The translations under genes and the position numbers were made by a program. From NCBI RefSeq assembly GCF_900100255.1, contig NZ_FMTS01000001.1, positions 496,001-560,000 of the forward strand: a DNA stretch of 64,000 nt, written 5' to 3'. The notes beneath the pieces were generated by a model. The model ran no database searches. It saw only the letters and a program-made list of their open reading frames with translations, and was not told the DNA's origin. Origin of the DNA: Asticcacaulis taihuensis. GTDB lineage: Bacteria > Pseudomonadota > Alphaproteobacteria > Caulobacterales > Caulobacteraceae. Of this stretch, positions 1 through 64,000 are shown piece after piece. The number at the start of each line of letters is the position of its first letter. The stretch's first letter is position 1.

Positions 1-22
1 TTGATCCTGGTGATCAGGGAGT

Positions 23-156
23 TAGAAAACCGGTCTTACTCGGTCCCTATGGCCTTTAGCCGGAGCCTATTGCATACGCCATAGGCTCCCCGACCGAAGG
101 TCAAGGAGGGTGTACCGGAGTGGCCGGCAACAACCAGTAAGACTAGGGGTTTTCTA
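23..156. ncRNA. Candidate structured RNA upstream of a four-gene cluster
   Basis: The sequence can fold into a branched structure. Bases 23-31 pair with 148-156 (9 bp) and 33-40 with 136-143 (8 bp), giving a 17-bp closing stem with one asymmetric internal loop. Bases 41-45 pair with 92-96, and inside that 62-70 pair perfectly with 81-89 around a ten-base loop. A further CCGG/CCGG hairpin lies at 115-118/124-127. No ORF of note covers it. I do not recognise it as tmRNA, SRP RNA, RNase P RNA, a tRNA or a known riboswitch. It could be an RNA belonging to the downstream cluster, a terminator region of a gene to the left, or an element end. Strand and expression are unknown. Confidence 0.35.
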
Positions 157-418
157 CGACCCCAGGCCCGCGCGTACGGACCCGGATCGACTATAGCGTG
201 AGCCGGTTTGCAGAGCTAGTCAAAATGACAGAGCATCTTTGGCCGCGGATAAGCGTAATTCTGTAATAACTTGATTGAACGAGCTGGGAGGTGGAAGTAT
301 TCTAAAAATTGCCGATTCTCTCCGCAGCCGCCAATCGTCGGTTGTAGAACTTTTCTCAGGTGTTGCGGGCAAAGCCTTCATACAGTTGTTCCGTTAAGAA
401 AGCCGTCAAGTACCGCAA
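157..418. other. Non-coding leader before the four-gene cluster
   Basis: No convincing ORF is present. A weak inverted pair (GACTA near 189 and TAGTC near 217) follows the structured element. I could not identify a clear promoter or Shine-Dalgarno sequence for the ATG at 419. The composition turns AT-rich from about 220 onward, matching the genes that follow. Confidence 0.4.
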
Positions 419-1315
419 ATGTCACGTGCTCTTATTAACGACCGGATTGATCATTTTCGCGATTTTGGAATTTGGCCTCGGGTTCAAGAGTTGAACGCTG
501 AACAATGGCTAGGAAATTTCGCAGAACACGAATTGTTCATTGCAGAAAGACTACTTTCCCACTTTACCTATTTTAACCGTACAATGACTGATGCTTTACT
601 GAAGCAAGCAATCCAAAACTTTTTGACTAGCAAATGGCTGGTTGCCGATTTTGGTCAGCCGCCCTCATCAGCTGATTTGTCTTCGGTTCGATTTGTAGTT
701 AGCGAGGGCGAAGATCCAAATGCGACTGACAGTGGAAATTTATTCGCACGGAAGTTACGTGACATAATTCGCATCCCTGAAGTCTACATACGGACGCCCG
801 AGAAGGCATTAAGGGAAGCTTCTGCCGCTAAGCACTTCGTGTTCGTCGACGATTTTGTGGGCAGCGGCAATCAATTCATTGCGACTATCGAAAGGCAATA
901 TTCAAATACTGGAAAATATTCATCTTTCGAACAGCTGCTTGCGACGCCGGGCTATTCGATTTCCTATTGCCCATGCGTAGCCACAGCATATGCGCAGCAT
1001 CAACGAATTGCGGTCCGCTTCCCAACGATTAATTTATTCCCAGCACACCTGCTAACATCAAGTCACAACTGTACACTACCAAGCTCACGAGTGTGGCACG
1101 GAATGTCCTCCGGCGACTTGACGACTGCATTGTCGTCTTTGAGAGCCATTTCTCTCCGTGCAGGTTTTTCAGAGGATGATGGTGGCCAAGACTCGTGGCA
1201 CGGCTTCCATAGATTGGGCCTCTCCCTTGCTTTTGATCATGGGATTCCTGACGCAAGCCTCCCAATCTTTTTCTCCGAACGAAACGGCTGGAAGCCATTA
1301 ATAGGGAGAGCATAA
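419..1315 (+). CDS. PRTase-like protein (PRTase-CE type), first gene of a four-gene conflict-type cluster
   Basis: A 298-residue protein. Residues 141-152 (VFVDDFVGSGNQ) match the PRPP-loop-like signature of phosphoribosyltransferase folds, with beta strand, DD, then a glycine/serine loop. A segment around residues 93-108 (VVSEGEDPNATDSGN) precedes it. The helical N-terminus has no motif I know. From memory, this family (PRTase-CE) was named in computational surveys of prokaryotic conflict systems next to ORC/CDC6-like ATPases, which is the arrangement here. Its stop shares one base with the next start (TAATG), so translation is coupled. The gene is much more AT-rich than the mutasome genes downstream, suggesting transfer. 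Biochemical activity is unknown. Confidence 0.75.
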   Translation: MSRALINDRIDHFRDFGIWPRVQELNAEQWLGNFAEHELFIAERLLSHFTYFNRTMTDALLKQAIQNFLTSKWLVADFGQPPSSADLSSVRFVVSEGEDPNATDSGNLFARKLRDIIRIPEVYIRTPEKALREASAAKHFVFVDDFVGSGNQFIATIERQYSNTGKYSSFEQLLATPGYSISYCPCVATAYAQHQRIAVRFPTINLFPAHLLTSSHNCTLPSSRVWHGMSSGDLTTALSSLRAISLRAGFSEDDGGQDSWHGFHRLGLSLAFDHGIPDASLPIFFSERNGWKPLIGRA

Positions 1316-3177
1316 TGCCGACCGACTCCAACATCGCCGAAAAGCTAGAGCAATTGTTTGGGAGCTTCAGAGCAGAATCGTTACGGGATGATCTCTACCC
1401 ATTATTCAATGAGCCTGAATACTTTTATTATCTGATAGCGCCCAAGTCATGCCTACTTGAAGGCGGGCGTGGATCTGGAAAGACAACCGCGTTGCGCTGC
1501 ATGACTTACGAGGGACAAGCAGCACTTACCAGCAACGACTTTTCGGAACCGAAATTTGTTGGCCTATACACGAAAATTAATACGAATACGGTAGCCTCTT
1601 TTTCTGGTCCTGAGTTAAATATAACTTCATGGCAAAGGTTCTTCGGCCATTTCATCAATTTGATGATATGTGAAGAAGCGTTGATTTATATCAAGTGGCT
1701 TAAAGATTACCGTAAAAGTAATCACCTAGATGCGAAGATGAATTATACGCGCGTGGGCCAGGCTCTTGGATTCGCAAACGTTACAACTCTAAACGACTTA
1801 TTCAACGCAATAGACCACTCCAGAATGAGTCTGGAGATATATATTAACAATTTCGGCGATTCAAAGCCAACAATTTCGCCCCTTCAAACGCCCGTCAATA
1901 TACTTATGGAAGAGATGCGGGAACTAGATGGGCACAAAGACACTAACTTCTTCATAATACTTGATGAATACGAAAACTTTCTAGATTACCAGCAAAAAAT
2001 TGTTAACACCCTTATTAAGCATTCAGGAGAAAATTACTTTTTCAAAATTGGCGTTCGTGAACTTGGCTGGCGAGAGAAGACGACTCTTAATTCGTCAGAA
2101 GTGCTTATTAGCCCCGCAGATTACGAACGGATCCAAATTGAGGAAAAGTTGGAGAACGATTTTGCGGCTTTCGCAAAACGGGTGTGTGATGCACGGCTGC
2201 GGAAGGCAGACACGGCACTTTTCGGCCCAGCAATTGACGTAGAAACGCTTTTACCAGGCCTTTCAATTAAGGCGGAAGCAATTGAGCTCGGCGTAAGCCG
2301 GCACGTCGAGACCTTTCGATCATTTTTGCTGTCGACGGCAGACACTCATCGACTTCTGGACCTGCACGATCACGAACTTTACGTGTTCCAAGAATTGAAC
2401 AAGCAAAACCTACCAGAGGCGACTAAGGAAATAGAAGATTATTATCTCGGAAAAAAGAGCAGTAGGGAGCGATATGAGAACTATGCTTACTCACTACTAT
2501 TTTCAATTTCCGGAAAAGGTGCCAAAATTTCTAAATATTACTGCGGCCACTCTGTTCTAGCAAAGACAACGCATCAAAATATTAGATTTTACATGCAGCT
2601 TGTAAACGAATGCATTCGAGAGCAGTTTGCTGTGGGCAAAAGTATTTCCGAGCCTATCGATGCGCAACTTCAAACGGTAGCGGCACGTAATGTGGGATTG
2701 AGCTACTTGCGGGAACTGGAAGGTGTGTCGGTTCAGGGCGGGTCATTGGCAAAACTACTTTTGGGTCTGGGACGCCTTTTCCAAGTCATGGCCGCGAATC
2801 CAGTAGGTGGCAAGCCAGAATGCAACCAGTTTGAAATGTCGGAAGAAGTTTCCGATGTCGATAGTCAGACAAACCAAGAAGTCAGATCTCTGCTTATTGA
2901 AGCAGTTATGCATTTAGCACTTGTACGGACACCGGGAACGAAACTTACGACAGCGAGCGACGTCCGTTCTTGGGACTACGCACCTCATCCCATATTCGCA
3001 GCATATTTTGGCTTCAGCCATCGCCGCAAGCGCAAGATGAAGGTTGAAGAATCAGATTTGATTGCCCTTACAAAACAACCTCAAGAGACAATCAAAAAGT
3101 TGCTCGGACGTCGAGCACCTCTTGCCGACGAAGCACTTCCTATTCAGATGAGCATGTTTGATGAGTACTTTTGCTGA
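1315..3177 (+). CDS. ORC/CDC6-like P-loop ATPase
   Basis: A 620-residue protein with Walker A at residues 50-58 (GGRGSGKTT) and Walker B at about 214-220 (IILDEYE), giving a compact N-terminal AAA-type core. A long, mostly helical C-terminal half has no motif I recognise. The pattern resembles the ORC-CDC6 family AAA ATPases found in bacterial conflict systems rather than a replication initiator, and no origin-like repeats are nearby. It overlaps the upstream PRTase-like gene by one base and the downstream gene by 17 bases. In such systems the ATPase is usually the sensor or switch that controls an effector; that role is inference here. Confidence 0.75.
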   Translation: MPTDSNIAEKLEQLFGSFRAESLRDDLYPLFNEPEYFYYLIAPKSCLLEGGRGSGKTTALRCMTYEGQAALTSNDFSEPKFVGLYTKINTNTVASFSGPELNITSWQRFFGHFINLMICEEALIYIKWLKDYRKSNHLDAKMNYTRVGQALGFANVTTLNDLFNAIDHSRMSLEIYINNFGDSKPTISPLQTPVNILMEEMRELDGHKDTNFFIILDEYENFLDYQQKIVNTLIKHSGENYFFKIGVRELGWREKTTLNSSEVLISPADYERIQIEEKLENDFAAFAKRVCDARLRKADTALFGPAIDVETLLPGLSIKAEAIELGVSRHVETFRSFLLSTADTHRLLDLHDHELYVFQELNKQNLPEATKEIEDYYLGKKSSRERYENYAYSLLFSISGKGAKISKYYCGHSVLAKTTHQNIRFYMQLVNECIREQFAVGKSISEPIDAQLQTVAARNVGLSYLRELEGVSVQGGSLAKLLLGLGRLFQVMAANPVGGKPECNQFEMSEEVSDVDSQTNQEVRSLLIEAVMHLALVRTPGTKLTTASDVRSWDYAPHPIFAAYFGFSHRRKRKMKVEESDLIALTKQPQETIKKLLGRRAPLADEALPIQMSMFDEYFC

Positions 3178-4111
3178 TATCGGCCTGAGAGCGCCACCAC
3201 ATGCGATATACGAGACGCGTGACAGGGTAGCTTTCGCCCCTGATTCTGTTTTGATTTTCGGTCATTTTGAGACTCGGAGTCATTTGCCGGAAAGCTGGGT
3301 GTCCCAGTTGTCTCAACAAAGAATCTTTCAAGTCGCGGAAGGAAGTGATTTTGGCCAAATTCGAATCGAAGGTGAAATTGATGAGGATTTGTCCCTGCGG
3401 GAGAACTCCAAGTTTAGAGGTTGGCTGAATAACTTGCCGGCCACAACAGTATATCTGGATATCACGGGGCTTGGGCATCACTTGTGGATGCCGATCTTGC
3501 GAATGCTGCTCGAAGGCGGAAAAGTAGTTCAGTGCCTTTACACAGAACCCGGTGAATATACTTACAGTTCAAATCCTAGACCAGGCGACTTCTATGATCT
3601 CAGCGAAAAGATGCGCGGGTTCAGACCGATTCCTACTTTCGCTCGTATTCCCTCAAGGGGGCGTCCGGCAGGCCTTTTGATACCGCTCCTCGGTTTTGAA
3701 GGCGTCCGTTTCAAGCATTTAGTTGAAGTTATTGAGCCGAACGATAAGGACATTTATCCCATCATAGGGGTACCTGGGTTCGAAATTGACTATCCATTTC
3801 ATACCTTTGAGGGCAATGCAGATCCGTTGCGATCGACTAGGGCGTGGCAGAGAGTTGACTATGTCGACGCCTCCTGCCCCTTCTCGCTATTCAGCCTAAT
3901 TGAGCGCATGCGTCAGGACCATCCAGGGCGGGCGATTCAAGTTGCAACTATTGGGACTAAACCCCATGCCCTCGGGGCCATGCTTTATGCAATGAGGGAC
4001 GATACATGCGAAATTCTATATGATCACCCGGTTCGTAAACAGGGCCGCACGCACGGTAGCGGGAAATGTCACGTGTATGATATTTCGACATTTTGGCGTA
4101 CTGGTCATTGA
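3161..4111 (+). CDS. Uncharacterised Rossmann-like protein, third gene of the conflict-type cluster
   Basis: A 316-residue protein of no family I can name. The ATG at 3161 lies inside the end of the ATPase gene; an in-frame TTG sits directly before it. Two segments look like strand-loop-helix units of a Rossmann fold: residues 97-117 begin YLDITG and continue into a hydrophobic helix, and residues 259-276 read QVATIGTKPHALGAMLYA. The DxTG and GTKP features recall the nucleotide-sensing loops of CARF-like domains, but the order and spacing are not canonical and this is only a suggestion. The C-terminus carries a basic, glycine-rich stretch (RKQGRTHGSGK). Its stop codon shares a base with the next start (TGATG). 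Confidence 0.6.
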   Translation: MSTFADIGLRAPPHAIYETRDRVAFAPDSVLIFGHFETRSHLPESWVSQLSQQRIFQVAEGSDFGQIRIEGEIDEDLSLRENSKFRGWLNNLPATTVYLDITGLGHHLWMPILRMLLEGGKVVQCLYTEPGEYTYSSNPRPGDFYDLSEKMRGFRPIPTFARIPSRGRPAGLLIPLLGFEGVRFKHLVEVIEPNDKDIYPIIGVPGFEIDYPFHTFEGNADPLRSTRAWQRVDYVDASCPFSLFSLIERMRQDHPGRAIQVATIGTKPHALGAMLYAMRDDTCEILYDHPVRKQGRTHGSGKCHVYDISTFWRTGH

Positions 4112-5205
4112 TGCAGGACATCCTTCACTACACTCCCGAAAAAACGGCTAAAGCTCTGATTGCCAAGTCTCGAATAGGCAATCCGCATTCCGTGGCAGAT
4201 TTTTGCGTTGGAGATGGCAGCCTCATTCGTGCCGCAGCTATTCGATGGCCTGAGGCGAGATTGTTCATCAATGATGTAGACACAGAAGCCTTAGCTCATG
4301 CCGCTATGAAAGTACCCAGCGCTTCACTGAGCTCGGTTGACTTTCTTAGTGAGCAACTGACTGAGCATTTGCACTCAAATAACTTTCAACGCTTCAGCAC
4401 CATTTTGCTCAATCCGCCTTTTGCTAACGTAGGTGCAAAACGTTGGCGGCCACGTGGTATTTTCAGTGATGTGCCATGTAGTCGCGCGATGGCCTTCCTG
4501 TTAACTGCTGTCGACCACATTGAACATGATGGTGAAGTTCTGGCAATTTTACCAGCTTCGACAATTCACAGTCATATCGATGAAACTGCTCGAAATGTCC
4601 TTGGACAGGTGGGCAAATTCCGCGTTTTAAGCAAGCCTGCTCTAGGCGTTTTCCCTAGAATAAGTGCGACGACCTACATGGTGCGAGTTTCCAAGGTCCG
4701 ACCCGAAAAGCGTAAAATGTCCGAGGAAACCGGTCTAAGTGCAGACTGCGCTCGGCTCGTGGAATGCATCGTCCGAGGAAATATCTCTACTAAGAAATCA
4801 GAGCGCGTAGTGACAGATGACACCGAAGGAATGGTGCATACAACATCTATCAAAAACGGAAAAATCGTAGAAATATATCAACTGCCTCAAACGATGGAGG
4901 CTAGAAGTTCGCGCAAAATTCTGGAAAATTACATTCTAATACCAAGGGTAGGGAAAATAGATCCCGGACATATTGTAATGAAATTGTGCAGTGCGCCTCT
5001 GCATCTTTCTGACTGTCTTTTCGCCATACGCTGCGATTCTCCCGATATGGTTTCGGAGATTCATGCAAGGCTTATAGATGATTTTACAAATTTGAAGGAA
5101 TTGTACAAGGGAACAGGTGCGCCTTATTTAACCAGAGATCACCTTGCTAAATACATGACTAAATTACTGTCCAAAAAGATAATTAAGCGCCTTTGTGGTA
5201 ATTGA
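4111..5205 (+). CDS. DNA methyltransferase-like protein (NPPF motif), fourth gene of the cluster
   Basis: A 364-residue protein, read from the ATG that overlaps the preceding stop as TGATG; an earlier in-frame TTG is less likely. Residues 30-38 (DFCVGDGSL) form a SAM-binding motif I, and 101-104 (NPPF) the catalytic motif IV of amino-type (usually N6-adenine) methyltransferases. Residues 144-150 (VLAILPA) fit the following strand. The C-terminal third resembles a target-recognition region but matches nothing I know. There is no restriction nuclease gene beside it, so it may modify DNA or RNA as part of the four-gene system, or act as a sensor or self-marking component. The gene ends 20 bases from the convergent dnaE2 stop. 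Confidence 0.7.
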   Translation: MQDILHYTPEKTAKALIAKSRIGNPHSVADFCVGDGSLIRAAAIRWPEARLFINDVDTEALAHAAMKVPSASLSSVDFLSEQLTEHLHSNNFQRFSTILLNPPFANVGAKRWRPRGIFSDVPCSRAMAFLLTAVDHIEHDGEVLAILPASTIHSHIDETARNVLGQVGKFRVLSKPALGVFPRISATTYMVRVSKVRPEKRKMSEETGLSADCARLVECIVRGNISTKKSERVVTDDTEGMVHTTSIKNGKIVEIYQLPQTMEARSSRKILENYILIPRVGKIDPGHIVMKLCSAPLHLSDCLFAIRCDSPDMVSEIHARLIDDFTNLKELYKGTGAPYLTRDHLAKYMTKLLSKKIIKRLCGN

Positions 5206-5224
5206 ACTGTCTCGCCAAGACAAA

Positions 5225-8200
5225 TTATTTAAAATCCCGGCTCCGGTGTTCGATCCGGGCCTGCATGGCGACCCGCGGATCGACACCCGGCCCGCCGTTT
5301 CGGAATTCATCGCCCGGCTGATGCGGCGGATGGAGCGGATTATCCCGGTCGCCGACCTCCGCCAACATATGTGACAGGTCGACGGCCGTGCGTGCGATCA
5401 CATGGACGACCTCCCCTTCCCGCTGCACATAGCCGGTGATCAGAACCAGGCTGGCGCCGTAAACGGCTTGTTTGTATGTCTCGCCCACCTGCTCCCAGAC
5501 AATGATATTGGCATTGGCCGTTTCGTCCTCGATCGTCATGAAGATCACGCCGTTGGCCGAGCCCGGTCGCTGACGGACATTCACCATGCCGGCAACAGAA
5601 ACGTAGCGCTTATCTTTCGAGGCCATTGCCTCCTGGCAGGTGACGAACCCTCTCGCCTGCAAATCCGCACGTAAAAACGCGACCGGATGAACCGTCTGGC
5701 TGAAGCCAACCGTGTTGTAGTCCTCGACGACATTGGCACCATCGGTCATGCGCTTCAGGGCCAGGTCGAGATTTTCATATTCAGAGACGCTTCGGCCATG
5801 TTGGTCGAGAACGCAGTCGAACAGAGGCAAGACATCGTCCCCCAGGGACTTGATGGCCAGGGTGGCATCCCGTCGAACGATCCCAAAGGACGTATCGAAA
5901 ACATTCGCCTTAGCCAGCTTGCGCAAGGTCGATGCCGGTGTTTTGGCACGGCGCCACAGGTCGGGAATAGATTTGTAGGGTGCCTCGCCACGCCGGAAAA
6001 CCAGGTCGGCAACATCCTGGCTACGTATGCCCTTGATCAGCCGAAACCCTAATCGAACGGCAAACTTGCCGGGTCGTTTGCTGGGCTCCAAAGTACAGTC
6101 CCATCGGCTGTTGTTGGCGCAGAACCAGCGGATTTCCACGCCGTGGGCTTTGGCGTCGCGGATCAGTTGTGCCGGTGCGTAGAAGCCCATAGGCTGGCTG
6201 TTCAGGATTGCTGCCAGGAACACATCCGGGTGGTGGCATTTCATCCAGCATGAGGCTTCCGCGATAATAGCGAACGAGAAGGCGTGCGATTCGGGAAAGC
6301 CATAGCTGCCAAAGCCTTCCAACTGCTTGACCAATTGATTGGCGTATTCTTCGGTATAGCCGTTTTTCAACATGCCATCGATGATCGCCTGGCTGACTTC
6401 GCCCAGCCCGCCGGTCTTCTTAAAGGTGGCTTGCGCGCGCCGGACCTGGTCGGCTTGCCCTGCGGTAAAGCCAGCGCACACAGAGACCAGCCGCATCGCT
6501 TGTTCCTGAAATAGCGGAACGCCTTTCGTCTTCGCGAGAATGCCTTCCACTTCTGGCGTCGGATAGGTGACCTCCTCTTCGCCTTTCAGACGTCGAAGAT
6601 AGGGATGGACCATATCCCCTTGGATGGGGCCTGGCCTGACGATGGCGACCTGAATCACGATCTGATAAAAGGTGCGGGGCTGGGTCTGTGGCAGCATACT
6701 GATCTGCGCGCGGCTCTCGATCTGAAAGGTGCCGATGGTGTCGGCCCGGCGGATCATCGCGTAGGTCTTTGGGTCTTCTGGCGGGATGGAGGCCAGGTCC
6801 ATATGGATGCCCTTATGCTCGGCCAGGAGATCGAACCCGCGCTTCAAAGCGGTCATCATGCCCAGGGCCAGACAGTCCATTTTCATGAACTTGAGGACAT
6901 CGATATCGTCCTTGTCCCACTCGATCACCTGCCGTCCTGCCATCCGGGCCGGTTCGATCGGCACCAGTTCGTCCAGGCGATCGTTCGTCAAGACGAAGCC
7001 GCCGGGGTGCTGAGACAGCTGGCGCGGAACGTCGAGCAGCAGGAGGTGTATTTCGAACGCCTGTTTCAGGCGGCGATCATTGATGTTGAGACCGAGTTCC
7101 GCCGCCATTTCCGGCGTACAGCCTTCCGAATGCCAATATCGAATATTCTTGGCCAGAACCTTGATGGTGTCCTCCGGAAAGCCGAGGACACGCAAGGCGT
7201 CACGCATAGCGCCCCGCGTGCGGAAGCGCGAGACCACGGCTGTCACCGCGGCATGGTCGCGGCCATACGTCTCCCATATCCATTCATAAACCTGCTCACG
7301 ACGCTGGTGCTCAAAGTCTACGTCGATGTCGGGCGGCTCTTTCCGTTCCAGAGAAATGAAGCGCTCAAATAGCAGGTCATTGCGTGACGGATCGACCGAG
7401 GTGATGCCCAGGACATAGCAGACGCAGGAATTGGCGGCCGAACCTCTGCCCTGGTGGAGGATGTCACGAGACTGGGCAAATTTCACGATCGAATTCACGG
7501 TCAGGAAGTACTTGGCGTAGTCGAGCTGGTCGATCAGGTCGAGCTCATGCTTCAGCAGATCGATGACCGACTGCGGCACGCCTTCGGGATAGCGCCACCT
7601 CGCGCCGGCCCAACAGAACCGCTTCAAGGCTTCCAGTGCCGACACGCCGGGCAAAAGCCGCTCTTCCGGGTATTGATATTCCAGCTCCGACAAGGAAAAC
7701 CGGCACTTGTCAGCGATTTCCTCCGTCCGCCGCAGGGCCTCTCGGTAATCCGAAAACAGCCGGTGCATTTCCTCGGGGGACTTCAGGAACCGGTCAGCAT
7801 ATTTGTAACGGAGATCGCCCATTGTATCGATGGTGCACCGGTTCTTGATGCAGGTAATGACATCGTGCAGGAAGGCGCGGTCATGAGCGGAATAGAGGAC
7901 GTCGTTGGTGACTACGGTCGGGACGCGCTGCTTTACAGCCAGATTCGACAGGGTATGCAGACGCATATGGTCGTTCTGCCGGTAACGAAGGGACAACGCC
8001 ATGTACGCATGCTCGCCAAACAGGGCTTTCACTTTCCGAAGGCGCAAGGCGCACAGGTCGTCCGGCTCATCCGGTATAAAAACCGCCAGCAGCCCTTCAT
8101 GAAAATCCTCGACATCCGACCAGTCGAGATCGCACTTCCCCTTCCCCGCCCGCATCTTGCCTAGGGACAAAAGCCGGCACAGATTGCCATAGCCGGTCCG

Positions 8201-8443
8201 GTCCATCGGGTAGACCAGTAGGATCAGGCCATCGCGCAAGACGAGACGGCAGCCGATGATCAGGCGAACACCCGTTTCTTGGGCGGCCACATGGGCGCGC
8301 ACGATGCCGGCAAGGGTATTGGTGTCGGTAACGGCCAGGGTGTCCATGCCCAGTGTCTTTGCGCGGTCGAACAAAGCGTCCGGCGCCGACACCGCCTGAA
8401 GAAACGAAAAATACGAGGCGCATTGCAGTTCGACGTAGGCCAT
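5225..8443 (-). CDS. dnaE2: Error-prone DNA polymerase DnaE2 (ImuC)
   Basis: A 1072-residue C-family polymerase that performs translesion synthesis with ImuA and ImuB in the SOS response. The PHP domain at residues 1-65 has lost the metal-binding histidine expected near its start (YFSFLQAVSA), typical of DnaE2. The palm carries QGRGSAANSC (331-340) and the catalytic PDIDVD (371-376). The C-terminus has helix-hairpin-helix and OB-fold regions. The start is the ATG that overlaps the imuB stop (TGATG); longer upstream readings run within imuB in another frame and are not credible. It is the last gene of imuA-imuB-dnaE2 and should be expressed from the LexA-controlled imuA promoter. Confidence 0.97.
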   Translation of the reverse strand: MAYVELQCASYFSFLQAVSAPDALFDRAKTLGMDTLAVTDTNTLAGIVRAHVAAQETGVRLIIGCRLVLRDGLILLVYPMDRTGYGNLCRLLSLGKMRAGKGKCDLDWSDVEDFHEGLLAVFIPDEPDDLCALRLRKVKALFGEHAYMALSLRYRQNDHMRLHTLSNLAVKQRVPTVVTNDVLYSAHDRAFLHDVITCIKNRCTIDTMGDLRYKYADRFLKSPEEMHRLFSDYREALRRTEEIADKCRFSLSELEYQYPEERLLPGVSALEALKRFCWAGARWRYPEGVPQSVIDLLKHELDLIDQLDYAKYFLTVNSIVKFAQSRDILHQGRGSAANSCVCYVLGITSVDPSRNDLLFERFISLERKEPPDIDVDFEHQRREQVYEWIWETYGRDHAAVTAVVSRFRTRGAMRDALRVLGFPEDTIKVLAKNIRYWHSEGCTPEMAAELGLNINDRRLKQAFEIHLLLLDVPRQLSQHPGGFVLTNDRLDELVPIEPARMAGRQVIEWDKDDIDVLKFMKMDCLALGMMTALKRGFDLLAEHKGIHMDLASIPPEDPKTYAMIRRADTIGTFQIESRAQISMLPQTQPRTFYQIVIQVAIVRPGPIQGDMVHPYLRRLKGEEEVTYPTPEVEGILAKTKGVPLFQEQAMRLVSVCAGFTAGQADQVRRAQATFKKTGGLGEVSQAIIDGMLKNGYTEEYANQLVKQLEGFGSYGFPESHAFSFAIIAEASCWMKCHHPDVFLAAILNSQPMGFYAPAQLIRDAKAHGVEIRWFCANNSRWDCTLEPSKRPGKFAVRLGFRLIKGIRSQDVADLVFRRGEAPYKSIPDLWRRAKTPASTLRKLAKANVFDTSFGIVRRDATLAIKSLGDDVLPLFDCVLDQHGRSVSEYENLDLALKRMTDGANVVEDYNTVGFSQTVHPVAFLRADLQARGFVTCQEAMASKDKRYVSVAGMVNVRQRPGSANGVIFMTIEDETANANIIVWEQVGETYKQAVYGASLVLITGYVQREGEVVHVIARTAVDLSHMLAEVGDRDNPLHPPHQPGDEFRNGGPGVDPRVAMQARIEHRSRDFK

Positions 8444-9966
8444 CACTCGAACTTTCCGTGCAAATACCACTTCAGGCCGCCCGTATCCGCATGCTGGCCA
8501 TCGCCCGTCCGGAAGGCCCAAAAGCGTTCGCCGCCATCCACTTCCAGGATGAAGTAGTCGCGCACCTTTCCTTTTTCCCGATCGGCGATCCACCACTCGC
8601 CATGCACCCGCTCCGGCCCGTCCGCACAGGCTACGGCGTAACGCTGCCCACGCCAAGTAAAGGCTTTCGGCGGGTGGTCCGGCATGACCGCTAAGGCCAT
8701 GATCTCTTCAGGCTTGCGGTACAGGCGCTGTGGCCGGCGATAGATCGCGTTACGTTCGGACCCAACCTCTTCCGATGTCGGGGAGACGCGGCGGACGGCG
8801 CGTTCGGGAATATCCGTGGCGACGGATATGGCGCGATACAGGCAGTCGCTGCCGTGGCGATTGGCCAGGACGTCCCACAGGTCTTCGACATCCGGACGTG
8901 CCGGCGTCTCAAACGACGCCAAGGTTTGTTTCATCACCAGCGGTTCGGTGAAGGCGGCAGTCATGACCATTTTCTCCACGCCCCACCCCGGATCGACGGT
9001 TTCGATCTTGTCGACCAGCAGCTTGGCCAGACGCCGGGCATCGCGAACCGGCTTGGCCGTGCTCACGAAAATCGTCTCAATCCGGTTATCGGTGCGGGTG
9101 AAGTGCAGGTCGAGCCGGCGGCTGCCGAGACCGGCCTCCTCCAGCCGCAGGCACATCCGGTCAGTCAGGCGCCGGGTGTATTTCTCAATGGTCTCCGGCG
9201 CGCCGATCGGTTCGGCGAAAATGCGCTCGATGCGGATGAGTTCCGGCGCTTCGACCGGTTCGATGGGTTCATTCAACCGCCCGAACGCCTGATCGATGCG
9301 GCGGAAGAGCTTGGGCCCAAAGGTCTTGGTGAGCAGCGGACGCGGTTTGCCAGCAAGTTCACCGATCGTGTCCAGGCCCAACAGCCGCAGGTCCGGCAGC
9401 ATGTCGGGCGGCAGGCGCAAGGCTTCGACCGGCAAGCGCCGTAGCGCGTCACCGGTTTTGTCACGCTCAACGATCTGCATCGGCTGCCGGCCAAAGCGTG
9501 CCAGTGCGTGGGCGGCGCCCCAGGTATCGGCCAGCGCTGCGACACAAGAGATGTTGAAGTCAGCCAGCCGCCGGCGGGCGTCCTCGATCAGGCCCGCCTC
9601 TCCCCCAAAGAGATGGGCGGCGCCCTGAATATCGAGGACCAGCCCGTCGGGCGGATCGGCGGCGACGAGCGGTGAGTAGTGCCTTAGGCCCCACACCGCC
9701 AGCTTTTCCAGGGCGTCAGCGTCGGCGGTCCTATCGCCATCGAGAATGACGAGGTCCGTAAACAGGGCTTCAGCCTTCGCTACAGGCATGCCGATATAGA
9801 CGCCCATCTGCCTGGCGAGATCGTCAGCGCCGGAGACGACGCGGCGGCGACCGTCGGATCCTTTCAGGACAAGCGGCACCTCACGAGACGGCGCGGATGA
9901 ACCCATCGCCCGCCTCAGTCGATCCGTCGGCCAATTGGGAAGGAATAGAGATAAGACCCTGGCCAT
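8443..9966 (-). CDS. imuB: ImuB, Y-family polymerase-like mutasome hub
   Basis: A 507-residue protein starting MARVLSLFLPNWPTDRLRR, the usual ImuB N-terminus. It has the Y-family palm and finger layout but lacks the catalytic acidic residues. In known systems it is a non-catalytic adaptor linking ImuA, DnaE2 and the beta clamp. A helix-hairpin-helix-like region occurs near residues 195-215 (LGLDTIGELAGKPRPLL). I did not find a clear clamp-binding motif. The start overlaps the end of imuA by 86 bases and the stop overlaps the dnaE2 start, so all three are probably co-translated. Confidence 0.96.
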   Translation of the reverse strand: MARVLSLFLPNWPTDRLRRAMGSSAPSREVPLVLKGSDGRRRVVSGADDLARQMGVYIGMPVAKAEALFTDLVILDGDRTADADALEKLAVWGLRHYSPLVAADPPDGLVLDIQGAAHLFGGEAGLIEDARRRLADFNISCVAALADTWGAAHALARFGRQPMQIVERDKTGDALRRLPVEALRLPPDMLPDLRLLGLDTIGELAGKPRPLLTKTFGPKLFRRIDQAFGRLNEPIEPVEAPELIRIERIFAEPIGAPETIEKYTRRLTDRMCLRLEEAGLGSRRLDLHFTRTDNRIETIFVSTAKPVRDARRLAKLLVDKIETVDPGWGVEKMVMTAAFTEPLVMKQTLASFETPARPDVEDLWDVLANRHGSDCLYRAISVATDIPERAVRRVSPTSEEVGSERNAIYRRPQRLYRKPEEIMALAVMPDHPPKAFTWRGQRYAVACADGPERVHGEWWIADREKGKVRDYFILEVDGGERFWAFRTGDGQHADTGGLKWYLHGKFE

Positions 9967-10639
9967 TACACGCCTCTACTTCAAAGTCTGCCGGTCGCCC
10001 GCTTCGTGCGTGCATCAATTCGAGCTGCCATTTGGCCCGTCCCACCCCTCGGACGGGCAAAGGCTCGGAGTTCAGTTCCGTTACCCTCCAGCGCGTAAAG
10101 GCCGAGGTCTGGTTGCCGAAATCGCGGGCGTCGACGTTGCGCCGCCACCGCCGCAGTGCGATCGCCATCGTGCTGGTCTTTTCAGCCGCAAACTGGAGCC
10201 GTTGGGAGTCCACGGGTTTCAGGCTGGATAGTTCCGCCACCACCGCCGTCGGACCGCCATGAGACAACGCCTCCAGAAAGCTATCGAGCAGTTCCGATTC
10301 GTCAGCGACGCGGCAAAAAACAACCTGGTTTTCGCGGAGGCCTGATCGCGCCAATGCCGGTTCAAACAGATCCGGCTGGATATGGCACCACAGGACCTTG
10401 CCGCCGGTCCGCGCCGCGATGCCGGCCGCGAAAGCAGCGGGAGCCGTACAGTCTATTGCGCCATTGGCGCCACCGGCGATTTCATGGAGAGCGCCCATGG
10501 CGAGCCCTCCCCCTGGTAGCTTTTCATCGATTGTGGGGACATGGAATGGAAGGACCGTTCGGAGGCGGGCGTGTATCCGTTCGATACTGGCAATCTGGGT
10601 GCGGAGACTGTCCAAGTTGGCCCTACTGGCGGATGACAT
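9881..10639 (-). CDS. imuA: ImuA, RecA-like mutasome component
   Basis: A 252-residue protein with a RecA/SulA-like core. Residues 42-60 (GGGLAMGALHEIAGG and following) occupy the place of a degenerate Walker A, followed by RecA-type strands. The start MSSASRANLDS is preceded by AAAGGA nine bases upstream; an in-frame ATG 28 codons earlier would place the start inside the LexA-controlled promoter and is rejected. It is the first gene of the imuA-imuB-dnaE2 operon. The upstream promoter carries a perfect GTTC-N7-GTTC LexA site, so induction by DNA damage is strongly supported. Confidence 0.95.
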   Translation of the reverse strand: MSSASRANLDSLRTQIASIERIHARLRTVLPFHVPTIDEKLPGGGLAMGALHEIAGGANGAIDCTAPAAFAAGIAARTGGKVLWCHIQPDLFEPALARSGLRENQVVFCRVADESELLDSFLEALSHGGPTAVVAELSSLKPVDSQRLQFAAEKTSTMAIALRRWRRNVDARDFGNQTSAFTRWRVTELNSEPLPVRGVGRAKWQLELMHARSGRPADFEVEACNGQGLISIPSQLADGSTEAGDGFIRAVS

Positions 10640-10688
10640 GACATTCCGTGTCCTTTCTGAACTAAAAATGGAGTGCTTGAGAAAATAT

Positions 10689-10723
10689 GTTCCCTTTTTG
10701 TTCTTTCGTGAAAGGAGAGTCAA
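10689..10723 (-). promoter_or_regulatory. LexA-controlled promoter of imuA
   Basis: On the minus strand this reads TTGACTC (10717-10723), 13 bases, then GAAC-N7-GAAC (10689-10703). The direct repeat GTTC-N7-GTTC is the established alphaproteobacterial LexA box. It lies about 50 bases upstream of the imuA ATG and overlaps the expected -10 region. The same layout occurs at two other promoters in this window (32003-32037 and 35078-35112). Confidence 0.9.
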
Positions 10724-10932
10724 TACGGGGAGTCACACTTGTTAGGCTTGGGTCGGATCTTTACGCAATTTCCCACCTGGATTCCATATAACTGCCAGAC
10801 ACTTAAGTGGCACACCTTATCGTTCACTTTTTTTGCCCCCCCTTTTCAAACTGGAGCTTCCTGTGCAGCTCTAACAATGCGACAATACAGCTTCCGTGCG
10901 TCCCGAAAGTAGCCAGATATCTTTGAGGGCCA

Positions 10933-12456
10933 ATGCGCGTCCCCATCGTCTTCATGTTTAACAGCTTTGCTTCTGGCGTCCCCGACTGGTACGGCGGGCA
11001 TTTCGACGCTGCTTTTCTTCAGGCCCTTTCATCTGTGGATCCCGTAGGTGAAAGCCACACTGCCGTCTACCGTGGTGACGCTCTGGTGAGCGACTTGGCT
11101 ACAAAGGTGACAGCAGTCCACGAAGTTCGTGGGGGTTACAGTTACACCCAATCTAGCGATCCGGACCTTTTGCGCACGATAGTTTGGGATTTTGCTGACG
11201 CTTTGGCTTGCCAAGCACACTCGGTCGATCAGGAAGACTTTCCAATCATTTTTGGCATGGGCGGGGCGCATTGCATCTTTCTACCGACATTTACACGAGA
11301 TTTTGCTGTTGCGATGGACAAGATACTCCGCGCCACCGCCGGGTACCTAGGGTATGTTGAGATCGATTTAGCCAACCCCTTGCAGCGAAAGCTTTACGTC
11401 GACTTCCTCATCAAAGATGCCGCAATCGTCGGTGGCCAAGTTATTACGGAACTAAGTTCAGAGGGAGAGGACGTGATCTTCTTTTCCCAGGCGACCGCAT
11501 TCAAGCCTAACGGGTCTCGCGTCGTACCATATGGGGATCTGCGCAACTTTCAACCGGCGTTGAAAATTCCAACCGAGCTATCTGCCCGTGGCAAACTGAC
11601 ACTTGATCGGTATGAAGGCAAAAAAACATTCAGTTTGCAGGAAAAAGTTCTGGCAGCACTAGCACGGTCGCAGCAATATTCGTCGACGAAGTCTTCGTTC
11701 TCGATTGGTCTCACTCCAGGCGCCGAAATTCCGCTTGAAGCCATCCTACCTGAAAACAAATTCAAAAAGTACTTGTTAGACAGCGAGAGCGACGACGGCG
11801 CATCTAAAGCAAAATTTTTCCGTGAACAGTTGGATATTGGCCCAAACGATTGGCGATATTTGGCCGCACAATTCCATGACGGTTTGCTCAAATCTGACCT
11901 TGTCCAGGTACACGTCAAGAAATGGGAAACAGGCTCTGGTGTCAAGTTTAATGCCACTATGCCGATTGTCGGACGGAATGGGAAAACCGTTTACGTGGAG
12001 ACAAACTGGATTATGAAGCCGGGCAATTTGCCCAGTTTCTCTACAGCATTTCCTGGCAAACGGCCGGACGCTCCTGTGCTTGGAACACCGCCGCCAGTGC
12101 TACCTGCCGAAGTTGTCGGCGACGCTAGGTGGGAAGGGATATTTGCGCTGGCTAGTGAGGCTGGTTGCATGGCCGCGACCTCCGCAGTGCCCACGCCGAT
12201 GGCTATTCGCGGATTTGGCATTGAAATGGAGGGCATGTGCGGTCATGCCGCGGTTAGAGTGTTTGATACGAAGGGCGGATTTGGTAAATGGGCTATGGAT
12301 ACTGGGCACGCCAGCCGCCACTACAAATCGGGTGCCCGTATAAGCGCTCGCGTTTCTAGCCAGTCCGTTGATCGAGCGATTGCCTACGCGACCGCCTTCG
12401 CGACTGTGCTATCGCATAACGGGATCGGTTGCGTTGTGGAAACCCGGTTGACGTGA
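10933..12456 (+). CDS. DUF6883-containing protein of unknown function
   Basis: A 507-residue cytoplasmic protein with no signal peptide or membrane segment. Residues about 270-375 match the DUF6883 pattern as I know it: a KFKKYLLDS-like start, KAKFF near 292-296, NDWRYLAAQF near 305-314 and a V-x-V/E-T-x-W-I end (about 353-360). The first 260 residues contain a strand and glycine region (VDQEDFPIIFGMGGAHCIF) with no match I recall, and the last 110 residues are also unknown. DUF6883 is often the C-terminal domain of small proteins or toxin-immunity cassettes; here it is central in a large protein. No partner gene is adjacent. A GAGG sits nine bases before the ATG. Confidence 0.65.
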   Translation: MRVPIVFMFNSFASGVPDWYGGHFDAAFLQALSSVDPVGESHTAVYRGDALVSDLATKVTAVHEVRGGYSYTQSSDPDLLRTIVWDFADALACQAHSVDQEDFPIIFGMGGAHCIFLPTFTRDFAVAMDKILRATAGYLGYVEIDLANPLQRKLYVDFLIKDAAIVGGQVITELSSEGEDVIFFSQATAFKPNGSRVVPYGDLRNFQPALKIPTELSARGKLTLDRYEGKKTFSLQEKVLAALARSQQYSSTKSSFSIGLTPGAEIPLEAILPENKFKKYLLDSESDDGASKAKFFREQLDIGPNDWRYLAAQFHDGLLKSDLVQVHVKKWETGSGVKFNATMPIVGRNGKTVYVETNWIMKPGNLPSFSTAFPGKRPDAPVLGTPPPVLPAEVVGDARWEGIFALASEAGCMAATSAVPTPMAIRGFGIEMEGMCGHAAVRVFDTKGGFGKWAMDTGHASRHYKSGARISARVSSQSVDRAIAYATAFATVLSHNGIGCVVETRLT

Positions 12457-12577
12457 TCGGCAAATATCATTCGCAACTTCAGCGACTTGCGTGTCGGAAA
12501 GTAATTATAGCAGGCCGTCACATTCTCGCGCGCATGCGTCATTAACGATTTAAAGTCAAGCATAAATGTGAAAAAGC

Positions 12578-12606
12578 TTGACATTTTGTTAAAAAAGTGT
12601 TAATGT
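12578..12606 (+). promoter_or_regulatory. Predicted promoter with overlapping CtrA-type site
   Basis: TTGACA at 12578-12583 is followed after 16 bases by TTAATG at 12600-12605, a good -35/-10 pair. A full TTAA-N7-TTAA (12589-12603), the consensus for the Caulobacterales cell-cycle regulator CtrA, overlaps the spacer and -10. It would drive the membrane protein gene at 12742 with a leader of about 130 bases. Binding is inferred from sequence only. Confidence 0.55.
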
Positions 12607-12741
12607 GGGAGGTGGTTGTAATTCCGCGACCACATATACCGCCGGGTCACGAAGTATTCTAAACGCCTGATATTTCTAAAAATTTCAACGTTCTAAATTC
12701 AATCCAACCGACGGCCTTACTCATATTTTTGAAAGGTCAAA

Positions 12742-13497
12742 ATGACAAAAAACACCTACTCCTCACTTCTTCAAACCGCGTTTATGGAAACCCTTCCAGA
12801 AGCGCGCCTGCACTCGCTGTTGGCAATGCTGTGGGCATTGCTTGTACCGGCTATTGGCGGGGCCCTGACATGGTATTTGACAGGTAGTATCTCTTATACT
12901 GCTGTAACCGCTATTGTCGCAGTTCCGGTCATCTTCATCGCCGTTTTCCTTTGGAAGGCCATGATTGCGGTTCCGCATCGGACGATTACCGAGCAAGGCC
13001 AACAGATTAAGGCTTTGCTAGCGATCAAGGCTACCGAACCCCTTGCCGAACATGACATTCGTCTGTTTCGTCGCTTCAACAAAGTTTTCGGTGCGGCTGA
13101 AACACAGTTCCTGCGTGCTCATAACTTTTATATTCCGCTCCAGACATCGCATCTCGATCCGATCAATGACTTCGTAGCGGGATGGGATGGACCGACTTTT
13201 GAGTTCAGAGACCCTGTGCTCGATGCCAAGCTGGCGGCGTGCAAGGACGCCGCCCTGCATTTTTACGGAGAGACGGCACGTATGTTTACTTCCGCGAACC
13301 CCCATTTCCTGACAGTCCGCACGGACCTGGATCGCGGGGAAGAGTTGACTGAGCAGACACAAGCACATGTCCAACGCCTCACTACACGCGCGACCGAATT
13401 GCTTTTTGCTGCCGATGCCGTCACGAAAGAAGCTATCGCGCGCGGCCTCAGCCCCTTGCCCGCGGTACGCAGCCGGAGTCGCGCCACCACCGCATAA
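12742..13497 (+). CDS. Hypothetical inner-membrane protein with a cytoplasmic domain
   Basis: A 251-residue protein of unknown family. Two hydrophobic segments (about residues 26-47 and 51-72) form a membrane hairpin and are followed by a soluble domain rich in helices (about 90-240), ending in an arginine-rich tail (RSRSRATT). GAAAGGTC precedes the ATG. An upstream promoter with a CtrA-type site suggests cell-cycle control, and a strong terminator follows, so it is probably monocistronic. No enzymatic motif is visible. Confidence 0.6.
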   Translation: MTKNTYSSLLQTAFMETLPEARLHSLLAMLWALLVPAIGGALTWYLTGSISYTAVTAIVAVPVIFIAVFLWKAMIAVPHRTITEQGQQIKALLAIKATEPLAEHDIRLFRRFNKVFGAAETQFLRAHNFYIPLQTSHLDPINDFVAGWDGPTFEFRDPVLDAKLAACKDAALHFYGETARMFTSANPHFLTVRTDLDRGEELTEQTQAHVQRLTTRATELLFAADAVTKEAIARGLSPLPAVRSRSRATTA

Positions 13498-13526
13498 CCG
13501 CGTCCTATAGTATCCGACTAGGTCTT

Positions 13527-13557
13527 AAAGGGGGGGCTAATTGCCTCCCTTTTTTTT
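13527..13557 (+). terminator. Rho-independent terminator
   Basis: AAAGGGGGGGC, a short TAATT loop and GCCTCCC followed by eight T residues. It lies 30 bases after the membrane protein stop at 13497. Confidence 0.85.
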
Positions 13558-13606
13558 CCGCGCGCAGTAAACTCCTGAGCCGAGGATCCACGCCTTTACG
13601 CATTCC

Positions 13607-13624
13607 TTGTGCAGCTGCGAACAA
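13607..13624 (+). promoter_or_regulatory. Imperfect palindrome upstream of the phasin gene
   Basis: TTGTGCAGCTGCGAACAA is an imperfect palindrome centred on GCAGCTGC, about 90 bases before the phasin ATG. Phasin genes are commonly repressed by PhaR, which binds TGC/GCA-rich palindromes, so an operator role is plausible but not shown. A related sequence (TGTGCAGCTCTAACAATGC) occurs at 10862-10880 in front of the DUF6883 gene. Confidence 0.35.
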
Positions 13625-13713
13625 TGCCTGCCACGCCATTATTGCACAGAATGCTAGAACCAACTTCGCCATTGGCCTGTTGTGTCACGCAGGCGTTTTA
13701 CCAGGAGATACCC

Positions 13714-14172
13714 ATGTCCGATACCGCTCCCCATTTCATCGACAGCACCAAGACCGACGCGCAAGCCACGCTTGAACAGGCCACCGATTTCGCCAAGCAA
13801 GGTGCGGAAACGATCGAGACGACCGCAAATGACTTTTCAAACCGCGCGTCTGATGCCCTGCAATCGGGCACGGCCGCCGCAAGCGATACGGGCAAGCGCG
13901 CCCTGTCCTCACTGGTCGATATCAACAAGACCATTACCGATGCCTATAGCCAATCCGTGTCGGAAATGAATGCCCTGGCCCAACAAGCGTTCCAGGTTCG
14001 CACCGCCAAGGACCTGATCGCCTTTCAAAGCGATGTGCTGACGCAGTTCCAGCGCAACCTGGCCGCCGCCGCAACCCTCTATTCGACGATCTGGCAAACC
14101 GCGACCCAATCGGTCACGGCCGCAACGGATCGCGTCCAAGAGACCACGGATAACCTGCGTCAAGCCGCTTAG
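13714..14172 (+). CDS. Phasin family protein
   Basis: A 152-residue, alanine- and threonine-rich, fully helical protein. The C-terminal half carries the phasin_2 pattern (FQVRTAKDLIAFQSDVLTQF near residues 90-110), with amphipathic helices that coat polyhydroxyalkanoate granules. The N-terminal half is a low-complexity helical repeat. The ATG at 13714 follows AGGAG by six bases; a 35-codon upstream extension has no ribosome site and is rejected. No PHA synthase gene is in the window. Confidence 0.85.
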   Translation: MSDTAPHFIDSTKTDAQATLEQATDFAKQGAETIETTANDFSNRASDALQSGTAAASDTGKRALSSLVDINKTITDAYSQSVSEMNALAQQAFQVRTAKDLIAFQSDVLTQFQRNLAAAATLYSTIWQTATQSVTAATDRVQETTDNLRQAA

Positions 14173-14216
14173 GCCTGCCACGCCGTGAAGGCCATCACCG
14201 CCAAGTCTCTAAATGC

Positions 14217-14245
14217 AAAAGGGCCGCCCGATGGGCGGCCCTTCC
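14217..14245 (-). terminator. Rho-independent terminator of a very small gene
   Basis: A perfect nine-base stem (GGGCCGCCC/GGGCGGCCC) with a three-base loop. On the minus strand the stem is followed by TTTTGCATTT, while on the plus strand the T-tract is broken. It therefore best serves the small minus-strand gene at 14272-14346 and may also stop phasin transcription. Confidence 0.8.
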
Positions 14246-14271
14246 ATTGTCTAGCAATGCACGCGGACAGC

Positions 14272-14346
14272 TTAAAAGCGCTGGCCCCCTGCGATGAAGG
14301 CCGTGCTCATATAGCTTGCCGCTTGCGGCATTTGACAATGAGACAT
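14272..14346 (-). CDS. Very small protein (24 residues) with its own promoter and terminator
   Basis: The reading frame encodes a 24-residue peptide starting MSHCQMPQAASYMS and ending with AGGQRF. It is preceded by an exceptionally strong ribosome site (AAAGGAGGTGG, six bases from the ATG). Upstream is a good promoter and downstream a perfect hairpin with a T-tract, so it has every part of a transcription unit. The peptide has no membrane segment or known family. It is shorter than normal gene-calling limits. It may be a regulatory peptide, or the translated part of a small RNA. Confidence 0.6.
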   Translation of the reverse strand: MSHCQMPQAASYMSTAFIAGGQRF

Positions 14347-14382
14347 TGGACCACCTCCTTTCGCTTGTTGAACGTTAACACG

Positions 14383-14410
14383 AATATAAGCGCAAAACAG
14401 GTGACTTCAA
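14383..14410 (-). promoter_or_regulatory. Predicted promoter of the very small gene
   Basis: On the minus strand TTGAAG (14405-14410) and TATATT (14383-14388) are separated by 16 bases, a good match to a housekeeping promoter. It lies about 40 bases upstream of the ATG at 14346. Confidence 0.55.
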
Positions 14411-14463
14411 GAATATCCCGATTTATGAATCGGCCGCCAAGACGGCGGGTTGGAGCTTTACCT

Positions 14464-14901
14464 ATGACAGTCAAACGCATGGACAATGTTGGTATCGTCG
14501 TTGAGAATCTCGATGCAGCGATCGATTTCTTTCGCGAGCTCGGCCTGGAATTCGAGGGGCGGGCCACGATTGAAGGCGAATGGGCCGGGCGCGTCACGGG
14601 GCTGGGTGACCAGCATGTGGAGATTGCCATGATGCGCACGCCCGATGGCCACAGCCGGATCGAGCTCTCCCGCTTTCTCAGGCCGCAGACCATCGCGGAT
14701 CACCGCAAAGCGCCCGTCAACGCCCTGGGTTACCTGCGTGTGATGTTTGCGGTCGACGACATCGATGAAACGCTCAAAAGACTGCAAAATCGTGGTGCTG
14801 AACTGACAGGCGAAGTCGTCGACTACCAAGGCGTCTATCGCCTTTGTTATATTCGCGGGCCGGAAGGCATTCTTGTTGGTTTGGCTCAGGAATTGGGCTG
14901 A
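14464..14901 (+). CDS. VOC (glyoxalase/bleomycin-resistance) family protein
   Basis: A 145-residue protein with two beta-alpha-beta-beta-beta units typical of the vicinal oxygen chelate fold: MDNVGIVVENLDAAIDFF at residues 6-23 and GYLRVMFAVDDIDETLKRL near 86-104. Putative metal ligands include H/E positions such as the glutamate of VEIAMM (about residue 56). The substrate cannot be told. The ATG at 14464 is chosen because the first VOC strand begins six residues later; upstream codons overlap the small minus-strand gene. Confidence 0.85.
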   Translation: MTVKRMDNVGIVVENLDAAIDFFRELGLEFEGRATIEGEWAGRVTGLGDQHVEIAMMRTPDGHSRIELSRFLRPQTIADHRKAPVNALGYLRVMFAVDDIDETLKRLQNRGAELTGEVVDYQGVYRLCYIRGPEGILVGLAQELG

Positions 14902-14921
14902 CGGTTGGGTCAGGTCGGCAG

Positions 14922-15407
14922 TTATCGGCCCTGCGCCACTGCGCTCCGATCGGTTGCCAATGCCACAAGTTCATTTTGCGACACAAACCCGTCCGCATTC
15001 GCGTCGGCTGTGTCGAACACCGTCTGCATCACGGCCAGCATTTCCGGCAGGCTGATCGATCCATCGCCATCCATATCCATCACCTCGAATCGCGATGCGA
15101 CAAGCGCAGCCGTCTGATCCGCTGAATTGGACACTTTGAGAGCGGCGACATCAGTCATGGTCGCGTGCACCATTTCGGCCGAGCTGATCAACTGGCTCTG
15201 GTCCGTATCAATCGAATAGAACATGCTCAGGGCGGCCCCTGCGCTTTCCTTCAGGCTGATGCGGCCATCGTGATCGCGATCCTGCAACTGGATGGTCTGC
15301 CGGGCGATCGCGCGTGCGGCCTGATCTGCGTCCGCGGTGCCTTTTGCGGCGACGGGGGAGGCCAGAAGCACCAAAGCGCCAAACGAAAAAACAAAAAGGG
15401 ACTTCAC
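14922..15407 (-). CDS. Secreted EF-hand calcium-binding protein
   Basis: A 161-residue protein with an N-terminal signal peptide (VKSLFVFSFGALVLLASPVAA). EF-hand loops are visible at DRDHDGRISLKE, DTDQSQLISSAE, DMDGDGSISLPE and DANADGFVSQNE, so four loops of which the second is the weakest. It likely acts in the periplasm. The start is a GTG at 15407, preceded by GGAGGTGG; a 27-codon upstream extension lacks a ribosome site and would bury the signal peptide. Confidence 0.88.
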   Translation of the reverse strand: MKSLFVFSFGALVLLASPVAAKGTADADQAARAIARQTIQLQDRDHDGRISLKESAGAALSMFYSIDTDQSQLISSAEMVHATMTDVAALKVSNSADQTAALVASRFEVMDMDGDGSISLPEMLAVMQTVFDTADANADGFVSQNELVALATDRSAVAQGR

Positions 15408-15592
15408 GGCCACCTCCACGCAATACTGAGGCCTTGTGCATAGCGCGTCAGAGATCAACGATCGATGCGTCGCGGGGGCGTGATTCATCAGGTGGCGTAA
15501 GTTTATGGAACGTATGATTTCCTGATGTCTGCGTCTTCAAAACTCAGATGTCACTCGCAGACACAGACTGCCGGCTTAACGGAGCTTCAGCC

Positions 15593-15904
15593 ATGATCGA
15601 TCTTGACGTAGATGCCGGCGCCAACGCCATCGTCCAGCTATTAGAGCATTACAAGACAGGTCAGCTGGAGCGCGGCGTGGCCGCGCAGCAGTTAATGACC
15701 TTCCTGGGCGAAGCGGCCCAAGGGATGGACCTGACCGCAGACGAAGACAAACGCATCGAAGTCTATGTCATGACCCTCCTGCGCTGGATCGAGACCGACG
15801 ACCTTAATCCCGATGAAGCGGCCTCGGATCTTTGCGACATGCGCGAACTGGCCGAAGCCAATGATCCGGAATTCCTGGACCTGCTGGACACAGACGCCGA
15901 ATAA
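15593..15904 (+). CDS. Small acidic hypothetical protein, paralogue of the protein at 35568
   Basis: A 103-residue acidic protein of unknown family. Its C-terminal part (LNPDEAASDLCDM near residues 74-86) closely resembles LDPDDAASDIRQM in the protein at 35568-35876, and both have a helical N-terminal half with an early short repeat module of similar length. GGAG precedes the ATG by nine bases. The next gene is convergent. No function can be assigned. Confidence 0.6.
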   Translation: MIDLDVDAGANAIVQLLEHYKTGQLERGVAAQQLMTFLGEAAQGMDLTADEDKRIEVYVMTLLRWIETDDLNPDEAASDLCDMRELAEANDPEFLDLLDTDAE

Positions 15905-15948
15905 TATTTTCACGCGACAGAGCGCTGAGATGGGGTGTCGTTTGCCGA

Positions 15949-18900
15949 TTACGCAACGAACCCGATCAGACCGTTCTTTTCCGCAAGCGTGCCGTTCTCC
16001 AGGAGCGTATCGATTTCCTGATCGATAACGCCTTTCAGCTGGGCGCTCGTCGCGGCGAAGCCAAACAGGCGCGAGACCGCCATGGCCAGTTCGGACCGGC
16101 TGGCGCCAAAGTTCTCTGTAATGACTTTGCGAATGGCGGCCTGGATTTCGGCGGGCGGCAACATGTCGGATTTGCGCAGGCTGGCTGACGCGACCTGCGA
16201 GCGGTCCCTGACCGCCACCTCCTGATCTGGGAGGGAATAGAACTCGCCCTCAGCCTTGATCAATCCGCGGGCGACATTGAGACGCACCGCGCTTGCTACC
16301 ACGCCCCGGATCCGGTTGCCCGCGCGTTGCAGCCCCCACAGCATCCGGATACGTGTCGCCACTTCGTCCTCGTGAATTGGGCCTTCCGCTTCGACGATCT
16401 TCAACACATAGTCCGCCATCAGACCAGACGGCACATCATGCGGCTCGACCGACAGGTTTACCGGAAAGCTGGCCTCCAGGTAGGGCATACGTGCGTCAAC
16501 AGCGGCGACAGCGCCAACCACAGGCGTCACGACGTCGCCCTCACCGTCTTGATGGAATTCAAAACTGACGGGTACGGCCTGCTGTGCGCGGTAGCCCTCT
16601 TCGTCGCGCTCCCGCCACTCGGCCCGCGCCGCCGCGATCGCGTCTTCAACCTTTTTCAGTTCTTCGCTTGGACGCAGATACCAGTCGGCGCTCCAGATGC
16701 GGTGAATAATCCAGCCGTGCGCCTCCAGAACCTGCTGGCGCAGACGGTCGCGGTCACGGGCCGAGCGTGAGGAATGGTACTGGACGCCATCACATTCGAT
16801 GCCCAGGACAAAGCGCCCCGGCTTGTCGGGATCGGCCACAGCCAGGTCTACGCGAAACCCGGAGGCGCCGATCTGGGCTTTCACGTCATAGCCCAGCGCC
16901 GTGAGACGTTCGCAGACCTGCTGTTCGAACTCGCTGTCGTAATCGGCATCCAGGGCCTCCCCCTGCCCGAAATGGCCGGTTTCAGCAAAGGTCAGGAATA
17001 GCTTCAGGGCCGCGACACCGCGTGAGCGCGTCCGTTCGAGGTCGATGTCACCACCGGTGAAATTGCAGAAGACTTCGCAACGGATCTTGGCGCGCGAGAT
17101 CAGGACGTTCAGCCGGCGCTCCCCGCCCTCACCGCTCAACGGACCGAACGAATGAGCGAGATAGCCTTCCTTGGTCTTGCCATAGCCGACCGAGATGAAG
17201 ATGACATCTCGCTCATCGCCCTGGATGTTTTCCAGGTTCTTGACGAAAAACGGTTCGTTGCGGCTGGCGCTGAAGTGCTCTTCCAGTTCCGGATGAGCGC
17301 GCCGCATCAATTCCAGTTCCTTCAGGATACATTGGCGTTGCGAGACCGAGAAGGTCGCAACGCCCAGACTCTGTTCCGGGAACTGGCGGACATGCGCGAT
17401 CACCGCCTCGGCAACGCGCTTGGCCTCCAGCGGATTGGTACGGGTGCCGCCGCGTTCGTAAAACGTGTCGCGCATCAAATGGAATTTCAGGCCCATGCCG
17501 GCGACGGCGTCATAGGGACTGGGCACGATGAACAGACGGTTCTCGTAGAATTCGCGGTTGGAGACAGCGATCAGCGACTGGTGCTTCGAGCGGTAGTGCC
17601 AACTGAGCATGCGGTGCGGCACGCCCTTAGCGAGGCACAGGTCAAGAATGCTCTCCGCGTCCTTGGCCTGGATGGTGATGGCATCGTCGTCTTCGGGCTC
17701 TTCCTCGCCAGTCAGCTTCTTGAAGAAGGAGGTCGGGGGCAACTGACGTTCATCGCCCACAACGACCAACTGCTTGACCCGTGCGATGGCGCCCAGGGCA
17801 TCTACTGGCTCGATCTGGCTGGCCTCATCCATGACCAGCAGGTCAAAGTCCAGGGTGCCGGGTTTCAGGAACTGCGCCACTGATAGCGGAGACATCATGA
17901 AGACGGGCTTCAATTGCTGGATCGCCGGCCCCGCCTTTTCGAGGAGCAGACGGATCGGCAGGTGGCTGCGTTTTTTCGCCATTTCCGCGTTCAGGACACC
18001 GAGCGGACCGATGCCGGCGGCGCCCTTGGGCCGTCCCTCGCCATGCTGCAGGGCGATCTGTTCCTTGGCCAGCTCAATGCGCGCTGTGTCCAGTTGGCGG
18101 AATTGCGTCACCAGCCGGTTCTGATTTTCGCCGTCGAAGGCCTTCAACTCTGGCCAGGCCTTGAACAGTTCCCCGCGCAGGACATTGGTGTAGGCGCCGT
18201 CAAAAGCGCTGACAATGTCAGGGCCCTGGAGGTCGCCGCGGTGTATGGCCTCCACCACCGTGCCAACCCCCATAGCCGCCAGTGCCCTGCCTCGGGCCGC
18301 GAACGCAATAAAGCGACTGAGCGCTTCCACATGACCCATCCAGCCCGCTAGGCGCGTCTGCAAGGCTGAGACCTCAACCGCACCCGACGGGTCGATTTGC
18401 GGATCGCTCAACGCCAGTTGACGGACAACGCGCGCATAGGCGTCGGTAAACCCTTTCAGACTTACCGATAGAACCTCCCGCGCCTGATCGGCAGCGACGA
18501 CCTCGGCATCGCCCATCATCGCCAGCTTCGACCAAGTGGCCTCGGGTAGATCCGGCTGGTCAAACCGCCAGTCGGCGATAGCCGTCAGTTCAGTCCAGTC
18601 GCTGCTCGCCCCGTCCCATCGCCTGCCAAAGACCTCGCCGTGTCGCGCCAGGGCAGAGAAATCGGTCTCCGCCGTCTGCAGGGCGATGGCCAGATCGACG
18701 ATACGTAGGCGGTCTTCCGGCGTTGCCGGTAAGACGCCTGTCACATAGGAGCGCAGCAAAGCTATGTTTCGCTTGAATGCGCCATCCAGGAATCGAAACA
18801 GGTTCCGGCTTTTGACAACGAGATCTTCGCGGATGGCGCCGTAGGGTGCCGACAGGCCCGTGTCATTGAAGACGCCCCGCGCCTGCGTGCGCAGGTCGGC

Positions 18901-20697
18901 CAGACGACGGCCCGCGTCCAGCAAGGCTGAAATGGTTTTAGGCTGGCGCCAACCGGGATGCGCCAGCGCCGAACGGTCCACCCGGCTCGGCACGGTGCTC
19001 AGTTGGAGATAGTCGCTCGCAGTCTGCAGGTCCCCCAGGACCTTCACATCGGGGGCGCCGAAGTGGAGCGACGCTTTGGCCCCCTGCGCCAGTGCCGTCT
19101 GCAGATTGGCATCGACTTCCTTGATGACCGTAACCACCTGATCGCGTTCTGCCGGATCGAAAGCGTCCGCGCCCACACCGCGCCAGGGATGCTGGGGAAT
19201 GGGCCCTAGGTCGCGCGACCGCTCCGCCAGTTCGACGGCAATGGCGCGGCGTGACACCACGTCTTCCGTCGACCAGTCTCCGGCTGTTGGCAGCGCGAGC
19301 CCTTCACCGGGACGCCCCGCCTCTTCCCATTTGGCAAGCCGACCGAGCAGCCGCTGCGGTGCGATGCCTGAAGGTAACAAGGGGGCGTGCAGACGGCCGG
19401 CAAACGTGTTTAGGGTCTCCGTGGTATCCGTCAGGCGTTGAATGACCGTCAGATCACCGCGCGCCGGACGCAAGGCCCCGTCCCGTGTGCGCTTCAGTTC
19501 TTCCAGCACGGCCCGTTTGTTGATCTTGTTCGAATGCAGCTCCAGCGTCAGCGGCCCCAGGCCAACAGCCTTCAGGCGCCGGTGGACCACATCGAGCGCG
19601 GCCATCTTCTCCGACACGAACAGGACCTTCTTGCCACGCGCCGCGGCCGCTGCGATAATATTGGTGATGGTCTGTGACTTGCCCGTTCCCGGTGGTCCCT
19701 TGATGACCAGGGTTCTCCCGCCGGCGGCCTCGGCAATCGCGACGGTCTGGGAGCTATCGGCGTCAACGACATGGTGCAATTCCAGTGGACGGATCGCATC
19801 ATCAATGGCGGCCGTATCCGAAATGAGCGGCTCAGAGGCTTCAAAGCCGTCGCGCAGCAAGGCCGAGATCAGCGCATTGTCCTCGATGCTGTCCTGGGCT
19901 GGCCAATTGTCAGGGTCGAGGTCCCGATACATCAGGAACTTCGAGAAAGAGAAGAAACCCAGCACCATGGCATCGGGCAGAACCTGCCATGTGGGCTTGC
20001 TGGAGACGGTTTCCGCAACGCGCGCGAAATAGCCCGCCAGGTCCAGTTCGTCTTCGTCCTTGAAATCCTCGATGATTAGGCTGAACTCAGCCTTCATTTT
20101 GGCCTGAAGGGTCAGGTTCGGGGATGGCGGTTCGTCCCGCCATTTGAGCTTGAATTTGTCGGCGGCACTCGACCGCTCCAACTGGACCGGGAGCAGAACG
20201 AGCGGGGCATGACGCACCAGCTCGGAATTGTCGGCGTCATACCAGCGCAGTAAACCCACGGCGAGATATAGGATGTTGACGCCCTGCTCCTGCTCCAGGG
20301 TCTGGGCATCATACCAGACATCGAACAGGCGTTTCTGCAGACCTTCCGAGGTCAGACGGGTCTGCAATCTCAAATCCGTATGCCGAGACGCTTTTCCGGA
20401 ACTGTCGAGCTTATCGTCTTCCGGCTGCGGAATGCCGCCGGTTTCGGTATCATCCTCGTCCAGTTCAGCCCGATCTTCCGCGCTCAGTTGTACGCCCGGC
20501 AGGAAGGTCATGCTCTTGCCGTCACTCAAGGTCCGGAAGACTTCCACCGCCTTTTCATCGACGATCTCGATGGCGCGGTTGTTCCGTGTGCGGAGCGGTA
20601 CATTGAGGAGGCGATTGCGGGTGGAGAGGTCGAGGAGCGCGTGCCGCTCCTTGAGAAGGCGCTCGCGAATAGATACCAGATTTTCCCCGTCAGCCAT
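15949..20697 (-). CDS. DUF4011 / superfamily 1 helicase / MTES_1575-type nuclease / DUF3320 fusion
   Basis: A protein of about 1582 residues. It begins with a DUF4011-like region (RLLKERHALLDLSTRNRLLN). The helicase core has Walker A GPPGTGKSQTIT, DEAD-type VMDEASQIEPVDALG, VVGDERQLPPTSFF, GDERDVIFISVGYG and RLNVLISRAK, which places it near Upf1-like SF1 enzymes. A Vsr/PD-(D/E)xK-type nuclease follows (GIECDGVQYHSSRSARDRDR), then a DUF3320-like tail. Such helicase-nuclease fusions appear among candidate anti-phage proteins, though the cellular role here is unproven. The ATG at 20697 or one four codons earlier could be used; a longer N-terminus is unlikely. It is transcribed alone. Confidence 0.9.
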   Translation of the reverse strand: MADGENLVSIRERLLKERHALLDLSTRNRLLNVPLRTRNNRAIEIVDEKAVEVFRTLSDGKSMTFLPGVQLSAEDRAELDEDDTETGGIPQPEDDKLDSSGKASRHTDLRLQTRLTSEGLQKRLFDVWYDAQTLEQEQGVNILYLAVGLLRWYDADNSELVRHAPLVLLPVQLERSSAADKFKLKWRDEPPSPNLTLQAKMKAEFSLIIEDFKDEDELDLAGYFARVAETVSSKPTWQVLPDAMVLGFFSFSKFLMYRDLDPDNWPAQDSIEDNALISALLRDGFEASEPLISDTAAIDDAIRPLELHHVVDADSSQTVAIAEAAGGRTLVIKGPPGTGKSQTITNIIAAAAARGKKVLFVSEKMAALDVVHRRLKAVGLGPLTLELHSNKINKRAVLEELKRTRDGALRPARGDLTVIQRLTDTTETLNTFAGRLHAPLLPSGIAPQRLLGRLAKWEEAGRPGEGLALPTAGDWSTEDVVSRRAIAVELAERSRDLGPIPQHPWRGVGADAFDPAERDQVVTVIKEVDANLQTALAQGAKASLHFGAPDVKVLGDLQTASDYLQLSTVPSRVDRSALAHPGWRQPKTISALLDAGRRLADLRTQARGVFNDTGLSAPYGAIREDLVVKSRNLFRFLDGAFKRNIALLRSYVTGVLPATPEDRLRIVDLAIALQTAETDFSALARHGEVFGRRWDGASSDWTELTAIADWRFDQPDLPEATWSKLAMMGDAEVVAADQAREVLSVSLKGFTDAYARVVRQLALSDPQIDPSGAVEVSALQTRLAGWMGHVEALSRFIAFAARGRALAAMGVGTVVEAIHRGDLQGPDIVSAFDGAYTNVLRGELFKAWPELKAFDGENQNRLVTQFRQLDTARIELAKEQIALQHGEGRPKGAAGIGPLGVLNAEMAKKRSHLPIRLLLEKAGPAIQQLKPVFMMSPLSVAQFLKPGTLDFDLLVMDEASQIEPVDALGAIARVKQLVVVGDERQLPPTSFFKKLTGEEEPEDDDAITIQAKDAESILDLCLAKGVPHRMLSWHYRSKHQSLIAVSNREFYENRLFIVPSPYDAVAGMGLKFHLMRDTFYERGGTRTNPLEAKRVAEAVIAHVRQFPEQSLGVATFSVSQRQCILKELELMRRAHPELEEHFSASRNEPFFVKNLENIQGDERDVIFISVGYGKTKEGYLAHSFGPLSGEGGERRLNVLISRAKIRCEVFCNFTGGDIDLERTRSRGVAALKLFLTFAETGHFGQGEALDADYDSEFEQQVCERLTALGYDVKAQIGASGFRVDLAVADPDKPGRFVLGIECDGVQYHSSRSARDRDRLRQQVLEAHGWIIHRIWSADWYLRPSEELKKVEDAIAAARAEWRERDEEGYRAQQAVPVSFEFHQDGEGDVVTPVVGAVAAVDARMPYLEASFPVNLSVEPHDVPSGLMADYVLKIVEAEGPIHEDEVATRIRMLWGLQRAGNRIRGVVASAVRLNVARGLIKAEGEFYSLPDQEVAVRDRSQVASASLRKSDMLPPAEIQAAIRKVITENFGASRSELAMAVSRLFGFAATSAQLKGVIDQEIDTLLENGTLAEKNGLIGFVA

Positions 20698-20886
20698 GCC
20701 GTGCCCCATCCATCTTTTCCAACCTATCAACCCCTGAGCGAAAAAGTTCAAGCGCGTAATCGTCACCGACACCGCCACCCGCGACCGGCAAAACATAAGG
20801 AAGGCGTATTTGGTCAGTCATTCAGAGACCTGTATGCCTAGGTTTCCGATCCGCCGTACTGGCAGATCCTCATTCAGGATAATCCT

Positions 20887-21141
20887 ATGAGCGTAGAAAC
20901 CCTTATTATCTGGCTCGTAGTGGGCGCAATCGCTGGCTGGCTGGCCGGCGCCGTCGTCAAGGGCGGCGGCTTTGGTCTCGTCGGCGACATCGTCGTGGGC
21001 ATCGTGGGCGCCATCATCGGCGGCTGGCTGGCCGGCGTTTTGGGAATTCATATAGGCGGCGGCATAATTGCTTCGATCATCACGGCCACCGGTGGGGCGA
21101 TCGTATTGCTGTTACTGGTGCGCTTGGTCAGGCGAGCCTAA
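20887..21141 (+). CDS. GlsB/YeaQ/YmgE family small membrane protein
   Basis: An 84-residue, very hydrophobic protein with three membrane segments and glycine-rich turns (GAIAGWLAGAVVKGGGFG, IVGAIIGGWLAGVLGI). The pattern is that of the transglycosylase-associated GlsB/YeaQ/YmgE family, often linked to general stress. AGGA precedes the start. It diverges from the helicase gene. Confidence 0.9.
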   Translation: MSVETLIIWLVVGAIAGWLAGAVVKGGGFGLVGDIVVGIVGAIIGGWLAGVLGIHIGGGIIASIITATGGAIVLLLLVRLVRRA

Positions 21142-21187
21142 CGCAAGAACAGGTCTGCCCGCTGACACGATGTCAAGCTCACCAGGC

Positions 21188-21616
21188 CTAGCTGTCTGGA
21201 TCGGCTGACCAGGTTGCCAAGAGCATACGCAGGGTCGGGTTACTGACCATCGTGTGGGCGAGCGCCGGCGACATCCAGGCGGTTTGCCGCTGACTGGCTT
21301 CCGGCCAGAAAGCCAATTGCCGGTCGATGCGCATCGGGTAGACGTCAACCACGATCTCCGCCGGTGCCTCGGCGCCCTTGGGTTGCTTCATGTAGGTGAA
21401 GGTGCCGACAGGCTTTGTTGCGATTTCACCAATCAAGCCGGCTTCTTCATAGGCCTCCCGCGCCGCCGCGTCCGGGTCGGTAAAGTCGTCCATAGGCCAT
21501 CCCTTCGGGATGATCCATTGGCGCGTCCCCCGCGACGTAACCAGCAGAACCTCCCGCTCACCTGCGGGGGTCAGGCGGTAGGGCAGCGCACCGATCTGTC
21601 GATAGGATAGGTCCAC
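21188..21616 (-). CDS. NUDIX hydrolase
   Basis: A 142-residue protein with a NUDIX box starting at about residue 38: GWPMDDFTDPDAAAREAYEEAG carries the REAYEEAG core. The first half of the box holds an insertion compared with the strict G-x5-E spacing, common in diphosphoinositol-polyphosphate-type NUDIX enzymes. It probably hydrolyses a nucleoside-diphosphate-linked substrate. It converges with the GlsB-like gene. Confidence 0.88.
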   Translation of the reverse strand: MDLSYRQIGALPYRLTPAGEREVLLVTSRGTRQWIIPKGWPMDDFTDPDAAAREAYEEAGLIGEIATKPVGTFTYMKQPKGAEAPAEIVVDVYPMRIDRQLAFWPEASQRQTAWMSPALAHTMVSNPTLRMLLATWSADPDS

Positions 21617-21732
21617 GGATTGATTCAGGCCTGATGTTGAAACTGCACACCAGTTTTCAGTGCTTCGGGTTATGAATCAATTGGGAATGGTTATCTGTCA
21701 CCCGCTGTGTGCACCGATCTCTCAAAGTCCTG

Positions 21733-22242
21733 TCAATATGGGGATCCGTCCTTATGAACGAAACGCCACAGGCCGTCTGTGAGGACGGCCTTCAAGTCGT
21801 CATCTGGATAAGTGCCCTCGTCACCTGGACTGCGATCTCCGATTTCCAGATAGGTCACCTTCTCAGTGGTATTGTTGACGAGATGGTGGGCATTGCCCGT
21901 CCCGGCTTTGAAGCCCGCGCAAAGGCCCGGACCTAACGGGGTTTCACCCGCATCCGTAAATAGCGTTGGGAAGCCCGCAAGGATATAGACAAACTCGTCC
22001 TGCTTAGAGTGGGCGTGGCGTAAAGCCGATATAGCGCCCGGCTGCAGTTCCGTCAGATTGACGCCGAAATTACCAAGCCCGAAGACATCGCCCAGTTGCC
22101 GCTTCGTGCGCCCGGCCATGCGCGAGGCAAAGGGCTCTGGATAGTTCGAAGGCCGCACGCGGGCCGGCACGTTTGCAGCGACGACCGCAACCGGAGTGGC
22201 ATCGGAGATAGCCTTCGACGGCTTGTCTTCTGGTTCTATCAC
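21733..22242 (-). CDS. Cupin-domain protein
   Basis: A 169-residue protein with a cupin core: HAHSKQDEFVYILAG supplies motif 1 with two histidines and a glutamate, and the later HHLVNNTTEK gives the motif 2 histidine. It likely binds a metal, with unknown substrate. Its start overlaps the end of the SnoaL-like gene by four bases, so it is the last gene of a four-gene operon (PEBP, oxidoreductase, SnoaL, cupin) that diverges from an AraC regulator. Confidence 0.85.
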   Translation of the reverse strand: MIEPEDKPSKAISDATPVAVVAANVPARVRPSNYPEPFASRMAGRTKRQLGDVFGLGNFGVNLTELQPGAISALRHAHSKQDEFVYILAGFPTLFTDAGETPLGPGLCAGFKAGTGNAHHLVNNTTEKVTYLEIGDRSPGDEGTYPDDDLKAVLTDGLWRFVHKDGSPY

Positions 22243-22616
22243 GCGGCACCCGTCGGATTGACGACGTCCGGCGGATAAGTGCCGTGGCCTTCGATGACAC
22301 GATCATCCTTAAGCCGAAGAATCTCACTGACGCGTACGCCCGCCTGGTTCATATAAAGGATCACGATGTGATCGACGCCGGCGAACACGGCCTCAACGGT
22401 GAAGCGCAGGTCCGGGATCGCCTTGATGCCCGCACGCCAATACTCCCGAATTTCAGCTTTACCCTGCAACCGTCCACCACTGTCGGGGCGGATTCGTCTC
22501 GCAAACGGCGAGGTGAAGGTGGCATCCTCATGGAAATGCGCCAGCACGCGCTCAATATCGTGGGCATTCCAGGCGGCGGCCCAATCCTCTGCGAACGCTT
22601 TCGGATCGATACTCAT
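22239..22616 (-). CDS. SnoaL-like / NTF2-fold protein
   Basis: A 125-residue protein with the NTF2/SnoaL pattern: helix AFAEDWAAAWNAHDIERVLAHF, then strand and the PFA segment, then VEAVFAGVDHIVILYMN. Such proteins are small isomerases or cyclases, or have no enzymatic role. It is translationally coupled to the cupin gene (four-base overlap) and follows the oxidoreductase gene by 12 bases. Confidence 0.85.
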   Translation of the reverse strand: MSIDPKAFAEDWAAAWNAHDIERVLAHFHEDATFTSPFARRIRPDSGGRLQGKAEIREYWRAGIKAIPDLRFTVEAVFAGVDHIVILYMNQAGVRVSEILRLKDDRVIEGHGTYPPDVVNPTGAA

Positions 22617-22628
22617 ACAGTGTCTCCC

Positions 22629-23504
22629 TTATTTCAGGCGCTTCGTCCGCGCAATGGCGGCGATTACCCCGATCATGTCCGTCCCACCTTCGCCCATTTC
22701 GACGGCATTTTTCAACAGGCCCTGACCGGCATCGAGCAAGGGGGTGGCACAGTTTTTCGACTCGGCGAGGCTTTGGATCAGACAACAATTCTGCAGCACG
22801 TCGCTGATGGCCGCCTGGGCGGTTAAGTCGTTGGCGACCACCTTAGCGAGCTTGCCTCGCGAAACGGCGCTTGCCATAGGTCCGGCATCAAGAATGGTAC
22901 GGAACAGATCAGCATCCAGACCGACCGATCGTGCGAAGTTGACGGCCTCGGCCAACCCCGTCACCAGCGTAATGAGAAATAGATTTACCGCCAGCTTTAT
23001 ACGGAGCGCCCCCGGCACCGGCCCGCACGGATACATATCCTTGGCCATTTTCAGGATAAGGGGCTGAACTTCGGCAATGACAGCGTCGACACCGGAGGCC
23101 ATCGCCACGAGTTCCGCCCGTTCGGCCACCCCCCGCGAACCGGAAACAGGGCATTCGACATGATGTCCCCCCGCTGCCTCCACATCCCGTGCCAATGCGG
23201 CTGAATAGTCAGGTGCGACGGTTCCCATATTGACCAGGATGCGCCCGCTGACGTGGCGTTGAAAACAGTCGGTATCGCGGCCCAGCACCTCATCGATTGC
23301 TTGGCTGTTTCGCAGCATCAGAATTACGACCCTTGCGGCGCTCATCGCCTCCGTGGCGGATGGGATAACCTGCGCTCCCAGCGCCGCCAGGCGCTGAGCC
23401 GCCGGTGCCGACCGGTTCCATACCCTCAAGGCGACACCGGATCGGAGCAAGTTCGCCGCCATCGGCTCGCCCATCAATCCAAGGCCTAGAAACGCTACCT
23501 TCAT
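22629..23504 (-). CDS. NAD(P)-dependent oxidoreductase of the 3-hydroxyisobutyrate dehydrogenase family
   Basis: A 291-residue protein starting MKVAFLGLGLMGEPMAANLL, a Rossmann dinucleotide site (GLGLMG). The substrate motif region (CPVSGSRGVAE, about residues 116-126) and a catalytic-lysine region (RIKLAVNLFLI near 163-173) match the beta-hydroxyacid dehydrogenase family. The substrate is unknown; succinic semialdehyde or a similar hydroxyacid is possible. GGAGG precedes the ATG closely. An in-frame upstream ATG is rejected because its extension has no folded motif. Confidence 0.9.
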   Translation of the reverse strand: MKVAFLGLGLMGEPMAANLLRSGVALRVWNRSAPAAQRLAALGAQVIPSATEAMSAARVVILMLRNSQAIDEVLGRDTDCFQRHVSGRILVNMGTVAPDYSAALARDVEAAGGHHVECPVSGSRGVAERAELVAMASGVDAVIAEVQPLILKMAKDMYPCGPVPGALRIKLAVNLFLITLVTGLAEAVNFARSVGLDADLFRTILDAGPMASAVSRGKLAKVVANDLTAQAAISDVLQNCCLIQSLAESKNCATPLLDAGQGLLKNAVEMGEGGTDMIGVIAAIARTKRLK

Positions 23505-23551
23505 GTTTCCTCCAAGTGGACATTCCCTACCCGGCCCGCTCTCCCCTTCCG

Positions 23552-24082
23552 TCAACGACCGTAATTGAAGCGCAAGGTGGCTGTGCCAATGACGTGCTCG
23601 TGCGCCAGAAAGCCAGCGAGCGCTGGCGTTGTGCTGGCGTCGACTGGAAGATGGGAGATATTTAGCGCCTTGACGGTCAGCAGGTATGCGTGGGTGCTTC
23701 CGACCGGCGGACAGATACCGACATAGCCCGGCCTTCCCATATCGGTGCGCGGTTCCAGTGCGCCGGAAGGCAGTTCACTTTCTGAAAGCCCGGTAGCGTT
23801 ACCCGGCACATTGGCGACGACCCAGTGCATGAAACCGACGTCCGTTGGTGCGTCTTTGTCATATAGTGTCACCAGGAAGCTCAGCGTGCCGGCGGGTACA
23901 TCGCTCCAGGTCAAAACCGGCGCCCGGTTGCTGCCCTCACAGCCGAGCCCGTAGCCTTGCGCGAGAACCATCGAAGCTGCCGGAGCGCCGTTGACAATGT
24001 CCGGGCTCGCCACTGAAAAGGGTTTAGCGGCTGCGGGGCCGCAGACGCTCAGCATTAGGGCTATTACCAAAGAAAAACGCAT
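23552..24082 (-). CDS. YbhB/YbcL-type phosphatidylethanolamine-binding family protein
   Basis: A 176-residue protein with a signal peptide (MRFSLVIALMLSVCGPAAA) and the PEBP core: GYGLGCEGSNRAPVLTWSDV, then LYDKDAP and HWVVANVP. It is likely periplasmic. Bacterial members have no settled function. First gene of the operon that diverges from the AraC regulator. Confidence 0.9.
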   Translation of the reverse strand: MRFSLVIALMLSVCGPAAAKPFSVASPDIVNGAPAASMVLAQGYGLGCEGSNRAPVLTWSDVPAGTLSFLVTLYDKDAPTDVGFMHWVVANVPGNATGLSESELPSGALEPRTDMGRPGYVGICPPVGSTHAYLLTVKALNISHLPVDASTTPALAGFLAHEHVIGTATLRFNYGR

Positions 24083-24183
24083 ATCAAACTCCTGATTTTA
24101 TTCACCTTGGCACATAATGATGCGCATAGATGTGCGTTGAAGTGCATTTTTCGTGCTGAATCGCGCAAATCGGGCCACATCCC

Positions 24184-25077
24184 ATGGTCTTTACCAATGA
24201 CAACAGGGTAATGTGCATCATGCCCCCTCTTCCAGACATCACATCGGACACCTATCAACGCCGGATTTGGCAGCGCCCCGATGTCGGCGCCACTGCCACG
24301 GTTCGCCAGGATCTTGACGTCAGGATTTCCAGTCTGCTTGTGCTTCAGCCCTCGCTGATCGTGGTCGAGCAGGGTCACAAGACGGTGCACTGGGACGGCG
24401 GCCACATTCGGGCAGGCAAGGGAGAAGCCGTTTGGCTCTCAAAAGGGCGGTACGACGTGATCAATGAGCCGGCACCGGGTGGCGCCTATGAAGCCTTTTG
24501 GCTTGCCTGGACGCCAGCCAGCCTGGACCGCCGTCGCACGACAGCCGCACAGAATAGTAGGTCAACGCCTCAGGCGATTATGCTCCAGCCAGAAATGACC
24601 GATGCCCTGCAGCGGGCCCATCTGAGCATTGGCGATCCCAAACTCCCCGACGCTATCGCCTTACATCGCATGGAGGAGGTTCTTTACTGGCTGGGTCATC
24701 TCGGCATCCGCATCGACCATTCATCGGATATCACTTTGACTGACCGCGTCAGCACTCTTATTGCGAGCGATCCCGGTCATCCCTGGACACTCCAGGCCGT
24801 TGCCTCACGCTTAATCGTCAGTGAAGCGACTTTGCGACGCACGCTGTCGGATAAGGGCACGGGGTTTACGGAGTTGTTGATTGACGCGCGCATGTCCGCA
24901 GCGCTGTCTCTGTTGCAGAGCACAGATTACCCGGTTGATCGCATCGCACTCGAAGTTGGCTACGCCTCGCCCTCTCGGTTCTCTGTGCGATTCCGTGCGC
25001 GCTTCGGTTTTGCGCCTACAGCAATTCGTGGCCATAAGCGCTTACGCAAGTTCCAGGAGTTTCGCGAGTGCCCCTAA
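24184..25077 (+). CDS. AraC family transcriptional regulator
   Basis: A 297-residue protein with an N-terminal cupin-like sensing domain (residues 30-100, ISSLLVLQPSLIVVEQG) and a C-terminal pair of helix-turn-helix motifs. SRLIVSEATLRRTLSDKGTGF forms the first and VALEVGYASPSRFS-type (IALEVGYASPSRFS) the second. Divergent from the PEBP operon with a 101-base shared region, so it probably controls that operon. Starts at 24184, 24211 or 24220 are all possible. Its end overlaps the response regulator by 36 bases. Confidence 0.88.
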   Translation: MVFTNDNRVMCIMPPLPDITSDTYQRRIWQRPDVGATATVRQDLDVRISSLLVLQPSLIVVEQGHKTVHWDGGHIRAGKGEAVWLSKGRYDVINEPAPGGAYEAFWLAWTPASLDRRRTTAAQNSRSTPQAIMLQPEMTDALQRAHLSIGDPKLPDAIALHRMEEVLYWLGHLGIRIDHSSDITLTDRVSTLIASDPGHPWTLQAVASRLIVSEATLRRTLSDKGTGFTELLIDARMSAALSLLQSTDYPVDRIALEVGYASPSRFSVRFRARFGFAPTAIRGHKRLRKFQEFRECP

Positions 25078-25437
25078 GTCGACAGGCTTAGTCAGGTGAT
25101 CGTTGAAACCGGCTTCGGCCGTGCGCTTGCGCGTCTCTGTATCGCCCCACCCTGTCTGCGCGACAACCCGCGTATCGGTCAGAACCGGATCCCGACGAAG
25201 CTGACGGCAGACCTCGTAGCCATCCATTATGGGCATGCCAATATCGAGAAGCACGATTTCCGGCTGGAAATCGTGCGCGACCGCGACCGCGGAGCGCCCG
25301 TCGAAACAAGTCCGTACGTCGCAACCGTATAGCTCCATCGCCCAGGACAGAGTCATGGCAGACGGCTCGTTGTCGTCCACGACCAGAACACGGCGCGGGG
25401 CTTTTCGGGAATAGTCGGGCATGATTTCGGCGAACAT
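25042..25437 (-). CDS. Stand-alone response regulator receiver protein
   Basis: A 131-residue receiver domain without output domain. D21/D22, phospho-acceptor D65 in IVLLDIGMP, T95 and K117 (LTKPVD) are all present. Single-domain receivers often act on histidine kinases or in phosphorelays, as is common in Caulobacterales. No histidine kinase is adjacent. It converges with the AraC gene and overlaps it. Confidence 0.88.
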   Translation of the reverse strand: MFAEIMPDYSRKAPRRVLVVDDNEPSAMTLSWAMELYGCDVRTCFDGRSAVAVAHDFQPEIVLLDIGMPIMDGYEVCRQLRRDPVLTDTRVVAQTGWGDTETRKRTAEAGFNDHLTKPVDLGALAKLLELA

Positions 25438-25591
25438 AATTGGCGTCCTCTACTCGCGTTTTGCGGCTGCATATGCTGAGAGTGATCCGCCGGGTTCAAC
25501 TCGTTGACCGAATCTTTGACCTTATTCGTTTAAGGGTAGTTAACCACAAATAAGGATGGAATATGGATAGTTCGCACGGCGAAGTATCCGT

Positions 25592-26101
25592 TCAGCCAAT
25601 CGCTTTTTTCCAGTTTGCTTTCTTCTCGGCATAGGCAGGTTCGGCTTCCGCCTCCTGCCATTTTTTGTAAAATACGGCTGCGCTCTCAGCCTTGATCGGG
25701 TCACCTGTACCCCGTTCCAGAAGCGCATGGCCGCTCGCCTTGTCGTATTTCCGGCCGCCCTTGTAATTGGCGTAGCGCCGCGCACGGGTATATCCCATCT
25801 GTAGAAACTTACGCGCCATATCCGCGCCGACAAACTCCCCTCGTTTCAAATAGACATGAAACTGCGCCAGGATTCGACGACTGCTGTCTTCAGCAATTTC
25901 CGGGGTGCGGAACCGCCATAGCGGCACGAGCTCACTTTTATATGGTTCGCAGATGAGCACACCCTGCTCCCCTTTGCCGACGCGGTACAGTTCCGGATGC
26001 TGCCGGTAGTCGGTCTCAGGATCCCAGGCGTAGCTCGCCTTATCGAAATTCAGGTAGCTTGGTGTGCGAGGTGTGGTTGTCCGTGGCTGTTCATTTGGCA
26101 T
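25592..26101 (-). CDS. DUF4385 family protein
   Basis: A 169-residue protein with the DUF4385 signature: YAWDPETDYRQHPELYRVGKGEQG, then EPYKSELVPLWRF and QMGYTRARRYANY. Function is unknown; the family is widespread as a single-domain cytoplasmic protein. The start at 26101 is taken because upstream codons carry no conserved sequence. A flanking open frame (25540-25833) is a shadow. Confidence 0.85.
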   Translation of the reverse strand: MPNEQPRTTTPRTPSYLNFDKASYAWDPETDYRQHPELYRVGKGEQGVLICEPYKSELVPLWRFRTPEIAEDSSRRILAQFHVYLKRGEFVGADMARKFLQMGYTRARRYANYKGGRKYDKASGHALLERGTGDPIKAESAAVFYKKWQEAEAEPAYAEKKANWKKAIG

Positions 26102-26141
26102 ATGGCCCATCCATAGCCCCCTTACCCAAAGCGCTCGCGGA

Positions 26142-26387
26142 TTAGCGCTGGTGCCACTTGAAGCCGGGCCGTTGTCGGGCGCCGGCAATGACAGAGCCGA
26201 CGGCCAGTGCGGCCACCGCGATCTTGGCGAAGCCTACCAGGCGCGGTGGCAAACGGTTGGCCATCGGGCTGTTCACCAACGCGGCGGCTGTCAGCAATTT
26301 GCCAGAGGGCGGCCGGCGGGTTAGAAGCTGGGCAAAAGGTAACAAGTCTAGGACTTGTGTTGCGCGGTTGGTCAATGATCGTTTCAT
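26142..26387 (-). CDS. Small hypothetical protein with one membrane segment
   Basis: An 81-residue basic protein with one hydrophobic segment (about residues 51-70, VGFAKIAVAALAVGSVIAG). The ATG at 26387 is preceded by GGAG, which overlaps an upstream in-frame ATG at 26399. No family recognised. Confidence 0.5.
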   Translation of the reverse strand: MKRSLTNRATQVLDLLPFAQLLTRRPPSGKLLTAAALVNSPMANRLPPRLVGFAKIAVAALAVGSVIAGARQRPGFKWHQR

Positions 26388-26483
26388 CGGGAGCTCCATA
26401 TCTCAGCTGAGTGTAAAGGCACCGCCATAAGTTTCACCTGCGTTTCTCGTGGTCACAGCGTAGCAACCCATAAGTACCGTCAA

Positions 26484-27089
26484 TCACTCCGTTGCACGAT
26501 CAACCTCCGTGGCGGTGTCGACGCCTTCAACGGGCTGCGCGACCTTCCTTACGTTCGCCCAGTTGTATCCCAGTTCGGCGACACGCCGCTGCAACACGGA
26601 CCAGATTTCGAGGACTGGGTGCGGGTCCCGCGTCATCACCCACAGAAGCTTCCCCGTCGGTTCCCCGACGATGGTCCATGTATAGTCTTCTGCGTGGTCC
26701 ATTACCCAATAATCTCCCAGATAGAACGGACCGAAGAAAGACACCTTCCATTTGGCGTTCCCGCTCCCAGGAACGACCTTTGCCTTGCTCGGGATTTTCC
26801 GCTCAGGGCCATCCGCCGTGTCCTTGTGCAAGGTCGCCTGGATCTTGATATCGCCCTCTTCGGTCAGCGCATAATGATCGGTGACGCCTTCATAGCCGGC
26901 CTCGAAAGGATTTTCGTAACGACCGACCTCGTACCAGAGACCGGCATAGGCATTGAGATCGACGGCCTTGCTGGGATCGGGCACCTTCTGGTTCTCCGCT
27001 CGGCGCCGGGAACTACTATAGAGGGCCGCGACGGTGCCGGCGGCTACGCCTACGAGCAACCCGGTCAGGGCGAGTTTGGCGACTTTCAT
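26484..27089 (-). CDS. Lipocalin family protein (Blc-like)
   Basis: A 201-residue protein. An N-terminal membrane anchor or signal (KLALTGLLVGVAAGTVAALY) is followed by the lipocalin kernel motif (AYAGLWYEVGRYENPFE, with GLWYE) and later strands (YWVMDHAEDYTW). Bacterial lipocalins bind lipids in the envelope. There is no lipobox cysteine, so it is either secreted or membrane-anchored. The ATG at 27089 is chosen because it directly begins the hydrophobic segment. Confidence 0.88.
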   Translation of the reverse strand: MKVAKLALTGLLVGVAAGTVAALYSSSRRRAENQKVPDPSKAVDLNAYAGLWYEVGRYENPFEAGYEGVTDHYALTEEGDIKIQATLHKDTADGPERKIPSKAKVVPGSGNAKWKVSFFGPFYLGDYWVMDHAEDYTWTIVGEPTGKLLWVMTRDPHPVLEIWSVLQRRVAELGYNWANVRKVAQPVEGVDTATEVDRATE

Positions 27090-27314
27090 TGCGATATCCT
27101 TTTGAAATAACGCATCAAGCATTCCTCAGAGGCCTGTAAGCGGACAATTCGGAAGGCGCACCGAAGGAACAAGGCCTCTCTTATGCTTTTCCACCACTGG
27201 ACAGCCTCCGACGTCTTGCCACATCTCGCTTTTACGGTTCGGTGTGATCCTCCCGCCTGCGACCTTATCCGGCGGGTGTTAGCGTCTGGCTCTACGCTTA
27301 CCCTTGGAGGTCCC

Positions 27315-27638
27315 ATGTTTATCGAAACCAGCTCGGATCGTTTTCGCCGCGAAATCGCGGCCCACCTGGCTGCGTTTCTGTGCGACCCTGACGGCGACGA
27401 AGCCGTGGCGCTTCAGATCATAGAGATCATCGCCTGGCGTATGACTGCGCGGGAAGACTACCAGGTCGCCACGGTTGGTGCTTTTGTCAGGATTAATCTG
27501 GCCTGGCTGGACAAGGGCCGGATCAGCTATTGCGAGCTCCTCGAACGCTTTACGACGGCTGCCGCCTATGCGGCGCTGGGCCATGAGGCCTTAGCCAGTA
27601 CGCTCAGCGTATCGGTTCCGGATGTGCGTTTGCCATGA
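27315..27638 (+). CDS. Hypothetical protein upstream of a GFA-family protein
   Basis: A 107-residue protein of helical type (FIETSSDRFRREIAAHLAAF at the start) with no family I know. GGAGG stands six bases before the ATG, so longer upstream readings are rejected. Its stop overlaps the start of the next gene by four bases (ATGA), so the two are co-translated. Confidence 0.55.
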   Translation: MFIETSSDRFRREIAAHLAAFLCDPDGDEAVALQIIEIIAWRMTAREDYQVATVGAFVRINLAWLDKGRISYCELLERFTTAAAYAALGHEALASTLSVSVPDVRLP

Positions 27639-28090
27639 CAAGAGCCGACCATGTAAATCCACAGAACGGACTGCCGGTGCCGCTAAAAGGCGGATGTGCC
27701 TGCGGCGCTGTCAGGTTCGAAGCCATCGCGGAGCCGATCCGTGTCGGGCTTTGTCACTGCATGACCTGTCGCAAAAAGCATGGTTCGGCCTTCAATCCTT
27801 TTGTTGTCTTCCAGTTTGAAGATGTCTTGATTGGCGGCGCGTTGCAGTCCTGGCGCAGTTCCGAGCACGCCACGCGACTGAGCTGTGCGACCTGTGCCTC
27901 ACCGATCTGCTATCAGGAAGATGCCGGCACTGAGATTGAGCTGAATCTCGGCAGCTTCGACGACACGAGCCTGTTTGCGCCCCAGTATGAAAACTGGACC
28001 GTCCACCGGGAAACCTGGCTACCGGCGCTCGGGATACCAACGCGGGCAACGGACTCGGACTTCCAGAAACGACATTTGGCTAACGCCTAA
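27635..28090 (+). CDS. GFA/CENP-V-fold zinc protein
   Basis: A 151-residue protein with cysteine pairs typical of the glutathione-dependent formaldehyde-activating (GFA) fold: GGCACGAVRFEA, then CHCMTCRKKHG and later CATCASPICY. These bind zinc ions. The catalytic role is often unknown in this family. It overlaps the preceding small gene by four bases. Confidence 0.9.
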   Translation: MTRADHVNPQNGLPVPLKGGCACGAVRFEAIAEPIRVGLCHCMTCRKKHGSAFNPFVVFQFEDVLIGGALQSWRSSEHATRLSCATCASPICYQEDAGTEIELNLGSFDDTSLFAPQYENWTVHRETWLPALGIPTRATDSDFQKRHLANA

Positions 28091-28216
28091 CCGAACCCAC
28101 TTCCGAAAAAAACGGGTCAGGTGCACGGGGCAGGTCTCAGCACGCATTCGAACTGAAAACTTACGTTCGCTCTGTTAGCCCTGTGAGTCGCAATACTCGA
28201 AGAAACGAGGCTACTC

Positions 28217-29080
28217 ATGGCAATACGCCCCTACTGGAGCGGCACGATCCGCGTGTCCCTGGTCTCACTGAGCGTCGATATGTTCACCGCGCTGGATGCT
28301 GGCCAGAAGATTGCTTTTCACCAAATTTATAAGCCAACCGGTGAGCGGGTTCGCCAGAAGCTGGTTGCCGGCGAGGTCGAGGTCGAGCGCGCCGACATCG
28401 TGAAGGGCTATGAGGTCGAAAAAGGCGAATATATCCTCTTCGAGCCGGACGAGATCAAGGACCTGAAGATCGCCTCTAGCAAGGCCATGGAACTGGTACG
28501 TTTCGTGCCTTACGATGCCGTGGACGCCATCTATTTCGACACGCCCTACTATCTGGCGCCATCGGGCAAGGGCGACCTCGCTACCTTTAGCGTCATCCGC
28601 GACTCGATGCGTGAGCTGAAGGTCATGGGCATCGGGCAAATCGTCATTTCTGGTAGCGAGCGCCTATGCGCCATCAAGCCATGCGGCCCTGGCCTGCTGT
28701 TGGAAACCTTGCACTATGCCGATGAGATCAAGAAGAGCGGCTACGTCTTTGGCGATATCAAGACCGTCTCGGTTGATGGCGACGAAAAAGACCTCGCCAA
28801 ACAACTGATCAAGCGCAAGGTCGGCGATTTCGAACCGGAAGAATTCCACGATCGCTACAGCGATGCCCTGCGGGAGCTTGTAGACTCCCGTATCGAAAAC
28901 CGGGAACCGGTCATCCCCGAAGAGCGTCCGGCGGCCAAGGTGGTCAATCTCATGGATGCCTTGCGCGCCAGCCTGAAAGAGCCGTCCGGCTCTGCCGCCA
29001 ATGATAGCGCGGAAGCGGCGAAACCTAAGGCCTCCCCGAAAGCAAAAGCGAAAGCCGCGCCAGCCCGTAAGGCAGGCTAA
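28217..29080 (+). CDS. ku: Ku protein of bacterial non-homologous end joining
   Basis: A 287-residue protein opening IRPYWSGTIRVSLVSLSVDM, the usual bacterial Ku start, with the beta-barrel and bridge core. The C-terminus is lysine- and alanine-rich (SPKAKAKAAPARKAG), which helps DNA binding. It binds double-strand ends and recruits LigD, whose gene starts two bases after its stop. GAGG precedes the ATG. Confidence 0.96.
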   Translation: MAIRPYWSGTIRVSLVSLSVDMFTALDAGQKIAFHQIYKPTGERVRQKLVAGEVEVERADIVKGYEVEKGEYILFEPDEIKDLKIASSKAMELVRFVPYDAVDAIYFDTPYYLAPSGKGDLATFSVIRDSMRELKVMGIGQIVISGSERLCAIKPCGPGLLLETLHYADEIKKSGYVFGDIKTVSVDGDEKDLAKQLIKRKVGDFEPEEFHDRYSDALRELVDSRIENREPVIPEERPAAKVVNLMDALRASLKEPSGSAANDSAEAAKPKASPKAKAKAAPARKAG

Positions 29081-29082
29081 CG

Positions 29083-31074
29083 ATGGACGATCAGGGCTAC
29101 CGGGCAGCGAGGGCAAAGGCAGCAAAGGCCACCAAGGGTGCCAAACTCCAGTTTCGTGAGTTGGAACTGGCCACGCTCGCCGATGCCGTGCCGCCAGGAC
29201 CGGAGTGGGTGCATGAGGTCAAGTTCGACGGATATCGGACGCTTACCGTGATCGACGCCGGACAGGTCACCATGTATTCGCGCTCCGGCCTCGACTGGAC
29301 CGCAAAGTACGCCGATATCGCCCGGCGCCTGAAGGCCCTGAAAATCGACAACGCCATCCTCGATGGCGAAATCGTCGCCCTGAACGAACACGGGGCGTCT
29401 AGCTTTTCCAGGCTGAAAGCCGAACTCATGGCTGGACGTAGCGATGAGTTGCAATATTACGTCTTCGACTTGCTGATCCTGAACGGGGAAGACCTGACGG
29501 GCCAGACCTTGCTGGAACGCAAGGCGAAGTTAGAGACGCTTCTGGCCAGCGCCGACTTCGAGAACCATGTCATATACAGTGAGCACTTTGCCGAGAACGC
29601 AAACTTCCTGCCGCATCTGTGCAACCTGGATATGGAAGGCATTATCTCCAAACGGGCGGACTCGACCTATCACGGAGGCCGCGGCAAGACATGGCTCAAG
29701 GTCAAATGCCATAAACGACAGGAATTCCTGATTGTCGGTTTTACCGAGTCCACGCATGCCGGCCGCGGCTTCCGGTCGCTGCTCCTCGGCTATTACGATG
29801 GCCCGACGCTGAAGTTTGCCGGCAAGGTCGGCACCGGGTTCAACGGCGATCTCCTGCAGGACATCCGCGCCAAGCTCGACAAGCTGAAAGTCATCTCAAA
29901 GCCGTTTAGCAAGCTGCCGCCTGATGTCGGCCGCGGCATCTGGGTTGAACCTAAATTGGTGTGCGAGGTCGAGTTCACCGAATGGACGCCAGAGGGCCGC
30001 TTGCGTCATCCCTCGTTCCAAGGCCTGCGCGAAGACAAGTCCGCCAAGGCCATCGGTCGCGATACGGAAATGCCCGTCAAGGCTGCTGTGAAGGCCGCCG
30101 CCAAGGAAGTGAGAGGCGAGACGCCTCCCGGAAAGCAACGTCACCCCTCCGCGCCACTTAAGACGCCGGACAGGATCGATGTCGGTGGAATCGGTATTTC
30201 GCACCCGGATCGGATCGTCTTTCCCGACGTAGGGATTACCAAGCTACAACTCGTCCAGTTTTACGAGTCCATCGCCGAGCGTATTTTGCCGCACATCGTC
30301 AATCGGCCCCTTTCCCTGGTCCGAGTCCCGGATAATGTCGATGGGCAACAGTTCTTCCAGCGCCATTTGCCGGAGCGTGGCGGTCTGCATAATGTCCAGG
30401 TCGTCAATGTGCCGGTGAAGGAGCGAACGGAAGACTATATGCAGATCAGCGACAAGCTGGGACTGCTTTCCCTGGTACAATGGGGCGGCATCGAGTTCCA
30501 CCCTTGGGGCAGTCATTCGGACGCGCCTACCCTCCCCGACCGGATGATCTTCGATCTTGATCCCGATCCTGAGGCGCCTTGGGACAATGTCATCGACGGT
30601 GCCGCCGAAATCCGCGAGCGCATGAGGGAACTGGGCCTGACAAGTTTCCTGAAGACGACGGGCGGAAAGGGCCTGCATGTGGTCGTCCCAATCGAGCGGA
30701 AGTACGGATGGCCGGCCATCAAAGGCTTCACCCGTGCCATAGCGGAATCCATGGCGCAGGACAGCCCGACGCGCTACATCGCCAATATGAGCAAGGCCAA
30801 GCGCAAAGGGCGGATTTTCATCGACTACCTCCGCAATGATCTGACTTCCACCGCTGCCTCTGCCTTTTCAGTCAGGGCGCGGCCGGGCGCAGGGGTTTCA
30901 ACGCCGTTGTTCTGGAGAGAGTTGACGCCAAGCCTGCGGCCCGGTGACTACACCCTCTTGACCCTCGGCAAGCGGCTAAAATCCCAGAGGACCGATCCCT
31001 GGGCCGACTATTTCGACCTTGAGCAGTCTTTACGGCCCGAAATCCTGAACGCGTTAAACATCAAGGATATTTAG
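29083..31074 (+). CDS. ligD: ATP-dependent DNA ligase LigD (ligase and polymerase domains)
   Basis: A 663-residue protein. The ligase domain comes first with the adenylation motif EVKFDGYR (about residues 45-52; KFDG lysine), then DGEIVAL and a C-terminal OB-fold. The polymerase/primase domain follows, with LVQWGGIEFHPWGS and DRMIFDLDPD. The 3'-phosphoesterase domain found in some LigDs is missing from both ends. It works with Ku to process and seal double-strand breaks. It is two bases downstream of ku. Confidence 0.95.
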   Translation: MDDQGYRAARAKAAKATKGAKLQFRELELATLADAVPPGPEWVHEVKFDGYRTLTVIDAGQVTMYSRSGLDWTAKYADIARRLKALKIDNAILDGEIVALNEHGASSFSRLKAELMAGRSDELQYYVFDLLILNGEDLTGQTLLERKAKLETLLASADFENHVIYSEHFAENANFLPHLCNLDMEGIISKRADSTYHGGRGKTWLKVKCHKRQEFLIVGFTESTHAGRGFRSLLLGYYDGPTLKFAGKVGTGFNGDLLQDIRAKLDKLKVISKPFSKLPPDVGRGIWVEPKLVCEVEFTEWTPEGRLRHPSFQGLREDKSAKAIGRDTEMPVKAAVKAAAKEVRGETPPGKQRHPSAPLKTPDRIDVGGIGISHPDRIVFPDVGITKLQLVQFYESIAERILPHIVNRPLSLVRVPDNVDGQQFFQRHLPERGGLHNVQVVNVPVKERTEDYMQISDKLGLLSLVQWGGIEFHPWGSHSDAPTLPDRMIFDLDPDPEAPWDNVIDGAAEIRERMRELGLTSFLKTTGGKGLHVVVPIERKYGWPAIKGFTRAIAESMAQDSPTRYIANMSKAKRKGRIFIDYLRNDLTSTAASAFSVRARPGAGVSTPLFWRELTPSLRPGDYTLLTLGKRLKSQRTDPWADYFDLEQSLRPEILNALNIKDI

Positions 31075-31209
31075 GTGCGCGGCATCGTTGCATCCGTTAA
31101 TCGACGACGCGACGCAAAAAGCGATGAGCGCACAGGAATATTCGCCTTGCGAGGGTAAAAGTACGGGAAAAGGATTGACCACAGACCATATCTTCACCGC
31201 ATTGCCAGA

Positions 31210-31509
31210 ATGGCCGACTTTATATTCCCCGCCCTGGAGGCGTTCGCGGCTGGAGACATTACACAGTCTGACGTGTGTTATACCCTTACGGCCCACCTGT
31301 TGTCGGCTGTCCCCGGTGACCACGTCACAGGGCTTGACGCCGCAGTGCTCGGTTATGTCCAGACTGTCGTGGCATCGCTGGCGGACGGGAACCGAGCTGT
31401 GAACGAGGCCGCGCGTGTGCCGATCGTTTTGCGTGAGAAGTTGCAGGCGGGCTTCGTGCTTGATAGCAATGGCTCCATCCAAGCCTCGCTCTTTACAGAA
31501 AATCGATAG
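31210..31509 (+). CDS. Hypothetical protein
   Basis: A 99-residue protein with no recognised family. It has no clear Shine-Dalgarno site and could start elsewhere. It is slightly acidic with no membrane segment. It follows ligD by 135 bases. Confidence 0.4.
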   Translation: MADFIFPALEAFAAGDITQSDVCYTLTAHLLSAVPGDHVTGLDAAVLGYVQTVVASLADGNRAVNEAARVPIVLREKLQAGFVLDSNGSIQASLFTENR

Positions 31510-31582
31510 CTCTCCGGGACCTTGATTCCTGACTCTTTATGCATATCACGGCAGCATCCTCGCACATCAAGGAGGATTACAG

Positions 31583-31786
31583 ATGTCGAAAGAGGGTATG
31601 TACGTCGAGCCCCGCGCACAGGGCGACTTTGCCGTTCGCAAGGAGGGCGCCAAACGTGCCAGCGCAACCGCGCCGACGCAGGCGGAGGCTATTGCGCGCG
31701 CGCGCGAACTGGCGCTGGGCGGCGAGATTCATGTGGCGCGGGTCCGCAACAGTGGCGACGGCCCCGACAAATTCCGCAAGGTGTGA
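31583..31786 (+). CDS. DUF2188 family small protein
   Basis: A 67-residue protein with the DUF2188 pattern: a VEPRAQGDFAVRKEGAKRAS start, a helical middle (QAEAIARARELA) and a basic end (RVRNSGDGPDKFRKV). AGGAGG sits eight bases before the ATG. Function is unknown. Confidence 0.8.
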   Translation: MSKEGMYVEPRAQGDFAVRKEGAKRASATAPTQAEAIARARELALGGEIHVARVRNSGDGPDKFRKV

Positions 31787-31802
31787 GATCGGCGAGACCG
31801 CT

Positions 31803-32006
31803 ATGGCCCACAACGTCTTAGCCAAACTGTTGGCAGAGAAGCGGCGGAGTCGTCAGGCGCCCCGCTCCGCCTGCACAGCCTTGGCACTGCTCGCCTTGAG
31901 CGCGGAGATTGACGCCTTCGTATCTGCCGCTTCGCCTGACCCTGCCACAACGCCAACTGTCAGGCTGATCGGGCACTGGGAGGGACCGTTGATTCTCCCT
32001 GCTTGA
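31803..32006 (+). CDS. Small hypothetical protein
   Basis: A 67-residue reading frame, read from the ATG at 31803, which lies within a longer open frame. It has an arginine-rich start and an alanine-rich middle. It is followed directly by a LexA-controlled promoter for the next genes. Being real is uncertain. Confidence 0.3.
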   Translation: MAHNVLAKLLAEKRRSRQAPRSACTALALLALSAEIDAFVSAASPDPATTPTVRLIGHWEGPLILPA

Positions 32007-32037
32007 CTCCTTCACACATTGAGAACAAAGTAAGAAC
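32003..32037 (+). promoter_or_regulatory. LexA-controlled promoter of the SRAP operon
   Basis: TTGACTC (32003-32009), 13 bases, then GAAC-N7-GAAC (32023-32037). The layout matches the imuA promoter exactly. It lies 22 bases before the ATG at 32059 and predicts DNA-damage induction of 32059-33496. Confidence 0.88.
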
Positions 32038-32058
32038 ATTCTTAATATGGAGGCGTCG

Positions 32059-32343
32059 ATGACTAACTCAATCGCTCTTTTTCCCGGAATGTTTGCCGAC
32101 GTCGCCGATGACTGGCGCGTCTTCGTGATCGAGGCAGATGCGCGACATGCCGGCGTCGTTTATGTCGGGAGCTTCCCTTATGATACCACGGGCTTGCCCT
32201 TGCATCCTGACGCTCCTGCGATTGTCGGATGCTGGGACGGCAAAAGCCCTGGCGCCCGCCAGATCAGCGAACGTCAGAAGCGTTTCGACGGGCTCATCCC
32301 CGTTGTTCACTTTGAACCCGTATTCCAGCAGCAGTACGCCTGA
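32059..32343 (+). CDS. Hypothetical protein, first gene of a LexA-controlled operon
   Basis: A 94-residue protein of no known family. The ATG at 32059 is preceded by GGAGG that overlaps an upstream ATG (32047). Because the LexA site lies directly upstream, this and the two following genes should be SOS-induced. Confidence 0.6.
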   Translation: MTNSIALFPGMFADVADDWRVFVIEADARHAGVVYVGSFPYDTTGLPLHPDAPAIVGCWDGKSPGARQISERQKRFDGLIPVVHFEPVFQQQYA

Positions 32344-32410
32344 TCACAATCCGTGGAGAACGGCTGCCAGAGATGGACGGCTATCGGGCGTTTCGGTTAT
32401 AAGGTGGGTC

Positions 32411-32656
32411 ATGGGAATACGGCTCTACGACAGTGCATGGGTGGCGCTTCGCGGTGTGGACACGCCGCAGCAGGTGCAGAAAGATCGGCTCAACCCGGCG
32501 ATCTTCATCATCGACGGCTATCGCTATGATATAGATGGCCGCGCCTTCTATGTCTCCGAAACGGCGCCTGACATCTTGCGCCTTCTCAGCCTGCAAGACG
32601 CTCGCACCCTCGGCCTGTCGACACAATATGTGGCGCCGAAGGAAATCCTGGCCTGA
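32411..32656 (+). CDS. Hypothetical protein in the SOS operon
   Basis: An 81-residue protein (MGIRLYDSAWVALRG start, tail THYVAPKEIL-like) of no family I recognise. It lies between the first SOS gene and the SRAP gene, same strand, with gaps of 67 and 96 bases. Co-regulation with SRAP is inferred. Confidence 0.5.
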   Translation: MGIRLYDSAWVALRGVDTPQQVQKDRLNPAIFIIDGYRYDIDGRAFYVSETAPDILRLLSLQDARTLGLSTQYVAPKEILA

Positions 32657-32752
32657 CGTACGGGTCTTTACCGATGGCGTTGATCCGTCGTTTGACGACG
32701 GTTCCATCTTGTCGGATAGATAGGGTCTCTATCACCAGGACCAGCGACATCG

Positions 32753-33496
32753 ATGTGCAATCTCTACTCCATGATGAGCAACAAGGAAGCGATCCGGGAA
32801 TTCGCCAAATTTCTGCGCACGACGCCCAGCGCTGATAACCTGGACACGACGCCCGATATTTTCGCCAACGGGTACGGCCCCATCGTCCGCAATACCGAGA
32901 CCGGGCGCGAACTGGCGGTGTGCAGGTGGGGCATGCCATCGTCGGAGGATGCGATCGGGAGCAAGACGTATGACAGTGGTACAACCAATATACGACGCAC
33001 CTGGCTGCCGCACTGGAAGCCGTGGCTCGACATACCCAATCGGTGCGTGGTGCCGGCAACGTCCTTCTGCGAGCCCGATCAAGTCGGTGGGACTTTCAAG
33101 AACCAGTGGTTCGCCCTGGATGAGAGCCGGCCCCTCTTCTTCTTTGCCGGCATCTGGACGCCGCTATGGACGTCGGTCCGCAAGGTGAAGGAGGGTGAAA
33201 CCACTGCCGACCTCTATGGTTTTCTGACGACGGCCGCAAATGCAGACGTCGCGCAATATCACGACAAGGCCATGCCTGTTATCTTGCGAACGCCGGAGGA
33301 AGTCGAAGAGTGGTTTGCGTTGCCCGTCAAAGAAATTAAAGACTTTCAGAAATCAAAGACATTGCCCGATGGTACCCTGAGCGTGGTCTCAACGGTCTTG
33401 AAATGGGATCCGCCAACCGCGACACCGTCCCACCTGAAAGATAAGCCTGAGGCATTGCCCGCACCTGCGGCGTCTGTCCAGCCGGACCTGTTTTAG
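32753..33496 (+). CDS. SRAP domain protein (HMCES/YedK type)
   Basis: A 247-residue protein with the catalytic Cys2 after the initiator methionine (MCNLYSMMSN). The fold has RCVVPATSFCEP in place of the conserved RCLIPADGFYEW, keeping the catalytic glutamate (FCEP), and the H of QYHDKAMPVIL keeps the catalytic histidine. SRAP proteins crosslink to abasic sites in single-stranded DNA. Its LexA promoter upstream fits the family name (SOS response-associated). The stop overlaps the end of the convergent second SRAP gene by four bases. Confidence 0.93.
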   Translation: MCNLYSMMSNKEAIREFAKFLRTTPSADNLDTTPDIFANGYGPIVRNTETGRELAVCRWGMPSSEDAIGSKTYDSGTTNIRRTWLPHWKPWLDIPNRCVVPATSFCEPDQVGGTFKNQWFALDESRPLFFFAGIWTPLWTSVRKVKEGETTADLYGFLTTAANADVAQYHDKAMPVILRTPEEVEEWFALPVKEIKDFQKSKTLPDGTLSVVSTVLKWDPPTATPSHLKDKPEALPAPAASVQPDLF

Positions 33497-34122
33497 GCAA
33501 CCAGCCTGTACTCGAACCCGTCATCCGCCCAGGGCGTTTGGAGGTCGAGATTGTCCGCCCCGTCCAGCCAGGTGGCGAAATCTTTCGGTTCCACGACGAC
33601 AGGTTCGCGATCGTGGATCTGCGCCATGCGCGGCCCTGGATCGCGCGTCAGCATGGCTGCGGTCAGCAGTAGCCCGTTCTCCGTCTTGATCGCATTGTAG
33701 ATACCCGCCACACCCAAGGGCAGTTTGTCAGTCCGCGTGATCGCCAGCCTGGCACCCTTTGCCCCTTTGCCGAATAGCTCACTGCCCGGCTTCACCTTTT
33801 GATGGAACGCGTTCATCGGAAATAGGCATCGCCACTTGCGGCGCCACGGCTCACTGAACGACTCCAATTGGTGCGCCGTCTCGATGCGGGCATGAAACAA
33901 CCGTTTGTCGCATAGTTCCGGCGCCGCACTGAAGCGCGGCGCGATCAGGCCCCATTCCATTTCTTTTAGGACGTGATGCCCCTGGCTATTTCGCGCCAGC
34001 AGATCAACCTTTTTCCCGGCCAACATGGGATCGTCTCTCTTCAGATTGTTAAACGGCGGGTCCACCGCCAAATAGCCGGCATAGACCGCCATCTCCGCCG
34101 GCCCGCCATACTTTCCACACAT
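33493..34122 (-). CDS. Second SRAP domain protein with an altered glutamate site
   Basis: A 209-residue protein with Cys2 (MCGKYGGPAEM) and catalytic histidine (IHDREPVVV). In the block usually RCLIPADGFYEW this protein has RCLFPMNAFHQK, so the catalytic glutamate appears to be replaced by Gln or shifted. It could still crosslink via Cys2 with altered release, or be a decoy. It is the second gene of a LexA-controlled minus-strand operon and converges with the first SRAP gene. Confidence 0.85.
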   Translation of the reverse strand: MCGKYGGPAEMAVYAGYLAVDPPFNNLKRDDPMLAGKKVDLLARNSQGHHVLKEMEWGLIAPRFSAAPELCDKRLFHARIETAHQLESFSEPWRRKWRCLFPMNAFHQKVKPGSELFGKGAKGARLAITRTDKLPLGVAGIYNAIKTENGLLLTAAMLTRDPGPRMAQIHDREPVVVEPKDFATWLDGADNLDLQTPWADDGFEYRLVA

Positions 34123-34146
34123 ACGCTTACCTACACATCCTGTCGC

Positions 34147-35055
34147 TCAATGACGCGTCGGGTTTAACCCGGTCAGGGCATCCACCAGTCCGGCGACGTC
34201 AACGCGCGCGCTGCCGGAGACTTCGACAAACCGGGTGCCTTCGGGCGCGACGGCCACCTCTCGGTTTGCCCACGTCTTTGCCAAGGCCGCCGCATAGGCC
34301 GGCTCGGTCATGCGGGTAAGCTCCTGGGCGCCGTCATACATCGGCATGATCCCGTCCTGCATCAGGCCAAGCATATTGCGCATGGCGTTCTGCAGGCCGG
34401 GCGTCTCAGCGCATCCGCGATCGACAGCTTCAGCCATCGCCCGCGCAAGGGCCATTTCCGTGCTCAGCTTGCAGGCGGAAAAGAGCTTTGAGACGTCCAG
34501 CAAGGTGGCATTCATTACGAATGGCGTGCCGCCTGGGCAGGTCACGTAAAGCACGTGGCGGTCGTCGGAATACCCCGTAAAGGCGGTGGCGGCATTCCAC
34601 TCCCCGGCCTCGCCCAGCTTTATCGGGACATCGTGATACGCAAAGGCGTCGATCTCGTCGATCTCAACAGACAGTCCGCTACCAGTGCACAGGGCCTTGA
34701 AGTCGTCGCGCGAAATCTCCAGCAACAGCGACGTATCTATGGCCTTGCGAGCAACCTTCTCAATCTTCGCCAACCGCGTCTCCAGATTGGTGTCCTGATT
34801 GAAAGCAATAACATTGCCGGTGTTGGCCGCAGTCTGAACCACACCATCAAGACGAACGACGAGGGCCATCTGATCGCAGTGATCTTGCGCCCACCATTCC
34901 GGCCGGGCCTCCAGCCGTTCGATGACATAGCGCTCGATCACCGGAAAGTTGAAGATCGTCAGATGATCTCCCGCCTTCGGATAGATGTCGGCGCGTATCG
35001 TATTGATGCGCAAGGCCCCCGACGGGCATTTCAGCTGGAACAAATAGCGCGTCAT
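34147..35055 (-). CDS. Novel SOS-controlled protein of unknown function
   Basis: A 302-residue protein without signal peptide, membrane segment or motif I recognise. A helical middle (ARLAKIEKVARKAIDTSLLL) separates two mixed regions, and a later part has repeated helices (LARAMAEAVDRG, AMRNMLGLMQDG). It starts at 35055 or three codons earlier (35064). A perfect LexA site lies 14-28 bases upstream. It is transcribed ahead of the second SRAP gene (24-base gap), so a role in DNA damage is likely but not shown. Confidence 0.7.
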   Translation of the reverse strand: MTRYLFQLKCPSGALRINTIRADIYPKAGDHLTIFNFPVIERYVIERLEARPEWWAQDHCDQMALVVRLDGVVQTAANTGNVIAFNQDTNLETRLAKIEKVARKAIDTSLLLEISRDDFKALCTGSGLSVEIDEIDAFAYHDVPIKLGEAGEWNAATAFTGYSDDRHVLYVTCPGGTPFVMNATLLDVSKLFSACKLSTEMALARAMAEAVDRGCAETPGLQNAMRNMLGLMQDGIMPMYDGAQELTRMTEPAYAAALAKTWANREVAVAPEGTRFVEVSGSARVDVAGLVDALTGLNPTRH

Positions 35056-35077
35056 CGCGAACATCCAAAAGATTAAT

Positions 35078-35112
35078 GTTCTATATTTGTTCCTACTCGA
35101 TGACAGAGTCAA
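35078..35112 (-). promoter_or_regulatory. LexA-controlled promoter of the second SRAP operon
   Basis: Minus strand: TTGACTC (35106-35112), 13 bases, then GAAC-N7-GAAC (35078-35092). It matches the imuA and first SRAP promoters in layout and in the ATT bases that follow the second GAAC. Confidence 0.88.
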
Positions 35113-35123
35113 GCCCCGGCATT

Positions 35124-35555
35124 TCATGAATGTGGGAGCAGCTCCAGGGTGGCGCTATCGGGTTGCCCCCCACACCAGCGCTCCAGCGCCAGGCGAAAGG
35201 GGCTTCTCGGATCCGGATCGACAACGTTGAACAAGGTCATGCTGGAGCGGAACTTGAGGTCGTCCGGCGTTCCAAGATAGGTCGTCAGGTCCGGCGCGGT
35301 CGCCGTGAGCGTGGCTTCCGTACAGGCCAGAAGGCGTAGCCCTAAAATCGGATGGTCCAGGTAGGCCGCCGCCTCGCCGAAAGATCGGATGCCGTAGAAT
35401 TTGGCGGTTGGCGATCGGCCGAGCGCGGCCAATTGCGGAAATATGAACCACATCCAGTGCGACCGTTTTCGGCCGGCGTGCAATTCGGCGAGCGCGGCCG
35501 CATAGGTCGACAGTTGCGCATCCTGAAACCGCTTCAGGTCGAAGGGATCGTCCAT
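35124..35555 (-). CDS. DUF1810 family protein
   Basis: A 143-residue protein with the DUF1810 pattern: FDLKRFQDAQ, then KRSHWMWFIFPQLAALG and HPILGLRLLACTE. Cytoplasmic, function unknown. It begins 12 bases after the upstream small gene, so it is likely in its operon. Confidence 0.9.
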   Translation of the reverse strand: MDDPFDLKRFQDAQLSTYAAALAELHAGRKRSHWMWFIFPQLAALGRSPTAKFYGIRSFGEAAAYLDHPILGLRLLACTEATLTATAPDLTTYLGTPDDLKFRSSMTLFNVVDPDPRSPFRLALERWCGGQPDSATLELLPHS

Positions 35556-35567
35556 GGCGAATCCGTC

Positions 35568-35876
35568 CTACTCCTCGGCAAGGACAAGCAGGTCCGGCAG
35601 GTCTTCACTGCGCGCCAGCCAGAAGCCGATCATCTGGCGGATGTCAGAGGCGGCATCGTCCGGATCGAGCGCGCCGGTCCGGACCTGCTCCGCCAGGTCG
35701 GAAATGTACCGGGTCAGTTCGGGTTTGAGATGCGCCCCCAGTTCCGCGTCGAACAGAAGCAGTAAGTCCTTTTCGGTTTCGGTGGGCGTCAATTCGCGGC
35801 GTTGCAGGCGTTGCAGGGTCAGTTGAATGGCGTCGTCGGTCGTCTCGGCCGTCAGGCTGGCGGGGATGGCGGTCAT
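35568..35876 (-). CDS. Small hypothetical protein, paralogue of the protein at 15593
   Basis: A 102-residue helical protein. The C-terminal LDPDDAASDIRQM matches LNPDEAASDLCDM in the protein at 15593. AAAGGA precedes the ATG at 35876; upstream in-frame codons are rejected. It heads a two-gene operon with DUF1810. Confidence 0.6.
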   Translation of the reverse strand: MTAIPASLTAETTDDAIQLTLQRLQRRELTPTETEKDLLLLFDAELGAHLKPELTRYISDLAEQVRTGALDPDDAASDIRQMIGFWLARSEDLPDLLVLAEE

Positions 35877-36047
35877 GGGATGTCCTTTGTCAGAGGCAGG
35901 AATGAGCGCCGCCGCGCAGAATAGGAATCCCATCAGACTCCGAACAACATAAAATTTCAGTGGGAAACGTCGTTATCGCGCCCGCACCGGCTGTTGTGAC
36001 GGCGCGAGTCGACTTAGGCAGACAGTCTTTCGCATCCTGGTGTACGC

Positions 36048-36446
36048 ATGCCCCTGACTAAGCAGACGATCGATCCGTTCATTGAATTGTTGCGGGCGGT
36101 GCGCGAAAGCTTCAACACCTACGATTTGCAGGAGAAGCCCGGTGTCCCGTGCGCGAAGGGCACGATCACCGCACGGCTCAATAACCTGATGGTCATTTCA
36201 GACGCGCTTGAGGCGCGTGAACCGAACAGCAAGGATACCCAGGAGATTCAGCAGATTAGCAACAGTCTGGCTTGGCTGAAGGAGGATAAGGACGTTCAGA
36301 AGGGCTTTACAGGTGCTGACCTGGAACTGCCAGAAACGGCCCTCTCAAAATCGCACTCGGGATTTGTCCTGTCTGGACAGGTCACCTATCTCGAAGCCAT
36401 ATCCATGTTACAGCGCGCCCTGCAGGACATCATCCTCGCCAACTAG
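36048..36446 (+). CDS. Hypothetical protein
   Basis: A 132-residue helical protein (TIDPFIELLRAVRESFNTY start, EISNSLAWLKEDKDV-like middle) with no family I know. It has no signal peptide or membrane segments. It is isolated between minus-strand genes. Confidence 0.5.
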   Translation: MPLTKQTIDPFIELLRAVRESFNTYDLQEKPGVPCAKGTITARLNNLMVISDALEAREPNSKDTQEIQQISNSLAWLKEDKDVQKGFTGADLELPETALSKSHSGFVLSGQVTYLEAISMLQRALQDIILAN

Positions 36447-36547
36447 GCGCGGGCGAAGTTGGGTTTGCGCATGGAGATCGCTTCAAAGGGCCCCTCGAAA
36501 GGTCGACGTACGACGGTCAGCTTGAAGCCTTCGTAAGGACGTCGCCC

Positions 36548-36628
36548 TCATGGGTAAGGACGGGTGCGAAGCGATAGTTGCGCGCTTTCGCCAGGCCTTC
36601 GTACGGCTTTCTTGCCATCCTTGTTCAT
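36548..36628 (-). CDS. Possible very small or broken gene
   Basis: A 26-codon frame starting MNKDGKKAVRRPGESAQ, preceded by an excellent AGGAGG site six bases from the ATG. After the stop, another frame continues with YEGFKLTVVRRPFEGPFEAI before a stop near 36443. This looks either like a short real peptide or a frameshifted remnant of a small protein gene. Confidence 0.25.
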   Translation of the reverse strand: MNKDGKKAVRRPGESAQLSLRTRPYP

Positions 36629-36699
36629 TGTCCCCTCCTGAAAGCGGAAGCGTACGGCCCCTTCCCTCGCTGTCGAGCCGAATTCTCCGAAGGCGGACG

Positions 36700-38460
36700 C
36701 TAGGTGCGTGCGTCTTGCCAGAGCCGGCCGTAGGCTGCCGAATCCTGCAGCAATGTCTGGTGGGTGCCCGAGCGCACGAGAGTGCCGTTCTTTAAAAACA
36801 GCACCTGATCTGCGGCTTCCACCAAAGCGAGACGGTGCGTGATCAGAACGAGCGTGGTTTCCCGACTGTGGTTCTGTCTTAGCGTCCAGATGGCTTCTGC
36901 TTCGCTAGCCGGGTCGAGTGCGGATGTGCTCTCGTCCAATATAATGACCGGCACCCGCGTCCGCGCGATGCGTGCCAACTCCAGCTTTTGACGCTGCCCT
37001 CCCGAAAGCCGCTCCCCCAACTCGCCCGCGCTTGCGGTCAGGTCTATGTCGCGGTCCGGATCATGGAACCGCCAATCCATGAGCAGTTGCATCAGCTCGG
37101 CCTCTGTCAAACGGCTTGGTGGATACAAGGCATTGGCCAGTAAACTGCGATTCAGCAAGGTCACTGTCTGCGGGACGTACAGCACATACTGGTAACGCTG
37201 GCCGCGCGGTATGCGATCGAGGGGAAAGTCGTCGATCAAAACCTCGCCTTTATCAGGCCGAAGAATGCCCGCCATAATTTGCGCCAGAGTGGACTTCCCA
37301 GATCCGTTGGGCCCGACAAGCACGTTGAAGCTTCCCGGCTGGAGCGTCAGGCTGATGTCCTGGACGCTTGGCAGCCCAACCCCGTAGGCGAAGCTGACGG
37401 ATCGCAGTTCAACGCCCGCTGCCCCGCTGCCTGGTGCGCGCGCCGACTCTTTGGCACCCTCTTCCTCCCTACCCAAGTCCAGGATGTCCCGGACGGTAAT
37501 GAGAGCGAGAGCGGCTTGGCTGATCACATAGCCAAAGCCGCTAAGCGGAAGCACCAATCGGAAGGCATAGGCTTGCAACAGGACAAGCCCGCCGATCGTC
37601 ATGGCGCCATCCAGGGCGTCCCGTGCGCCGAGCACGAGCAGACCGCATACGCCCGTGCCGGCGACGCCATACTGCAAGGCCGCTACGCCGACATGGCTCG
37701 CCAGCATGTCGCTGAACGCATGCGCACGCTCGCCAAACCGCTCGCGAACCAAGCGGCGCTCCTGCGGCAGAGCCCCGTTGAGCACGACCCGGCGGGCATT
37801 GCGCAGGATGTCGGCGACGGTTTCAGACACGTTCCCCGACGCCGCGCTGGCTGCGGCACTCACCTGGTGTTGCTGAGTGGCGCCATACCAAGTGGCTACC
37901 GTAAAGGCGACCAGCGTCACTGCGAGCACCGCCACATATAGCGGCTTCAAGACGCTGGCAATGATCACCAGACTAATGCCCACCTGCAGAAACGTTGGCA
38001 GGACTTGCCAAATTAGCCCGCCGACCAGAATTTGCAGGCCAAACGGCAGGCGCTCGATCAGACCCAGAATTCGTCCCGTGTCGCCATCCCGTGGCCCCGC
38101 CAGATCGGGCATGGCGCGCTTCAAGACATCATCGACGATCTCCTCATTCAGGCGATCGATAATCTTCTGAGAAAAGACCTGTCGCCAGGCAGCAAGCACA
38201 CTGCCGCCGAGCGACGCGACGACGAACAGCACAGATAGCACTGTGGCCCACTCCAGGGTTGTTACATCGTGAGATAGTCCGTCGATAAGCACCTTCAAAA
38301 GATAGGGGCTGCCAGCGCTAAGGCCGATGACGATGATTTCCATGGCGAGGCAGAGCATGAGGGTTACCCGCAGACCGGTGTCCCGGTCAATCATGGCGCC
38401 CGCCAAGGTGGCCAGGACGCGTACATTGCCGTTATTGGAGCAGCGTCTTGTAATCCCCAT
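36700..38460 (-). CDS. ABC transporter, fused membrane and ATPase domains (exporter type)
   Basis: A protein of about 586 residues. The N-terminal half has roughly six membrane segments. The ATPase half contains Walker A (LVGPNGSGKSTLAQI), the ERLSGGQRQ signature and Walker B (VIILDESTSALD). It probably works as a homodimer. Starts at 38460 (AAGGA upstream) and 38478 both overlap the end of the DUF2285 gene. It is in line with the luxR-luxI-FseA-type genes, so a signal or peptide export role linked to quorum sensing is possible. No substrate gene is visible. Confidence 0.88.
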   Translation of the reverse strand: MGITRRCSNNGNVRVLATLAGAMIDRDTGLRVTLMLCLAMEIIVIGLSAGSPYLLKVLIDGLSHDVTTLEWATVLSVLFVVASLGGSVLAAWRQVFSQKIIDRLNEEIVDDVLKRAMPDLAGPRDGDTGRILGLIERLPFGLQILVGGLIWQVLPTFLQVGISLVIIASVLKPLYVAVLAVTLVAFTVATWYGATQQHQVSAAASAASGNVSETVADILRNARRVVLNGALPQERRLVRERFGERAHAFSDMLASHVGVAALQYGVAGTGVCGLLVLGARDALDGAMTIGGLVLLQAYAFRLVLPLSGFGYVISQAALALITVRDILDLGREEEGAKESARAPGSGAAGVELRSVSFAYGVGLPSVQDISLTLQPGSFNVLVGPNGSGKSTLAQIMAGILRPDKGEVLIDDFPLDRIPRGQRYQYVLYVPQTVTLLNRSLLANALYPPSRLTEAELMQLLMDWRFHDPDRDIDLTASAGELGERLSGGQRQKLELARIARTRVPVIILDESTSALDPASEAEAIWTLRQNHSRETTLVLITHRLALVEAADQVLFLKNGTLVRSGTHQTLLQDSAAYGRLWQDART

Positions 38461-39091
38461 TGACCATTTTCCTTCCATAATGCAGCAACCGCTGGACGCG
38501 CGATTTGAGAAAAGCCGATCGGCCATTCCACTCGTCGCGAACAAGCGCTTCGCCAAACAGGGCGCAGGCGATTTCCCGCAGCGACGCTCCCGCTTCCATT
38601 CCGTCGAAGGCCTGTAAGGCGAGTGCCCATTTCTGAGCGCGGCGCTCGACGGGGAACAGGCTTGATGGAAAACGCTTGAGACGCCGGAAGGCATTCAGCC
38701 GCGAGACCGTCAGCAACTTGGGTTCGATGCCGGTGAACAGGTCGAGTTCACACCGCAGGCGGGCAGCCCCGTCTGTGAGCGTGCCGGATCGGACGTGCAG
38801 TTCTACCTGGTGCTGCCCGTCGTCCAGGATCAGGTACTCCTGGCCTTTGCCGTCCGTAATGAGGTGGCTCATGTTTGGAAAAGCGGCGATATCGAACGCT
38901 TCAGGATCGCATAGGGGTACCGGCTCGGCATGCACACTGATGACGGCCGGATCGTACTCCGGCGACCAAAGCAGCCGCACACCAGGATTGCCTTCGCCGC
39001 GGCCTTCCGCGTGAACCCATACCCCGCCTAAAAATGGCGCGACAAGTCTTCGTCGAGCAGAATCATGCTGTCCGAAGGCGCGATCGTACAT
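38432..39091 (-). CDS. DUF2285 domain protein, C-terminal half of an FseA-type regulator
   Basis: A 219-codon frame, of which the final part (FDGMEAGASLREIACALFGE, then RSAFLKSRVQRLLHYGRKM) matches DUF2285. The middle (LWSPEYDPAVI) also fits single-frame DUF6499-DUF2285 proteins. The independent start at 39091 lacks a good ribosome site and its first 20 residues are not family-like. The true product probably comes from a frameshift at 39030-39034 from the upstream frame, giving a protein of about 272 residues. In M. loti the FseA homologue activates excision of the symbiosis island. Product and activity here are inferred. Confidence 0.75.
   Translation of the reverse strand: MYDRAFGQHDSARRRLVAPFLGGVWVHAEGRGEGNPGVRLLWSPEYDPAVISVHAEPVPLCDPEAFDIAAFPNMSHLITDGKGQEYLILDDGQHQVELHVRSGTLTDGAARLRCELDLFTGIEPKLLTVSRLNAFRRLKRFPSSLFPVERRAQKWALALQAFDGMEAGASLREIACALFGEALVRDEWNGRSAFLKSRVQRLLHYGRKMVNGDYKTLLQ
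39028..39036 (-). promoter_or_regulatory. Candidate -1 ribosomal slip site at the upstream stop codon
   Basis: Minus strand: CGC CAT TTT TAG with five T residues at 39030-39034. A -1 slip of the tRNA-Phe on UUU re-reads one U and continues UUA GGC GGG into the DUF2285 frame, passing the UAG. M. loti FseA is also made by slippage of tRNA-Phe on UUU, but in the +1 direction. I did not test for a downstream stimulatory structure. A simple single-base indel (pseudogene) is the main alternative. Confidence 0.45.
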
Positions 39092-39249
39092 TCGGCTGCC
39101 TCCAATATCGCCGCTTGTTCCCGGAAGAGGGAATTACGCTTTAGCCATAGCCACGCCCAGGTTCGGCGATCGCTTTGCACATACCGCGCGTAGTTGGCGC
39201 GTTGCATCCAGTCAGCGCCCGGCGCTGTCCCCTTCGTGGCTTGGCCCAT
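39028..39249 (-). CDS. DUF6499-like protein, N-terminal half of an FseA-type regulator
   Basis: A 73-residue frame containing the DUF6499-type block (DWMQRANYARY, then TWAWLWLKRNSLFREQAA). It starts at 39249 with GGAG eight bases upstream and ends TTT-TAG, overlapping the DUF2285 frame by 64 bases. Moving to the DUF2285 frame needs a -1 step. It lies downstream of luxI and a small gene, an order matching traI1-msi172-msi171 in the M. loti symbiosis island. Confidence 0.7.
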   Translation of the reverse strand: MGQATKGTAPGADWMQRANYARYVQSDRRTWAWLWLKRNSLFREQAAILEAAECTIAPSDSMILLDEDLSRHF

Positions 39250-39338
39250 TTTGTCCACTCCAGGCGGGCATTCTGCCCGCCGTACAGACGCCATCAGCGT
39301 CTACGCTACAGTCACAATTCCCAAAGCGTGACCCACCG

Positions 39339-39572
39339 CTACGGATCGGCAGGCGGGCCGGGTTGATCCGGGTTGGCATTTTCCCGGTCCAAATAGAGCT
39401 CCAGGCATTTTACAAGCACGTCATCGATACGGTCAGCGAGGTCCATCAGCGCGTCTCGTCTGAGGTCTTCGCGCAGATGGCTCATTGCGTCGATTGCCCT
39501 CGCAAGACTCGCATCCAAGCTATTCCCGTTGCCTATCGGCGCCGAGACCATCTTTGACGGATTACGCGGCAT
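39339..39572 (-). CDS. Small hypothetical protein between luxI and the FseA-type genes
   Basis: A 77-residue helical acidic protein (ASLARAIDAMSHLREDLRRD) of no known family. Its start overlaps the end of luxI by 11 bases and AAGG precedes it, so it is co-translated with luxI. In the M. loti island small antiactivators (QseM) belong to this circuit, but I see no homology to claim one here. Confidence 0.5.
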   Translation of the reverse strand: MPRNPSKMVSAPIGNGNSLDASLARAIDAMSHLREDLRRDALMDLADRIDDVLVKCLELYLDRENANPDQPGPPADP

Positions 39573-40194
39573 GCTCTTGCCTTATCGGCCGATCATCGAA
39601 GAGGACGGCTTCGAGCCCAGTGCGCAAGCGGGTACGATCCAGTTGCATCTGCGACACCGCAATCGAAGCGGCTTGCAGTTTGACAGAGTCCCCAAATGAT
39701 CGGGCGGCACCCAGCCGTTCCAAAGCGATGCCATTGCGTTCGAACACCGTACGCAGGATCATGGTCGGCATCAGTCCGATAATCCGGTCGACACCGCGCT
39801 GGATGCCAAATTCAAGATACCCGCATACGAGTGTTTGACAGATCAGGCGTCGCTGCTCGGGCGGGAGTCGGCTGTCGATACAGAAGCGTGTACCTTCCCA
39901 TACATCGGGCGTCGAAAAGACCGTCTTGTCATCGACGAATTCATCAAAGTGATCCTGCAACATGCAGCCAAACCCGATTGGGGTCAGACGGCTGGCGCCA
40001 AGCACAGTCTTTCCATCAAGAGTGTAGACAAGATACTTGGACGCCAGGGTGTCGTATTTATCGAACTCCATTCCGTCGACAGAATGCACATCGTAGTTTT
40101 GTCGCTCAATAAACTCGCGCTGCCTCAATTGAAACTGACTAATGAAGAGGTCACCTTGCTTGGAAATGGTCGTAAAACTCAACAACTGCAACAT
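39562..40194 (-). CDS. Acyl-homoserine lactone synthase (LuxI/TraI family)
   Basis: A 210-residue protein with the LuxI signature: QREFIERQNYDVHSVDGMEFDKYDT, LGASRLTP and VWEGTRFCID. It makes N-acyl-homoserine lactone signals. It follows luxR by 82 bases and is followed by a small gene and the FseA-type pair. GGGGAG eight bases before the ATG lies in a hairpin (40197-40230). Signal acyl length unknown. Confidence 0.93.
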   Translation of the reverse strand: MLQLLSFTTISKQGDLFISQFQLRQREFIERQNYDVHSVDGMEFDKYDTLASKYLVYTLDGKTVLGASRLTPIGFGCMLQDHFDEFVDDKTVFSTPDVWEGTRFCIDSRLPPEQRRLICQTLVCGYLEFGIQRGVDRIIGLMPTMILRTVFERNGIALERLGAARSFGDSVKLQAASIAVSQMQLDRTRLRTGLEAVLFDDRPIRQEHAA

Positions 40195-40196
40195 CT

Positions 40197-40230
40197 GAAT
40201 ACTCCCCTCTTGGTGGTCCCGGAGGTATTC
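40197..40230 (-). promoter_or_regulatory. Hairpin covering the luxI ribosome site
   Basis: In the luxI leader, GAATACCTCC (40221-40230) can pair with GGGGAGTATTC (40197-40207), which contains the Shine-Dalgarno sequence. The stem has six perfect outer pairs and a weaker inner part. It could reduce luxI translation from readthrough transcripts, or just be half-palindromic by chance. Confidence 0.4.
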
Positions 40231-40276
40231 AGATGAACAGACAAATTAACGAAATAAAATCCAGCATACACGGGAG

Positions 40277-41002
40277 TTATGGGTCGATTAGCCCCATTTT
40301 CATGGCCGTTAGGACCGCGCCTGTCCGTGTTTTGACCTTTAGTTTGGTAAAGGCGTGGCGCAAATGCGAATCGACGGTGCTGGACTTGATCCCGAGAATA
40401 TCGGCAATTTCTGCGTCATAGAGGCTCCGGCCGACGCCTTCGAGCACCTGCCGCTCCCTGAGTGACAGAACTTGTCCGCGCGGCGGGCGGGCCGGTTTGG
40501 TGACAAAGCTCCGGAACACTTCGAAGAACTGATTGCAGTAGGCGACGAGCACATCAAGGCTGGGCAGGTCTTTCGCATGAGGGTCCGACGTCGCCAGTGC
40601 GATACCGGCAACTTGGGACATCGGCCCCTTAAACGGGATGCCCACACCATGATGCAAGCCGGCGGCCTGGGCTTCTCTGAGAAAACGGCGTTGGCGCGGC
40701 GACAGGGGCATCAGGCGTTCAAGCTCATGCCAGTGGAAGGGTCTGAATGTACTGGTCGCGCACTGGGCTACGGGGTCGATCTGCCGGCAATTATGCGTGT
40801 CGTAGTATCTCTGCCAGCTCAGGGGATAGGTGTTGATGAGGCCGAACCCCAAATGATGCTCGGCGATATCGTAAGCGCTGATGATCGAGAAGTTCATTAG
40901 GTCGTATCCGAGGCCTGTCATGGTCTCGGTAAAGAATTCGAACAGCGCCTCAACCGTCTTGATGCGCCGGGTCGCTGCGATAAAAGACAGTAGGGCCGGC
41001 AT
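40277..41002 (-). CDS. LuxR-family quorum-sensing regulator (TraR-like)
   Basis: A 241-residue protein with an N-terminal autoinducer-binding domain (WQRYYDTHNCRQIDPV, with the conserved W, Y and D) and a C-terminal LuxR helix-turn-helix (SLRERQVLEGVGRSLYDAEIADILGIKSSTVDSHLRHAFTKL region). It directly precedes luxI. It should bind the AHL made by that synthase and activate the luxI-FseA operon, as TraR does in M. loti. An inverted repeat lies upstream (41085-41121). Confidence 0.93.
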   Translation of the reverse strand: MPALLSFIAATRRIKTVEALFEFFTETMTGLGYDLMNFSIISAYDIAEHHLGFGLINTYPLSWQRYYDTHNCRQIDPVAQCATSTFRPFHWHELERLMPLSPRQRRFLREAQAAGLHHGVGIPFKGPMSQVAGIALATSDPHAKDLPSLDVLVAYCNQFFEVFRSFVTKPARPPRGQVLSLRERQVLEGVGRSLYDAEIADILGIKSSTVDSHLRHAFTKLKVKTRTGAVLTAMKMGLIDP

Positions 41003-41084
41003 GGCGTAACTCGCAAAACCGCGCGTGGATCGCGCGTGGCAGGTGCAATAACACCATATTCAACCGGCAACTTCATATTGCAAG

Positions 41085-41121
41085 GCATGGTCGGTGATCA
41101 TCGTATGATCACCGACCATGC
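41085..41121. repeat. Perfect 17-base inverted repeat between luxR and a divergent gene
   Basis: GCATGGTCGGTGATCAT at 41085-41101 is the exact reverse complement of 41105-41121, with only CGT between. No T-tract follows on either strand, so it is not a simple terminator. Its position between luxR (starting at 41002) and the divergent gene at 41180 suits an operator or a recombinase or excisionase site. A RNA hairpin is also possible. Confidence 0.8.
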
Positions 41122-41179
41122 TGTGGGGTGTTTGGGGCTCGTACTGTCTTTTTCCATGTAGCCAAAATGGAGGGACAGT

Positions 41180-41437
41180 TTGAATCAAAAATTGAAAATC
41201 GTTGCCGTTGTCCAAGACGCCTTCGACAGCAAGCGTGGAACAGACGCGCTGCACGCACTCGCGCGTCTACTCGGACAGCAATTAGCGCGTGAATACATCC
41301 AGCGGAACAAGCCTGACAAGTCAGCGGATGCACCTTACCAGCAGATCAGTTCGCCTTGCTTTAGCGCACTTGAGGGCGACCGCGCGACCTCAAGCCCGGT
41401 CCTAAAGCCGCCAACCAAAGAGATGCCGTCCAATTGA
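41180..41437 (+). CDS. Small hypothetical protein divergent from luxR
   Basis: An 85-residue protein with a possible TTG start following GGAGGGA. Helical N-terminus (KLKIVAVVQDAFDSKRGTDAL), then a disordered tail. No family recognised. It is upstream of the recombinase group and downstream of the palindrome, the place an excisionase or regulator might occupy, but there is no direct evidence. Confidence 0.4.
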   Translation: MNQKLKIVAVVQDAFDSKRGTDALHALARLLGQQLAREYIQRNKPDKSADAPYQQISSPCFSALEGDRATSSPVLKPPTKEMPSN

Positions 41438-41526
41438 CCGAGCTTGGCCATCGTTGACCGATCGGCGAGCTAGGGCATCGGGCTGACCTGCGGCAACGTG
41501 ATCAAATTGGTCACGAAAGGCGCAGC

Positions 41527-41802
41527 ATGCACCAAGAAACGTCCGGCAAAGGGAAGGCAGTCGCGGCGCAGTCAGATACGACTGTCGGGCGCCAGGAACA
41601 GACACCTGCATCCAACCCTCCCTTCGCGCGCTTTCCCGCCGAGTTGATCGCCGAGACGCAGGACGTTTTCGGCCGGCGGACCGGTCGAAATCTAACCAAC
41701 GAAGAGGCGCGGCAAATTCTCGAAAATCTTGTCGGCTTTTTCGACACCTTAAACCAGTGGCAGCGCGAACAGGACAGTAATCGCGCCCCTACCCAAGGAT
41801 AA
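41527..41802 (+). CDS. Small hypothetical protein next to the serine recombinase
   Basis: A 91-residue protein with a helical C-terminal part (LTNEEARQILENLVGFFDTL) and disordered N-terminus. It ends 48 bases before the recombinase ATG. Such small genes commonly accompany serine recombinases and sometimes assist recombination; function unknown. Confidence 0.55.
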   Translation: MHQETSGKGKAVAAQSDTTVGRQEQTPASNPPFARFPAELIAETQDVFGRRTGRNLTNEEARQILENLVGFFDTLNQWQREQDSNRAPTQG

Positions 41803-41850
41803 TCCCGGCGTAGCGATCGAAGGGTGGCGCGCCTAATTTACGGACGCACC

Positions 41851-43422
41851 ATGCCTAAAACATCTAAAAGACAGCACAGCACATCAGCCCCCAAGCCTTC
41901 GAGCCGGAAGGCGGTCGTCTACGCGCGCGTATCTTCAAAGGAACAGGATCGTGAAGGGTTTTCCATTCCCGCGCAAATGAAACTGCTCGCTGAGTTCGCT
42001 TATGACAATGAATATAAGATTGTAGAGGAATTCATTGATGTGGAGACGGCGAAGACCGACGGCAGAAAGCAGTTTGGCGAAATGATCGGCTATCTCCGCC
42101 GGCACCCATCCGTTCGAACAGTTCTCGTTGAAAAAACAGATCGTTTGTACAGAAATCTCAAAGATTGGGTGACGGTCGATGAGTTGGATATCGAAATTCA
42201 CCTGGTCAAGGAGGGCGTGTCCCTATCCAGAGATTCCCGTTCATCCGAAAAGTTCATGCACGGCATCAAGGTATTGATGGCCAAGAACTATATTGACAAC
42301 CTCTCTGAAGAAGTCCGCAAGGGTATGCTTGAAAAAGCCACGCAGGGGCTTTGGCCGAGCGCGGCGCCAATGGGCTACGTCAATGTGATCGCCCCTGACG
42401 GCAAGCGGATTATCGAAGTCGACCCGAAATACGCTGAGATTATCCCAAAGATATTCCAGTGGTACGCGACAGGAAACTATAATCTGCGCGAGGTGGGAAC
42501 ACTGGCCCGGGGCGCCGGCCTTGTCTTTCGCCGAACAAACTCGTTCGTTCCTCTCGGAACCATTGCCCGCATTCTTCGCAATAGAGTCTATACGGGCGAA
42601 TTCGAATGGCTCGGGCGTGTATATCAGGGGAAGCACCAGCCGTTGATTGACAAAGACCTGTGGTACCTGGTCCAGGACATTCTGGATGGCAAGCTCATTC
42701 GGAAATTGCCGAAGGCTGGCGGCAGTGTGCGGGAATTCGCGTTCACCGGTATGATCACCTGCGGCCACTGTGGTTGCGCTCTAACGGCCGAGGTGAAGAA
42801 ACAGAAGTACATTTACTACCATTGCACGGCTAACAAAGGAAAATGCCCCGAGAAGTATGTGCGCGAGGAGCGGTTGGTGACACAGTTTGCAGGGCTCCTG
42901 CAAAAATTGAGGTTCGACGACGAAGTCTACGATCTTGTTGTAAAAGCCCTAAAGTCCAGCCACGCAGTCGAGCGCGACGAACACACACAGGCTATAACCC
43001 GTCTTACGGCTGAAATTGCTCGATTGGTGCATCGGGTTGACCAAGTCTACGTCGACAAACTGGATGGGAAAATCACGGAAGACCATTACACCCGCATCTC
43101 GAACCAATGGAAAGAGGAACGTCGACGGTGTGAAGACGATCTGATCCGCTTTCAGGAAGCCAATCACACATATATGGACGACGGCGTCGCCCTGCTCACG
43201 TTAGCGCGGGATGCCCACAAAATATTTGAAGCTCAGGACGGACCAAACCGACGGATGCTACTCAATTTTGTATTATCGAACTGCTCATGGAAGGCAGGTA
43301 CACTGACGGCAGATTTCCGCGAACCATTTAATTTGCTTGAAGAAAATTCTGGGCAAATATCGCAGGAAAAATCGGAACCTGGGTATGATGATGCCGAAAA
43401 GAAGAATTGGCTGGGGAACTAG
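41851..43422 (+). CDS. Large serine recombinase (site-specific integrase)
   Basis: A protein of about 523 residues. The catalytic N-terminal domain begins VVYARVSSKEQDREGFSIP, with the serine of RVSSK as expected nucleophile. A long recombinase domain (NYNLREVGTLARGAGLVF region) and a zinc ribbon with cysteines (ITCGHCGCAL, HCTANKGKC) follow, then a coiled-coil C-terminus. The final codons (NWLGN stop) lie in the 3' end of tRNA-Gln, on the opposite strand. An in-frame GTG at 41824 is an alternative start. It likely integrated the neighbouring element at this tRNA. Confidence 0.9.
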   Translation: MPKTSKRQHSTSAPKPSSRKAVVYARVSSKEQDREGFSIPAQMKLLAEFAYDNEYKIVEEFIDVETAKTDGRKQFGEMIGYLRRHPSVRTVLVEKTDRLYRNLKDWVTVDELDIEIHLVKEGVSLSRDSRSSEKFMHGIKVLMAKNYIDNLSEEVRKGMLEKATQGLWPSAAPMGYVNVIAPDGKRIIEVDPKYAEIIPKIFQWYATGNYNLREVGTLARGAGLVFRRTNSFVPLGTIARILRNRVYTGEFEWLGRVYQGKHQPLIDKDLWYLVQDILDGKLIRKLPKAGGSVREFAFTGMITCGHCGCALTAEVKKQKYIYYHCTANKGKCPEKYVREERLVTQFAGLLQKLRFDDEVYDLVVKALKSSHAVERDEHTQAITRLTAEIARLVHRVDQVYVDKLDGKITEDHYTRISNQWKEERRRCEDDLIRFQEANHTYMDDGVALLTLARDAHKIFEAQDGPNRRMLLNFVLSNCSWKAGTLTADFREPFNLLEENSGQISQEKSEPGYDDAEKKNWLGN

Positions 43423-43481
43423 GACTCGAACCTAGAATGACGGTACCAAAAACCGGAGTGTTACCATTACACCATTCCCCA
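43408..43481 (-). tRNA. tRNA-Gln (anticodon TTG)
   Basis: The minus strand folds as a tRNA: acceptor TGGGGAA/TTCCCCA, D arm with AATGGTA, anticodon loop TTTTGGT giving TTG, and T arm CTAGG-TTCGAGT-CCTAG, then discriminator G and encoded CCA (43408-43410). The 27-43 pair in the anticodon stem is a C-U mismatch. The T arm and acceptor 3' part overlap the end of the serine recombinase gene on the other strand, suggesting this is an attachment site. Confidence 0.95.
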
Positions 43482-43663
43482 GCATATAGCCGGCTCCGCC
43501 GGCGAAGCATGTCGCCGCGAGAGGCGTGGAGATAGCGCAAGGTTTTGCCCAAGGCAATCCCCTGAAACAACTTTTTCGCGGCAAGATGCCCCTGTAGAAG
43601 CGTTATTTGTGGATCATTGACCAAAACGATTGCATTTTGGCCCTTCCAGCAATTGATAAATTC

Positions 43664-44143
43664 ATGCAAACCCACTTTTCCCCCTTAACCCTGGCCTATA
43701 ACCGCTTGATGGCGAACAGCTTTAAGAGCTTTACAGGCGCGTCGATTCTGGGAATGGCGGATGCAGCCGATCTCGATGACGCCGCATTGGCGCAAGCCCT
43801 GTTCCATGCGCCGCAGGCCATTGTGTCTCACGGCACGGAAACCGATCCCGTCTTCTGCTACGCCAATGAGCAGGCGTTAATGCTATGGGAGATAGATTGG
43901 GAGGCTTTCACCCGCCTGCCCTCGCGTCTCAGCGCCGAATCCGCCAGTGACATCCAGTCCGACCGCGACACCCTGCTGAAAGCCGCGCTCGCCAGGGGGT
44001 GGGTTGATGACTATGCCGGCGTGCGTATTTCCAGCACCGGTCGGCGGTTTCATATCCGGAACACGACCTTGTGGAATGTAGTCGATAGCCTGGGCGTTCA
44101 TCATGGCCAGGCCGCCTTTATCCGGGATTGGCGCTTTCTCTGA
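43664..44143 (+). CDS. MEKHLA-type domain protein
   Basis: A 159-residue protein of the MEKHLA (PAS-like) family: SHGTETDPVFCYANEQALMLWEIDWEAFTRLPSRLSAE is the signature region. Function is unknown; the family is typical of proteobacteria and plants. The start at 43664 or a Met 15 codons on is possible. It begins the core-like chromosome region. Confidence 0.8.
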   Translation: MQTHFSPLTLAYNRLMANSFKSFTGASILGMADAADLDDAALAQALFHAPQAIVSHGTETDPVFCYANEQALMLWEIDWEAFTRLPSRLSAESASDIQSDRDTLLKAALARGWVDDYAGVRISSTGRRFHIRNTTLWNVVDSLGVHHGQAAFIRDWRFL

Positions 44144-44162
44144 AATATGCTAACTGCGCGCC

Positions 44163-45059
44163 ATGTTTGAAACCCCGCAAACCACGCCCCCCGTCGTCAT
44201 CGCCGCCTTTTACCACTTCTTCGATTTCCCCGATTTCGAAGCCATGCGATTGTCGCTATATGACCGTCTGAACGCTCTGGGCATCAAGGGTTCCCTGCTC
44301 ATTACCGCCGAAGGTGTCAATTCGACCATGGCCGGCACACGGGAGGCCATAGATGCGTTTCTCGATTATCTGCAAAATGACCTGATCGGTGCAACGGTCA
44401 CCTGGAAGGAATCCTATGCCGACTACCAGCCCTTCGGGAAGCTGCGCGTTCGCCTGAAAAAGGAAACGATCGGCATCGGCGAACCGGTATCTATGAAGCG
44501 TTTCGGACAGTATATCGAACCGAAGGACTGGAACGCCCTGATTACCCGCAATGACGTGGTGATCATCGATACGCGCAATGACTATGAGGTCAATCTCGGT
44601 ACATTCGAGAAAGCGATCGATCCCAATATCCCTAACTTCAAACACCTGCCGCAATGGACGCGCGACAACGCCGAATTGTTGAAAGGCAAGAAGGTCGCCA
44701 CCTTCTGCACCGGCGGTATTCGTTGCGAGAAATATACCTCATGGCTGATCGACCAGGGTATTGAAGACGTTTATCACCTCAAGGGCGGCATCCTGCAATA
44801 TTTTGAAGACGTGCCCGTCGAGCAGTCGCTTTGGCAGGGCGAATGCTTCGTCTTCGATGAGCGCATCGCCGTCGATCACAGCCTCCAGCCGTCGCAGACC
44901 GCCCTGCTCTGCCTGCACTGCGACCACGCCCTCACCGCAGAAGATCAGCAGCAGGCCAGCTATGTCAAGGGTGTATCCTGCCCGCATTGCGAGGGCGATG
45001 TCCGTCACGCCCACGATCGCCCGCCGACGCAGAAACGCCCGGGTCGCATCAAGTTCTGA
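44163..45059 (+). CDS. trhO: tRNA uridine(34) hydroxylase TrhO (rhodanese-fold)
   Basis: A 298-residue protein of the YceA/TrhO family: N-terminal ferredoxin-like domain and a rhodanese domain with the active-site CTGGIRCEK (about residues 180-188). A cysteine-rich tail near the C-terminus (CLHCDHA, CPHCEG) likely binds zinc. It hydroxylates U34 in some tRNAs using oxygen. The stand-alone gene starts 19 bases after the previous stop. Confidence 0.93.
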   Translation: MFETPQTTPPVVIAAFYHFFDFPDFEAMRLSLYDRLNALGIKGSLLITAEGVNSTMAGTREAIDAFLDYLQNDLIGATVTWKESYADYQPFGKLRVRLKKETIGIGEPVSMKRFGQYIEPKDWNALITRNDVVIIDTRNDYEVNLGTFEKAIDPNIPNFKHLPQWTRDNAELLKGKKVATFCTGGIRCEKYTSWLIDQGIEDVYHLKGGILQYFEDVPVEQSLWQGECFVFDERIAVDHSLQPSQTALLCLHCDHALTAEDQQQASYVKGVSCPHCEGDVRHAHDRPPTQKRPGRIKF

Positions 45060-45181
45060 TCTGCGGTGCGGCCCAGCCACATTGCGGGCTGAACAAGCCG
45101 CATGACAACCTCTTCATTTGACCTGACCGCATTAACGGCTATGCTGTCAGACGAATATCGATGGGGGGCTTTGGGTTACGC

Positions 45182-46966
45182 ATGAAACAGTTCTTTATAA
45201 CGCTGGCAGCCGTCGTCGTGGCCCTGCTGATCGTCTTTGTGGCCCTGCCGATCGGCGCGGTGGTCATGATCGCCTCGGCCGCCAAGCCCAAGGTGCCGGA
45301 GGCCGTCGTCCTGTCGCTTGACCTGCGGCAGAAGATGACCGATCAGAGCCGTAATACCCCCTTCGCCTTTTTAATGGGCAAGAGTCTCTCGACCATGGAT
45401 GTGGTGACCACCCTGCACCATGCGGCTGATGATTCCCGCGTCAAGGGTGTCTTTATTCGCCTGCCCGAAGGCGGCATGTCGCCTTCCGCCGCCGAGGAAA
45501 TCCGCAACGCCATCGTCTATGTCCGCCGCGCCAACAAGCCGGTGATCGCGCATAGCCAGGGTCTTTATCCGGACACCATGGTCGTCGCCTCCTATATGCT
45601 CGGCGCCTCCTCCGGCAATCTGTGGATGCAGCCGCATTCCTCCTTCCAGGTCACCGGCATCGCAACCTCGACCATGTTCCTCAAGCGCGCCTTCGACAAG
45701 TACGGCGTCAAGGCGGAGTACGAGCAGCGTTACGAGTTCAAGAACGCGGTCAATCCGTATCTCTACAGCGATTACACGCCAGCCCACCGCGAGGCGACGC
45801 TTGGCTGGATGAACAGCATTTATCATTCGATGATCAATAATGTCGCCGCCGACCGCCGCACAGACGCTGGCAAATTGCAAGCCACGCTGGAAGCCGGTCC
45901 ATACGGCGCGGAACAAGCTCTCAAGCTAGGCCTGGTCGACCAGCTCGGCCAGGTGCAGGATGCCGAGGACGCCGCCATAAAGCGCGCGGGCAATGGCGCC
46001 AAGGTCATGGATATCGCCGACTATGAAAGCACCCTGACGCCGTCCTTCTCCGGCGAGACCATCGCGGTGATCGACGGTGAAGGCGCCATCATGACCGGCC
46101 GCGCCGGCAGCGGTGGCGGTTTCAACAGTGACCCCGGCATGATTTCGGATGAGATCGCCGGCGCCTTCTATAAGGCCGCCAAGGACAAGAACGTGAAGGC
46201 CATCGTCTTCCGCGTCTCGTCGCCCGGCGGTTCCGATACCGCCTCCGAGCAGATCGCTGAGGCCATGCAGGCCGCCAAGGCCGCGGGTAAGCCCGTGGTC
46301 GTCTCCATGGGCGAATATGCCGCGTCTGGCGGCTACTGGGTGTCTTCGGGTGCCTCGTCCATCGTCGCCAATCCCAGCACCCTCACCGGCTCGATAGGTG
46401 TCTTCGGCGGCAAGTTCGCTATCGGTGACGCGTTGGCGCGTTTTGGTGTCGATAACCGCGACATCTCCGTGGGTGGCGATTACAGCCAGGCCTTCAGCCA
46501 GACGCAGGGTTTTTCGCCGACGCAGCGCGCCGCCCTTTCCGGCTGGATCGACGAGATCTATAACGGCTTCGTCACCCATGTCGCCACCGGCCGCAAACTG
46601 CCGGAAGCCACCGTGCGCGATATCGCCAAGGGCCGTGTCTGGACCGGCGAACAGGCGCTTAGCCTGAAGCTGGTGGATAAGCTCGGCGGCTTTTATGACG
46701 CCGTCGATGTTGCCAAGGGACTGGCCAAGATCGACAGCAAGACTGAGGTGCGACTGGTCGATTACGACACAGAACCCGGCCTTTTCGGCGGGGCGAAACA
46801 GAACGTCCATATGGGCATAAGCGGCCTCAAGGCGCTGTCCTTCCTCGGATGGGCAATGAGCGATCCAAAGGCCGAAGCGGTCATGTCCCAGGTCCGCGAT
46901 GAACGCCTGCGCGAACAAGGCGCCAGCGTCCTCGCCCCGGAAGCCTATCAGGCAAGCGTGCGGTAA
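45182..46966 (+). CDS. sppA: Signal peptide peptidase SppA, 67-kDa type
   Basis: A 594-residue protein with an N-terminal membrane anchor (FFITLAAVVVALLIVFVALPIG) and two ClpP-like halves. The likely catalytic serine is S382 in EYAASGGYW, with K187 (YEFKNAVNP) as the general base, by analogy with E. coli SppA. It degrades leftover signal peptides in the membrane. A start codon seven residues upstream is less likely. A terminator follows. Confidence 0.94.
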   Translation: MKQFFITLAAVVVALLIVFVALPIGAVVMIASAAKPKVPEAVVLSLDLRQKMTDQSRNTPFAFLMGKSLSTMDVVTTLHHAADDSRVKGVFIRLPEGGMSPSAAEEIRNAIVYVRRANKPVIAHSQGLYPDTMVVASYMLGASSGNLWMQPHSSFQVTGIATSTMFLKRAFDKYGVKAEYEQRYEFKNAVNPYLYSDYTPAHREATLGWMNSIYHSMINNVAADRRTDAGKLQATLEAGPYGAEQALKLGLVDQLGQVQDAEDAAIKRAGNGAKVMDIADYESTLTPSFSGETIAVIDGEGAIMTGRAGSGGGFNSDPGMISDEIAGAFYKAAKDKNVKAIVFRVSSPGGSDTASEQIAEAMQAAKAAGKPVVVSMGEYAASGGYWVSSGASSIVANPSTLTGSIGVFGGKFAIGDALARFGVDNRDISVGGDYSQAFSQTQGFSPTQRAALSGWIDEIYNGFVTHVATGRKLPEATVRDIAKGRVWTGEQALSLKLVDKLGGFYDAVDVAKGLAKIDSKTEVRLVDYDTEPGLFGGAKQNVHMGISGLKALSFLGWAMSDPKAEAVMSQVRDERLREQGASVLAPEAYQASVR

Positions 46967-46988
46967 TAATCTTCGGACTCAAAAATTT

Positions 46989-47019
46989 GCCTCCCGCACT
47001 AGCTGCGGGGGGCTTTTTA
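46989..47019 (+). terminator. Rho-independent terminator of sppA
   Basis: GCCTCCCGCA and TGCGGGGGGC pair around CTAGC, followed by TTTTTA. It stands 22 bases after the sppA stop. Confidence 0.9.
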
Positions 47020-47292
47020 TTTACGTCCGCCCATCTCCATGCAACCGCCTCCAGAAGGCTTGTCCGATCCAGCACCTTACATCACATCGCTCTTTCTTCT
47101 CGGCGGACATATGCAGGACAGGCGGATCTTTCCAAAACTTCTGGGAAAGAATTTTTCAGCCAACCATGCAGCGGCTGTTTCTTCCACATCGGCATATCTA
47201 TGCCCGCTATTTCCTGACTGTGACCGTTTGCTATTGGTCTACCCAGCAAACTATGCACCTATGCGGGACAAACGTTCCTCACACCATTTATG

Positions 47293-47325
47293 AAAAAAGC
47301 GGCGGAAGGTTTTCCTTCCGCCGCT
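47293..47325 (-). terminator. Rho-independent terminator of the TonB-dependent receptor gene
   Basis: On the minus strand GCGGCGGAAGG and CCTTCCGCCGC pair around AAAA, followed by six T residues. It lies about 25 bases after the receptor stop. Confidence 0.9.
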
Positions 47326-47350
47326 TCTTGTTTACCCGAAGGTCTCGATC

Positions 47351-50300
47351 TTAGTAGCTCAGATCGAAGCCTAGACGCACGTAACGCGGGGTGTTGTAGT
47401 AGGTCGTCTTGCCATAGTTGGAGCTGACAACACCAACGCCAGTCGTTTCGTAAGTCAGGCGACGTTGCAGAATCTGGTGGTTATCAAACACATTGAAGAT
47501 GTCCGCACGCAAGACCAGATTGCCACCAATGGCGTACTTTTCAGGCACGGTATAGCGGAACGACAGGTCGAGATTCTTGGTCCAATCGCTCTTCAAACCC
47601 TTGCCCTGGACAGCACCGACACCGCCACAATAGTGCGAGTACGGGCCGTAGGAACCAGCATAAGGATCGGTCGGATGATAACCCAGGCAAGAGAAGTGCG
47701 CCGGGGACTGAACAAGAACGTTAGCACCAATCATGAAGTTCGGCGTAAAGGCATACGAACCCCAAACCTTAAGGGTGTGCGTACGATCGTTCGGCAGCAG
47801 GCCGGTAGCGTAATCTTCGAAGCCCGGTGAGTCGAACGCGATGGTCGCGCCAGCATCGTCCTGCTGCGAGTTTCCGACTTCCGACTTAACCGTACCTTCG
47901 TAGTTCCCGTAGGAACGCGACCAGGTATACGACCCTTGCAGGCCCCATTTGCCATCGAAGGCACGCTTCCAGTCAAACACCAGGGCCTGATAGTTGCGTT
48001 TCGGGTCGTGGTAATGTCCCAACTGGTCCGCGGTCAGGGTGATTGTGCGGGTCTCAGTTTCACCAGCCAGCGGCTGCTTCAGGTTAATTGTGACGTCATG
48101 ATCACCAACGTTCCAGACATAGTAGGAATTGGAAATGGTGCCATCCGTATAGATCGAGCTATCAAGGCCATTGGCATCGAGATAGTCAATAATAGCCGTC
48201 TGGAAGTCAGAGTCTTCCGATATGCGCTTCAGGTCGCGGTTGATATAGCTCAAACCGAAGGTCCACATATCGTTGAAACGATAGGTGGTGCCTAGAATGA
48301 TTTCATCCTCTTCTGTGGCTTGCAGACCAATTGAGGTCTTGGAAGTCGCGCCTTCCTGTGAACCATTACCGTGAACGTTACAGGCCGCTGTGCCGACGAC
48401 ATAAGACGACAAGCCCGGCGCCGAATTGATCGAAGCACTGGCGGGTGTATCGGGACAAGGTGCGCTGAAACCGGTAGGAATATCTACTACAGGTGCGCCT
48501 ACAGATGTCGGCAGCCCCGTTGACGGGTCGATATCCCAACCGCCTGCCGGCTGGGCAAAGAGCGCTTCGAAATACAGATCCTTGCCGCGATAACCAAGAT
48601 TCATCGCGGGAGGAATAAAGTTAGATCCGTAAGATCCATAGACCTTCCAGTTACCGTCAGTATCCGGCGTCCAGGAGAAACCGAGACGCGGGCCAATATT
48701 GCCGGTCAGATTGAGATAGCGTTGCCCGGAAAGATTGTTCTGGGTAAAATCGTCATTCCGAACGCCGACCTGAACGTTGAAAGTCGGAGTGATATCCCAC
48801 GAATCCTGAATATACCAAGCACTATTCTCTGCGCTGACATTACCGCCAAGGAATTCGTAAATAACATGAAGCACTGAATTTGGATCAGTGGAACCAACAG
48901 CAGGCGCACCAGCGGTTCCATAAACACTGGAATCCGGGTTGGTCTCGTAGCTGTAGCTGACGGGTTGGGTACCGACGAGGGTCGATATCTTTTCCATCGT
49001 GTTCTCTTCGTGGTCATAACCGAAGCGAACATGGTGACGGCCAGCCAGTTCAAAACGCATATCACCGTCAAAGCGATAGAACTTACGTTCAACATTATCA
49101 ACCGAAACACTGAGGCTTGGCTGGGCAGAAGATATCGTTTCCGAGCCTCCCGTGTAGATGCCATCCGTACCATAATAGCTTGCTACGTTATAGTCGGTCA
49201 GATTGCCCGGCAGGAAATTATCCGCATCCTTGGTGTCGCCATAGGCTGCCGAAATCGTAAACCAGTCAGTAAGTTGACCATTATAGTTCAGGACGTAGCT
49301 TTCACCACCCAAGGTCTCAACCGTACGGTCCGTTTGATTGCCGACAGTCTCACCGTCGAAATCATAAACATCGCCAATTTCTTCGCGCGAAGTGTCAAAA
49401 TAGGTCAGCGACAGACGTTGGGTAGGTGTGAAATAGGCGTCGAGCTTGGCGCCAAGGAAAGGATCCTGGTTCTTAAGACGGGTGAAAGCGCCCGTACGGA
49501 AATTGCCCGTTTCACGAACATTATCGTTCATCTGGTACAGGCCGTACGCGAACAGGTGATCCTTGATCAGAGGACCGCCCATTTCGACCGACAGGGAGTT
49601 TTCCTGCGTCTTGTCAAACTTGCCAGTGTAGGAATAGGTGTCGAGTTGGTCGGCTCCCAAATCCTTGGGTGCATAGTTCCCATGGATGGCGAACATGAAT
49701 TCGTTCGTACCGGACTTGGTCGTGGCATTGACAACGCCACCTGTCGCGCGGCCAAATTCAGCAGCGTAACCGCCGGTCTTAACTTCGATGGTTTTGTAGA
49801 AGTCAAACGGCACCTGGTTTCCACCGACATAGGTATCGGGGTTGGTGATATTAAGACCGTCGATGTAATACGCGTTTTCAGCGACCGAACCGCCACCAAA
49901 CGACGAGGACTTTTCGAAACCGCCATTACCGGTCTGACCACGGGTAACCGTCGGGGCCAGCAAAGTAACGGCGTTCAGGTTACGGGCGATCGGCTGTTGC
50001 GAAACCAGGGTATCCAGATCAACGGTTAGACCGGTCGTTGTCTTGGTAAAGTCCTGGCGAACGCGCTTGCCCTTGACCACGACGGTTTGCGTCGCACCGG
50101 TCGAATTCAGTGCAATGTCATAACGCACTTCCTGCGAAATAACGATCGTTGCCGTACCGGTGGCGTCATCATAACCGTTGGCTGAAACCGTATATGTATA
50201 TTCACCAGGCAACAGACCAATGGCCGAAAACTGACCTGACGCATTCGTGGTGAGTGTGCGAGACTGACCTTGTGCCGACGAAGTCAGAGTAACCGTAGCG

Positions 50301-50494
50301 CCAGCCACAGGCGCACCGCCAGAATCAGTAACCGTGCCGAGCAGAGCGCCCGAGGTATAGTCCTGAGCTTGAGCTACAGCAGGCAGCATTGTGGCGACGG
50401 TCGCCACCAGGGCGCCGCCGGCCATCGTCGACAACGCCGCACCGCAGATCGTCGTCGTGGCCAGAAGGCCAGATCGCAAAGATAATTTTTTCAC
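47351..50494 (-). CDS. TonB-dependent receptor with carboxypeptidase-like N-terminal domain
   Basis: A protein of about 1047 residues with a signal peptide, a carboxypeptidase-regulatory-like repeat (GTVTDSGGAPVAGATVTLTS), a plug domain (NVKTGGYAAEFGRATGGVVN-type region) and a large beta-barrel ending RYVRLGFDLSY with a terminal aromatic. It transports an unknown ligand across the outer membrane using TonB. The GTG at 50494 follows CCGGAGAA and begins the signal peptide; an ATG at 50548 is the alternative. This Oar-like architecture is common in Caulobacterales. It is monocistronic. Confidence 0.92.
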   Translation of the reverse strand: MKKLSLRSGLLATTTICGAALSTMAGGALVATVATMLPAVAQAQDYTSGALLGTVTDSGGAPVAGATVTLTSSAQGQSRTLTTNASGQFSAIGLLPGEYTYTVSANGYDDATGTATIVISQEVRYDIALNSTGATQTVVVKGKRVRQDFTKTTTGLTVDLDTLVSQQPIARNLNAVTLLAPTVTRGQTGNGGFEKSSSFGGGSVAENAYYIDGLNITNPDTYVGGNQVPFDFYKTIEVKTGGYAAEFGRATGGVVNATTKSGTNEFMFAIHGNYAPKDLGADQLDTYSYTGKFDKTQENSLSVEMGGPLIKDHLFAYGLYQMNDNVRETGNFRTGAFTRLKNQDPFLGAKLDAYFTPTQRLSLTYFDTSREEIGDVYDFDGETVGNQTDRTVETLGGESYVLNYNGQLTDWFTISAAYGDTKDADNFLPGNLTDYNVASYYGTDGIYTGGSETISSAQPSLSVSVDNVERKFYRFDGDMRFELAGRHHVRFGYDHEENTMEKISTLVGTQPVSYSYETNPDSSVYGTAGAPAVGSTDPNSVLHVIYEFLGGNVSAENSAWYIQDSWDITPTFNVQVGVRNDDFTQNNLSGQRYLNLTGNIGPRLGFSWTPDTDGNWKVYGSYGSNFIPPAMNLGYRGKDLYFEALFAQPAGGWDIDPSTGLPTSVGAPVVDIPTGFSAPCPDTPASASINSAPGLSSYVVGTAACNVHGNGSQEGATSKTSIGLQATEEDEIILGTTYRFNDMWTFGLSYINRDLKRISEDSDFQTAIIDYLDANGLDSSIYTDGTISNSYYVWNVGDHDVTINLKQPLAGETETRTITLTADQLGHYHDPKRNYQALVFDWKRAFDGKWGLQGSYTWSRSYGNYEGTVKSEVGNSQQDDAGATIAFDSPGFEDYATGLLPNDRTHTLKVWGSYAFTPNFMIGANVLVQSPAHFSCLGYHPTDPYAGSYGPYSHYCGGVGAVQGKGLKSDWTKNLDLSFRYTVPEKYAIGGNLVLRADIFNVFDNHQILQRRLTYETTGVGVVSSNYGKTTYYNTPRYVRLGFDLSY

Positions 50495-51123
50495 TTGTTT
50501 CTCCGGGTTACATGAGGGTGTAGGCGCACCCACCGCAGTTTCCAGCATTACACGCTGTTAATGAAGTTAAAGACCCGTGTCGCAAATCCGTCAATCGCGC
50601 GACATATTTTTGTCGATATCAATTGCAACCTGTTTCAATAAAGTCACAGCCGAAACATTACCCTAGGGAAACTACAACCAACACTTTCTGGTTAATTTAA
50701 CCGGCACGTATCCAGACAATTTTCGTGAATGATTTTTTCAAATTATAATAAAATTCAAATTATTATTAAGGACTTATAATGCGCCTCCTCATCCAAACGG
50801 ATGCAAATAAATTCCCCTGAATAGTTACGTTATCCCGAAAATCATTTCAGACGATTTTGCGTTGCCCGCATTGCTAAAATGGCAAAATATCAGAACAGAT
50901 GCAGATTCGACGCATCGTTTTTAACGTCTTACATGGACATATGTCGCCGATGTAACCGTTTCCGGCGGGTAACTGGCGGCCAGAACATGTGCCAAAAGAA
51001 GACTGAGCAGCGCGGCGGCAATCCGCTGCGAACGTTTTGATAAATATATAAAAAATGTCGAACCCATGGCTAACCCGTCCTGATCTTCTCAAGACGGAAG
51101 CAAACCGCAAGCCAGCCGCCAGA
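50495..51123. other. Long AT-rich region upstream of the TonB-dependent receptor
   Basis: No gene longer than 13 codons is supported. The stretch 50690-50780 is strongly AT-rich and probably holds the receptor promoter. A seven-base inverted repeat (ATTTTGC/GCAAAAT) occurs near 50856-50890. No LexA or full CtrA site was seen. Confidence 0.4.
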
Positions 51124-51957
51124 TCAGCCGGTCGCTACAGCGGGAAACGGCATGGCTCTGATTTTCTGGACGATTTCGGTGACGCGGCGACAGTTCGCGC
51201 CGAGATCGGGAATATTGTAACGACTTACCGATCGCACATCGACGCTGCGCGGATCGATCCGGATGACGATATCCGATTTGAAACCGTAGAAATTGTCCTG
51301 GTAGGTTGCCTCCACGCGCCAGGGAGACGTGCCGAAAACTGTATAATGGTTCTGCTTCAGCATGGTGACAATCGCCGGAACCTGATCTTCCGTGATGACC
51401 AGATTATCGATTGTTTTCGCGGCCGGACAGGTTGCTTCATTAATGGCGGCAACTGTTTTCCCGCCCCAGTCCAGCGACTCATTGCGCGGCACCCGCGGTA
51501 AATCCTCTATCGGCAAGGCATCCCTGCCCCTTTGCGCCACCAGCTTATCCGAAAAGCTAAGCGGCCGGTCCCAGTTGGTGGCGACGTCCGCGATCGGCGG
51601 ATAATCCTTGAGCAATTTGTGATACCAGGCATAACCGCCAAGGATGCCGCCAGCGATCACAACCGCCGCCAGAGCCCAGGGCGCGCGGTACTTCGGGCAC
51701 TTGAAAAGTGAGATCAGCAATGACAGCGCAGCCACGACCAGAGCCACCATGGCCATGCGCGGACCTATGCCCAGTGTCAGAGTCTTGAAGCCGAGATCGA
51801 GGCTGATATAGCCCAGATGCGTGATCATCATGGTGCCCAACAGGAACAGAGCCGTAATGACCGAAACCATGAACGCCAGATGCGCAAAGGCAAACCCCTT
51901 CTTCCGCGCCTTATGCGGCGTGCCATTAAAGGCATCGTCGGAATGCGGATCGGACAC
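51124..51957 (-). CDS. DUF1499 membrane protein
   Basis: A 277-residue protein with three or four hydrophobic segments in the first 130 residues and a C-terminal DUF1499 domain (FYGFKSDIVIRIDPRSVDVRSVSRY near 230-255). Function unknown. It stands alone. Confidence 0.88.
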   Translation of the reverse strand: MSDPHSDDAFNGTPHKARKKGFAFAHLAFMVSVITALFLLGTMMITHLGYISLDLGFKTLTLGIGPRMAMVALVVAALSLLISLFKCPKYRAPWALAAVVIAGGILGGYAWYHKLLKDYPPIADVATNWDRPLSFSDKLVAQRGRDALPIEDLPRVPRNESLDWGGKTVAAINEATCPAAKTIDNLVITEDQVPAIVTMLKQNHYTVFGTSPWRVEATYQDNFYGFKSDIVIRIDPRSVDVRSVSRYNIPDLGANCRRVTEIVQKIRAMPFPAVATG

Positions 51958-52125
51958 TCGGCACCTCCCAGGTTACGGCGGGTTTTGGTCGACGCAAATT
52001 AGCTCAAGGAAAGCCAGCGTCACGCCCTTACCTTCAAAACACGAAAAACAACGGCGAGAAAGTTAAATATTCAACATTATTGCGCGGCATAGAAACCGCG
52101 CATACCATGCTGGACCCTTTAATTT

Positions 52126-53556
52126 TCAGGACTTTCCGGCACTTTCAACTTGCCACAAAATCTTCGATAGATCAATATCTTGCTGATTGAGCGCGACGTC
52201 CGGCGTCGCGTCTGAGGCATCATTCTGGCGGCCTGCGACACGACGCCCACGCACCACCGCCGGCAGATCGAGCCAGAGCCCCGTAAAGGCCGTGTTTTGC
52301 TGACGAGTGAGGTCGGCGCAACGGTCCCGCCAGGCGGCTTCACGAAATGTAGCGTCCAGAACAACCGACTGCCCGGCGTTCAGAGTCGTCTGTGCCAGGG
52401 CGAACATGTGATCATAGACGCGCACATTTTCATCGGGCGAATAGGCTTCCTTCGGCAGGGTTTCATATTCTGGCCAGGCCCACAGACATTTGCGGATTTC
52501 ATCGCTGCGCAGGATCACGGCGCCCGGCGCCCGGCCGATCCGCGGCGCTTCCTTGCGGGCGCGCGTGCTTTTGCCCGAACCGGACAGGCCGCCTATCGCC
52601 ATCAGTTGTGCCGGCTGTATCTCTAGGAAGCCCTGTGCCGCCTTGAGATACAGGCGGGCCTTATCCATGCCGCCATTAGGATCGTGTGCCGAATTGGCGC
52701 TGACGTGACAGCGCACAGCCGCGCGCATAGACATGTAAAGCGGCAGGCACTTCAGCCCGGCATAGACGGCATGGGCATCACCTTCAAGGCGCGCCGCCTG
52801 CTCCAGCCAGACATTGAGCACCAGATTGGCCGACGCCTCATGCCCCCTCACCCACAGATCCATCAGCAGAAAGGCCAGATCATACAGGACATCAATCTGG
52901 CTCAGGCGGTCATTGAATTCGATGCAGTCGAACAGGACCGGCTTACCATTCTCGATCAGGATATTGCCGAGATGCAAATCTCCGTGGCAGTGGCGGACAA
53001 AGCCCGCCGCGAACCGCGCTTCTAAGGCCGGCGCCAGTTCGCCATACACGGCCTGTATGGTCCGGTCGTAAGTGTCAACCAAGTCAGTACCCAGCGGCTT
53101 ACGAAACGCAGCGATGTTTTCACGATTTGAATCAATTACATATTTTGTATTGTTGACGTTCCGCACATCGCTGCATATCTCAGAGCCGGCATGAAATTGA
53201 GCGATCAGTCGCCCCAGGTCCCGCATCTGGCCCGACTCCGGCGTCCAGCCCAGCCGGCCGGCACTTTGTGCCGCCAGAACCCCGGCCGTATCGAAACGAC
53301 GCATGACCAGAACGCTCTCTCCGGCAACTTCCTCGACACCAAGATAGATGTCCGCCGCCAGGCGCTGATTGAAGAGCAGTTCCCGCAACAAGGCCGTCCG
53401 ACGCTTTTCCGGCGTAGTGAAATCAAGAAAACCGTAATCGACGCTTTTCTTGAGCTTGTAGGCCCGCTCGCCCTTCAGGACGACGGTTGCGCACGAGGTT
53501 TCAATCACTTCGTCGGCACCTTCACGAAGATAATCGAGAGCCTGACTTAACGACAC
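52126..53556 (-). CDS. Phosphotransferase-like / AAA ATP-binding bifunctional protein
   Basis: A 476-residue fusion. The N-terminal half is an aminoglycoside-phosphotransferase-type kinase fold (VRHCHGDLHLGNILIENGKPVLFDCIEFNDR, holding HGDLHLGN and DCIE). The C-terminal half has a P-loop (MAIGGLSGSGKSTRA) and is AAA or kinase-like. The substrate is unknown. Confidence 0.9.
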   Translation of the reverse strand: MSLSQALDYLREGADEVIETSCATVVLKGERAYKLKKSVDYGFLDFTTPEKRRTALLRELLFNQRLAADIYLGVEEVAGESVLVMRRFDTAGVLAAQSAGRLGWTPESGQMRDLGRLIAQFHAGSEICSDVRNVNNTKYVIDSNRENIAAFRKPLGTDLVDTYDRTIQAVYGELAPALEARFAAGFVRHCHGDLHLGNILIENGKPVLFDCIEFNDRLSQIDVLYDLAFLLMDLWVRGHEASANLVLNVWLEQAARLEGDAHAVYAGLKCLPLYMSMRAAVRCHVSANSAHDPNGGMDKARLYLKAAQGFLEIQPAQLMAIGGLSGSGKSTRARKEAPRIGRAPGAVILRSDEIRKCLWAWPEYETLPKEAYSPDENVRVYDHMFALAQTTLNAGQSVVLDATFREAAWRDRCADLTRQQNTAFTGLWLDLPAVVRGRRVAGRQNDASDATPDVALNQQDIDLSKILWQVESAGKS

Positions 53557-53655
53557 AATCCGCTTCCCTCTGCTGTACGACCGCCAAATCGGCTAAGCCG
53601 CTTTTGCCGTTCTTGCAAGCGGATTAGCCTTGACCTTCACAGTCTTGTCTACCAG

Positions 53656-54273
53656 ATGACAGACATGACGATGCCCGCCTCCCTGCCTGCCGATATTGAG
53701 GCAATCATCTTCGACTGCGACGGCACCCTGGCCGATACATTCGGCGCCCATTTCCGCGCCTTTCGTGACATCCTGGCGGACTATCAGGTCGCCTTTGATG
53801 CAGAATTTTACCACGCCCGCCTGGGCCTGTCGCGCTACCAGTTGCTGGAGGATCTGAAGCAGACGCAAGGCAAGCCCTTTGATGAACAGGCCGTCGCCGA
53901 GCGCAATACCGCGGCATTTCTTAAGCATCTGTCGGCTATTCGGCCAATTCCTTACACGCACGACATTCTGCGCAGCCAATATGGACGGCTCAAGCTGGCC
54001 GTCGCCTCCGGAGGACAGCGGCCTATTGTCGAGGCCACGCTTAAAGCTATTGGCGTGCGAGACATGCTCGATTGCCTTGTCACCATAGAGGATACCGGTG
54101 TGGGCAAGCCAGCTCCCGATCTTTACCTGCTGGCGGCGGAACAGATCAAAGTCGATCCTCGCTTCGTTCTGGCTTATGAGGACAGCGATGAAGGTATGGA
54201 AGCCGCTGAACGCGCCGGGATGCGCGTTATCGATATCCGCCCGTTTTACCGGACCGATCCAGCCAGGTGGTGA
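53656..54273 (+). CDS. HAD-superfamily hydrolase (beta-phosphoglucomutase-like)
   Basis: A 205-residue protein with HAD motif I FDCDGTLADT, motif II SGGQR region (VASGGQR), K at motif III (TGVGKPAPD) and motif IV EDSDEGMEAA. Small phosphatase or phosphoglucomutase type. It converges with pdxH without a gap. Confidence 0.92.
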   Translation: MTDMTMPASLPADIEAIIFDCDGTLADTFGAHFRAFRDILADYQVAFDAEFYHARLGLSRYQLLEDLKQTQGKPFDEQAVAERNTAAFLKHLSAIRPIPYTHDILRSQYGRLKLAVASGGQRPIVEATLKAIGVRDMLDCLVTIEDTGVGKPAPDLYLLAAEQIKVDPRFVLAYEDSDEGMEAAERAGMRVIDIRPFYRTDPARW

Positions 54274-54936
54274 TCAGGGATAGAGCCTGGCGCGCGACCA
54301 GTTGCCTTGGGTCGTCTCACGGCGAAACTGAAGGCGGTCATGCAGGCGGAACGGCTTGTCGCGCCAGAATTCAATGCTGAGCGGCGCAACACGGAAACCC
54401 GTCCAGTGCGGTGGACGTGCGATCTTGCCCAGGCCGAACTTCAGGCCATATTCCGCCACCTTCTTTTCCAATGCGAACCGGTCCTCCAGAGGGCGTGACT
54501 GATCAGAGGCCCAGGCGCCGATCTGGCTTTGCCGCGCGCGACTGTGGAAATAAGCATCAGCCTCGGCATCGCTGACGCGCGTTACGTCTCCACGGATACG
54601 CACCTGACGGCGCAGCGACTTCCAGTGGAACAGCAGGGCCGCCTTAGGGTCTTGCGCCAGTTGCTGACCTTTTGCACTCAAGGTGTTGGTATAAAAGACA
54701 AAACCGTCTTCATCAAAATCCTTCAATAGCACCATACGCACATCGGGCAGGCCATCGGCATCGACAGTGGCCACGGCCATGGCGTTCGGGTCATTCGGCT
54801 CCCTGGCGACGGCATCCTTCAACCATTGACCGAACAGAGCAAAGGGCTCTCCGGCATCGATCTCGGCCTCATGCGCGGCATGGGCCTCGGCATATTCATC
54901 GGCGGAAGGACTGGGCGGGATCAGCGAATCGGTCAT
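54274..54936 (-). CDS. pdxH: Pyridoxamine 5'-phosphate oxidase
   Basis: A 220-residue FMN-dependent enzyme for the last step of pyridoxal phosphate synthesis or salvage. Motifs include [32 protein letters not shown], then [12 protein letters not shown] and the C-terminal RLYP. The position (VRMVLLKD) supplies FMN contacts. Confidence 0.95.
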
Positions 54937-55022
54937 AGCGGCCTTAAGATTTTAAAAAGGATAATCAGGCATTAATTTCAGATTATGACCCTGAAAATCA
55001 GCGTCGCTCCATACGTGTCAGA

Positions 55023-55817
55023 ATGGACTTCGGAGGCCAGAACTTCAAGATGGCGGAGTTAAAAACAGAGGCCGAAGCGCTCGAAGAACTGGGCCTGGCC
55101 GATATGGCGCCGGACGATGCGATCCGCTGCGCCTTCCGTCAGCGCCTGAAGCAGGTTCATCCCGACCTGAACGGCGGCACGGATACACAACTCAGGCGCC
55201 TGATATTGGCGCGGGATATGCTGATACCCGATTCGAATATATCAGCAAAACGGACAGATTTTTTTAAACAATTCGATATTGAACAGGTTCGGACTGATCG
55301 CGCTTACGCCCTGCATATCAGCCTGCATCAGGCCCTTTTCGGCGGCCGTATTACGATGGATGTCCCAGCTTTGGAATTTGCCGAGGCGGACCCCCCTCTG
55401 GCCTCTTTGATCGAAACCAGACACCTGCACATTATCCTGCCGCCGGGCCTGAGGGATGAATCCGTCGTCAGCCTGACCTGCGACGCCAATCCCAGACAAT
55501 GGCTTTTCCGCATCCATATCGAAGCAGGTAGTGAGTGCCGCGTATGGGGCGACGATATCTGGATGACGGCCAGGGTCGAAAACCGCTTTTTGCGCGGTGG
55601 CGGCCAGACGACAATCGAAACACCGCAAGGTCCACAACATATCAATATTGACCCCAGGACACCTTCCGGGGCTAGCCTGCGCCTGAGGGGCCAGGGTCTG
55701 CCGGCTACGGAAACGGCGCCCGCCGGCGATATGCACATCCGTCTGGAAGCCTGTCCCGACAGCGTTCGTCCGTTGGGTCGCGTCCTCACCGATTTCCGCC
55801 AGCGCTGGGCGTCATAA
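55023..55817 (+). CDS. J-domain protein with DnaJ-like C-terminal region
   Basis: A 264-residue protein. The N-terminal J domain has the HPD motif in VHPDLNGG (about residue 42). There is no glycine/phenylalanine-rich or zinc-finger region. The rest resembles DnaJ C-terminal substrate domains (IILPPGLRDESVVSLTC, then LRLRGQGLP). The start may be 55023 or 55050. It probably acts as a DnaK co-chaperone with an unknown target. Confidence 0.85.
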   Translation: MDFGGQNFKMAELKTEAEALEELGLADMAPDDAIRCAFRQRLKQVHPDLNGGTDTQLRRLILARDMLIPDSNISAKRTDFFKQFDIEQVRTDRAYALHISLHQALFGGRITMDVPALEFAEADPPLASLIETRHLHIILPPGLRDESVVSLTCDANPRQWLFRIHIEAGSECRVWGDDIWMTARVENRFLRGGGQTTIETPQGPQHINIDPRTPSGASLRLRGQGLPATETAPAGDMHIRLEACPDSVRPLGRVLTDFRQRWAS

Positions 55818-55890
55818 TCCAAAACAAAATGCGATTTTCCCGCCGCACTCACCTGTGGCATGACGGCGGCAAATCATCAGGGAGCCGCAC

Positions 55891-56616
55891 ATGTCACTGA
55901 CATACGATACCTTCAGCCCGTCGCTTGGTATACGCAAAGACGCTTTCGGCAACCCGGTCGGCAAGGCCATCCCGGACTGGCAGGGCTGCGCACGGCTGCC
56001 AGATACTGAATTGGTCGGACGGACCTGCCGGCTGGAGCCCTATGACAGTGTTCATGCCGAAGGACTTTACAGCGCCTATGCCGCGGATGATGGCCGTATG
56101 TGGAGCTACCTGCCCTATGGCCCGTTTGATGACGCCCAGGCCGTCAATGACAGCATACAGGACTGGCAGAAAAACAAGGGTTTGCATACCTTTGTTATCC
56201 TGGAAGATGAAACACCGGTTGGCCATGCCAGCTTCATGCGTTACGACCTGGCGCATGGCAGTGTCGAGGTTGGCGGTGTCACCTTTTCACCCGCCCTGCA
56301 ACGCTCCACCGCGGCAACCGAGGCCATGTACCTGATGATGCAACACGCCTTCGATCACGGTTACAGGCGCTATGAATGGAAATGCAACCAGCTCAACTTG
56401 CCGTCCAGCCTCGCAGCGTTGCGACTGGGCTTTAGCTTTGAGGGCGTCTTCCGCAATGCACAGGTGGCACGCGAAGGCCGCCGCGATACGGCGTGGTACT
56501 CCGTCATTGTCGAGGAATGGCCGCAGGTGCGCGCACGACTTGAAGCCTGGCTTGATCCGGGCAATTTCGACGCGGATGGCATACAGCGTAAAGCCCTGAG
56601 CACTTTTCCGCTTTAA
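55891..56616 (+). CDS. GNAT family N-acetyltransferase (RimJ/RimL-like)
   Basis: A 241-residue protein of the GNAT fold with the acetyl-CoA-binding region (GGVTFSPALQRSTAATEAMYLM). The pattern YEWKCNQLNLPSSLAALRLGF is that of the RimJ/RimL-like class, which acetylates proteins or small molecules. Target unknown. Confidence 0.9.
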   Translation: MSLTYDTFSPSLGIRKDAFGNPVGKAIPDWQGCARLPDTELVGRTCRLEPYDSVHAEGLYSAYAADDGRMWSYLPYGPFDDAQAVNDSIQDWQKNKGLHTFVILEDETPVGHASFMRYDLAHGSVEVGGVTFSPALQRSTAATEAMYLMMQHAFDHGYRRYEWKCNQLNLPSSLAALRLGFSFEGVFRNAQVAREGRRDTAWYSVIVEEWPQVRARLEAWLDPGNFDADGIQRKALSTFPL

Positions 56617-57884
56617 ATCTCGGCCGCTGAAACCGCTGCCGACGGCTTCGTCAACAAAGGTGAAGCCTTTTCAATCATGCCATTTTCGCGCGCCACCAGA
56701 GTCGGCACCAGGATCTGACTGGTGACATTGGTCGCCGTGCGCATCATATCAAGGATGCGGTCAATGGCCGCCAGGATCGCCAGCCCTTCGAGCGGCAGGC
56801 CGGCGGTCGAAAGCGTCACGGTCAGCATGACAGTGGCCACGCCCGGCACGCCTGCAGTGGCCAAAGATCCTAGGATCGAGGCCAGAGCGATCAGCAGATA
56901 GTGCTCCGGCGTTAGCACGATATGGAAATAGTTAGCGATAAAGATCGACGAGATCGCCGGATAGATGGCGCCGCAGCCGTCCATCTTCATATTGGCGCCG
57001 AGTGGCAGCGCGAAGCCGGCATAGGATTTCGGCAGCTTGAGGTTATCTACCGCAACCGCCAGCGACACCGGCAGGGTGCCGATCGAGGAACAGGTAAAGA
57101 AGGCTGTCTGCTGGGCGGTGAAAATACCCTTGTAAAAACCCGTGATACGCAGGCCATGCAGTTTGAGCAGGATCGGGTAAACGACGAAGATTTCGGTCAG
57201 ACAGCCAAGATAGATCAAACCGATATAGGGGATTAGCGGCTTGAGCGCCTCCAGGCCATAACTGGCCACTACTGAGCCGATCAGGCCGAACACGCCGATC
57301 GGCGTTAGCTGGATGATCCAGCGCGTCAGCTTGAACATGATCTGAGAACCTTGTTCAACCAGATCGCTCAAGGCTCTGGTTTTCTGGCCTAAAGCGCCCA
57401 AGGCCGACCCCACCAGAATAGCGAAGAAGACGATGCTGAGAATCTTGCCATCGGCAAAGCTCTTGAAGATGTTCGATGGCACGATGCCGGTAATCACCTC
57501 GACCGGGCCCGGGATCGGATCATGCACCTCAACCACCAGCGGCAGGCCGGCCAGGCCCGCGCCCGGCTGGAAATAGATGCCTATGGCCAGGCCCACCGTT
57601 ACCGCGATGGCCGAGGTGATCATGAACCAGATAATGGTCTGGGCACCGAGCTTCAGCGCCCTGCCCCCCGTCCCTTCCTCGCCATGCCCCAGACGCGCGA
57701 TCGACGCGGCGATGGTGAAAAAGACCAGAGGCGCCACCAGCATCTTGATGGCGCGGATAAAGGTATCACCGATCGGCGTCAGAAAAGGCAGAGCTTCCTT
57801 GCCCCAGTACAGCGCCACACCGATACCCGCCGCGAAGGCGACCAGGGTTTTCAGCCAGAACGGAATTTTACCGAGCCATTTCAT
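56613..57884 (-). CDS. Dicarboxylate/amino acid:cation symporter (DAACS family)
   Basis: A 423-residue protein with eight or so membrane segments and the DAACS signature around the re-entrant loop (FFTCSSIGTLPVSLAV) and MKMDGCGAIYPA. It imports C4-dicarboxylates or glutamate/aspartate with sodium or proton. The ATG at 57884 opens MKWLGKIPFWLKT; upstream codons are rejected. It overlaps the end of the acetyltransferase gene by four bases. Confidence 0.93.
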   Translation of the reverse strand: MKWLGKIPFWLKTLVAFAAGIGVALYWGKEALPFLTPIGDTFIRAIKMLVAPLVFFTIAASIARLGHGEEGTGGRALKLGAQTIIWFMITSAIAVTVGLAIGIYFQPGAGLAGLPLVVEVHDPIPGPVEVITGIVPSNIFKSFADGKILSIVFFAILVGSALGALGQKTRALSDLVEQGSQIMFKLTRWIIQLTPIGVFGLIGSVVASYGLEALKPLIPYIGLIYLGCLTEIFVVYPILLKLHGLRITGFYKGIFTAQQTAFFTCSSIGTLPVSLAVAVDNLKLPKSYAGFALPLGANMKMDGCGAIYPAISSIFIANYFHIVLTPEHYLLIALASILGSLATAGVPGVATVMLTVTLSTAGLPLEGLAILAAIDRILDMMRTATNVTSQILVPTLVARENGMIEKASPLLTKPSAAVSAAEI

Positions 57885-58014
57885 GACGATACTTTCGCGT
57901 GCAACCAGTTGCCTCTTATATGGCGGTAATACACACGAATTACACACTAAAAAATTTGCGACCTCGGTTAAACGGCGCTAAAGCCAACTTACATTTTGCA
58001 ACCAAGAAAAGCCC

Positions 58015-59118
58015 ATGTCCCACAATACCTTCGGTCATCTGTTTCGTGTCACCACCTGGGGCGAAAGCCATGGGCCGGCGCTGGGCTGCGTGATCGATGG
58101 CTGTCCGCCGGGAATCGCGCTTTCCGAAGCGGATATCCAGTGGGCCATGGATCGCCGCAAGCCGGGCGGTTCGCGTTTCGTTACCCAGCGCCGCGAGGCC
58201 GACGAGGCGAAAATCCTTTCCGGCGTCTTTGAAGGCGTCACCACCGGCACGCCGATCTCCATCCTGATCGAGAACACCGACCAGCGCTCGAAGGACTATG
58301 GCGACATCGCGAAACAATTCCGTCCCGGCCATGCCGATTACACCTATTTCGCCAAATACGGCGTGCGCGATTATCGCGGTGGTGGACGCTCTTCCGCCCG
58401 CGAAACGGCCGCGCGCGTGGCCGCCGGCGCCGTGGCGCTGAAAGTCTTGCGGGTACTCGTCGGTGAGCAGGTCACGGTGCGCGGGGCTTTATCGCAACTC
58501 GGCATCCACAAAGCGGCGCGAGGCAACTGGGATTGGGCCGAGGTCGGCAACAATCCCTTCTTCTGCCCCGATCCGGCGTCAGTAACTCTTTGGGAAGACT
58601 ATCTCGACGGCATTCGCAAAGCCGGCTCCTCCATTGGCGCCGTGGTTGAGGTCCAGGCCGAGGGCATCCCCGCTGGCTGGGGCGCCCCGATCTATGGCAA
58701 GCTCGATTCCGAACTGGCTTCAGCCCTTATGAGCATCAATGCCTGCAAGGGCGTCGAGATTGGCGAAGGCTTCGGTGCGGCCGAGCTTTCGGGCGAGGAC
58801 AATGCCGATGAAATGCGCATGGGACCGGATGGCCCTGTCTTCAAGTCCAACCATGCCGGCGGCATACTGGGTGGTATCTCCACCGGCCAGACGGTCGTGG
58901 CGCGCATGGCGCTGAAGCCGACCTCCTCCATCCTCACCAAACGCGAAAGCATCGATGTCGAAGGTAATGAGGTCGAACTGCTGACCAAAGGCCGCCATGA
59001 CCCGTGCGTCGGTATCCGCGCCGTGCCGGTGGCCGAAGCCATGATGTCGTGTGTGCTTCTGGACGCTTATCTCAGACATCGCGGCCAGACGGGCGGCGCG
59101 GCGTTTGAAGTTGGCTGA
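58015..59118 (+). CDS. aroC: Chorismate synthase
   Basis: A 367-residue enzyme of the shikimate pathway, converting EPSP to chorismate with reduced FMN. Signature motifs are [14 protein letters not shown], then [37 protein letters not shown] and the late [13 protein letters not shown]. Full length for the family. Confidence 0.97.
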
Positions 59119-59120
59119 GT

Positions 59121-59360
59121 ATGTACGAAAACCTGTCCGACATCGAACCAGATATCATTTCAAAAACTCTGGAATTGCCTGATGGGGGACATCTTGTGTT
59201 CGTTGATTACGCCAAGCTTCCTCATGTTCGAGGAGGTATAACTAACCTGCTGCGGTTTAATGTTGAAGGCAGCAGAATGTGGGCCGCGGAGACCATTGAA
59301 AGTGGCGATATTTTTACGAGCATGGAACTGAATGGCGATTCAATTTATGCGTTTACCTAG
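59121..59360 (+). CDS. Small hypothetical protein downstream of aroC
   Basis: A 79-residue protein beginning two bases after the aroC stop, so probably co-transcribed. It is mixed strand with no family I know. Confidence 0.6.
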   Translation: MYENLSDIEPDIISKTLELPDGGHLVFVDYAKLPHVRGGITNLLRFNVEGSRMWAAETIESGDIFTSMELNGDSIYAFT

Positions 59361-59489
59361 TCATGCTTTTCCGTTGTGATTGATCTTGATTCAGGTCGAA
59401 TAAGATCGCGCATTTTCACAAAATAAACGCCTATTGTAATTGTTAAAGTTACACTTATATGGAGGTCACATTTCAAGGGAGACTTTCTC

Positions 59490-60203
59490 ATGATCGACAA
59501 AAGACCTTACAAACAACTCGGTGGCGCCAACCACGGCTGGCTGAACGCCAAACACCATTTCTCGTTCGCCTCCTATTACGATCCGGCCAAGATGGGCTGG
59601 GGCAGCTTGCGCGTCTGGAACGACGACGAGATCAAGGCTCAGACCGGCTTTCCGCCGCATCCGCACAACGACATGGAAATCATCACCTATGTCCGTGAAG
59701 GCGCCATTACCCACCAGGATTCCCTTGGCAATAAGGGGCGCACGGAAGCGGGCGACGTCCAGGTGATGTCGGCCGGCACTGGTATTCGCCATTCGGAATA
59801 CAATCTGGAAAGCGAAACCACCAAGATCTTCCAGATCTGGGTCGAGCCCAGCGTTCGCGGCCAGCCGCCCGCCTGGGGCGCCAAGCCCTTCCCAAAGGGC
59901 GACCGTGCCGGCAGGTTCGTCACCCTCGCCTCCGGCTTCAAGGGTGATGAGGATGCCCTGCTGATCCGCACACCGGCCCGCCTGCTGGGCGCCACCCTGC
60001 TGAAGGACCAGTCCGAATCCTATACGCCGGTGAAAGCCCCCGAAGGCCAGACCAGACACCTCTATCTGGTGGTGGCGCGCGGCAAGGTCAGCGTCAATGG
60101 CGTCGAACTGGATGAACGCGACGGTGCGGCCATCAAGGATGAAGCCACGCTCGACATCCGAGCACTGGAAGACGCCGAGGTCGTGCTGCTGGATGCCGCT
60201 TAA
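59490..60203 (+). CDS. Pirin-family protein
   Basis: A 237-residue bicupin of the pirin family: HHFSFASYYDPAKMGWG, then FPPHPHNDMEIITYV with metal ligands, and HQDSLGNKG. Bacterial members such as YhhW have quercetin dioxygenase activity. AAGGGAGA precedes the ATG. A shorter C-terminal cupin fold follows. Confidence 0.93.
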   Translation: MIDKRPYKQLGGANHGWLNAKHHFSFASYYDPAKMGWGSLRVWNDDEIKAQTGFPPHPHNDMEIITYVREGAITHQDSLGNKGRTEAGDVQVMSAGTGIRHSEYNLESETTKIFQIWVEPSVRGQPPAWGAKPFPKGDRAGRFVTLASGFKGDEDALLIRTPARLLGATLLKDQSESYTPVKAPEGQTRHLYLVVARGKVSVNGVELDERDGAAIKDEATLDIRALEDAEVVLLDAA

Positions 60204-60214
60204 GGCTTGAAGCG

Positions 60215-60248
60215 CCTCCGGAAGGTGTTACCATACATCTTCCGGAGG
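60215..60248 (+). promoter_or_regulatory. Perfect hairpin covering the ribosome site of the lipoprotein gene
   Basis: CCTCCGGAAG (60215-60224) and CTTCCGGAGG (60239-60248) form a perfect 10-base stem with a 14-base loop. The right arm contains the GGAGG Shine-Dalgarno sequence of the gene at 60255. No T-tract follows, so a terminator is less likely than translational control. Confidence 0.55.
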
Positions 60249-60254
60249 TATTTC

Positions 60255-60722
60255 ATGCGGACTCTTCTTTTTGTTGCCAACTCATTACTGGCTTTAGCGG
60301 CTTGCTCTCCGACGCATCAGGCGCAGGTGGCCAACGCCGAATCAACGGCCGCCTCGGCGGTCATGTCAGCCATTACACCGCCTCCCGGCAGCCCGGCCCA
60401 TAGTCTAGGCGGTGTTGATCTCGATAAATCCATTACCCTAGTCGGCACCGAGCCCTTCTGGAATATCCTGTTCGGTGATGGCCGCCTGGTCTTTTCCAGC
60501 CCGGATTCGCATCAGGGCCGCACGGTATCGGCCCCCTTTATCCTGAATAAGGACGGCGCCGAATGGCATGATGACGATATGGATATCTATCTGACGCCGG
60601 TGCGCTGTTCGGATGGCATGAGCGACCGCGGCTATCCGTTGAAAGCAGTCGTGCATATTGGCGGAACCGTCCTGAAAGGCTGCGCCAACAACACATCGCG
60701 CCTGCCCCAGAATCGCCCCTGA
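60255..60722 (+). CDS. Lipoprotein of the COG3650-like type
   Basis: A 155-residue protein with a signal peptide ending in a lipobox (LLALAAC). A beta-rich domain follows (TEPFWNILFGDGRLVFSSPD), like COG3650-type periplasmic lipoproteins. Function unknown. GGAGG lies six bases before the ATG and inside a hairpin. An upstream reading starting at 60207 has no ribosome site. Confidence 0.8.
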   Translation: MRTLLFVANSLLALAACSPTHQAQVANAESTAASAVMSAITPPPGSPAHSLGGVDLDKSITLVGTEPFWNILFGDGRLVFSSPDSHQGRTVSAPFILNKDGAEWHDDDMDIYLTPVRCSDGMSDRGYPLKAVVHIGGTVLKGCANNTSRLPQNRP

Positions 60723-60723
60723 G

Positions 60724-61356
60724 TTACTTCAATCCGACTAGTTTATGGGTCTGGACGCTCATGCGCCATTGCGGGTGTTTCAGGCAGTAATCGATCACGG
60801 CCTGGGTATTGGCGGCCTGCTGCGGATCGTCCTTCGGCTGGAGATAATAGCGCTCAAAATTCAGGGCGAGAAATTCGGCCGGGTTGACACCTTCCTGCGG
60901 CCAAACCAGTTTTAATTCCTGACCATGGGTCTGATGCAGGCGATTGTCCGCCTTCGGGCTGACACAGATCCAGTCAATCCCTACCGGTACCTTGAGCGTG
61001 CCATTGGTCTCGACCGCGATGAAATAGCCTGCCGCCTTGACCGCCGCGATCAGGTCTGCGTCCAGTTGCAACAGGGGTTCGCCGCCGGTGAAGACCACGG
61101 CTTTCTGGCTCGGATCTGCACCTCCCCAGACCGCATCAAGCGCTGTAACTGTTTCCGAGGCGGTTCGAAACCGCCCGCCGTTTTCACCGTCGGTGCCGAC
61201 AAAATCCGTATCACAGAAGGTACAGGCCGCCGTGGCGCGGTCCTGCTCGCGGCCGCTCCACAGATTGCAACCGGCAAAACGCGCGAAAACATTGACGCGA
61301 CCAGCTTGCCCGCCCTCGCCTTGCAGGGTCAGAAAGATTTCCTTGAAACTGTACAT
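60724..61356 (-). CDS. queE: 7-carboxy-7-deazaguanine synthase
   Basis: A 210-residue radical SAM enzyme for queuosine and other 7-deazapurines. It opens [20 protein letters not shown]. The cluster-binding cysteines are spaced C30-x14-C45-x2-C48, a QueE variant rather than the usual CxxxCxxC. VVFTGGEPLLQ follows. It overlaps queC by one base. Confidence 0.95.
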   Translation of the reverse strand: MYSFKEIFLTLQGEGGQAGRVNVFARFAGCNLWSGREQDRATAACTFCDTDFVGTDGENGGRFRTASETVTALDAVWGGADPSQKAVVFTGGEPLLQLDADLIAAVKAAGYFIAVETNGTLKVPVGIDWICVSPKADNRLHQTHGQELKLVWPQEGVNPAEFLALNFERYYLQPKDDPQQAANTQAVIDYCLKHPQWRMSVQTHKLVGLK

Positions 61357-62096
61357 CAGCGCTCCGCCGGAGTCCGGGCCTCAAGAAAGTGCTCGAAGCC
61401 GGTTTTGCGCAACTGGCAGGCCGGACATTCGCCGCAGCCATAGCCCCAGGGATGGCGCTCGGCGCGCACGCCCTTGTAGCAGGTCGTGGTTTCTTCCAGG
61501 ATCAGGTCGACCAGCGCCTCGCCGCCCAATTCCTCCGAAAGCGCCCAGGTCTGTGCCTTGTCGATCCACATCAGCGGTGTGTGGATTTCAAACGGCCGCT
61601 CGATGCCCAGTTGCAGCACGGTCTGCATGGCCTGGAGCGTGTCGTTGCGGCAATCGGGATAACCGGAGAAGTCCGTCTCGCACATGCCGCCGACCAGGTG
61701 ATCCAGGCCGCGCCTGTCGGCCACGGCAGCCGCATAGACGAAGAAGACCAGGTTGCGCCCCGGCACGAAGGAGGACGGCAGGCCACGTTCGGTCATGACG
61801 ATCTCGGTCTCGCGGGTCAGCGAGGATTCCGCCACGGCGCCGAACCCGCGCAGATCGCAGACATGGTCTTCGCCGAGGCGCTCCGCCCAATGCGGAAAGG
61901 TCTCACGGAATTTCGCCAGCACCGTGGTCCGGGTCGTCATCTCGATCGAATGGCGCTGGCCGTAATCGAACCCGATCGTCTCCACACGCTCGAAATGGGT
62001 CAGGGCCCAGGCCAGGCAGACGCTGGAATCCTGTCCCCCGGAAAAGAGGACAAGCGCGGATTTGGCGGCGGGAACATGATCCAGGGACGCGGACAT
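61356..62096 (-). CDS. queC: 7-cyano-7-deazaguanine synthase
   Basis: A 246-residue ATP-dependent enzyme making preQ0 from CDG. The P-loop is SGGQDSSVC (about 19-27). Zinc-binding cysteines are [13 protein letters not shown] near the C-terminus. It precedes queE in a two-gene operon for queuosine synthesis or DNA 7-deazaguanine modification. Confidence 0.96.
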
Positions 62097-62241
62097 GGAA
62101 CGAAAACTTTCGATGCTGTGAAGTCCTCATCTAAAACGCGCCTTTGCGAAGTTTTGCAAGCCTTTTGACGCGACGCAAAAACGGTTTCCTTTGACGTTTA
62201 CGTCAAGCTGGCCAATTATAGACGGGCGAGAGGTGCAATCC

Positions 62242-62691
62242 ATGACCCAGCTTTTTTCCGACATGTTCGGCACGATTATCGACAATACGCCATACATGAA
62301 GGCGATCGGCGCCTATTATGCCGGCGCTTCGGAAGACGGCATCACCATGGCTATGCCATGGCGCGAAGATCTGGTCGGTGATCCGGAAACCCGCGTCATC
62401 GCCTCCGGCGTGGTTACGGCTCTGCTCGATAACTGTTGCGGCATGGCGGTATGGGACAGGATCAACGCATTCAAGGCGGTCGCCACACTTGACCTGCGCA
62501 TCGACTATATGCGCCCGGCCCTGCCCGGCCATGAACTGAAGGTGACCGCCAAATGCTACAAGCTGACACGCAGCATCGGTTTTGTGCGCGCCTTCGCTTA
62601 TGAAACCAGCGTCGACGATCCGGTAGCCGCGGCGCAGGGCGCCTTCATCGTGACGGCTTTGAAATCCGATGCCACAGGCGTGAAATCATGA
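62242..62691 (+). CDS. PaaI-type hotdog thioesterase
   Basis: A 149-residue hotdog-fold protein. The pattern VVTALLDNCCGMAVWD and TLDLRIDYMRPALPGHEL matches the PaaI family of acyl-CoA thioesterases. The start at 62242 opens MTQLFSDMFG. It is co-transcribed with the next gene (four-base overlap). Confidence 0.88.
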   Translation: MTQLFSDMFGTIIDNTPYMKAIGAYYAGASEDGITMAMPWREDLVGDPETRVIASGVVTALLDNCCGMAVWDRINAFKAVATLDLRIDYMRPALPGHELKVTAKCYKLTRSIGFVRAFAYETSVDDPVAAAQGAFIVTALKSDATGVKS

Positions 62692-63083
62692 TTAAACCGG
62701 ACGCTGCATTGAAGAGCATCTCCTTCGCTACTTTTCTGGGCGTATGTCTGGAACTGGCCGGCGACGAACTGACCGCCCACCTGCCTTTCGCCCCGCACCT
62801 GATCGGCAATCCGATGATTCCGGCCCTGCATGGCGGCGTTATTGGCGCCTTCATGGAAATCACAGCTATGGCGCAATTAAAGCGCGACGGCAATTTCGAT
62901 CACATACCTAAACCGATAGACGTCAACATCCAGTACCTGCGCTCTGGCAAGCCGCTCGATACCTATGCCCAGGCCGTTGTGAAGCGCATCGGGCGAACCA
63001 TTTCCAGCGTCGAGGTTTCCGCCTGGCAGGAAACGCGCCAAAGTCCTATCGCCACCCTTCAGGCCCATTTTCTGATGGATTAA
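62688..63083 (+). CDS. Second PaaI-type hotdog thioesterase
   Basis: A 131-residue hotdog-fold protein: MIPALHGGVIGAFMEITAM and VNIQYLRSGKPLDT. It overlaps the first thioesterase gene by four bases; the pair may form a heteromer or arose by duplication. Confidence 0.88.
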   Translation: MIKPDAALKSISFATFLGVCLELAGDELTAHLPFAPHLIGNPMIPALHGGVIGAFMEITAMAQLKRDGNFDHIPKPIDVNIQYLRSGKPLDTYAQAVVKRIGRTISSVEVSAWQETRQSPIATLQAHFLMD

Positions 63084-63207
63084 GCCCGGGCCAATTCTCC
63101 ATAAAGGTGCATTTTGCAATTGAACAATCCAGGATTGCTGATACCCCTAAGAAGGCGCAGCAATAGGGCTGCGCTTGCCTATATATGATTCTGAGGGATC
63201 ACACATA

Positions 63208-63573
63208 ATGTCCAGAGAGAAAAAAATAAACGTTGCCAAAGCTTTATCAGTACAGCTTCGCGCAACAGAAGAGGCCATTGACACGGCTCTTTCCGAAGCC
63301 GCCCATCTGATCGAAACCTATGTCACTTCGCGGCGCGCGATTCACATGTCGACAATTATCGGCAACGACGTCCATCAAAATACGCTCAAGGCGATGATGG
63401 CGCTCAGCACGGCCCAGCAGCACATGACCGCCGCACACACAAACCTGACCTTGGTTCAGGCACAGATCGGTCTCGGCAATGTCGCCGTCCTGCCGGCAGA
63501 TGATAAGCCGGCCCCGCCGCCGACCGGTTATTACGTGACGCCTGTTGAAGAAGAGGTCATCACCGCCGAATAG
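63208..63573 (+). CDS. Hypothetical protein
   Basis: A 121-residue helical protein (ALSVQLRATEEAIDTALSEAAHLIETY start) with a proline-rich C-terminus (KPAPPPTGYYVTP). No family that I recognise. It is preceded by GAGGG and the ATG at 63208; an upstream extension starting at 63175 is less likely. Confidence 0.6.
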   Translation: MSREKKINVAKALSVQLRATEEAIDTALSEAAHLIETYVTSRRAIHMSTIIGNDVHQNTLKAMMALSTAQQHMTAAHTNLTLVQAQIGLGNVAVLPADDKPAPPPTGYYVTPVEEEVITAE

Positions 63574-63643
63574 CCCCTTCCGGTCCAGGCGGGAATCGCG
63601 GCTTAAGTCCATTTGTGACAGGCGTCACGCAAGGACGAATTAT

Positions 63644-64000
63644 ATGCTGCATTCTCCCCTGGCCATTTTCGGCGCCGCTTTTCTGATCTTTGCCAGCCTC
63701 ATGGCTTTTATCTTCGGCACATGGCGGGAAAGGGCCGGCGCGGCGCTTTATCTGGCGGCATACGTGGTCGCCAACGGACTGAACTGGCTTAGCCATATGC
63801 AGGACCTCAGCCACACAATAACGGATATCCTATGCCTGATCGGATTTGTCATCTTGTGCTGGAAATCGCCACATCCCTGGCCATTATGGGCGGCTGGTTT
63901 TCAACTCGCTTCCACCATGACCGGCATTTGCGGCCTACTGAACATCACCGTCTCCAAATGGGCCTATATGACGCTCCTTATCCTTTCGGCGTACGGTGTA
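63644..64000 (+). CDS. Membrane protein, cut by the window end
   Basis: An open frame from ATG 63644 that runs to the window end with 119 codons. It contains four to five hydrophobic segments (SPLAIFGAAFLIFASLMAFIF, then AAYVVANGLNWLSH). The family is unknown. It is absent from a strict size cut because it has no stop here. GGAC stands about ten bases upstream. Confidence 0.6.
   Translation, partial: MLHSPLAIFGAAFLIFASLMAFIFGTWRERAGAALYLAAYVVANGLNWLSHMQDLSHTITDILCLIGFVILCWKSPHPWPLWAAGFQLASTMTGICGLLNITVSKWAYMTLLILSAYGV

Follow-up and report, generated by a model that had tools for sequence, protein, structure and literature searches.

We found that four overlapping genes at positions 419-5205 of the window, the whole 64,000-nucleotide stretch of Asticcacaulis taihuensis DNA analysed here, form one unit that is probably a mobile, modification-gated immune system; in our reading, the marking and effector modules are exchangeable in this kind of defence. 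All four genes lie on the forward (+) strand, are complete and contain no internal stops, and they overlap in gene order by 1 base (TAATG), 17 bases and 1 base (TGATG), exactly as the first-pass annotation had described. These overlaps suggest that the four proteins are produced jointly. The cassette has a GC content of 46.4% (0.464) versus 57.8% (0.578) for window positions 6001-64000, the lowest-GC stretch of equal length starting beyond it reaches 0.522, and GC ranges from 55 to 64% over the 14 kb preceding the window. The genes downstream are of the mutasome type, with DnaE-type polymerase domains and an IMS/ImuB-like domain, and the third-position GC of the cassette genes (0.42-0.49) is well below the 0.706 of the adjoining dnaE2-like frame (5225-8656), so that both the mutasome neighbours and the AT-richness relative to them, claimed earlier, were borne out. 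The five neighbours scanned were an HTH-sigma protein, a FecR, a TonB receptor, the DnaE-type polymerase and the ImuB-like protein. A structured leader was rejected as part of the cassette, since the RNA element at window positions 1-182 is a genus-wide repeat that also occurs without the cassette.

The first gene (419-1315, 298 aa) encodes a PRTase-CE protein, the predicted effector. It matched PF24390 over profile positions 2-253 of 253 at 151.6 bits (E 4.9e-44; gathering score 27), confirming the resemblance noted at first pass, and the PADLOC model PRTase_III-A at 64 bits. Its translation contains FVFVDDFVGSGNQ (residues 140-152, positions 836-874), conserved in the alignment, which we take to be a motif of the PRPP-binding type. 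Residues D144, D145 and G150 were invariant in 83 of 83 alignment rows and Q152 was present in 99%, and the acidic pair of PRPP-binding type (D144 D145) is thus intact in the window protein. A profile search of the PDB with PRTase-CE gave PyrR as its best match, at a nonsignificant E of 0.1. The second gene (1315-3177, 620 aa) encodes an ORC/CDC6-like AAA+ ATPase. The likeness proposed for it also held: it matched PF24389 at 401.3 bits (cut-off 27), structural comparison recovered the Cdc6/Orc fold, and both nucleotide-binding motifs are intact. Walker A (GGRGSGKT, residues 50-57, positions 1462-1485) has seven of its eight residues invariant in a 41-row alignment, in which D217 and E218 of Walker B (FIILDE, residues 213-218, positions 1951-1968) are invariant as well.

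The third gene (3161-4111, 316 aa from ATG) had been called Rossmann-like. The Rossmann fold was recovered structurally, and the identity can now be sharpened to a tandem CARF protein of the CARF6 family: there was no Pfam match, PADLOC CARF6 matched at 354.1 bits, and the nearest structures, by VIA-align, were the CARF-fold proteins Csm6, Can2 and Card1. The best-matching part of the model, given by the aligned range of the top structural rows, is a second CARF unit (residues 168-297, positions 3662-4051); by sequence, the CARF profile found in the PDB only an unrelated protein (best E 0.095). Considering these nearest structures, the protein might be a classical CARF accessory responding to a nucleotide synthesised elsewhere in the cell, either cyclic oligoadenylate or one of the CBASS type; indeed, 10 of the 41 cassette genomes had a Cas10 palm match above cut-off, and 7 of the 41 had a CD-NTase (SMODS) match. 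However, just two of the ten Cas10 matches were convincing (E 5.6e-28 and 2.2e-10), and most of the others were partial-domain and, as we read them, GGDEF-like. In the A. taihuensis genome, the only Cas10 palm match was partial and, at 24.5 bits, fell below cut-off, SMODS was not matched at E 1e-5, and the cassette itself carries no synthase. We therefore regard the accessory explanation as improbable. That the protein usually serves as a type III CRISPR accessory was rejected, with a convincing Cas10 palm in just 2 of the 41 cassette genomes. CARF6 is reportedly among the families of the classification of Makarova et al. (2020); gene 3 shares that family assignment, whereas the cassette has no type III CRISPR gene.

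The fourth gene (4111-5205, 364 aa from ATG) matched PF05175 (MTS) at 30.8 bits, and the profile of its family matched EcoR124I HsdM (3.1e-19), BseCI (1.4e-14) and TaqI (1.2e-9) over approximately profile positions 3-208. Judging from its motif I, its NPPF motif IV (residues 101-104, positions 4411-4422; N, P and P in 99% of 94 rows) and these known relatives, its product is a predicted TaqI/HsdM-like gamma-type N6-adenine DNA methyltransferase, the putative self-marking module. None of the four proteins exceeded any family cut-off in NCBIfam, and none matched a nuclease family, such as might supply the cognate endonuclease of a type II restriction-modification system, although a diverged nuclease could escape such profiles.

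The four genes travel together. Among 79 genome loci gathered through the CARF protein, where co-occurrence is conditional on CARF, PRTase-CE, ORC and CARF stood in the window order on one strand in 74, and a methyltransferase lay within 3.5 kb in 77. Scatter would be expected had the proposed co-occurrence been wrong. A lone orphan methyltransferase was rejected on the same count. Over all 85 loci the methyltransferase was present in 83; one locus (L024) has the trio with no methyltransferase in view. Moreover, the distance matrices of the four proteins were correlated across 76 loci (Spearman 0.78-0.87), and for each pair none of 999 Mantel permutations gave a value as high, so the four have been inherited together.

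Among 16 fetched loci with an ORC match, a methyltransferase was in the cluster in nine, 3 kb away in one (L198), and absent from six (L150, L152, L153, L155, L201 and L203), of which L150 has a contig that ends 346 bases on and L152, L153 and L155 are of a SIS-like type. The CARF profile found no third gene in L150, L152, L153 or L154. In more distant ORC loci, PRTase can give way to HD-CE (L149, L151) or to a phosphoesterase of the calcineurin-like kind (L150, L197, L198), and the methyltransferases are of the C5 (L149, L151, L154), D12 (L197) or N6/N4 (L196, L199, L200, L202) class. PRTase-CE and ORC also occur with other partners, and the constant element is an ORC core, usually accompanied by CARF, around which marking module and effector alike are swapped. 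In one methyltransferase-free locus (L075), the trio is followed directly by SspB, SspC, SspD and SspA (321, 1164, 384 and 403 bits). Because phosphorothioation genes and other methyltransferase classes replace the methyltransferase in relatives, we interpret it as a DNA-marking module in preference to an effector, a correction to the first-pass interpretation. An HNH_4-domain gene (36 bits) lies directly upstream of the trio in L075, which gives the Ssp genes there another possible partner besides the trio. In the window, none of the four proteins matched an Ssp family, and methylation rather than phosphorothioation is the rule in 83 of the 85 loci, unlike in SspABCD-SspE/Dnd systems.

The same locus can be read in the opposite sense. 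SspE, the usual partner of SspBCDA, is stimulated by phosphorothioation. The modification might then be a trigger and not a shield, with the trio answering marked DNA in a type IV-like or SspE-like manner and the modification genes serving otherwise, for example by calibrating or provoking the response. The position of the trio beside SspBCDA fits this, as do the eight of 79 genome loci in which the methyltransferase is convergent, not co-oriented. Nevertheless, self-marking accounts more easily than recognition of a single mark for the several marking chemistries found beside related ORC clusters, and we consider the trigger model unlikely.

The distribution of the cassette points to mobility. 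It was found patchily, in its own genome and in 1 of 40 relatives; the flanks of the congener copy differ from those of the window copy. In two congeners, type I RM genes or an AriA-like ATPase lie close to the border that the cassette adjoins in the window. Integrase-like frames cluster within 5 kb in 16 loci (by reading). The CARF protein occurred in 146 plasmid records, 131 of them predicted conjugative, and the ORC protein in 150, with 135 predicted conjugative, in both cases mostly from Klebsiella. The functions of the four genes are predicted only, which would suit a housekeeping or regulatory operon with no conflict role; yet the patchy presence, the foreign base composition, the plasmid carriage, the integrase-like frames and the other cargo at the congener border leave such an operon hardly credible. 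An addiction or plasmid-competition module deserves somewhat more weight. In that case, loss of the methyltransferase would expose host DNA as in RM addiction, and the cassette would chiefly maintain mobile elements, in line with the conjugative plasmids and with pKPHS2, where the quartet lies close to repA. On the other hand, the window copy sits on a 1.47-Mb contig and three relatives (L024, L051 and L058) on contigs of 3-7 Mb, and we judge addiction as the chief role to be rather unlikely; addiction and defence are not exclusive. The suggestion of an anti-plasmid role lost ground, because relatives ride on conjugative plasmids. As a general anti-phage or anti-plasmid candidate, the cassette was strengthened by the co-occurrence and by the RM or AriA-like cargo at the congener border, while its anti-plasmid role and its newness came out weaker.

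The newness is reduced since PRTase-CE, ORC-CDC6-like and CARF6 are families already named. ORC-CDC6-like, PRTase-CE and HD-CE are the consecutive Pfam families PF24389-PF24391, all matched among these loci, as in systems with nucleotide-targeting effectors. Nicastro et al. (2023) reportedly named the effectors PRTase-CE, HD-CE and Calcineurin-CE and predicted nucleotide degradation, and that survey may cover part of the arrangement. Our literature searches for PRTase-CE, CARF6 and the quartet returned no description of the quartet, which is weak evidence since both Nicastro 2023 and Makarova 2020 lay outside their coverage. BREX and MADS differ in that the window cassette has four genes only, and among its proteins there was no match to the PglZ, BrxC or PglX families and nothing else that strongly matched a mad model. 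The PADLOC name PRTase_III-A, which presumably means retron type III-A, places the effector in the same family as that of these retrons, but no reverse transcriptase lies beside the window cassette, and ORC, CARF and the methyltransferase fill the other places. Retron identity was rejected after the neighbours were scanned and the other frames were read, while, by reading, 7 of the 16 PRTase-CE loci fetched have a reverse-transcriptase-like frame next to PRTase-CE (RVT_1 was checked in L160). In the excerpted text of one retron study, PRTases are probable retron effectors whose mode of action is given as unknown, and a DprA-PRTase pair protects against T7 and lambda (PMC9122126); in an excerpt of another, Retron-Bpu1, of a type usually with PRTase, gave no defence in the panel tested (PMC12548924).

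We infer a defence role, self-protection by the mark, an order of events, a ligand and a substrate as follows. The methyltransferase would put a mark on host DNA, and the ORC/CDC6-like ATPase would engage DNA and sense the absence of this mark. The tandem CARF protein may then bind a nucleotide ligand and thereby license or tune the response, after which PRTase-CE would destroy or divert nucleotides and so arrest replication of both invader and host.

The neighbours of the relatives hint at which nucleotides these could be. In 20 of 85 loci the cassette is adjoined by genes for ThyX, a UDG, a dCTP-deaminase-like protein or dUTPases, the last with two different folds, and no such genes were found elsewhere in the flanks. 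Enzymes of this kind help to exclude uracil from DNA, and as neighbours they hint that pyrimidine deoxynucleotides (dUTP/dTTP) may be involved. Reading of the frames next to the window cassette revealed no dUTPase, ThyX or UDG, and the pyrimidine link comes entirely from the relatives; it was not met in the literature searched. Tentatively, and as a possibility we would not yet expect to hold as a whole, PRTase-CE may attack or rewire pyrimidine deoxynucleotides (dUTP up or dTTP down), hosts may repeatedly recruit dUTPase, ThyX, dCTP-deaminase-like proteins or UDG to limit the damage, and the ligand read by the tandem CARF protein may be a thymidine- or uridine-type nucleotide, not cyclic oligoadenylate. 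More broadly, ORC and CARF might be a general immune core to which DNA-marking chemistries and nucleotide-destroying effectors of any kind can be attached. In its excerpted description, Clover likewise has an effector that attacks nucleotides under the control of nucleotide cues (dTTP, p3diT), comparable with the dUTP/dTMP enzymes beside cassette relatives, but it consists of a dGTPase (CloA) and a nucleotidyltransferase (CloB), unlike the cassette (PMC12265719).

The cassette bears on the action of PRTase effectors, which the excerpted retron literature describes as unknown (PMC9122126). A trio that is accompanied by methylation in some loci and by phosphorothioation in another would offer a clean route to the question of how a system with no evident nuclease tells self and non-self apart, and CARF proteins in genomes without Cas10 would gain a role.

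The four genes of the cassette, encoding PRTase-CE (419-1315), an ORC/CDC6-like AAA+ ATPase (ORC, 1315-3177), a tandem CARF protein (3161-4111) and an N6-adenine DNA methyltransferase (MTase, 4111-5205), are all intact frames. The first-pass annotation had described them as overlapping end to start, AT-rich and adjacent to mutasome genes, and we found the same: the overlaps are 1, 17 and 1 bases, the GC content is 0.464 versus 0.578 in window 6001-64000 (minimum among equal-length stretches starting beyond the cassette, 0.522), and a DnaE-type polymerase gene followed by a gene for an ImuB-like protein lies downstream. Upstream, past the window edge, are an HTH-ECF-sigma protein, FecR and a TonB receptor. 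Two more AT-richer stretches (11001-13000 and 47001-51000, GC 0.49-0.53) occur in the window. In the window's own genome (3.97 Mb, 19 contigs) the ORC protein is present in a single copy (search at E 0.001), and its nearest row in the ORC tree is from an Asticcacaulis MAG (L012, 72% identity).

The proposed co-occurrence of the four genes was supported in loci selected through the CARF protein, on which all of the following figures are therefore conditional. Scanning genomes with a CARF alignment and retaining the top 80 of 84 relatives gave 79 genome loci, and the trio of PRTase-CE, ORC and CARF genes was ordered on one strand in 74 of them. Among the five others, the CARF gene of L032, L056 and L074 lies no more than ~710 bases from a contig end, while L035 and L053, with a short CARF gene and an MTase, look like remnants. 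An MTase was found within 3.5 kb in 77 of the 79 (67 downstream and co-oriented, 8 downstream on the opposite strand, 2 upstream); none was found at that distance in L024 and L075. Adding five plasmid loci and one from a viral collection gave 80/85 for the trio and 83/85 for the MTase. The ORC tree rows with an assigned group span 11 phyla, judged by record titles. In the 76 complete loci, the distance matrices of the four proteins correlated (Spearman 0.78-0.87), and for each protein pair none of 999 Mantel permutations reached as high a value. In the Pseudomonas loci L081 (10708-11727), L083 and L085, an extra gene stands between CARF and a convergent MTase; that of L081 has a SIR2-like domain (PF13289, 44 bits).

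The converse search started from the other proteins. The ORC family exceeded the cut-off in 14/398 genomes of the window's own phylum and, at E 1e-8, in 10/395 genomes of the phylum of L068 (Dysgonomonas) and 4/396 of that of L034 (Micromonospora). We fetched 8, 6 and 2 of these, respectively (16 loci), excluding the window, genomes already among the loci, the near-twin G162 and matches limited to ~30-80 residues at Walker A. One of them, L148, is a quartet and by sequence belongs to the same genome as L011; L196 and L202 (the latter barely over the cut-off) combine PRTase, ORC and CARF with an N6/N4-type MTase. Elsewhere the effector differs. HD-CE accompanies ORC and CARF in L149, with a C5 MTase adjoining, and in L151, with a C5 MTase three genes off on the same strand. 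A calcineurin-like phosphoesterase accompanies ORC in L197 (D12 MTase adjoining), L198 (D12 MTase 3 kb off, opposite strand) and L150, where no MTase was found up to the contig end. In L199 (6560-10270) and L200 (7943-10504), an N6/N4 MTase adjoins an ORC with an extended N-terminal part; in L199 this extension is weakly kinase-like (Pkinase match below the Pfam cut-off). L154 has a long ORC frame next to a C5 MTase. L152, L153 and L155 lack an MTase and pair PRTase and ORC with SIS-, PfkB- or NADAR-like genes, possibly a subtype with a different chemistry; SIS and NADAR were assigned by reading frames, and PfkB by a PF00294 match in L163, which was found via PRTase-CE and is of the same type. 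No MTase was recognised in L201 and L203. The CARF profile matched a partner in L149, L151, L155, L196-L200 and L202 (E 2e-4 to 3e-24); it found no partner in L150, L152, L153, L154, L201 and L203. Altogether, an MTase was in the cluster in 9 of the 16 ORC loci and nearby in a tenth. PRTase-CE itself matched in 18/398 genomes of the own phylum, of which 16 loci were fetched (window and G312:C9 excluded). ORC accompanied it in 5 of the 16, a reverse-transcriptase-like frame adjoined it in 7 (by reading; RVT_1 confirmed in L160), and neither was found in four (L156, L157, L158, L161).

The marking module can also be of another kind. In L075 (Spirochaetia), the trio is directly followed by SspB, SspC, SspD and SspA (321, 1164, 384 and 403 bits), the phosphorothioation genes, with no MTase of the quartet's family. 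Because SspBCDA stands here and three further MTase types stand beside related ORC clusters, the evidence argues that the system needs some modification rather than the quartet's methyltransferase fold. An HNH_4-domain gene (36 bits) lies ~250 bases upstream of the L075 trio, with a 232-aa frame still further upstream; this HNH_4 gene could be a partner of the Ssp genes, which would count against a simple swap. Taken as a phosphorothioation locus, L075:1101-13127 has an unusual partner, with SspB-C-D-A beside a nucleotide-effector trio. We infer that the mark shields self. The main rival is that the mark triggers the trio instead of shielding from it.

Sources of a CARF ligand were surveyed in 41 genomes, the window's own and 40 of those that carry the 79 loci. 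Ten had a Cas10-palm match above the cut-off, which was convincing in two (E 5.6e-28 and 2.2e-10) and, by reading, partial and GGDEF-protein-like in most others; the own genome had a match below the cut-off only. CD-NTase (SMODS) was found in 7/41 genomes and not in the own genome.

The ORC gene is patchy: besides the own genome, one of 40 relatives has it. The congener copy (L169) shares ~65% nucleotide identity across the cassette and no flank. Homology of the window site with the genomes G022 and G024 passes the HTH-sigma gene into a structured RNA element and ends at window 210 and 112. Past the homology end these two genomes carry other cargo. In L176 (6237-9238), genes for a type I S subunit (268 bits) and a type I MTase (701 bits) lie ~2.6 kb on; in L177 (6095-9629), ~0.5 kb on and after an unassigned gene, there is an AAA ATPase that PADLOC matches best to AriA (69 bits, partial), with PtuA and others close behind. 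The DUF4435 look of this ATPase's partner was confirmed by neither PADLOC nor Pfam, and an SspH/mad8-like gene accompanies the ATPase. The HTH-sigma/RNA border is a possible defence hotspot. In the plasmid collection, the CARF protein occurred in 146 records and the ORC protein in 150, mostly Klebsiella. Klebsiella plasmid records with the CARF protein numbered 128, and pKPHS2 (L002, 4728-9804) has an MTase-first quartet ~1.3 kb from repA.

The RNA element (~190 nt) spans window about -32 to 182 (L168:13968-14182), with a second own copy at G000:C11:65569-65731. It occurs in 16/25 genomes of the genus in 1-4 copies each (copies L178-L195). Of the 15 copies retrieved together with their flanks, 9 were, by reading, divergent to an HTH-type gene no more than ~110 bases away, which was Pfam-checked in two copies and at the window. 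Across 19 sequences, 17/41 predicted pairs showed two-sided compensation, and the G-U pairs speak for the strand reading towards the cassette; the sole Rfam match, to sRNA-Xcc1 on the opposite strand, was below threshold. In two congeners (L206, L207) a copy adjoins imuA-imuB-dnaE2-like genes by reading; at the window, the element and the mutasome genes flank the cassette on opposite sides.

To look for uracil/thymidylate enzymes beside the relatives, we clustered the neighbours lying up to 5 kb away, ran Pfam on a selection of 46 neighbours and searched every frame of at least 80 aa in the fetched loci with profiles; the families were first spotted among neighbours, and the UDG and DCD profiles came from single seeds. 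Trimeric dUTPase was found in 8 loci (L010, L011, L013, L014, L018, L034, L044, L066), the unrelated dimeric dUTPase in 8 (L003, L023, L031, L033, L036, L038, L046, L048), ThyX in 3 (L014, L015 and L074, a 123-aa frame), a dCTP-deaminase-like protein in L021 and a UDG-superfamily protein in L008; the dUTPase calls in L033, L034 and L038 rest on custom profiles, not Pfam. These 21 genes in 20/85 loci each lie no more than ~320 bases from the cassette or touch its called ends, and the profile search found no further one elsewhere in the flanks of 86 loci (L087 duplicates the place of L012). Flank bases within 1 kb were 160,706/1,082,093, so the chance of such clustering would be ~0.1485^21 (4e-18) if places were independent and uniform, and they are not independent. 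A quickly built ORC tree with 81 rows requires at least 8 changes of the dUTPase state, and at least 11 of the state "any such gene". The trimeric enzyme is variable in position and strand; the dimeric one is directly upstream of PRTase in every case. The window cassette has no such gene beside it. These genes may shield the host against the effector, supply the effector with substrate or set a ligand level, and the association is open to testing.

In the literature, PRTases are described as probable retron effectors of unknown mode, and DprA-PRTase guards against T7 and lambda (PMC9122126); among type III-A retrons, Retron-Bpu1 gave no defence in the tested panel and Retron-Ppe1 was not transformable (PMC12548924). 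Other papers treat the Clover system (PMC12265719), ORC/CDC6 in conflict systems (PMC10853773, citing Nicastro 2023), ORC-Cdc6 in BREX (PMC12839542) and PRTase in a figure legend on validated systems (PMC13092281); keyword searches of PMC7159879 and PMC4012209 found nothing bearing on the cassette. The components are known, and their combination and modular exchange appear to be new, at least in part. The four-gene unit is real, conserved and mobile, and its most likely role is modification-gated defence, with a nucleotide-directed PRTase as the weapon.
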